This document shows, in pieces, positions 1-32,234 of a stretch of 32,234 nt of DNA. Origin of the DNA: Alphaproteobacteria bacterium MarineAlpha5_Bin7 (GTDB taxonomy: Bacteria > Pseudomonadota > Alphaproteobacteria > HIMB59 > GCA-002718135). The first letter of the stretch is position 1. Each line of letters starts with the position of its first letter. A program made the translations under genes and the position numbers. The notes beneath the pieces were generated by a model. That model searched no databases and was not told the DNA's origin. It saw nothing but the letters and a program-made list of their open reading frames with translations. The DNA is taken from the NCBI GenBank assembly GCA_002938195.1, contig PTKX01000013.1:1-32234 (forward strand). Reading direction: 5' to 3'.

Positions 1-930
1 GATTTAAATGATGTCAAAAAAATTTCATATGACGTTAAACAAAATTCTCTAATGATAGCTCAGACTCCGCATACTTACTCAGGTATAGAAATTGCAATTT
101 TAGATCTTTTAGGAAAAAAAAATCAGTGTCCAATTTTTGAATTGCTAGGTTATAAAAAATCAATTCCTAAAATTGCTTATGCTTCTGTTCTCTTTGGAAA
201 ATCCCCTAGCGAAACTTTTAATGTTGCCAGAGAAATGTTTAATAAAAAATTTAAAGCAGTAAAGTTTGGTTGGCAGAATTTTGGATCAAATCTAAATTCT
301 GACAATGATCACTTAATTGCAGCTAGAGAAGGATTGGGAACAGATATAATGTTAATGGTCGATGTTGGGGCAATTTGGGGCAATGACGTCGATGAAGCAT
401 TAAAAAGAGAAAAAATACTAAAAGAGGCAAATATTACTTGGCTTGAAGAACCTTTTTATAGTGATGCATTTTATGAATATTCAGAATTTACTAATAAAAC
501 ATTATTACCTCTAGCAGGAGGAGAGTCATGTCATTCTGTTGATTCAGCAAAAAATATGATTCATTTTGGTAAAGTCAAATATATTCAAATTGATGCAGGG
601 ATAGTTGGAGGTATTTTAGCTGGAAAAGAAATTTGTGAGTATGCTGAGAATAGAAATGTACAATATGTAAATCATACTTTTACTTCTCATCTCCAGTTAT
701 CAGCATCTTTGCAAGCATATGCTGGATCATTAAAAAGTACGTTGGCAGAATTCCCAATGCAATTAAAGTCTTTAGCTTGGGATATTACTAAGAACCATAT
801 TGTTAAAGACGATAATGGTTGTATCATTAATCCACTTGCAGTAGGGCATGGCATAATAATTAATGAGGAAGCTCTTAAACAATATAAGGTTGATGTTGAA
901 ATATATATTAATTCAAAGAAGACATTTTAG
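1..930 (+). CDS. Enolase superfamily (mandelate racemase/muconate lactonizing-type) sugar-acid dehydratase, 5' truncated by window
   Basis: The frame of the listed ORF (52..930) is open back to base 1 (DLNDVKKISYDVKQNSLMIA...), so the gene runs off the left edge. Motifs AVKFGW, LMVDVGA, WLEEPF, LAGGES, QIDAGIVGG fit an enolase-superfamily barrel. Confidence 0.85.
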   Translation, partial: DLNDVKKISYDVKQNSLMIAQTPHTYSGIEIAILDLLGKKNQCPIFELLGYKKSIPKIAYASVLFGKSPSETFNVAREMFNKKFKAVKFGWQNFGSNLNSDNDHLIAAREGLGTDIMLMVDVGAIWGNDVDEALKREKILKEANITWLEEPFYSDAFYEYSEFTNKTLLPLAGGESCHSVDSAKNMIHFGKVKYIQIDAGIVGGILAGKEICEYAENRNVQYVNHTFTSHLQLSASLQAYAGSLKSTLAEFPMQLKSLAWDITKNHIVKDDNGCIINPLAVGHGIIINEEALKQYKVDVEIYINSKKTF

Positions 931-935
931 TTAAA

Positions 936-2111
936 ATGAAAATTACAGATATTCAAACTCTTATAGTTAATGCAGAAATGCGAAATTGGGTTTTTGTAAA
1001 AATATTAACAGATGAAGGAATTTACGGTTGGGGTGAATCAACTGTAGAATGGAAAACTAGAGCAGTTGTAGGCGCTATTGAAGATTTAAAACCTCTTATA
1101 ATAGGAAAAGATCCAAGGAACATAAAACAAAATTTTCAAATAATGACTAAACATGGTTTTTGGAAATTAGGTGTAATTGGCTTGTCTGCCATAAGTGGTA
1201 TCGAGCATGCAATGTGGGATATTCTCGGAAAAAGTCTTAACACTCCAGTGTGGCAATTATTAGGTGGCAAGGTAAGAGATAAGGTTAAAATTTATACTCA
1301 TTTAGGTATGGGTGATATGAAAGCTGTCTACAAAGACACTATGAATGTTTCAGGACTGATTGATCATGCGCAAAAATTAGTTGATTTAGGATATAATGCT
1401 TTCAAAGTAGTTTTTATTCCTTACACTCACTACACAGTTACAAATAAAAATTTAAAATATGTTAATCATTTGATGAGTTCATTAAGGGATAAAGTTGGTG
1501 ATGAAATAGAAATCATGGTTGATTTTCATGGAAGATGTGGATCTGGCCAATCAGCAATACAATATGTGAAAGAACTAGAACCGTATAATCCAATGTTTAT
1601 AGAAGAGCCTATACAACCAGGTGATACTTCAACATTGCTTCAAATTAAGGAAGCTATTTGTTGCCCTTTAGCTACTGGCGAGAGATTAATTGGTCTCCAA
1701 GAGTTTGAATCACTTTTTCATTTAAGAGCAATTGATATAGCTCAACCAGATCTAAATCATTGCGGAGGTCTTCTTGAAGCAAAAAATATTGCCTCAGCAG
1801 CTAGTGTAGCTAATATTGCAATTGCTCCTCATAATCCAAATGGACCTATTGCTGGAGCAGCAGCTTTACATTTTGCTATATCAACCCCTAATCATATTAT
1901 TCAAGAGGTTATGGACAAATCAGTCCCATGGTATGAGGATGTAATTTCTACCACCCCCATTAAAAGGAATGGAAGTTATTGGGAAATACCAAATAGTCCA
2001 GGTTTTGGTATCGAAGTTAATGAGAAAGAAGCAGCTAAATATCCCTTTAAGCAGGAAATTTTATCACCCACTGAAGCTTATCTAGACGATGGAACAGTTG
2101 TTGACTGGTAG
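936..2111 (+). CDS. D-galactonate dehydratase-family (DgoD-like) enolase superfamily enzyme
   Basis: IYGWGEST, IMVDFHGR, FIEEPIQPG, TGERLIG, IAQPDLNHCGGLLEAKNIA and IAPHNPNGPIA resemble the DgoD subgroup, including the His in DFHGR and APHNP. Confidence 0.85.
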   Translation: MKITDIQTLIVNAEMRNWVFVKILTDEGIYGWGESTVEWKTRAVVGAIEDLKPLIIGKDPRNIKQNFQIMTKHGFWKLGVIGLSAISGIEHAMWDILGKSLNTPVWQLLGGKVRDKVKIYTHLGMGDMKAVYKDTMNVSGLIDHAQKLVDLGYNAFKVVFIPYTHYTVTNKNLKYVNHLMSSLRDKVGDEIEIMVDFHGRCGSGQSAIQYVKELEPYNPMFIEEPIQPGDTSTLLQIKEAICCPLATGERLIGLQEFESLFHLRAIDIAQPDLNHCGGLLEAKNIASAASVANIAIAPHNPNGPIAGAAALHFAISTPNHIIQEVMDKSVPWYEDVISTTPIKRNGSYWEIPNSPGFGIEVNEKEAAKYPFKQEILSPTEAYLDDGTVVDW

Positions 2112-3021
2112 TTTAAAAAAAACTGAATTAAAAAAATTAAAAGGTATTTTTCCTATTGTTTATTCTTTTTTTAATAAAAATAATTCCCTTGATAAAAAAC
2201 TTATCACAGAGCAGATTGAATTAATTTCAGATATAGGATCTAATGGTATTGCTTGTCTTGGTCTTGCAACAGAAGTTAATAAATTATCCTTTCGAGAAAA
2301 ACAAACTATTATCGAACTAATCTCAAAAACATGTACGGGAAAAATTCCTATAGCAGTTACTATTCAAGGAAATTCTTTTAAAGAATATGTTGATTTAATT
2401 AATGTTGCTAAATCTAACGAAGCAAGTTGGATTATACTCCAGCCTTTTTTAAAAAATAAAAAAAAATCCGAGCAAGATTGTTATAATTTTTTTGACAAAA
2501 TAATTCCTTATACAAATAATTCTATTTCAGGTATTCAAAATGCTATTGAATACTTAGGCGTTGGTCTTTCACCAAAAAATATTATTAAACTTTACAATAG
2601 ATTTCCTAATTTTAGAGTTATTAAAGGAGAAGCTTCTTCAGTATTTATTGAAAAAGAAATTAAACAATATCCAAAAGATTTATATGTATTCAATGGTAGA
2701 GGGGGTCAAGAAATAGTTGATAATTTTATGGTTGGATGCAAAGGGATAGTTCCTTGCTTGGATGGAGCAGATAGATTTTTAAAAATTTATAAGCTCATTA
2801 AAAATAAACGTATTATAGAAGCAAGAAAAGAATATCAAAAAATACTACCATCTATTGTATTTATTATGCAATCTATCAATACTCTTATTTGTTATGGAAA
2901 GCGCGTATGTGCTTTTCGTATGGGAGTAAGAAACATTTATGATAGAAAACCATTTCTTAGTCCTACAGATTATGGTATCAAAAAATCTAGAGAAATTGCT
3001 AAGATGTTAGGTAAATTTTAA
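2089..3021 (+). CDS. DapA/NanA-family (dihydrodipicolinate synthase-like) aldolase/dehydratase
   Basis: LKGIFPIVYSFFNKNNSLD N-terminus, LGLATEVNKLS, and RVIKGE with the Schiff-base Lys. Overlaps the upstream gene by 23 nt, so the true start may be a few codons later. Confidence 0.8.
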   Translation: MEQLLTGSLKKTELKKLKGIFPIVYSFFNKNNSLDKKLITEQIELISDIGSNGIACLGLATEVNKLSFREKQTIIELISKTCTGKIPIAVTIQGNSFKEYVDLINVAKSNEASWIILQPFLKNKKKSEQDCYNFFDKIIPYTNNSISGIQNAIEYLGVGLSPKNIIKLYNRFPNFRVIKGEASSVFIEKEIKQYPKDLYVFNGRGGQEIVDNFMVGCKGIVPCLDGADRFLKIYKLIKNKRIIEARKEYQKILPSIVFIMQSINTLICYGKRVCAFRMGVRNIYDRKPFLSPTDYGIKKSREIAKMLGKF

Positions 3022-4754
3022 TGGCTAAAGAAAAAAAATATCGCTCAAGCGAATGGTATAGCTCTAAGTCTCATAGAAGGGATACATTCATACATAGAGG
3101 TTGGATGAGGAATCAAGGGCATCCGAACCATCTTTTCGATGGCAGGCCAGTAATTGGAATTTGTAATACTTGGTCAGAATTAACTCCTTGCAATGGTCAT
3201 TTTAGAGAAATTGCTGAACATGTAAGAAGGGGTGTATATGAAGCTGGAGGCTTTCCATTAGAATTTCCAGTTTTTTCAGCTAGTGAATCAAACTTAAGAC
3301 CTACAGCAATGTTGTTTCGTAATCTAGCTAGCATGGATGTTGAAGAAGCAATAAGAGGAAATCCAATTGACGGAGTAGTGCTTTTAATGGGTTGTGATAA
3401 AACTACACCATCTCTATTAATGGGCGCAGCTAGTTGTGACCTTCCGACAATAGGTGTTTCTGGAGGACCAATGTTGAATGGACAACATAGAGGAAAAACT
3501 ATTGGGTCTGGCACAGGAGTTTGGAAACTGGATGCTGATTTGGCAGCTGGCGTAATTTCTGAAGATGATTTTGTAGAAGCTGAAATTTCAATGAGTAGAT
3601 CGAAAGGTCATTGTATGACAATGGGTACAGCTTCAACAATGGCAAGCATGGTAGAGTCTTTAGGAATGGCATTGCCGCACAATGCAGCTATACCAGCAGT
3701 AGATTCCAGAAGATATTCAAATGCTTTTCTTTCAGGAAAGAGAATTGTTGAAATGGTTAAAGAAAATTTAGTTATGTCTAAAATAATTACAAAAAAATCT
3801 TTTGAAAATGCAATAAAAGTTAATGGTGCAATTGGAGGTTCAACAAATGCAGTAATACATTTAGCTGCAATTGCTGGTAGAATGGAAATTGATCTTTCAT
3901 TAGATGATTGGGAAATATGTGGAAAAGAAATTCCAACACTTGTAAATCTACAACCATCAGGAGATTATTTAATGGAGGATTTCTATTATGCAGGGGGGTT
4001 GCCAGCAGTTATAAAAAAACTATTAGATAAAAATTTACTTAATAAAGAATCTCTTACTGTTAATGGAAAAACATTAGAACAAAATAATTTTGAAGCAGTT
4101 TGTTGGAATGAAGAAGTTATTAGGAATTTTGATAATCCAATAACAAAAGATGGTGGCATTAAAGTATTAAGAGGTAATATAGCACCTGATGGAGCTATAT
4201 TAAAACCTTCTGCAGCTTCAAAGCATTTAATGCAGCATACTGGCAAAGCTGTAGTATTTGAAAGTGTAGAAGAATTTCATAAAAAAATCCATGATCCCAA
4301 TCTAGATGTGGATGAAAATTCAATATTAGTTTTAAAAAATTGTGGACCAAAAGGTTACCCAGGTATGGCAGAAGTAGGAAATATGCTTTTACCTCAAAAA
4401 CTTCTGAAAAAAGGAGTAAGGGATATGATTAGAATTTCTGATGCTCGTATGAGTGGTACAGCTTTTGGAACTGTTATTTTACATACAGCTCCTGAATCCG
4501 CAGTCAAAGGCCCACTTGCAGCGGTTCAAAATGGAGATGAAATTAAAATTGATGTTGATAACGGTATAATGGAATTACTTGTTGATGAAAAAATAATATT
4601 GGAAAGATTAAAAAATTATAAACCAGTTCTTCCTGAAATTACTAGTGGTTATCAAAAAATGTATATTGATCATGTTAACCAAGCTAACAAAGGAGCAGAT
4701 CTTGACTTTTTAGTTGGCAGAAGAGGTACAGAGGTCAAACGCCATAGCCATTAA
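3021..4754 (+). CDS. IlvD/Edd-family dehydratase, probably sugar-acid (arabonate/xylonate-type) dehydratase
   Basis: GICNTWSELTPCNGHF, GCDKTTPSLLMGAAS, GHCMTMGTASTMA (Fe-S cysteines), GGSTNAVIHL, DARMSGTAFGTVILH. Confidence 0.88.
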   Translation: MAKEKKYRSSEWYSSKSHRRDTFIHRGWMRNQGHPNHLFDGRPVIGICNTWSELTPCNGHFREIAEHVRRGVYEAGGFPLEFPVFSASESNLRPTAMLFRNLASMDVEEAIRGNPIDGVVLLMGCDKTTPSLLMGAASCDLPTIGVSGGPMLNGQHRGKTIGSGTGVWKLDADLAAGVISEDDFVEAEISMSRSKGHCMTMGTASTMASMVESLGMALPHNAAIPAVDSRRYSNAFLSGKRIVEMVKENLVMSKIITKKSFENAIKVNGAIGGSTNAVIHLAAIAGRMEIDLSLDDWEICGKEIPTLVNLQPSGDYLMEDFYYAGGLPAVIKKLLDKNLLNKESLTVNGKTLEQNNFEAVCWNEEVIRNFDNPITKDGGIKVLRGNIAPDGAILKPSAASKHLMQHTGKAVVFESVEEFHKKIHDPNLDVDENSILVLKNCGPKGYPGMAEVGNMLLPQKLLKKGVRDMIRISDARMSGTAFGTVILHTAPESAVKGPLAAVQNGDEIKIDVDNGIMELLVDEKIILERLKNYKPVLPEITSGYQKMYIDHVNQANKGADLDFLVGRRGTEVKRHSH

Positions 4755-4762
4755 CGAATTCA

Positions 4763-5695
4763 ATGATTAATAAAAATGTATCAAATCAAATTATCGTATT
4801 TATTGATTGGGGAACTACTAACTTTAGAGCATACAAATTTGATTTAAAAGCAAATAAAGTATTAAAAAAAATTGAAACCGATAAAGGAATTTTAAATCTA
4901 AAAAATAGAAAGCAGTATATTAATATTATTTTAGATACTTTAAGAAAATTTCGTTTAAAAAAAGATCAATATATTTTGATGGCAGGTATGGTTGGGAGCA
5001 AAAAAGGACTTTATGAAGTTCCTTATGTTTCAGTTCCTACAACAATAAAAAAAATATCTTTAAAAATACCAGTTAAAAAAATTTCAAACATTAATATAAG
5101 AATTGTTCCTGGCTTAGTTTATAAAAAAAATAATTTTCTTGATGTAATACGAGGAGAAGAAACCTTAGTAATTGGAGCCATAAATAAAGTTAAAATAAGA
5201 AAATATTGCTTTCTTTGTTGCCCTGGAACACATTCAAAATGGATTTCTATTGAAAATAAAAAATTTAAATCTTTTTCTTCTTATATGAGTGGCGAAATAT
5301 ATTCTGCTATATATAAAGGTACCATTTTATTACAATCTTTACAAAAAAGTTCAAATAAGTTTTCTAAAAATTATTTTATAAAAGGACTTAATTTAATAAA
5401 GAGAGGATACTCATTTCCAAATATCCTATTTAAAATTCGTACTATGGATCTATTTAATCAATCAAAACCGTATGAGCGTAATTCTTTTTTATCTGGTTTA
5501 ATTATAGGTATGGAGATAAATGATATATCAAAACAAAAGAAAATATATAAATCTACTGTAATATTGATAGCTAGTGGTGCTTTAACTAAAATGTATTCAA
5601 TTGCCCTTAATTATTATAAAATTAAATACAATTTGGTTAATGCAGATGAATGCTTTATTAATGGAATGAAAAAAATATATGAATCAAATAACTAA
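4763..5695 (+). CDS. dgoK: 2-dehydro-3-deoxygalactonokinase (DgoK family)
   Basis: N-terminal FIDWGTTNFRAY, AGMVGSKKGLYEVPYV, RGEETLVIGA, CCPGTHSKW; followed by an aldolase gene overlapping it. Confidence 0.85.
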   Translation: MINKNVSNQIIVFIDWGTTNFRAYKFDLKANKVLKKIETDKGILNLKNRKQYINIILDTLRKFRLKKDQYILMAGMVGSKKGLYEVPYVSVPTTIKKISLKIPVKKISNINIRIVPGLVYKKNNFLDVIRGEETLVIGAINKVKIRKYCFLCCPGTHSKWISIENKKFKSFSSYMSGEIYSAIYKGTILLQSLQKSSNKFSKNYFIKGLNLIKRGYSFPNILFKIRTMDLFNQSKPYERNSFLSGLIIGMEINDISKQKKIYKSTVILIASGALTKMYSIALNYYKIKYNLVNADECFINGMKKIYESNN

Positions 5696-6305
5696 TAATT
5701 TTTTAAATTCACTTGCAAAATCAAAAATAGTAGTAATTTTGAGAAATATAGAACTACATCAATGCGAGGAATTCGTTGGTTTATTAGAAGAAAATCAACT
5801 AGATACTGTTGAAATAACTCTTAATTCTCCAGACCCTTTCTCTTGTATTGAATTAATTACAAAAAAATTTCCAAAAATTAATATAGGGGCTGGAACAGTA
5901 ATTGAGAAAAAAGACATAAAAAAATTAAAAGATTTGGGCGTAAAGTTTATAGTTTCTCCAAACACAAACCCAGAAGTAATAACGGAAACCTTAAATAACA
6001 ATTTAGTATCAGTTCCAGGTTTTTATACTGCTACAGAAGGGTTTAGTGCAGTCAAATACGGAGCTAGTATTTTAAAACTTTTTCCATCTGGAATAAATGG
6101 TTTGAATCTTTTAAAAGATTATTCAGCGGTTTTTCCAAAACATATCAAATTTATTCCTACAGGTGGAATAAATTTAGATAATTTAAAACAATTTTTGTCT
6201 AAATCTTTTGCGGTTGGAATAGGAAGTTCTTTGTTCTCTTCCAATATTTCATTAAATGAATTTTCTGATAGAATTCAAAATATAAAATCTTTAATTAAAT
6301 TATGA
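5679..6305 (+). CDS. dgoA: 2-dehydro-3-deoxy-6-phosphogalactonate/gluconate aldolase (DgoA/Eda family)
   Basis: KIVVILRNI, VEITLNSPDP, IGAGTVIEKKD, FIVSPNTNPEVI, LKLFPSG, FIPTGGI. Overlaps dgoK by 17 nt. Confidence 0.85.
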   Translation: MNQITNNFLNSLAKSKIVVILRNIELHQCEEFVGLLEENQLDTVEITLNSPDPFSCIELITKKFPKINIGAGTVIEKKDIKKLKDLGVKFIVSPNTNPEVITETLNNNLVSVPGFYTATEGFSAVKYGASILKLFPSGINGLNLLKDYSAVFPKHIKFIPTGGINLDNLKQFLSKSFAVGIGSSLFSSNISLNEFSDRIQNIKSLIKL

Positions 6306-7447
6306 AAATAGAAAAAATTGATCTTTATCCGGTTTCTGTACCATATAAGTTAATTGAAAAAAGTTCACGCGTTTATAGAAGTGGAGTTTCAGATATTATT
6401 ATTAAAATTACTACTAGTGACGGAATTGTTGGTTGGGGAGAAGCAACTAGAACAGCTAGCGCGAAAGTTATTCTTGAAACATTGAATGCAATGAAACCAA
6501 TTTTAATAAATAGTAATCCTTGGCAAAATTTAGAACATGAAAATAATATTTATAATACCGCTCTTTGGCATTGGTCTCCAATTACTGCTAACCTCGCATA
6601 TGGAGGAATTGATATGGCGCTGTGGGATATATATGGAAAAGATACTGGAAAACCTATTTATGAATTACTAGGGGGCAACCTAAGAAATGAGGTTAATTAT
6701 TTTTATTATCTCACTTGGACAAATATGGAAAATCTGGCTGAGCAATGCCAAGATGGTGTTGATAAAGGATATGAGGTTTTTTACTTAAAGATAGGAAAAG
6801 ACGAAAAAGTTGAAGAAGAGATGATCAAAACAGTTCGCAAGACAATAGGCCCTGACAAAAAAATAAGACTTGATACAAATATGTCATGGACAATACCTCA
6901 AGCAAAAAAATTAATTAATAAATGGAATGAAGAATATTCTATAGATTTTGTAGAAGCTCCAGTTCAAATTGAACCCTTAAGTCAAATGAAGGAGCTAAGT
7001 AAAAAAGTTAGTTCTTCATTATGTGTTAATGAGGGATTATGGAAAGAAAACGAATTCATTGATATTATAAATTCAAGATGTGGTGACTATTTATGTTGTA
7101 GTCATTACTATGTTGGAACAATAAGAAAATATCTACATTTAGCATATTTATCTAATTATTTAGGGTGGATGATTTGTAAACACACACATGGAGAATTAGG
7201 TTTAACAGCAGCAATTGGACAACATTTAATGTTAGTAATACCAAATGCTTGCGATGGCCATCAACAAACTGCTCAAAATATGGTTGATGATATTCTAACA
7301 GAGCCTATTCCCATTACTAATCAGCCTAATTGGAGTAAAATAGAGAACCCAGGAATAGGCGTTGAAGTAGATGAAGAAAAAGTTCTGTTTTATAATAAAA
7401 AATTCTTAGATGAAGGTGAGTTTTTGCCTTATGGAGATAGTTTTTAA
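6302..7447 (+). CDS. Enolase superfamily (mandelate racemase/muconate lactonizing-type) enzyme
   Basis: VGWGEATRTASAKV, GGIDMALWDIYGK, LLGGNLRNEV, IRLDTNMSWTIPQA, FVEAPVQ, VNEGLW, KHTHGELGL. Confidence 0.82.
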   Translation: MKIEKIDLYPVSVPYKLIEKSSRVYRSGVSDIIIKITTSDGIVGWGEATRTASAKVILETLNAMKPILINSNPWQNLEHENNIYNTALWHWSPITANLAYGGIDMALWDIYGKDTGKPIYELLGGNLRNEVNYFYYLTWTNMENLAEQCQDGVDKGYEVFYLKIGKDEKVEEEMIKTVRKTIGPDKKIRLDTNMSWTIPQAKKLINKWNEEYSIDFVEAPVQIEPLSQMKELSKKVSSSLCVNEGLWKENEFIDIINSRCGDYLCCSHYYVGTIRKYLHLAYLSNYLGWMICKHTHGELGLTAAIGQHLMLVIPNACDGHQQTAQNMVDDILTEPIPITNQPNWSKIENPGIGVEVDEEKVLFYNKKFLDEGEFLPYGDSF

Positions 7448-7496
7448 TTTTAATTTCCTTGACCTTTTTTTTTAAATCAAGTTAGATATTAAAACA

Positions 7497-8516
7497 ATGA
7501 ATAATTCCGATACACCATTGCTTAAAATTTCAAAAGTTTCTAAACAATTTGGTGAAACTATAGCAGTCAAAGAACTTAGTTATGAAATTTTTCCTCGTGA
7601 TTTTGTTGCTATTTTAGGCCCATCTGGATGTGGTAAAACTACTTTATTAAAAATGATAGGTGGTTTTGTAGAGCCTTCCTCAGGTAAAATAGAAATTGAT
7701 AATATTAACATCACAAATATTGGACCAGAAAAAAGACCAACTAATATGGTTTTTCAGGGTTATGGATTATTTCCTCATATGACTGTCAAACAAAATGCAT
7801 CATATGGATTAAAATTACAAAATTTAAACAAAGAAGAGATAGCTGAGAGAACCAATGAAGTTTTAGAATTAGTTAAACTTAACGAATTAGCAAACAGAAA
7901 TATAACTAAATTATCTGGCGGTCAGCAACAAAGAGTAGCTTTAGCAAGAGCATTAATAATGCGGCCGAAAGTTTTATTACTCGATGAACCTTTAGCTGCT
8001 TTAGATCTAAAATTACGACATGCAATGCAAGATGAATTAAGAAGAATTCATGACCAAATTGGGGGCACATTTGTTTTTGTTACTCACGACCAAAGTGAAG
8101 CTTTAAGTTTAGCAAATAGAATTGCAGTAATGAATGATGGAGAAATTGTACAAGAGGGAAATGCAGAAGAGATCTATTTAGAGCCGAAAACAATGTTTGT
8201 TTCTAATTTTATAGGTGAGACAAATTCAATTTCAAAAAATTTATTTGACTCTTCATTAAATAATCAACAAAATTCCAATGTTATTGTTAGACCTGAAGCA
8301 ATTAAAATATCAACTAATACAACAAATACTGATATAGAATTGGAAGGCATAGTAAATGAAGTTGTTTTTTTAGGTTCACGTATAAAATATAAAGTAGCCG
8401 TTAAAGATAATATTCTAAATATTTCTAAGACTTCAGAGAATTATGATAGAAAAATAAAAAAAGAAACAAAAGTTAAAATAGGTTGGGACCTTAAAAATCA
8501 AATATCAATTAGCTAA
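7497..8516 (+). CDS. ABC transporter ATP-binding protein, PotA-like (spermidine/putrescine-type family)
   Basis: Walker A GPSGCGKTTLLKM, signature LSGGQQQRVALARAL, Walker B VLLLDEPLAALD, C-terminal TOBE-like region. Confidence 0.9.
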   Translation: MNNSDTPLLKISKVSKQFGETIAVKELSYEIFPRDFVAILGPSGCGKTTLLKMIGGFVEPSSGKIEIDNINITNIGPEKRPTNMVFQGYGLFPHMTVKQNASYGLKLQNLNKEEIAERTNEVLELVKLNELANRNITKLSGGQQQRVALARALIMRPKVLLLDEPLAALDLKLRHAMQDELRRIHDQIGGTFVFVTHDQSEALSLANRIAVMNDGEIVQEGNAEEIYLEPKTMFVSNFIGETNSISKNLFDSSLNNQQNSNVIVRPEAIKISTNTTNTDIELEGIVNEVVFLGSRIKYKVAVKDNILNISKTSENYDRKIKKETKVKIGWDLKNQISIS

Positions 8517-9415
8517 TTGCTAAATATAGCAGCGGCACCCAGTAGGGCAGCATCATTTTTTAGTTTTGAATTAATAATAGGAATTTTTTTACAACTTTTT
8601 GCAAAAATATATTTTCTTGTATATTTAATCATCATTTTGTTTAGAAATTTATTATTTAAGGCAACTCCTCCACCCAATATCACACATTGTGGATCTAAAA
8701 TATTAACTAGAAGAGCTATTAAAGATCCAAGAGATTTTGCTATATCTTCTAGGTATTTTTTTTGTTTTAAATTCAATTTATTAATTCTGCCAAAATCATC
8801 AATGTTTTTTTTATTAATAATTTTAAATAATTTTTTTGTAATTGACTTTCCCGAGTAATAGTCTTCTGGCACCAAATTGAAATTCTTATTTTTTATTGGA
8901 TTAAATAAATTTATTTCACTTGAAGCAAAATGTATTGCAAAGCCATTATATCCAGAATAGATTTTTTTGTTTTGATATAAAGCATAACTTAGACCTGTTC
9001 CGATATTAACAAATATAAGATTCTTATATTTCTTACCTGCTCCATATAATTTTTCTCCCCTTAATGCATTTCTTACATCTGAATCTGCTTTTGCTTTAAT
9101 TTTAAAATCTTGAAAATGTTTTTTAAAGCTTAAATTCTCCCATTTAAAATTAAATGCTCCTTTTATTATTCCATCATTATTAATTAATTCTGGAACACCA
9201 ATTCCAATTTTATTTATTTTTATTGAATATTCTCTTTGCGCTATTCTAATAATTTTTAATGCATTTTTAGTAATATTTAATAAATTCTTTTTATCATTTT
9301 TGAAAGTTTTAGACTTAATTTCAATTTTTTTTATGACTTTACCTTTATTCAAATCAATAATACCAATACTTGTTTTAGTACCCCCTACATCGATACCTAA
9401 AGAATATTTTGTCAT
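8513..9415 (-). CDS. ROK-family sugar kinase
   Basis: N-terminal SLGIDVGGTKTSIGII, IGIGVPELIN, FVNIGTGLSYALY, LDPQCVILGGGVALN. Confidence 0.8.
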   Translation of the reverse strand: MTKYSLGIDVGGTKTSIGIIDLNKGKVIKKIEIKSKTFKNDKKNLLNITKNALKIIRIAQREYSIKINKIGIGVPELINNDGIIKGAFNFKWENLSFKKHFQDFKIKAKADSDVRNALRGEKLYGAGKKYKNLIFVNIGTGLSYALYQNKKIYSGYNGFAIHFASSEINLFNPIKNKNFNLVPEDYYSGKSITKKLFKIINKKNIDDFGRINKLNLKQKKYLEDIAKSLGSLIALLVNILDPQCVILGGGVALNNKFLNKMMIKYTRKYIFAKSCKKIPIINSKLKNDAALLGAAAIFSN

Positions 9416-10182
9416 TTAATATTTAGTGCATTCATATCTATATATATATCATTTTTTTTGCATTCATATATTATAGTTGATGGCCAATTTTTGTTAAAAT
9501 ATTTTTTGCGTAATATAATTTTTGTAGCATCTCTTTTTTCTTTTCCTGATAGCACTAATATTGCTTTTTTAGATAATTTACGGATAGTTCCTAAACCTAC
9601 TGTAACTCCATATTTTGGAACTTCTTTTAAAGATTTAAATTTAGGAAAAGTTTTAAGATTATCAGTTCTAGTTTCTTTTGATAATTTAGTTATATGAGTG
9701 ATAGAATTTTTTTTTGATTTAAAATTATTAAATGCAACGTGACCATCTGTTGATCCTGAAGCTAAAAGAAATATATCTATACCCCCCATCTTTTTAATTA
9801 AGTTATCATAATTTTTAACATTTTCTACTTTAGGGAAAAAAATATTCTCTTTTATCAATTTATTTTTTGTTTTTTTATAATTAAATAATTTTTGAATAAC
9901 TTTGTACGAATATCTAACACAACTAAAGTGGTCTTTTTGATTACATAATTTGTATCTATTATTTTTTGTTTTAATTACATATTCGTCCATCATAAATATT
10001 TTTACATTATTTAAGTCAATATTCATTTTGTAACTGTAATAACCTATATATTTATATGTTTTTTTAAGAGACCTACCTCCAGGACAACCTATATTAAAAT
10101 TTTTCTTTTTATTTATTTTTTTAACGATAAATTTTGCTAATTCTTTTGATAATTGCTTATTTTCTTTGAATTTTTTTAACAT
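9412..10182 (-). CDS. NagB/6-phosphogluconolactonase-fold protein, glucosamine-6-phosphate deaminase-like
   Basis: IGCPGGRSLKKTY, IFMMDEYV, LASGSTDGHVAFN, TRTDNLKTFPKF...VPKYGVTVGLGTI follow the NagB motif order. Overlaps the ROK gene by 4 nt. Confidence 0.78.
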   Translation of the reverse strand: MLKKFKENKQLSKELAKFIVKKINKKKNFNIGCPGGRSLKKTYKYIGYYSYKMNIDLNNVKIFMMDEYVIKTKNNRYKLCNQKDHFSCVRYSYKVIQKLFNYKKTKNKLIKENIFFPKVENVKNYDNLIKKMGGIDIFLLASGSTDGHVAFNNFKSKKNSITHITKLSKETRTDNLKTFPKFKSLKEVPKYGVTVGLGTIRKLSKKAILVLSGKEKRDATKIILRKKYFNKNWPSTIIYECKKNDIYIDMNALNIK

Positions 10183-10209
10183 AAATATTTCTATCTTGTT
10201 AGCATTGCC

Positions 10210-10239
10210 TTGACATCAAATTTAAACAATTTATCTTAT
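10210..10239 (+). promoter_or_regulatory. Candidate sigma70-type promoter for the PotD-like binding protein gene
   Basis: TTGACA at 10210-10215 and TATCTT at 10232-10237 (16-nt spacer) in the divergent gap between 10182(-) and 10324(+). Confidence 0.45.
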
Positions 10240-10323
10240 TCAAATCTAAAAATTGATTTTAAATATAAAATATATTTTTTAAAGATTTTTAGCAAACATA
10301 TATGTATTTTGGGAGGTAAATAT

Positions 10324-11466
10324 ATGAATAAATATAAATCTGGTTTACGCAGAATTAGAAACTTTGGATTATCAAGAAGAAATTTTAATAAAGGACTTCT
10401 TGGAACTGCTGCCGCTGCTGGACTTGCGACTGCAGGTATACCTGGAACAGCATCTGCTGCTACAGATATTACTTTTTTAGGTTGGGAAGGTTATGATGCC
10501 GGTTTATTTGTTGATAGTTATTTAGCAGATAATGATATTAATTTAAATACAACTTATATTGGTAATAACGATGAAATTGTAAGCAAATTAGTATCTGGCG
10601 GAGTAGGAACAATTGATATTGTTACTCCATACATGGGTTATATCCCAATGATGGTAGCTGCAGATATTTTGCAACCTATAGATGAATCAAAGGTTCCAAA
10701 TTTATCAAAGATTCATCCTTTTTTTGTTAATGACCCTAATATAATTGTCGATGGTGTTCGTTATGGAGTTCCATTTACATGGGGATGTGCTCCGATGATG
10801 TATAATACAAAAGTTATTTCTAGCACTCCTGAATCTTGGGGCGACTTATTTAAACCTGAGTATAAAGGTAAAGTAGGAATGATGGATGATCCATTAGGAA
10901 ATATTATGCTTGCCGCTGTGATAGCAACTGATGCTGAGGTAGCTACAAGTTTAACAAAAAAACAATTGGATGATGCAATCAAATACTTAATAAGCTTAAA
11001 ATCAATCATCAGACTTAACACTCCAAGTTGGGGTGACTTGGCGGATGCATTAGCTAGAGGTGATGTTGTAATTACTTTTAGTGGATGGGAGACACTTAAG
11101 AAATTTTGTGTAGATAAAGGCGCTGATCATATTGATTATGTATATCCTAAAGAAGGTACATTTGCATGGTTAGATACTTTCAGTATTGCTAAAGATGCTC
11201 CAAATGCTGATATTGATCACAAACTTTGTGATATGATAGTTGATGTTCCAGCTCAAAAAATGATTGGTGATGAATTTATTCAAGGTATTACCAATTCTGA
11301 TGCAATTGCTCAATTAGGTATTTCAAAAGATTATTATCCATATGATGATCTAGATGGATTAGCTGATAGAGCTACTTTTTTTGCATTTCCTCCTTTAGAA
11401 GAGGGATCTGGCAAAACAACATTTAACGAATGGCTTGAAGCTTACGAAAGGTTTAAAGCTGCTTAA
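10324..11466 (+). CDS. Extracellular solute-binding protein, PotD-like, Tat-type signal
   Basis: The ORF track starts at 10210, but an in-frame ATG at 10324 follows the strong SD TGGGAGGTAA (10310-10319) and gives MNKYKSGLRRIRNFGLSRRNFNKGLLG..., a twin-arginine-like leader. Confidence 0.88.
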   Translation: MNKYKSGLRRIRNFGLSRRNFNKGLLGTAAAAGLATAGIPGTASAATDITFLGWEGYDAGLFVDSYLADNDINLNTTYIGNNDEIVSKLVSGGVGTIDIVTPYMGYIPMMVAADILQPIDESKVPNLSKIHPFFVNDPNIIVDGVRYGVPFTWGCAPMMYNTKVISSTPESWGDLFKPEYKGKVGMMDDPLGNIMLAAVIATDAEVATSLTKKQLDDAIKYLISLKSIIRLNTPSWGDLADALARGDVVITFSGWETLKKFCVDKGADHIDYVYPKEGTFAWLDTFSIAKDAPNADIDHKLCDMIVDVPAQKMIGDEFIQGITNSDAIAQLGISKDYYPYDDLDGLADRATFFAFPPLEEGSGKTTFNEWLEAYERFKAA

Positions 11467-11480
11467 TTAATATACAGTCA

Positions 11481-11514
11481 AATGCTGCTAGATTTTATCT
11501 AGCAGCATTTTTTT
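11481..11514 (+). terminator. Hairpin plus T-tract between binding protein and permease genes (terminator/attenuator or 3' stabiliser)
   Basis: AATGCTGCTAGA - TTTTA - TCTAGCAGCATT: perfect 12-bp stem at 11481-11492/11498-11509, followed by T residues to 11514. Confidence 0.75.
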
Positions 11515-11519
11515 AAATA

Positions 11520-12350
11520 ATGAAAAATAGAAGCTTTTTACTAGTAACCCCTGCAATAGCAGTTTTTTCGTTATTATTTGTACTTCCTTTTATTTATTTT
11601 TTCTTAATAAGTTTATGGAAAATAAAATTTTTTAAACTTGTAAGAGATTTTAATTTAGTAAATTACGAAAAAGCAATTTTTAATTATATAGAAATATTCA
11701 TCACAACTTATTCCGTTAGCATTCCGGTTGCCATCATTACTACTGTTATTGGTTTTTACTATTCATATTTAGCAAGATTTAAAACTGGAAAGTTTGGGTC
11801 ATTAATGATTTTTATCGCTTTAATAACTCTTTTTGGCGGTTATCTGATGAAAATATATGCTTGGAAAACTATCTTAGGCAATGAAGGTATTATTAATTCA
11901 ATATTGATTTATTTTCACATTATAAAAGAACCATTATCTTTTTTATTATACACAAAACATGGACTAGTTATTACTTTTGTTCATTTCTTATTACCTTTTT
12001 CTATCTTGCCCACATATGCTGCAATGAGAGGAGTTAATGAAATTGAACTAGATTCAATGAAAGATTTAGGAGCAAAGTTTTATCATGTTCATTTTATGCT
12101 TTTTTTTCAAAGGTGTAGAACGGGCGTTTTAGCTTCGTTTGTATTTTGTTTATTAATTACTAGTGGAGATTATATTACTCCATACCTAATAGGAGGAAAA
12201 ATCACTTTTATTGGAAACATGATAGCTCCTAAGTTTGGGCAATTTTTTGATTGGCCTGGTGGTTCAGCAATGTCTTTTACTATGTTAGTAATTTCAATTT
12301 CAATTATATTAATAGTAAGTTTTCTATTTAAATTAACGGATCCAAAATGA
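11520..12350 (+). CDS. ABC transporter permease, PotB-like
   Basis: Multiple hydrophobic helices; EAA-like loop ELDSMKDLGAKFYHVHFMLFF; adjacent to PotD-like and PotC-like genes. Confidence 0.85.
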   Translation: MKNRSFLLVTPAIAVFSLLFVLPFIYFFLISLWKIKFFKLVRDFNLVNYEKAIFNYIEIFITTYSVSIPVAIITTVIGFYYSYLARFKTGKFGSLMIFIALITLFGGYLMKIYAWKTILGNEGIINSILIYFHIIKEPLSFLLYTKHGLVITFVHFLLPFSILPTYAAMRGVNEIELDSMKDLGAKFYHVHFMLFFQRCRTGVLASFVFCLLITSGDYITPYLIGGKITFIGNMIAPKFGQFFDWPGGSAMSFTMLVISISIILIVSFLFKLTDPK

Positions 12351-13120
12351 TTATAAATAAATCTATTTCAATAATTTTTGCAATTTTACTTTCATTTTTT
12401 TTAATTTCTCCAATCTTTTTAGTCGTACTATTTGCTTTTACTGATAGGGCGCTTGCAACTTTCCCAATTAATTCCTTCTCTTTAAAATGGTGGATTGAAA
12501 TTTTTAATCACAGACAGTTTGCAAGTTGTTTTTTTAACAGTGTAATTATTGGATTATCTGTAGCTTTTGTTTCTTCAATAACAGGAACAATGGCAGCAAT
12601 AGGTTTATCAAAACTACCTACTAAAACAGCCTCAATAACTTTAGCTATAATAAGCATTCCAATTATGTTACCTCCGCTAGTTTTAGGAATTGCATTGCTA
12701 TCATTTTATGTTTCTATAGGCATGAAATTAGGATTGCATACGGTTATTATTAGTCACTTACTATTTACACAACCTTTTGTAATACTTGTTGTGTATGCAA
12801 GAATGGTTACATTTGATTATAGTGTAATAGATAGCGCAAGAGATCTCGGCGCTTCACCGTTTAAAGCTTTTATAACAATTACAATACCTATCATACAACC
12901 AGTCGTAATAGGCGCTGCCTTACTTGCAGTAGCTTTATCTGTTGATGATTTTATTATTACTTTTTTTACTATTGGAGCTGGAAATACCTTACCGACTTTG
13001 GTATTTGGGATGATGCGCACTTCCTTGCGTCCTTCTGTTAATGCAATAGGAACAATTATATTGTTAATGACTATTTCTTCTTCTATCATAGCTTTATGGA
13101 TTACTAGGTATAGAGGATAA
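12347..13120 (+). CDS. ABC transporter permease, PotC-like
   Basis: EAA-loop DSARDLGASPFKAFITITIPIIQP; membrane helices; LALSVDDFIITFF. Confidence 0.88.
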   Translation: MIINKSISIIFAILLSFFLISPIFLVVLFAFTDRALATFPINSFSLKWWIEIFNHRQFASCFFNSVIIGLSVAFVSSITGTMAAIGLSKLPTKTASITLAIISIPIMLPPLVLGIALLSFYVSIGMKLGLHTVIISHLLFTQPFVILVVYARMVTFDYSVIDSARDLGASPFKAFITITIPIIQPVVIGAALLAVALSVDDFIITFFTIGAGNTLPTLVFGMMRTSLRPSVNAIGTIILLMTISSSIIALWITRYRG

Positions 13121-13923
13121 TGGATCAAATTTTAGAAGACAAAGTCGCAATTATTACTGGAGGTTCTTCGGGTATGGGAAGAGCTGGAGTTGAGTTATTT
13201 GCTGAAGCTGGGTGTCAAAGCATCATTGCAGATATAAATGAAAAAGAGGGTAATAATATAAAAAAATCTTTAATGGAAAAAAATCTTAAAGCTGATTTTT
13301 TTTATACTGATGTGACTAATTCTAAAAATGTTCAAGAAACTGTAAAGGAAGTGGCAAATAAATATGGTAAAATAGATATCTTATTTCATAATGCTGTAGA
13401 TGTTCCGCTTGTTAATAATCATGATAAAAGGATTACTGAATTGTCTGATGAAATTTGGAACAAAATTACAACATTAGTTTTAGATGGAGCTTTTTATTGC
13501 TCTAAATATGTGGGCAAACAAATGTTAAAGCAAAAATCAGGATCAATTATTCTAACAGCTACTACCGATGCTTTAATTGGTCAAGCAGGTATTGATGCTT
13601 ATACAGCTGCAAAAGGAGGCATTGTTTCGATGACTCGATCGATGGCGGCAGGTTTATCTCCAGAGGGAATAAGGGTCAATACAATTTGTCCAGGTTTTGT
13701 TGAAACACCTCATCAAATGAAATTTTTAAACGATCCTAAAGTAAGAAAGCAATTAGAGGATATACATTTAATGGGTATTTCTAAACCAAAGGACATAGCT
13801 GAGTTTGCATTATTTCTTGCTTCAGATAAATCGAGGTTAATGACAGGAGGAATTCACGTAGTTGATGCCGGTTATACTTCTTTTAAAGGTAAATTAGAGC
13901 TATTTGATCAAATAAGTTCTTAA
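13120..13923 (+). CDS. SDR-family oxidoreductase
   Basis: Rossmann VAIITGGSSGMGRAG, YTAAKGG catalytic YxxxK, VNTICPGFVETP. Confidence 0.88.
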   Translation: MDQILEDKVAIITGGSSGMGRAGVELFAEAGCQSIIADINEKEGNNIKKSLMEKNLKADFFYTDVTNSKNVQETVKEVANKYGKIDILFHNAVDVPLVNNHDKRITELSDEIWNKITTLVLDGAFYCSKYVGKQMLKQKSGSIILTATTDALIGQAGIDAYTAAKGGIVSMTRSMAAGLSPEGIRVNTICPGFVETPHQMKFLNDPKVRKQLEDIHLMGISKPKDIAEFALFLASDKSRLMTGGIHVVDAGYTSFKGKLELFDQISS

Positions 13924-14711
13924 CTTTTTGGATGAAAAACTTCATCTTGATTTTCAGGAATAGTTTGCCCTCCATCAATGGTAATTCCCTGGCCTGTAAT
14001 ATAAGAAGCTTCATCTGACGCAAGAAAACTTACTAACTTACCTATTTCATCAGTACTAGCCAATCTTCCCAAGGGTATAGATTTAGATTGTGATTTAATA
14101 TATTCATCTCCTCTTTCCAGTTTCATTCCATCTGACATAACGTTTCCAGGCACGATAGCATTAATATTTATATTATATTGAGATAATTCTATTGCAGCAG
14201 TTTTTACTAAACCCATTAAGCCAGATTTTGTAGCAGCATAATGAGCATGGCCACTTGCGCTAACAATTGTACCAGTTATAGACGAAGTGAAAATAACTTT
14301 TCCATATTTATTTTGCATAAAATGATTGAGCGCGCTTTGTAGTAAAAGAAAAGGACCTTTTAGATTTATGTTTATAACTTCATCCCATTCTTTTTCAGTA
14401 ATATCTTTAATCCAAGTCAGAGGATATATTCCTGCGTTCGCACATAAAATATCTAAACGCCCGTATTTACTAATAGCTAGATTTACAACTTTTTCATTGT
14501 CTTTTTTTGAGGATACACTGCCTTTAAAAAAAGTAACACATTTATCAAATTGAACATTAAGTTCGCTTTCTGTTTTTTCCCCATCTTCTTCATTTAAATC
14601 AAAAAAAATAACTTTTGCACCATTAATCAACAAAGACTTAACGATTCCCTTCCCAATTCCTCTTGCGCCACCAGTGACAATTGCAATTTTATTAGATAAT
14701 CTTTTGTTCAT
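13920..14711 (-). CDS. SDR-family oxidoreductase
   Basis: IAIVTGGARGIGKGI, LCANAGIYP, YAATKSG catalytic motif, INAIVPGNV, GQGITIDGGQT. Confidence 0.88.
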   Translation of the reverse strand: MNKRLSNKIAIVTGGARGIGKGIVKSLLINGAKVIFFDLNEEDGEKTESELNVQFDKCVTFFKGSVSSKKDNEKVVNLAISKYGRLDILCANAGIYPLTWIKDITEKEWDEVININLKGPFLLLQSALNHFMQNKYGKVIFTSSITGTIVSASGHAHYAATKSGLMGLVKTAAIELSQYNININAIVPGNVMSDGMKLERGDEYIKSQSKSIPLGRLASTDEIGKLVSFLASDEASYITGQGITIDGGQTIPENQDEVFHPKS

Positions 14712-14732
14712 AAATTGAGTTTATGATAAACA

Positions 14733-15782
14733 ATGATTATGTCAAATAATTTTTTTCCATTATCTTCTGAAGAATTAACTAATAGAATAAATAAAATACC
14801 TAAAATTAAATTAGCAATATTGCCTACTGCATTAGAATATTTACCAAATATATCAAAAGAACTTGGAATAAATTTGTATATTAAAAGAGATGATTGTACA
14901 GCGTTAGCATTTGGTGGGAACAAAACGCGGCATTTAGAATTTATCATGGCTAAAGTTAAAAAAGGTGATTATGATTGTGTATTAACAGGTGCGGCATCTC
15001 AATCTAATTGGTGCAGACAAACAGTTGCTGCTGCAAATAAGTTAAGTTTGGAAACATATCTAGTCCTTATGCACGGAGTTAAAGGATCAAAAATGCAAGG
15101 AAATTTTTTATTATATAATTTAATGGGAGCAAATGTTGATATAGTTGAATGTGACAATCTTGAAGAAATACCTATGCATCTTGATAAAAAATATCAGCAA
15201 TTAGTAAAAGAAGGCAAAAAACCTTTTTTAATGAAAGGTGGTTTTGATCATGAAGATACTGTTTTAGCAGCAATTAGTTACGCTAATGCTATGGCTGAAA
15301 TTGATATTCAAATGAAAGAACATAATTTTATGGCTGACCATTTATTTGTGACTGCTGCTAATATGACACAAGCAGGTTGCGATCTTGGAAGTAAAATTTT
15401 AGGTTGGCCAACTAGAATTCAAGGAATATCTCCAGTATATTTTGAAATGAATATAAGAGAAGATATAGCAAGAATTTGTAACTCAGCAGCTAAAATGCTG
15501 GATTTAAATTTAGAGTTTTCATCGGAGATGATTAATAATGATAATAATTATGTTGGTGAAAAATATGGGGTACCAACAGAAGAAGGCATTCTTGCAATGA
15601 AATTGCTTGCAAAAAAAGAAGGCATCATATTAGATCCTGTTTATACCTCAAAGGGATTTTCAGCACTTATTGATTATGTAAAAAAAGGGATTATCAAAAA
15701 AGATCAAAATGTTATTTTTATTTTTACAGGAGGAAATCCAGCTGTGTTTGCATATAATGAGGAGATAACATCATATGAATAA
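14733..15782 (+). CDS. PLP-dependent enzyme of the D-cysteine desulfhydrase/ACC deaminase/L-cysteate sulfo-lyase family
   Basis: LYIKRDDCTALAFGGNKTRHLEF (PLP lysine), TGAASQSNWCRQTVAAA, FIFTGGNPAVFAY. The start could also be the ATG at 14739. Confidence 0.82.
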   Translation: MIMSNNFFPLSSEELTNRINKIPKIKLAILPTALEYLPNISKELGINLYIKRDDCTALAFGGNKTRHLEFIMAKVKKGDYDCVLTGAASQSNWCRQTVAAANKLSLETYLVLMHGVKGSKMQGNFLLYNLMGANVDIVECDNLEEIPMHLDKKYQQLVKEGKKPFLMKGGFDHEDTVLAAISYANAMAEIDIQMKEHNFMADHLFVTAANMTQAGCDLGSKILGWPTRIQGISPVYFEMNIREDIARICNSAAKMLDLNLEFSSEMINNDNNYVGEKYGVPTEEGILAMKLLAKKEGIILDPVYTSKGFSALIDYVKKGIIKKDQNVIFIFTGGNPAVFAYNEEITSYE

Positions 15783-16515
15783 ATTTGATTTAAAAAATAA
15801 AGTTGCTTTAGTTACTGGAGGAGCACAAGGTTTTGGTTTAGCTATAGTTGAAAGATTACTTCAATCCGAGGCAGAAGTTATAATTTGGGACAATGATGAA
15901 AAAGTATTAAGTAATCTTAAACTAAATGGGAAAGTTCATAAATTTTTAGTTGATGTAACTGATTTTGATAATGTTCAAAAATCTACTAAAGAAACTTTTT
16001 CTATGGTAGATAAAATAGATATTTTAATTAATAACGCTGGAATAGCAGGCCCAAGTCACAAAACATGGGAATATCCAATAGAAGATTGGCAAAAAGTTAT
16101 TGATATCGATTTAAATGGAGTTTTTTATTGCTGTAAAAATATAGTTCCTCACATGATAGAGAATAATTATGGAAGAATAGTTAATATTGCTTCCATTGCA
16201 GGAAAAGAAGGAAACCCTAATGCTATGCCATATAGCGCAGCTAAAGCAGGGGTTATTGCTCTTACAAAATCATTAGGCAAAGAACTTGCTGATAAAAATA
16301 TAGCAGTTAATTGTGTAACACCAGCTGCTGCCAAAACTAGAATATTTGATCAAATTAGTGAAGAGCATATTAATTATATGTTATCCAAAATTCCTAGGAA
16401 CAGATTTGTTAGAGTAGAGGAGTTAGCTTCTATGGTTGCTTGGATGGTTTCAGATGAAAATTCCTTTACTACTGGTGCAGTTTTTGATTTAAGTGGTGGA
16501 AGGGCCACCTATTAA
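15775..16515 (+). CDS. SDR-family dehydrogenase, possibly 2-keto-3-deoxy sugar acid dehydrogenase
   Basis: VALVTGGAQGFGLAI, INNAGIAGP, YSAAKAG, C-terminal DLSGGRATY; sits among sugar-acid genes. Confidence 0.85.
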   Translation: MNKFDLKNKVALVTGGAQGFGLAIVERLLQSEAEVIIWDNDEKVLSNLKLNGKVHKFLVDVTDFDNVQKSTKETFSMVDKIDILINNAGIAGPSHKTWEYPIEDWQKVIDIDLNGVFYCCKNIVPHMIENNYGRIVNIASIAGKEGNPNAMPYSAAKAGVIALTKSLGKELADKNIAVNCVTPAAAKTRIFDQISEEHINYMLSKIPRNRFVRVEELASMVAWMVSDENSFTTGAVFDLSGGRATY

Positions 16516-16516
16516 A

Positions 16517-17515
16517 TTGACTGAAGAGCTAAAAATTGGAATTGCAAATAGAGGAGTTCTTCATCATAATAATGAAAAACCAGTTAGTCTAGAAGAATGG
16601 TTTAAAGAAGTACAACAATCAAGAGCTTTTGATTATGTTGACAAAACTCCCTCTAAAGATGACTTTGATGAATACAAAAGATTATCTGAAAAATATAATT
16701 TACCAATTTTATGCAGTGGATGGTTTTATCAACTAGGAAAAGATGAGAGTCTTATTCTTGAACATTTAAAACTGGGCTCAGAATTAGGAAGTAAATATCA
16801 TAATATTCAAATTTTTTGGCACCATTTTGATGGTCATGCAATAACAGATCAAGAAATAGCAGATGTTTATTTTAAAGTTTCTGATTATGGAGAAAAAATA
16901 GGATGCCTTCCTTGTTTTGAAATACATATTAATATGTGGTCAGAAAACTTTTTAAGAATAAATGCAGTTGCAGAAATAGTTCGGAATGCTGGAAGGGTGT
17001 TTAGAATGACGTTAGATCACTCTCATGTAGTTTTTAAAATGGATAATGAAGAAGAATTGAAAATGTTTGGTTTGTCTGAACAGCTTAAAAATAATGAAAT
17101 TATTCTCGATCCTTTTGTTCAAGGAAACATTTCTGAAATATGGATTAATCAAGGTATAGTTTATTTGATGCATGCTAGATCAGTTATTCCAAACAATCCT
17201 AAGAATATTAAAGCTATGCATCCAGATGGTTCCATCGGCAGAGGCGTTCAATATCCTTTTATAAAACCTTTGGCTGGTCAATATCATTCAGAATGGTGTG
17301 AAGAAAAATTAGATCCTTGGAAGAAAGTAGTTAAAAATATGATTGAGTATCATTATTCTCATGATAGTCCTTTAGAATGTATTTCTACTGAATTTATTCC
17401 AGCACCTGATTATGGTGAAAACAATACTTATTCATTATTTGATAATGCCGTAGGTTGTGCAAAATGGATCAAGTCTGAAATTAATATTCATAAAGGAGTT
17501 GAAAATGAAAGTTAA
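16517..17515 (+). CDS. Xylose isomerase-like TIM-barrel protein
   Basis: The ORF track starts at 16493; TTG at 16517 ([13 protein letters not shown]) would avoid the 23-nt overlap. [28 protein letters not shown] and STEFIPAPD fit an AP-endonuclease-2/xylose-isomerase-like barrel. Confidence 0.65.
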
Positions 17516-18617
17516 AGCAGCAATAGCTCTAGAAAAAGGCAAAACTCTAGTTATTGATTATATTGAATTAGATGGGCCAAAAAAAGGCGAAGTTTTAGTT
17601 GAAATAAAATCCACAGGTGTTTGTCATACAGATGCCTACACTTTATCAGGATCTGATCCTGAAGGAATATTTCCTTCAATATTAGGGCATGAAGGCGCAG
17701 GTGTAGTAGTTGAAGTGGGTGAAGGAGTTGATTCTTTAAAGAAAGATGATCATGTAATTCCTCTTTATACTCCTGAATGTAGAAAGTGTAAATTTTGTTT
17801 ATCCGGCAAGACTAACTTATGTCAAGCAATCAGGGAAACACAAGGAAAAGGTTTGATGCCAGATAAGACTTCTAGATTCAAATATAAAGGAAATAATATT
17901 TTTCATTATATGGGGACTTCAACTTTTGCAAATTATACTGTTGTTCCTGAGATAGCTTTGGCCAAAATTCGTAAAGATGCTCCTTTCAATAAAGTTTGTT
18001 ATATAGGATGCGGAGTAACAACTGGTTTGGGTGCAGTGATGAATACTGCAAAAATGGAGAAAGAAGCTACTGCTGTAGTTTTTGGTTTAGGTGGTATAGG
18101 ATTAAATGTTATCCAAGGATGTCAATTAGCAAAAGCAAGTGTCATTGTTGGAGTTGATTTAAATAATGATAGAGAATCTTTAGGTAGAAAATTTGGAATG
18201 ACACATTTTATTAATCCTTCTGAATACTCTGATGAAAACTTACAAGCAAAGATAATTGAAATTACTAATGGTGGTGCTGATTATAGTTTTGAATGCATAG
18301 GTAATGTTAAAGTTATGAGACAAGCTCTAGAATGTTGCCACAAAGGTTGGGGACAATCAATCATAATTGGAGTAGCTGGAGCAGGAGAAGAAATTTCTAC
18401 AAGACCTTTTCAATTAGTTACAGGACGAGTCTGGAAAGGTACAGCTTTTGGTGGCGCTAAGGGAAGAACAGATGTGCCAAAAATCGTTGATTGGTATATG
18501 GATGGTAAAATAAATATCGATGATCTTATTACCCATGAATTTGCTTTAGAAGATATAAATAAAGCCTTTGATTTAATGCATGAAGGAAAATCTATACGAA
18601 GTGTAATAAATTTTTAA
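17505..18617 (+). CDS. frmA: S-(hydroxymethyl)glutathione dehydrogenase / class III alcohol dehydrogenase
   Basis: [54 protein letters not shown] (structural Zn cysteines), [16 protein letters not shown]. In-frame ATG 17505 follows AAGGAG; the listed 17457 start is too early. Confidence 0.93.
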
Positions 18618-19454
18618 ATGCTAGAAATTATAGAAAAAAATAGATGTTTTAAAGGATTTCAAGAAGTTTACAGTCATTTATCTAAATCAAATAAATGTAA
18701 TATGAAATTTGCTTTATACACTCCGGACACAAATGAAAAAATTCCTATTTTATTTTTTTTAAGTGGCATTACTTGTGATGAACAAAATTTTATACAAAAG
18801 TCTGGTTTTCAAAAATTTGCTTCAGATAAAAAAATAGCTTTAATAATTCCTGATACTTCTCCAAGAGGGGAGAATATTAAAAATTCTGAAGATTATAAAC
18901 TAGGCAAAGGAGCAGGTTTTTATTTAAATGCTATCACTGATGAATGGAAACAACATTATAATATGTATGATTACATAGCTGACGAACTTCCAACAATTAT
19001 AGAAAATAATTTTAATTTTGATACCAATAGAATTGGAATATTTGGTCATTCAATGGGAGGAGGAGGCGCTATTCAAATAGCTTTAAAAAATGAAAAAATA
19101 TTTAAATCTATTTCAGCTTTATCTCCCATATGCTCTCTCTTTCAAAGTGATTTTTCTGCAATGGCGATAAAAGAATATTTAAATTCTAACAGTGAAATTA
19201 TTTCAAAATATGACCCAATATCATTAATTAAAAATTCAGTTGTGAGAAAAGATATAATTAAGATTGATGTAGGATTAAATGATGAATATTTAAAAGATTT
19301 GTATATTAGCGAGTTTGAGCAAGAATGTATAAAACATGATCAAAAAATAGATATTTCAAAGCATAAAGGTTATGGACATAATTATTATTTTGTTCAAACC
19401 TTTATTGAAGATCATATTGAATTTCACTATAAAAACTTAAGAAATAAAATTTAA
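18618..19454 (+). CDS. fghA: S-formylglutathione hydrolase
   Basis: FFLSGITCDEQNFIQKSGFQKFA, PDTSPRG, GKGAGFYLNA, GHSMGGGGA nucleophile elbow; immediately follows frmA. Confidence 0.93.
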   Translation: MLEIIEKNRCFKGFQEVYSHLSKSNKCNMKFALYTPDTNEKIPILFFLSGITCDEQNFIQKSGFQKFASDKKIALIIPDTSPRGENIKNSEDYKLGKGAGFYLNAITDEWKQHYNMYDYIADELPTIIENNFNFDTNRIGIFGHSMGGGGAIQIALKNEKIFKSISALSPICSLFQSDFSAMAIKEYLNSNSEIISKYDPISLIKNSVVRKDIIKIDVGLNDEYLKDLYISEFEQECIKHDQKIDISKHKGYGHNYYFVQTFIEDHIEFHYKNLRNKI

Positions 19455-20297
19455 TTATAAATATTTCTCACTTTTTAATTCATTTTCTTTAGGATTTCCT
19501 GATACAAGAAATATAGGTCTATAGCTAAAATCATATTTATGACCATTTGCACTAACTCTGTCCGGCAATGATCTATTAAAAAGACTCGTAGACGGCATGT
19601 ACCTAAGCACCAAAGCTTTTCTTGGTTTATCAGAGAAGTTTGCATCTGAACTATGAAGCAAGTATGTATCATGAAAGGAAACTTGACCTCTTTTTATTAT
19701 ACAATTTACCGAGGTATTCTTATCAAAAGAACTTTCATCAATTTTTAAATCTAAAGACCCTTTAAGCTCCCCATCTTGTTGAACCTTGTCTTCTTGTAGA
19801 TGAGGCAAAACTCCTAGTTTGTGAGATTTAGGAATAAACTGCATACACCCATTGGATGAGTCTACATCCGTTATTGCTATCCAAACTGAACAAGTTGCTT
19901 TGGGCTCAATAGGCCAATAGGTACCATCTTGATGCCATGGAATTTTTTTACCAGTCTTTGGCTCTTTGTGCATACAGTGCATACCCCATAATATTATATC
20001 AGAACCTAGAATCTTAATTACTTGCGAAACAATCTCATCGGATTTTCCAATCTCTAAAAAACTATTACAAAGATCTTTACTTTTGTTATGTTTAGCACCT
20101 GTCCCTTCATAAAGATGAGGAGAGGACATCTCTTCCAAAGTCAAATGTTTGTTCTTATCAATAAATTCATCATAAGTTATAGTTATTTTATCTATCAGAT
20201 TATTTGATAAATTCGAATCGGATACGAGAAAACCATTTTTATTATAGTTTTCTACGTCATTTTGACTAATTTTGAGCATATTTTTATTCGATATCAT
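19455..20297 (-). CDS. Phytanoyl-CoA dioxygenase (PhyH)-family Fe(II)/2-oxoglutarate oxygenase
   Basis: IPWHQDGTYWPI (HxD), VSFHDTYLLHSSDANFSDKPRKALVLRY (distal His and Arg). Confidence 0.87.
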   Translation of the reverse strand: MISNKNMLKISQNDVENYNKNGFLVSDSNLSNNLIDKITITYDEFIDKNKHLTLEEMSSPHLYEGTGAKHNKSKDLCNSFLEIGKSDEIVSQVIKILGSDIILWGMHCMHKEPKTGKKIPWHQDGTYWPIEPKATCSVWIAITDVDSSNGCMQFIPKSHKLGVLPHLQEDKVQQDGELKGSLDLKIDESSFDKNTSVNCIIKRGQVSFHDTYLLHSSDANFSDKPRKALVLRYMPSTSLFNRSLPDRVSANGHKYDFSYRPIFLVSGNPKENELKSEKYL

Positions 20298-20327
20298 TAA
20301 TTTAAATCATAATCTAATACATTTATT

Positions 20328-20342
20328 AATTGTCAGACAATT
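20328..20342. promoter_or_regulatory. Palindromic operator-like site AATTGTCAGACAATT (GntR/FadR-type)
   Basis: Perfect 7-bp arms around a central A, in the 19455(-)/20426(+) divergent gap. Core TTGTCAGACAA recurs at 29180-29190. Confidence 0.7.
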
Positions 20343-20353
20343 TATCCACAATT
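20342..20353 (+). promoter_or_regulatory. Shared 12-mer TTATCCACAATT containing DnaA-box consensus TTATCCACA
   Basis: Identical 12-mer at 29232-29243; both lie in divergent intergenic regions with the palindromic operator. Confidence 0.45.
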
Positions 20354-20425
20354 GAGCAAATATGACAGTTTACAAATATTTTTAAATGACAATTATAGCA
20401 ATTTAATTATTGGGAGGTAATTTTT

Positions 20426-21433
20426 ATGTCTAAAAAAAGAACCCTAGATCAAATAAAATCTAGAAGAAAATTTTTGCAAGGTGGCGCAGCGATGGGAGCT
20501 ATGGCACCACTACTATTTGCAAATAATGTTCAAGCACATGGCTCAAGATTAAAAGATAATAAAGATCAAGAGTATGTAATTGTATCTATTGTAGCAACTC
20601 ATCCATTTTGGAATGATTTAAAAAATGGAGCTCAAGATGCAGCAGATGACTTAGGAGTAAGTTTTTCATATGTTGGACCAGCTGGGTTTGATGTTGAAGG
20701 ACAAGTTCAAGCCATGGAACAAATTATAATTAAGAAACCTGCAGGTATCGGACAAGTACATTCTACTGATGCTGCGTATCCATCTATTCAAAAAGCATTA
20801 GATTCTGGAATTCCAGTTATGCATTTAACTAGTATGGGCGCTAATTCTCCAGCCTTAGGTTATATTGGAAGTAATGAGGAAAACGTTGGTCTAGTTATGG
20901 CAAAAGGTGTTAAGGAATTATTAGGCACTTCAGGAAAAATAGCTGTATCAACAGTTCCAGCACAAGATAACTTAAATGATAGAATAGCTGGTTTAGAAAA
21001 AGGTCTTGAAGGAACTGATATTAAAATTGTTGCTACAGGTGATAATAAAGCAGATGACTCAGTAACTGCTTCGTCAACTTCTGCTATCCTTCTTGCAAAT
21101 CCAGATCTAGACGCTGTTGTATGTATTAATGCAACTGGTTCAGGTGTTGCAGCTGCTTTAAAAGAAACTGGTAAAGTTGGAAAAGTAAAAGCAGTAATTG
21201 CCGACACTCTTGCTCCAATTCTTGATGCAGTTGAAGATGGCACAGTTGATTATACTGTCGGCCAACAAATATATATGCAGGGTTATATATGGATGCAAAT
21301 GATGTATGCTATTGCCAACCCAACTCCTGTTATCAAAGGGTTTTTGGATGGAGGTTTAAATCCATTTCCAACTAACTGTGATACAGGATGTAACTTAATA
21401 GATAAGAATACAGCAAAATTATATAGAGGATAA
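20426..21433 (+). CDS. Sugar ABC transporter periplasmic binding protein, RbsB-like, Tat-type signal
   Basis: Strong SD TGGGAGGTAA (20411-20420); leader MSKKRTLDQIKSRRKFLQGGAAMGAMAPLLFANNVQA; QVHSTDAAYPSIQKALDSGIPVMHL and IGSNEENVG typical of Peripla_BP_4. Confidence 0.9.
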   Translation: MSKKRTLDQIKSRRKFLQGGAAMGAMAPLLFANNVQAHGSRLKDNKDQEYVIVSIVATHPFWNDLKNGAQDAADDLGVSFSYVGPAGFDVEGQVQAMEQIIIKKPAGIGQVHSTDAAYPSIQKALDSGIPVMHLTSMGANSPALGYIGSNEENVGLVMAKGVKELLGTSGKIAVSTVPAQDNLNDRIAGLEKGLEGTDIKIVATGDNKADDSVTASSTSAILLANPDLDAVVCINATGSGVAAALKETGKVGKVKAVIADTLAPILDAVEDGTVDYTVGQQIYMQGYIWMQMMYAIANPTPVIKGFLDGGLNPFPTNCDTGCNLIDKNTAKLYRG

Positions 21434-23004
21434 TGAGTGATTTTCCTCATGAAAAACCGGCACTTTTTAGTGCCGGTTCTTATATTGAAATTAAGTTAAA
21501 AAATATTTCAAAAAAATTTCCTGGAGTTCAAGCCTTAGATGATGTTGATTTTTTTTTAAAATCTAACGAAGTTCATGCATTGGTAGGAGAAAATGGTGCT
21601 GGTAAAAGCACTTTGATGAAAATTATGGCTGGAATTCAAAAACCAGATCAAGGTAAAATTTTACTTAATAATAAAGAAATTCAATTTAATTCTCCAAGAG
21701 AAGCGCAAAATAATGGCATATCAATAGTTCATCAAGAAGCAGATTTATTCCCTTCACTTACAGTTGCAGAAAATGTATTTGCTAATGATTTGCCAACTAA
21801 AGGATTTCTTCAAACAGTAGATTATAAAAAAATACAAGATCAAACAAATGAACTATTAATCAAATTTGGCCATCCAGAAATAAATTCAAAAGATATAGTT
21901 AATTCTTTATCTGTAGGACAGAGACAAATTGTTGAAATTATAAAAGCACTTTCATTAAATTCTAACATAATTATATTTGATGAACCTACTGCAGTACTCA
22001 CACCCAGTGAAACTGATATTCTTTTTTCAATTATTGAAGACTTAAAAAAAAATAATATTGCTATCGCATATATTTCGCATAGACTTGAGGAAATTGGAAA
22101 AATATCTGATTATGTTACTGTACTAAAAGACGGCAAGCATATGGCAACTAAAGAAATTCAAAATATCAATCCAGAAGAAATGATTAAACTTATGGTTGGA
22201 AGAGATTTAAAACATATTTTTGAAGATGAAGATAGAGAAATTAGTAATGATATCTTGTTTGAAGTTCAAAATTTAAAAAATTCTCAATTTTTTGAAGATA
22301 TAAGTTTTAATATTAAAAAAGGAGAAATTGTCGGTTTTTCAGGACTAATAGGCGCTGGAAGAACAGAACTTGCACTTACTTTATTTGGGTTTTATCAATC
22401 AGAAGGTGGAAAAGTTATTTTAGATGGAAAAGAAATAAACATTAATAATCCAACTGAAGCAATAGATTCAGGCATAGTATATGTTAGTGAAGAAAGAAGA
22501 GAGAAAGGCCTATTTACAGAAATGACTGTAAGAAACAATCTAATTTCTCCTAATCTAGATCTTGTAGCGAAAAATGGCATCCTTAATAATAGTCAAATAA
22601 ATGAATTAACACAAAAAAGTATTGATCAGCTAAATATTAAAACAAATAGTGATGAAACATATGTATTAAAATTAAGTGGTGGAAACCAACAAAAAATTGC
22701 TTTAGGCAAATGGCTGCCTAAAAACCCCAAACTATTAATAATCGATGAGCCGACAAGAGGGGTTGATGTGGGCGCAAAACAAGAAGTTTATAAAATTATA
22801 AGGGAATTATCTAATCAAGGAACTTCTATAATGTTGATTTCTTCAGAGTTACCAGAAATTATAGGAATTTGTGATAGAACAATCGTAATGCGATCAGGTA
22901 GAATTCATGGTGAAATTTCAAAAAAAGATTTTTCTGAAGAATTAATTTTAAAATATGCTTCTGGTTACTCTGGGCAAAGTAAAAATAATCAAATGGAGAT
23001 TTAA
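21433..23004 (+). CDS. Sugar ABC transporter ATP-binding protein, RbsA/MglA-like (tandem ATPase)
   Basis: GENGAGKSTLMKIMAG, LSVGQRQIVEI, second domain GLIGAGRTELALTLFG, LSGGNQQKIALGKWL, IDEPTRGVDVGAKQEVY. Confidence 0.93.
   Translation: MSDFPHEKPALFSAGSYIEIKLKNISKKFPGVQALDDVDFFLKSNEVHALVGENGAGKSTLMKIMAGIQKPDQGKILLNNKEIQFNSPREAQNNGISIVHQEADLFPSLTVAENVFANDLPTKGFLQTVDYKKIQDQTNELLIKFGHPEINSKDIVNSLSVGQRQIVEIIKALSLNSNIIIFDEPTAVLTPSETDILFSIIEDLKKNNIAIAYISHRLEEIGKISDYVTVLKDGKHMATKEIQNINPEEMIKLMVGRDLKHIFEDEDREISNDILFEVQNLKNSQFFEDISFNIKKGEIVGFSGLIGAGRTELALTLFGFYQSEGGKVILDGKEININNPTEAIDSGIVYVSEERREKGLFTEMTVRNNLISPNLDLVAKNGILNNSQINELTQKSIDQLNIKTNSDETYVLKLSGGNQQKIALGKWLPKNPKLLIIDEPTRGVDVGAKQEVYKIIRELSNQGTSIMLISSELPEIIGICDRTIVMRSGRIHGEISKKDFSEELILKYASGYSGQSKNNQMEI
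21455..21478 (+). other. Strong inverted repeat inside the N-terminal codons of the ATPase ORF
   Basis: AACCGGCACT-TTTT-AGTGCCGGTT: perfect 10-bp stem, 4-nt loop, 22 nt after the binding-protein stop codon; no T-tract afterwards. Confidence 0.75.
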
Positions 23005-23007
23005 TTT

Positions 23008-23970
23008 ATGACTGATATTATAATAAGATTATTTAAAATTAGAGAAATTCCTCTTTTTTTATTTTTAATTGCTGTAGCAATATTAGGTTCATTTATTTCT
23101 CCTTATTTTTTACTAAGTGCCAATTTTAGTGCTGTATTTTTAGGATTATCTTTAGATGCAATAATTGTAATAGCAATGTGCATGCTTCTTATAAGTGGCG
23201 GCTTTGATTTATCTGTTGGAGCAAACCTGGCTTTTTCAGGCATGGTATGTGGAATATGTATGGCTAACTTTGGGATGCCTTGGCCACTAGCTTGTATACT
23301 AGCAATACTGTGCGGAACAATGATTGGAGTCGCAAATGGTTTAATGGTTACTAGATTTTTTGTTAATCCTTTAATTGCAACTTTAGGAATGTTAACTATT
23401 GTGAGAAGCCTCACTTTAATTGTTTCAGGTGATAGGGCTATGAGCTCCTTTCCTAAAGCATTCCAATTAATTGGCCAGGGAAAAATTTTTGGTATTCCAA
23501 ATCCTATTTGGATTTTTATTCTTTTTGTAATTGTTGCTGAATTTGTATTACGAACTATGAAAATTGGAAGATTACCTTTTTTTGTGGGAAGCAATCCTCA
23601 AGCAGCTGAATTATCAGGTCTTAGGGTTAAAAGAATACAATTTATTTTATATGCTTTATGTGGATGTGCTGCTGGAGTAGCTGGTGTAGTCTCAACTGCA
23701 AGATTAAATGCTGCTTTTCCTCTTGCTGGAAATGGTGCAGAACTTAGAATTATAGCTGCAGCAGTAATTGGAGGATGCAGTTTATCTGGTGGTCAGGGAT
23801 CTATTATTGGAGCCTTTCTTGGTGTGGTATTGATGGCAATTATCAACAATTTACTAATTCTTACAGGTGTTAATGTTTATTATCAAGGACTTGTAGCTGG
23901 ACTTGTTTTAATTGGCGCAGTTGGTTTTGATGAATATTCAAAAAGAAAAAGAGGAGAGGTTAGATCATGA
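23008..23970 (+). CDS. Sugar ABC transporter permease, RbsC-like
   Basis: LLISGGFDLSVGANLAFSG, NPLIATLGMLTIVRSL, FFVGSNPQAAELSGLRVKRIQF, AAAVIGGCSLSGGQGSIIGAFLG. Confidence 0.93.
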   Translation: MTDIIIRLFKIREIPLFLFLIAVAILGSFISPYFLLSANFSAVFLGLSLDAIIVIAMCMLLISGGFDLSVGANLAFSGMVCGICMANFGMPWPLACILAILCGTMIGVANGLMVTRFFVNPLIATLGMLTIVRSLTLIVSGDRAMSSFPKAFQLIGQGKIFGIPNPIWIFILFVIVAEFVLRTMKIGRLPFFVGSNPQAAELSGLRVKRIQFILYALCGCAAGVAGVVSTARLNAAFPLAGNGAELRIIAAAVIGGCSLSGGQGSIIGAFLGVVLMAIINNLLILTGVNVYYQGLVAGLVLIGAVGFDEYSKRKRGEVRS

Positions 23971-25082
23971 GTGAACTAATAACTAATGCCGCTGTTTTAA
24001 GAGAAGCAAAAAAACCTTTGAGTTTTGAGGAATTGACAATTGATACACCGCAAGCAGGCGAAGTAAGGATTAAACTTCGTTCATGTGGAGTTTGTCACAC
24101 AGATTATTCTTTGGCAAAAGGAATTTTAGATCATCAGCCAATCCCTTCAGTTTTAGGTCATGAAGGATCAGGCGTAATTATTGATGTGGGCCCAGGAGTA
24201 AGTAATGTAAAAAAAGGTGACCATGTTGTAATGGCTCCAATAGCTCCTTGTGGTCAGTGTAGCAGATGTTTAAACCAAGAAGGTGCTTATTGTGAAAGAG
24301 AAGAGGTAAGAGGGTGGGGAATTTTACCAGATGGAAGAACGCCTCTTAAAGATAAAAATGGTGATGGAGTAGCAATAGGTTTTAATACTGGTTTTTATTC
24401 AGATTATTCAGTAGTCCCATCTACAGCTGTAGCAAAAATTCCAAAAGATGTTTCATTTGAAATAGCATCTTTGTTAGGCTGTGCAGTTGTAAGTGGATAT
24501 GGCGCTGTTGTTAATACCGCTGCTCTTCAAGTAGGACATTCAATTCTGATAGTAGGATTAGGGGGTGTCGGCCTTAGTGCAGTGATGGCAGCTAAACTAA
24601 GAGGTGCATATCCAATAATTGGAGTGGATACAAATAATGAAAGAAGAGAATTAGGTATGGAGATTGGCTGTGATCAGGTTATGAGCGCAGAAGATTTCAA
24701 TAATATTAATTTAAGTGATTTTAATGGTGGTTTTGATTCAATTATAGAAGCTTCCGGAGCTGTTCCAGCAATTGAAAAATGTATGAGTTTATTAAGAAGG
24801 CATGGAATATGTGTTTATGTTGGTGCTGCTGAATCTACTTATGAACTAAAAATACCTCATTTAGAACTTGTTGCAACTGGTAAAAGATTATCTGGATGTT
24901 TAACAGGCGAGGTTAGACCTGCAGTTGATTTAGCAAATCTAGCTAAATTATATTCTGCTGGAAGATTACCATTAGATATTTTCATTTCTAACAGAAGACC
25001 GCTAGATGAGCTAGAGCTAGCTTTTGATGATTTAGAAAAAGGTATTGGCTTAAGAACTTTAATAGTCTGGCCCGAAAAATAA
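23967..25082 (+). CDS. Zinc-dependent alcohol dehydrogenase (MDR family)
   Basis: SCGVCHTDYSLAKG, LGHEGSGVI, PCGQCSRCLNQEGAYC, GLGGVGLSAVMAAKLRGA. Confidence 0.9.
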   Translation: MSELITNAAVLREAKKPLSFEELTIDTPQAGEVRIKLRSCGVCHTDYSLAKGILDHQPIPSVLGHEGSGVIIDVGPGVSNVKKGDHVVMAPIAPCGQCSRCLNQEGAYCEREEVRGWGILPDGRTPLKDKNGDGVAIGFNTGFYSDYSVVPSTAVAKIPKDVSFEIASLLGCAVVSGYGAVVNTAALQVGHSILIVGLGGVGLSAVMAAKLRGAYPIIGVDTNNERRELGMEIGCDQVMSAEDFNNINLSDFNGGFDSIIEASGAVPAIEKCMSLLRRHGICVYVGAAESTYELKIPHLELVATGKRLSGCLTGEVRPAVDLANLAKLYSAGRLPLDIFISNRRPLDELELAFDDLEKGIGLRTLIVWPEK

Positions 25083-25097
25083 TACAAGGAGGATATT

Positions 25098-25964
25098 ATG
25101 AAAGATATTTTAGCAACTGGCCTTTTATTTCCTGAAGGACCTGCCGTACTCTCTGACGGTACTGTTTTGTGCTCAGAACAAGGTGCAAGTCAAATAACTA
25201 TAGCTGAAGGAGAAGGGGGAAAAGTTTACGCTAAAACTGGAGGCTCTCCTAATGCAGCCATAGTTGGAGCAAATGACAATGTTTATGTCACGCAAAATGG
25301 AGGAGCAGTCGGAGGATGGAGAGCTGAGAAAAATATCTCTCCGAGTATTCAAAAAATTAATAAAGATAGAAATATCGAAGAAATTTGTCTTTCGTCAAAT
25401 GATGGAAATTTAAAAGCTCCAAACGATCTAGTTTTTGCTGCTGATGGTACGTTGTGGTTTACTGATTCTGGTCAAGCTTTTGATTTTGATAATATGGTTG
25501 AACATTCTAGAATTATTAGTTTGTCAAAAAATAGAGAGGCAAAAACAATTTTAGATACAGGCCCAGTTTACAATAATGGCATATCTATAGATAATGAAAA
25601 TAATATTTGGTGGGCTGAAACTATTCCTTTGGCTATGTGTAAATTAGTTAATGGTGAGAGAAAGCAATTATGTACACTACCAGAGAATCATTTTCCAGAT
25701 GGTTTTGTAGCATCTCAAGACGGTAGAATATTTATTGCTACAACTTATGGTCATAATATTACAATTATAAATCCAGAAGGAAAGATTGATGGTTTTATTG
25801 AATTAGACGATCAAGCTATACCAACTAATTGTATATTTGATGGTTCTGATTTAATTATATCTGATTTTGGCACAGGATGGGAGAATAATGAAAAGAGCGG
25901 TCGTATTTGGAGAGTTTCAACAGATGCGGTTGGATACGAGAGAGTTTTAGGTCAAATAGATTAA
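25098..25964 (+). CDS. SMP-30/gluconolactonase/LRE-family lactonase
   Basis: GLLFPEGPAVLSDGTVLCSE, KAPNDLVFAADGTLWFTDSG, GPVYNNGISID, FPDGFVASQDGRIFIA. Preceded by SD AAGGAGG. Confidence 0.9.
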   Translation: MKDILATGLLFPEGPAVLSDGTVLCSEQGASQITIAEGEGGKVYAKTGGSPNAAIVGANDNVYVTQNGGAVGGWRAEKNISPSIQKINKDRNIEEICLSSNDGNLKAPNDLVFAADGTLWFTDSGQAFDFDNMVEHSRIISLSKNREAKTILDTGPVYNNGISIDNENNIWWAETIPLAMCKLVNGERKQLCTLPENHFPDGFVASQDGRIFIATTYGHNITIINPEGKIDGFIELDDQAIPTNCIFDGSDLIISDFGTGWENNEKSGRIWRVSTDAVGYERVLGQID

Positions 25965-25974
25965 AAAGAATAAT

Positions 25975-27180
25975 ATGAAAATTATTTCAGTTAAAACAAT
26001 AAGGCCTAATGCATTTCCTAATCTGGTATATATTCATTTAACTACAGATGAGGGTATAGTTGGATTAGGAGAAACATTTTTAGGTGCAGCAGGCATTGAA
26101 GCTCATATGCATGAAGTTATAGCGCCCTATTTATTAGATGTTGATCCATCAAAGATTTCTCTTCATCACGAATTATTAAGAGGTTTTCTAGGAACAGGCG
26201 GAAGTGGCACAGAAAATAGAGCTCGCTCTGCCGTTGATATAGCTTTATGGGATATTCATGGAAAAAATCTAGGAAAGCCTCTCATAAAACTATTAGGAGG
26301 GGGCGTAAGAGATAAAATTCAAATATACAATACTTGTGCTGGTCCAAATTATGCAAAAAGCGTACCTATTGCTGGAAGAGTTGCAAAAAATATATGGCAA
26401 TTACCAGATTCTAAAAACGACCCTTATGAGGATTTGCAATTGTATATGACAGATGCAGGAAAATTAGCCAAAGATCTTTTAAAAAATGGTGTGATGGGAA
26501 TGAAGATATGGCCTTTTGACGAACATTTAGATCGAAGTGGAGGTCATTGGATAACTAATAAAGAACTTGATGCAGGGTTAAAACCTTTTCGTCAAGTAAG
26601 GGAAGCTGTAGGTAATGATATAAATTTGATGGCAGATATTCATACTAATTGGGACGTTCCAAATGCTATTAAAATTGCAAAAGCTTTGAAGGAATATAAT
26701 ATTAATTGGGTTGAAGATCCAGTAAGACCAAATGTAGAAGCTTTTAAACACTTTAGAAAAGAAGTTAAAGTACCATTAGCTGCAGGAGAAACTATGGGAG
26801 CTGCTTCTAACTACCTTCCTTTTCTTCAAAATGGCTTAATAGATTATATGATGTTTGATCCTGTTTGGATTGGAGGAATTACAGAATCTTTAAAAGCAGC
26901 AACACTAGCTGACGCACATCAAATTCCAATTAGTATTCATGATTGCAATGGTCCAGTTAATTTTACAGTTGGTGTAAATTTGTCTTTGGCAATAACTAAT
27001 GCATGTACATATGAAACTGCAAGAGGTTTTTACTATGGATGGTATCATGAACTGTTAGAAGAAGTTCCTCTTATAGACAATGGCTTTGTTACTTCACTAA
27101 ATGGAGATGGGCTTGGAATTAAATTAAAAGAAAAATGGTTAGATAAAGCTAATAGTACAATTATTGAAACAAAAAATTAA
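25975..27180 (+). CDS. Enolase superfamily (mandelate racemase/muconate lactonizing-type) sugar-acid dehydratase
   Basis: GIVGLGETFLGA, RSAVDIALWDIHGK, MKIWPFDEH, LMADIHTNWDV, WVEDPVRP, AAGETMG, SIHDCNGP. Confidence 0.88.
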   Translation: MKIISVKTIRPNAFPNLVYIHLTTDEGIVGLGETFLGAAGIEAHMHEVIAPYLLDVDPSKISLHHELLRGFLGTGGSGTENRARSAVDIALWDIHGKNLGKPLIKLLGGGVRDKIQIYNTCAGPNYAKSVPIAGRVAKNIWQLPDSKNDPYEDLQLYMTDAGKLAKDLLKNGVMGMKIWPFDEHLDRSGGHWITNKELDAGLKPFRQVREAVGNDINLMADIHTNWDVPNAIKIAKALKEYNINWVEDPVRPNVEAFKHFRKEVKVPLAAGETMGAASNYLPFLQNGLIDYMMFDPVWIGGITESLKAATLADAHQIPISIHDCNGPVNFTVGVNLSLAITNACTYETARGFYYGWYHELLEEVPLIDNGFVTSLNGDGLGIKLKEKWLDKANSTIIETKN

Positions 27181-28175
27181 AATACTTTTTTAATAAAATA
27201 TTCTGGATTTTTAGATTGTTTAATTATTGCTGGAATCATTTCAACTAAAGCGTTTAAAAAATTAGGATTTGGTTTTGGCATTTGATCTTTTATTAAATTA
27301 TGTAATTTAGGTAGATTATAAAAAGGAATTTGAGGAAAAATATGATGTTCAATATGATATTGCATGTTCAAATAGCATAACCAACCTAAAATAGGGTTAG
27401 TATAAAATGTTCTTGTACTTTCTCTGTGGTCCCAACTATCAGCTCTTAATCCTCCGTGTTGGGTCATTACTAAAAATTGTAAAAAAATACTTCCATAAAT
27501 ATTTGGAGTAAAAATAAACATTAATGGAAGAAAGCTATTTATATAAAAAGCCCAAGAAATTAAGAAAATTTTTGTAAACATTAAAAATCTACTGTTCCAT
27601 ATCATTGCAGTTCTTTGGTTTTCTGGAACACAATCTAATGCTAATGGGGTCATTATTCCCAATGAATGAAGAAATATTTTTTTAAACTCGTTCCACAATA
27701 AACTACACTTAAAACATTCTAGAAAAAATAATGAAAATAACTTAGCAGGTCTAGTTACTTGAATTTCATAATCAACTCCTTGATGAATAGTCCTGGAATG
27801 ATGATGATGATGGCTCCACCGCCATGAAACTGATTCTAAGTAATGTAAAAAACTAGAAATTTCATAAAAAAGATTGTTTAAAAACTTTGATTTAAAAAAA
27901 GTTTTATGTCCATATTCATGCCACCTGGCGTTAGTAAAAGAATAAAAAGTTCCATACAGTAAAAAAGCTGGAATTGCGTACCATGTTCCCCAAGATAAGT
28001 AAGCCAGATATCCAAAAATTATAAGTAAAGAAAAATATATAAATGTATTTAGAATAGCTGGAAGCTCTCTTTTTTTATGCAACTCTTTTAAAATTTCTTT
28101 ATCAATTTTTGGTCGCCACCACTTTTTCACACTTTCATTATGAAATTCAATATTATTATATCCGTATTTATTCAT
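27177..28175 (-). CDS. Membrane fatty acid desaturase family protein
   Basis: Histidine boxes ARWHEYGHKTFF, WSHHHHHSRTIH, LNMQYHIEHHIFPQIPFYNLPKLH plus hydrophobic segments. Confidence 0.88.
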   Translation of the reverse strand: MNKYGYNNIEFHNESVKKWWRPKIDKEILKELHKKRELPAILNTFIYFSLLIIFGYLAYLSWGTWYAIPAFLLYGTFYSFTNARWHEYGHKTFFKSKFLNNLFYEISSFLHYLESVSWRWSHHHHHSRTIHQGVDYEIQVTRPAKLFSLFFLECFKCSLLWNEFKKIFLHSLGIMTPLALDCVPENQRTAMIWNSRFLMFTKIFLISWAFYINSFLPLMFIFTPNIYGSIFLQFLVMTQHGGLRADSWDHRESTRTFYTNPILGWLCYLNMQYHIEHHIFPQIPFYNLPKLHNLIKDQMPKPNPNFLNALVEMIPAIIKQSKNPEYFIKKVF

Positions 28176-28366
28176 TAATCACTAATATTATTTTCATTTT
28201 TTGTTACTACTTCTGGAAAAATCCATATCCCAATTATCATTAGTAGTGTCAAAAATATTAAAGCGTATATTAGATTAACTTGTCCAAAAAATGATTCAAA
28301 AAGAATCACCAATATTGATGCAATTATTATGTAAACTGTAAGAGAGATTTTAATTTTTATAGGCAT
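28175..28366 (-). CDS. Small two-helix membrane protein of unknown function
   Basis: 63 aa, two hydrophobic segments (VYIIIASILVILF, LIYALIFLTLLMIIGIWIF). Stop overlaps the desaturase start as TAATG, suggesting translational coupling. Confidence 0.65.
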   Translation of the reverse strand: MPIKIKISLTVYIIIASILVILFESFFGQVNLIYALIFLTLLMIIGIWIFPEVVTKNENNISD

Positions 28367-28377
28367 TTTTTATTTTT

Positions 28378-29163
28378 TTATATTTCATTTTTTTTTGATT
28401 TTAAGATCTCTTTTTTAATATATTTAGTATTATATCCATTGAAAAAATGACCTAAAAGCCCTCTATTTAAATCTGAAGTACCAAATAACCAATCTCCAAA
28501 AGGAAAAGTTAAATTCATATTTAGAGCCATCATAATTCCTTTATTATGATGAGCTGCATGATGTCTTCTAATCGTATTTATGAAAGGCGTATTTCTTACA
28601 ATTACATTATCTTTAATATGACAACAAAAATGCATGATTTCGTAAAGTAAATAAAAAGAAGTCGTGCTGCAAATAAATAACCATCCTACGTTAGTAGATA
28701 TTATTAAACTTAAAATGATTACCCCAGGAGCTGATAATACAGCGATAAAAACAGCAAGTGCGTAGGGAGGAAATAATGTTACTCTCCAGTCATGAGGACC
28801 TGCAAACCTCATTTCTTCTTCAGTAAAGAACTGATGGTGTTGCAATGTATGTCTTGAGTAAATTGCCTTTGCTCCAGGAAATACTCTTGGCTTGTGCATC
28901 ACAAACCTATGAATCCACCATTCAAATAAGTTAGAACCTATGATGGTGATAGGTATTATTGACCATTCCCACCATACTACGTTTTGTATATGGGATGTAA
29001 AATAGTAAATAGCTGTAAAACCAATAGCAAAAATCATTCCAAGGTGAACAAATCCGTTATACCAACCTTTTAAATTGTCCCTATATTTTTTTCTAAATTC
29101 CTTTTGATCTTTATTAAAATTTCCTAATTTTAGTTCTAATTCATTCATATTTTTATCAAACAT
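28378..29163 (-). CDS. Fatty acid hydroxylase/sterol desaturase superfamily membrane protein
   Basis: FEWWIHRFVMHKPR, YSRHTLQHHQFF, HFCCHIKDN, RRHHAAHHN. The listed start (TTG, 29190) lies in the operator; ATG at 29163 or 29148 is more plausible. Confidence 0.85.
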   Translation of the reverse strand: MFDKNMNELELKLGNFNKDQKEFRKKYRDNLKGWYNGFVHLGMIFAIGFTAIYYFTSHIQNVVWWEWSIIPITIIGSNLFEWWIHRFVMHKPRVFPGAKAIYSRHTLQHHQFFTEEEMRFAGPHDWRVTLFPPYALAVFIAVLSAPGVIILSLIISTNVGWLFICSTTSFYLLYEIMHFCCHIKDNVIVRNTPFINTIRRHHAAHHNKGIMMALNMNLTFPFGDWLFGTSDLNRGLLGHFFNGYNTKYIKKEILKSKKNEI

Positions 29164-29179
29164 CAATATATATATTAAT

Positions 29180-29190
29180 TTGTCAGACAA
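29180..29190. promoter_or_regulatory. Palindromic operator-like site TTGTCAGACAA (GntR/FadR-type)
   Basis: Perfect 5-bp arms around a central A; identical core to 20330-20340; in the divergent gap between 29163(-) and 29298(+). Confidence 0.7.
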
Positions 29191-29231
29191 TTAAACTTTT
29201 ATGTAAAGCATATTTTCTCACGTTAGATAGA

Positions 29232-29243
29232 TTATCCACAATT
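29232..29243 (+). promoter_or_regulatory. Shared 12-mer TTATCCACAATT containing DnaA-box consensus
   Basis: Identical to 20342-20353. Confidence 0.45.
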
Positions 29244-29255
29244 TTACAATTATTT

Positions 29256-29285
29256 TTTACAATTACATAAATAAGCTAATATAAT
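29256..29285 (+). promoter_or_regulatory. Candidate promoter for the PanB-like gene
   Basis: TTTACA (29256-29261), 18-nt spacer, TATAAT (29280-29285), 12 nt before the ATG at 29298. Confidence 0.5.
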
Positions 29286-29297
29286 TAAATTAAAAAT

Positions 29298-30143
29298 ATG
29301 GTTAAAAAATATAAAAAAGTATTCTCTATTAGTCTTGAACAAGGGTATAGAAACTATACTGTTCGTGATTTAATAGACTTAAAAGGAAAAAAAAAATTAA
29401 CACAAATTCATGTTTCTACTCCAGAAGAGGCTGCAGCTGCTGAAGAAGCAAGTATAGATTTACTATTGGTTAGAGCATGTCCAGAATTACATTCTATTCG
29501 CAAAGCTGCTCCTAAAACTTTTATGACAGTATCTATTCCTTTTATTAAATATGCCTCCAAAGACCATATAGTTAAAGATTCTTTAGAGGTAATTGAAATG
29601 GGGGTGGATTCTATCACTTGCGGTTCTTGGAATTTAGATTTTATGAAATATTTAAATGGTTTTCAAATTCCTTTTCAAGGACATGCAGGTTTAGTGCCAA
29701 GAAGATCAACTTGGACTGGGGGTATTAAAGCAGTGGGAAAAACATATCAAGAAGCTATAAAATTGTATAAGCAAATAAAAGATATAGAAGACAGTGGTGC
29801 TTGGAGTGTAGAAATTGAATGTGTGCCCCACAAAGTTATGGAAGCGATATCAAAAAATACATCACTCGTAACAATATCTATTGGATCTGGAAATAAAAGT
29901 GATGTTCAATTTTTATTTGCAGAAGATATACTTGGGTGTAGTTCTATAAAACTTCCAAGGCATGCAAAAAAATATAGAGATTTCAATAGGTTCTATCAAA
30001 AAATGCAAAAAGAGAGAATTAATGCATTTAAAGAATATAAAAAAGATGTATTACAAAATAATTTTCCACTAAAAAAACACTCAATTGATATAGAAAATAA
30101 AGAAATTGAAAAATTTCAAAAATATTTAAGCCAGGAAAAATGA
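29298..30143 (+). CDS. PanB-like (ketopantoate hydroxymethyltransferase superfamily) TIM-barrel protein, probably non-canonical
   Basis: IPFQGHAGLVPRRSTWTGGIKAVGKT, DSGAWSVEIECVPHKVMEAISKNTSLVTISIGSGNKSDVQFLFAEDILG follow PanB motif order (GHxGLxPQ, E-x-VP, IGIGAG-DGQ, DxLG), but several active-site positions differ. Confidence 0.72.
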   Translation: MVKKYKKVFSISLEQGYRNYTVRDLIDLKGKKKLTQIHVSTPEEAAAAEEASIDLLLVRACPELHSIRKAAPKTFMTVSIPFIKYASKDHIVKDSLEVIEMGVDSITCGSWNLDFMKYLNGFQIPFQGHAGLVPRRSTWTGGIKAVGKTYQEAIKLYKQIKDIEDSGAWSVEIECVPHKVMEAISKNTSLVTISIGSGNKSDVQFLFAEDILGCSSIKLPRHAKKYRDFNRFYQKMQKERINAFKEYKKDVLQNNFPLKKHSIDIENKEIEKFQKYLSQEK

Positions 30144-30182
30144 TTATCTTTACAAATTTAAAACATTCAAACTATTTATCAA

Positions 30183-30854
30183 ATGCAAACTGACTCAACA
30201 TACTTACTGTGTAAAAAAATTTTTAGAGGCAATAAGCAAGGATCAAAGCTCGTGAATGAAAATTTGTTAGCCATTAAGTATGGTGTTAGTAGAGCATCAT
30301 TAAGAGAGGCTCTTAAAATTTTAAAATCAAAAGGAATTATTAAAAGCAAACAAAAAACAGGAACAGTGATAGAAAAGTATGAAAATTTAAATTTTTTTGA
30401 TAGAGATATACTTGCATGGTCTAAAGGTTCAAAATATGCAGAAAATCTTAGGAAATATTTTATTGAAACTCGATTAATTTTTGAACCAGAAATTACATAT
30501 TTATGCGCCAAACACATTGACTCAAAAAGTAAAAAAGAACTTAATTTAATTTTTAATTCTTTAAAAAATAGTGTCAAAAAAAAAGATATGAAAAAAATAA
30601 TTTCTAATGATTTAGCTTTTCATAGAAAAATAATTTTAAATTGTGGCAATCCAATTTTATATCCTCTTTTGGAATTTATTAATCATGTATTGGAATTAAA
30701 TTTTACTGCAAATCAAAATGAACAAAAAAATTATTTTTTAGGATGGGAAAAAAAGTATTTAAAACAACATGAAGATTTAAAAAATTATATTCTTAAGAAT
30801 AAACCTTTAAAGGCAAAAAATAAAATGATTTCACTTATTTATGAAAATATATAA
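30183..30854 (+). CDS. GntR-family transcriptional regulator, FadR/FCD subfamily
   Basis: wHTH LLAIKYGVSRASLREALKILKSKGIIKSKQKTGTVI; C-terminal FCD-like region RLIFEPEITYLCAKH...DLAFHRKIILNCGNPIL. Confidence 0.87.
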   Translation: MQTDSTYLLCKKIFRGNKQGSKLVNENLLAIKYGVSRASLREALKILKSKGIIKSKQKTGTVIEKYENLNFFDRDILAWSKGSKYAENLRKYFIETRLIFEPEITYLCAKHIDSKSKKELNLIFNSLKNSVKKKDMKKIISNDLAFHRKIILNCGNPILYPLLEFINHVLELNFTANQNEQKNYFLGWEKKYLKQHEDLKNYILKNKPLKAKNKMISLIYENI

Positions 30855-30860
30855 TATCTT

Positions 30861-32234
30861 TTAAAGATCAAAAATCTTTCCAGGATTCATTATATTATTT
30901 GGATCAATAGTTTTTTTTATATTTTTCATTAATGGCATATTATCAGAGTGTTCTTTTATTAGATATTCTTTTTTATTTATTCCTATTCCGTGCTCACCTG
31001 TTACTGTACCTTCGAACTCTAAAGCCTTATCAATTAAAATATTACTAAAATTTCTTATTTTATCATGATCTTCTTTTTTATTAGGGTCATACATAATAGC
31101 TACATGAAAATTGCCATCACCAACATGGCCAACCATTGGGGCACTCAAGCCATATTTTTTAATTTCTTTTTCAGCAAATTTGATACATTCAACAAGATTA
31201 GAGATGGGCACGCAAACATCAGTTGTATAAATTCTTATGTTATTGTGTTGAGATTTAATTGAATAATAAGCCTCATGTCTTGCTTTCCACAATTTATTTC
31301 TATCTTCTGTACTTTCAGCCCACTTAAACTCAGTGCCATTATTATTTTTTGATATTTCATTTACTATTTCAATTGATTCACGATTAGATGCTTCGCTTCC
31401 ATGAAATTCATAAAATAAAGTTGGCTGAACCTCTAAATCTTCTAGTTTGGAATATTTTATACTAATCTCCATTTGATCTCTATTAAGCATTTCAATTCTA
31501 GCTATTGGTACACCATATTGAATGATTTCCTGAGCAGTTAATATTGCTGATTCTAGGTCTGTAAATTGACAAACGGCACTCATTATATTTTCAGGTATTG
31601 GTGATAAACGAAGATGCACCTCTGTTATTATTCCTAACGTTCCCTCTGAGCCAATAAAAAGATTAGTTAGATTATATCCAGCTGATGTTTTTTTTGCTCT
31701 TGATCCAGTTTTAATAATATCACCATTAGGCAGAACAACTGTCAAACCAGTTACGACTGTTCTCATTGTTCCATATCTTACTGCCATTGTTCCGGAAGCA
31801 GATGTTGCAGCCATACCACCAAGAGAAGCATCCGATCCAGGATCAATTGGGAAAAAGAGTCCTTTATCTTTTAATTCTTCATTTAATTGTTTTCTAGTTA
31901 CATAAGCTTGAACACGACAATCAAAGTCTTCAGTGTTTATTGATAAAACTTTATTCATATTTTCTAGAGAAATTGTTATCCCTTTATCATTAGCTACAAC
32001 ATTACCTTCAAGAGAAGTTCCTGTTCCAAAAGGAACAATTGGAATAGAATTTTGATTACAATAATTAGCTAATTTTGATATTTCTTCATTATTATTTGGA
32101 AAAACAACAGCAATTGGAAGAATTGGGTCAAAAATATCCTCTCCTCTTGCATAATTTGACTTTACTGCATCAGAAGTACTAAATCTATCTCCTAATATTT
32201 CTGTAAGTTTTTTTTGCAATTTCTCAGTTTCCAT
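30861..32234 (-). CDS. FAD-linked oxidase, GlcD/D-lactate dehydrogenase (DLD)-type
   Basis: PIVPFGTGTSLEGNVV, DPGSDASLGGMAATSASGTMAVRYGTM, GSEGTLGIITEVHLRL, GHVGDGNFHVAI, GEHGIGINKKEYL. The start codon coincides with the right edge of the window. Confidence 0.9.
   Translation of the reverse strand: METEKLQKKLTEILGDRFSTSDAVKSNYARGEDIFDPILPIAVVFPNNNEEISKLANYCNQNSIPIVPFGTGTSLEGNVVANDKGITISLENMNKVLSINTEDFDCRVQAYVTRKQLNEELKDKGLFFPIDPGSDASLGGMAATSASGTMAVRYGTMRTVVTGLTVVLPNGDIIKTGSRAKKTSAGYNLTNLFIGSEGTLGIITEVHLRLSPIPENIMSAVCQFTDLESAILTAQEIIQYGVPIARIEMLNRDQMEISIKYSKLEDLEVQPTLFYEFHGSEASNRESIEIVNEISKNNNGTEFKWAESTEDRNKLWKARHEAYYSIKSQHNNIRIYTTDVCVPISNLVECIKFAEKEIKKYGLSAPMVGHVGDGNFHVAIMYDPNKKEDHDKIRNFSNILIDKALEFEGTVTGEHGIGINKKEYLIKEHSDNMPLMKNIKKTIDPNNIMNPGKIFDL

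Follow-up and report, generated by a model that had tools for sequence, protein, structure and literature searches.

Based on the analysis reported here, we suggest that, in Alphaproteobacteria bacterium MarineAlpha5_Bin7, the FCD-type GntR regulator encoded at 30183-30854 recognises the palindrome TTGTCNGACAA as its operator. In the model that we consider likely, this regulator would be a DgoR-like repressor that acts on both divergent promoters carrying the palindrome, one of which drives its own expression, until a metabolite releases it from the DNA. As judged from sequence, there is good in silico support for a local regulon comprising an RbsBAC-ADH-lactonase-dehydratase operon, a gene for a PhyH-family dioxygenase and a PanB-like gene. 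Our confidence in the pairing of operator and regulator derives from the two intergenic, top-scoring sites, their rarity, their conservation in orthologous promoters, the detection of only one GntR protein genome-wide and the fact that site and regulator are also neighbours in a second species. The window, i.e. the whole stretch of DNA analysed, consists of all 32,234 nt of contig PTKX01000013.1, and was compared within a set of 110 family genomes, among them the single-cell genome AG-457-F14 (G071; 67% complete) and AG-893-I03 (G093). The relevant features of the window are:

52..7447, +: candidate further regulon genes for MR/MLE dehydratases, a DHDPS-like protein, an IlvD/EDD dehydratase, DgoK and a KDPGal-type aldolase
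19455..20297, -: PhyH-family 2OG-Fe(II) dioxygenase, divergent from RbsB (PF05721)
20328..20342, unstranded: operator 1, AATTGTCAGACAATT, in the promoter region between the divergent PhyH and RbsB genes
20426..21433, +: RbsB-type sugar-binding protein (PF13407)
21433..23004, +: RbsA-type sugar ABC ATPase (PF00005, in two stretches)
23008..23970, +: RbsC-type permease (PF02653)
23967..25082, +: Zn-dependent alcohol dehydrogenase (PF08240/PF00107)
25098..25964, +: SMP-30/gluconolactonase-like lactonase (PF08450)
25975..27180, +: enolase-superfamily (MR/MLE) sugar-acid dehydratase (PF13378/PF02746; best NCBIfam match gluconate/galactonate dehydratase, below cut-off)
27177..28175, -: fatty-acid-desaturase-family gene downstream of the hydroxylase gene (PF00487); regulon membership uncertain
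28378..29163, -: fatty-acid-hydroxylase-family membrane protein (PF04116); regulon membership positional only
29178..29192, unstranded: operator 2, ATTTGTCAGACAATT (11-bp core at 29180-29190), in the promoter region between the divergent hydroxylase gene and PanB-like/gntR pair
29256..29285, +: TTTACA-18-TATAAT, the best sigma-70-like promoter in the stretch from operator 2 to the PanB-like gene (11/12, a consensus match only)
29298..30143, +: PanB-like (ketopantoate hydroxymethyltransferase-superfamily) gene
30183..30854, +: FCD-type GntR regulator, putative repressor of the regulon

Two palindromes in divergent promoters

A sequence-only reading of this DNA had placed palindromes at 20328-20342 and 29180-29190, in divergent intergenic regions and close to the starts of the minus-strand genes. 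Both are present and perfect over those spans, and they lie ~17-43 bp from the minus-strand ATGs. Operator 1 has a central A and is palindromic over all 15 bp; operator 2 is perfect over the 11 bp of TTGTCAGACAA, with flanks (ATTTGTC...ACAATT) that are asymmetric outside this core. Using a matrix built from six intergenic sites, operators 1 and 2 among them, the two operators score 24.4 and 22.3 bits, respectively, and the next match in the window, which is coding, scores 8.1 bits. Both operators are intergenic, and intergenic DNA makes up 2.3% of the window. When the two intergenic regions were dinucleotide-shuffled, the core arose 5/40000 and 0/40000 times. A genome-wide scan, proposed earlier as a check, showed the motif to be rare, with three exact core copies in the 1.226 Mb genome (93% complete). 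The third copy is in the gyrA start region, where it encodes the first gyrA codons, and gyrA of G103 carries the same coincidence.

The arrangement differs between the two strands. Operator 1 overlaps a hexamer that resembles a -35 element of the PhyH promoter, and operator 2 is 17-27 bp upstream of the hydroxylase ATG. At the plus-strand genes, the operators are 86-108 bp from the ATG and upstream of the predicted -35 or promoter. This latter position is unlike that of a classical repressor site, and activation, or control of the minus-strand genes only, would therefore suit it as well.

Each operator-bearing intergenic region also contains one copy of TTATCCACA (20342-20350 and 29232-29240), which occurs nowhere else in the window (0.4 copies expected). 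The copy beside operator 1 is kept in G071. This sequence is identical to a strong DnaA box; here, it might serve as an element of the promoter or as a further site of regulation.

Conservation of the operator in relatives

The sequence-only reading had also proposed a comparison of orthologous intergenic regions, and here the site held up: it is kept at the PhyH/RbsB promoter in three species and, in G093, beside a diverged regulator. In G071, AATTGTCAGACAATT lies between a PhyH gene whose product is 80% identical to that in the window and an RbsBAC-ADH-lactonase-dehydratase operon with 84-93% identity. In G093, AATTGTCCGACAATT lies between the genes for PhyH (69% identical) and a binding protein (27%), while the rest of the intergenic region aligns poorly; the operon at this locus also holds an ortholog of the PanB-like gene (76%). 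A second copy in G093, AATTGTCAGACAAAA, is found 31 bp past the point where a fragment of an FCD gene ends and ~35 bp before a sugar ABC transporter operon that starts with a sugar-binding protein. The product of this fragment is ~40% identical to the window regulator over 108 aligned residues; because the gene ends at the contig end, its DNA-binding domain is outside view. The second operon encodes orthologs of an SDR (72%), the IlvD/EDD dehydratase (82%), DgoK (48%) and the KDPGal-type aldolase (47%) of the window, and adjoins the gene for the FAD oxidase ortholog (73%) on the opposite strand. In shuffles of the two G093 regions, the core arose 1/40000 and 0/40000 times.

Across the 110 family genomes, the full AATTGTCNGACAATT occurs in four copies, all four of them intergenic and beside genes for solute-binding proteins. 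The fourth copy, in G004, is the full palindrome AATTGTCAGACAATT (C5:19792-19806; L106 ~11792) in a divergent promoter flanked by a hydantoinase-like gene and by a gene whose product is a solute-binding protein exported via TAT; the transporter that it precedes is unrelated. The FCD gene of G004 is on another contig, and its 3.4-kb locus is without the site. In G071, at 67% completeness, the FCD gene was not found though the site is present. G106 and G107 have PanB-like orthologs (69-78%), and an FCD gene was not detected in these genomes; the neighbourhoods that were read lack the site. The 3.5-kb loci of distant FCD homologs in the class (~30% identity) are not enriched for TTGTCNGACAA, and the operator is thus not general to the FCD subfamily. 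Matches across the family to the core alone were rejected as regulon members, most of those examined being coding (the gyrA start, a 163-aa protein and a 540-aa protein). GTTGTTCAACAAC, which is present next to further FCD genes in the family, was dropped because it lies inside the matched FCD coding stretch.

A single FCD-type GntR regulator

The 30183-30854 protein has an N-terminal GntR winged helix-turn-helix (wHTH) domain (PF00392, 37.6 bits; cut-off 27) and a C-terminal FCD domain (PF07729, 46.3 bits; cut-off 24.3). It is the only protein in the genome detected by either model and, thus, the sole GntR-family protein detected. The regulator gene had been described as just downstream of the second site; it is actually ~1 kb away, behind the PanB-like gene. 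Given the gap of ~40 bp and the shared strand, the PanB-like and regulator genes are probably one transcript from a promoter downstream of operator 2. When the genome contigs were searched with the regulator as query, no match was returned; the same search with PhyH as query led to the G071 and G093 loci.

Among solved structures, the unnamed GntR protein 6az6 is the best match, followed by DgoR (7c7e, E 1.3e-10), and AlkR (9isw) matches with E 0.37. In DgoR, the metal ligands are D146/H150/H195 and R102 is a pocket residue (PMC7674646). D143, H147, H196 and R97 of the window regulator are at least 90% conserved among aligned homologs, in the pattern of a D-x3-H...H pocket with an Arg, and appear to match these ligands and R102, respectively; the correspondence is from a phmmer alignment for R97-R102 and D143/H147 and from the alignment pattern only for H196. 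Published residue-base correlations relate HTH positions 28, 40 and 59 to position 6 of the site (PMC4494728). In an alignment read by eye, the window regulator has Asn, not Arg, at 28 and Lys, not Gly, at 59, both of which fit TTGT, and Ser at 40, which would favour TGGT.

The putative regulon

On the sugar side, the substrate class is indicated by the genes of the contig. The lactonase, MR/MLE dehydratases (one of which is above the galactonate dehydratase cut-off; NF010624, 327.8 bits, cut-off 311), an IlvD-type dehydratase, DgoK (230.6 bits) and a KDPGal-type aldolase point to sugar acids, and a linkage of the dgoK/dgoA/dgoD type is present. The 52-7447 region is a dense sugar-acid cluster with several MR/MLE dehydratases and an IlvD dehydratase of the L-arabinonate/dihydroxy-acid type. 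Its promoter is off the contig, the start of which cuts the first gene; the G093 orthologs of its IlvD, DgoK and aldolase genes are in the operator-led second operon, making the cluster a candidate for further regulon genes. Elsewhere on the contig, a 340-aa protein (16493-17515), encoded between an SDR and a Zn-ADH, has no Pfam match above cut-off and a weak match to xylose-isomerase-like TIM barrels (E 0.005).

The PanB-like protein scores 101.8 bits against the PanB equivalog cut-off of 207.6 and is probably not a ketopantoate hydroxymethyltransferase. Its relatives are present in nearly all family genomes, often as tandem pairs, and the protein tracks with sugar-acid genes.

The regulon as first proposed also included the desaturase and hydroxylase genes. 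The sequence evidence upholds the RbsBAC-ADH-lactonase-dehydratase operon, PhyH and the PanB-like gene, but not the membrane-lipid genes as a conserved feature: relatives of the hydroxylase were not found in the other 109 family genomes (present in 1/110). The lipid arm is therefore weak: it depends on a single site in a single genome, and control of the PanB-like/gntR side could account for operator 2. Because operator 2 is very near the hydroxylase start, the hydroxylase may well be affected nonetheless.

Discussion

From these data, we infer that the 30183 protein binds the sites, that it represses rather than activates, that it controls its own gene and to which class its effector belongs. 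In the model, a dimer of the regulator would bind the 15-bp AT-flanked palindrome in the two divergent promoters. Via operator 1, it would most likely repress PhyH and the RbsBAC-ADH-lactonase-dehydratase operon; via operator 2, it would most likely repress the PanB-like/gntR transcript, resulting in autoregulation, and, judging from where the site lies, the hydroxylase gene on the other side. The ligand of the metal-containing FCD pocket would probably be a product of the pathway, either a sugar acid or its 2-keto-3-deoxy form, and the ligand-bound repressor would leave the DNA. In other words, sugar uptake and oxidation would be on only when the sugar is present.

The presence of the site in G071, where the FCD gene was not detected, and of the full palindrome in G004 far from its FCD gene could also be accounted for if the sites were operators of a non-GntR transcription factor that recognises TTGTCNGACAA, with the nearby FCD gene being coincidental. 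We consider this unlikely. The spacing and sequence match published FCD operators base for base, the site adjoins the FCD regulator in both genomes that hold the closest regulator pair, and no further GntR-family protein was detected in the genome of the window. It is extremely improbable that both palindromes are functionless AT-rich chance repeats. The 11-mer does fall by chance in coding DNA across the family, including in gyrA of the window's genome, and a rough estimate from base composition expects ~1 core copy in a genome of this size; however, the two sites are both intergenic, shuffles rarely give the core, and the site is kept at the orthologous promoter in G071 as well as in the strongly diverged intergenic region of G093.

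It could further be argued that the regulator is mainly an AlkR-like sensor of lipids or acyl-CoA that controls the hydroxylase and desaturase genes, with the sugar genes as secondary targets. AlkR binds this same sequence ahead of alkB2 and leaves it in response to long-chain acyl-CoAs, and operator 2 is positioned just 17-27 bp from the hydroxylase ATG. By contrast, the PhyH/RbsB site is kept in three species while the hydroxylase is absent from the 109 other family genomes, the regulator matches DgoR far better than AlkR, and the sites in G093 precede sugar genes only. We therefore regard a lipid sensor as very unlikely. A broader scheme, in which the sole GntR regulator of a streamlined genome couples the uptake of sugar and the oxidation of sugar acids to PhyH, the PanB-like protein and the hydroxylase/desaturase pair such that membrane remodelling is switched with carbon supply, is doubtful but has some small chance of being correct. 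If sugar and lipid genes were under such joint control, PhyH and the PanB-like protein would represent undescribed steps of a pathway for a sugar or modified sugar.

The DgoR-like repressor model provides a testable assignment of regulator, operator and regulon in a streamlined marine alphaproteobacterium with few local regulators left. Through their shared control, it also links two enzymes with unassigned roles, i.e. PhyH (three genomes) and the PanB-like protein (two genomes), to a pathway for sugars and sugar acids.

FadR-subfamily operators have the form TKGT-N3-ACMA (PMC4494728), and the sites in the two divergent promoters, TTGT-CAG-ACAA, have this form. The earlier suggestion of a FadR/FCD-type operator is thus borne out: AlkR footprints on the identical 11-mer, and LhgR on one in which the central base is the opposite. 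The FCD regulator AlkR, which represses the alkane monooxygenase gene alkB2, protects ATTGTCAGACAAT in DNase footprinting (PMC12042122), and this sequence is identical to operator 1 over the central 13 bp of the latter. However, AlkR regulates alkB2 from a site in front of this gene and senses long-chain acyl-CoAs, which release it (PMC12042122), and its similarity to the window regulator is very weak and limited to the HTH. LhgR, a GntR regulator of Pseudomonas putida W619, protects the autoregulatory site TTGTCTGACAA (PMC8206213), which has the same core except for the central base; LhgR differs in that it controls L-2-hydroxyglutarate oxidation.

The closest parallel is DgoR, which represses the D-galactonate dgo operon in E. 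coli. Both regulators belong to the FCD subfamily and are related in sequence, and they apparently share the metal triad and pocket Arg. The DgoR IR1 contains AATTGTAGTACAA (PMC12288454), an odd-length palindrome with the same GT-N3-AC spacing, and the window regulator is linked to DgoK, KDPGal-type aldolase and galactonate-dehydratase-like genes. The systems differ in the central triplet of the operator, which is CNG here and ANT for DgoR, and in operator number: each divergent promoter of the window has one TTGTCAGACAA, and the two close repeats of the DgoR type (TTGTA-N-TACAA) are absent. Moreover, the putative regulon described here includes an RbsBAC transporter, a PhyH dioxygenase and a PanB-like gene. 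Thus, the system is ordinary in kind, being a local FCD/GntR regulon, and is another example of a well-known type of regulator rather than a new type of system, while its gene set is uncommon. Together with AlkR and LhgR, it would illustrate how FCD regulators that are only distantly related share one 11-bp sequence while serving quite different metabolism, i.e. that of alkanes, hydroxyglutarate and sugar acids.
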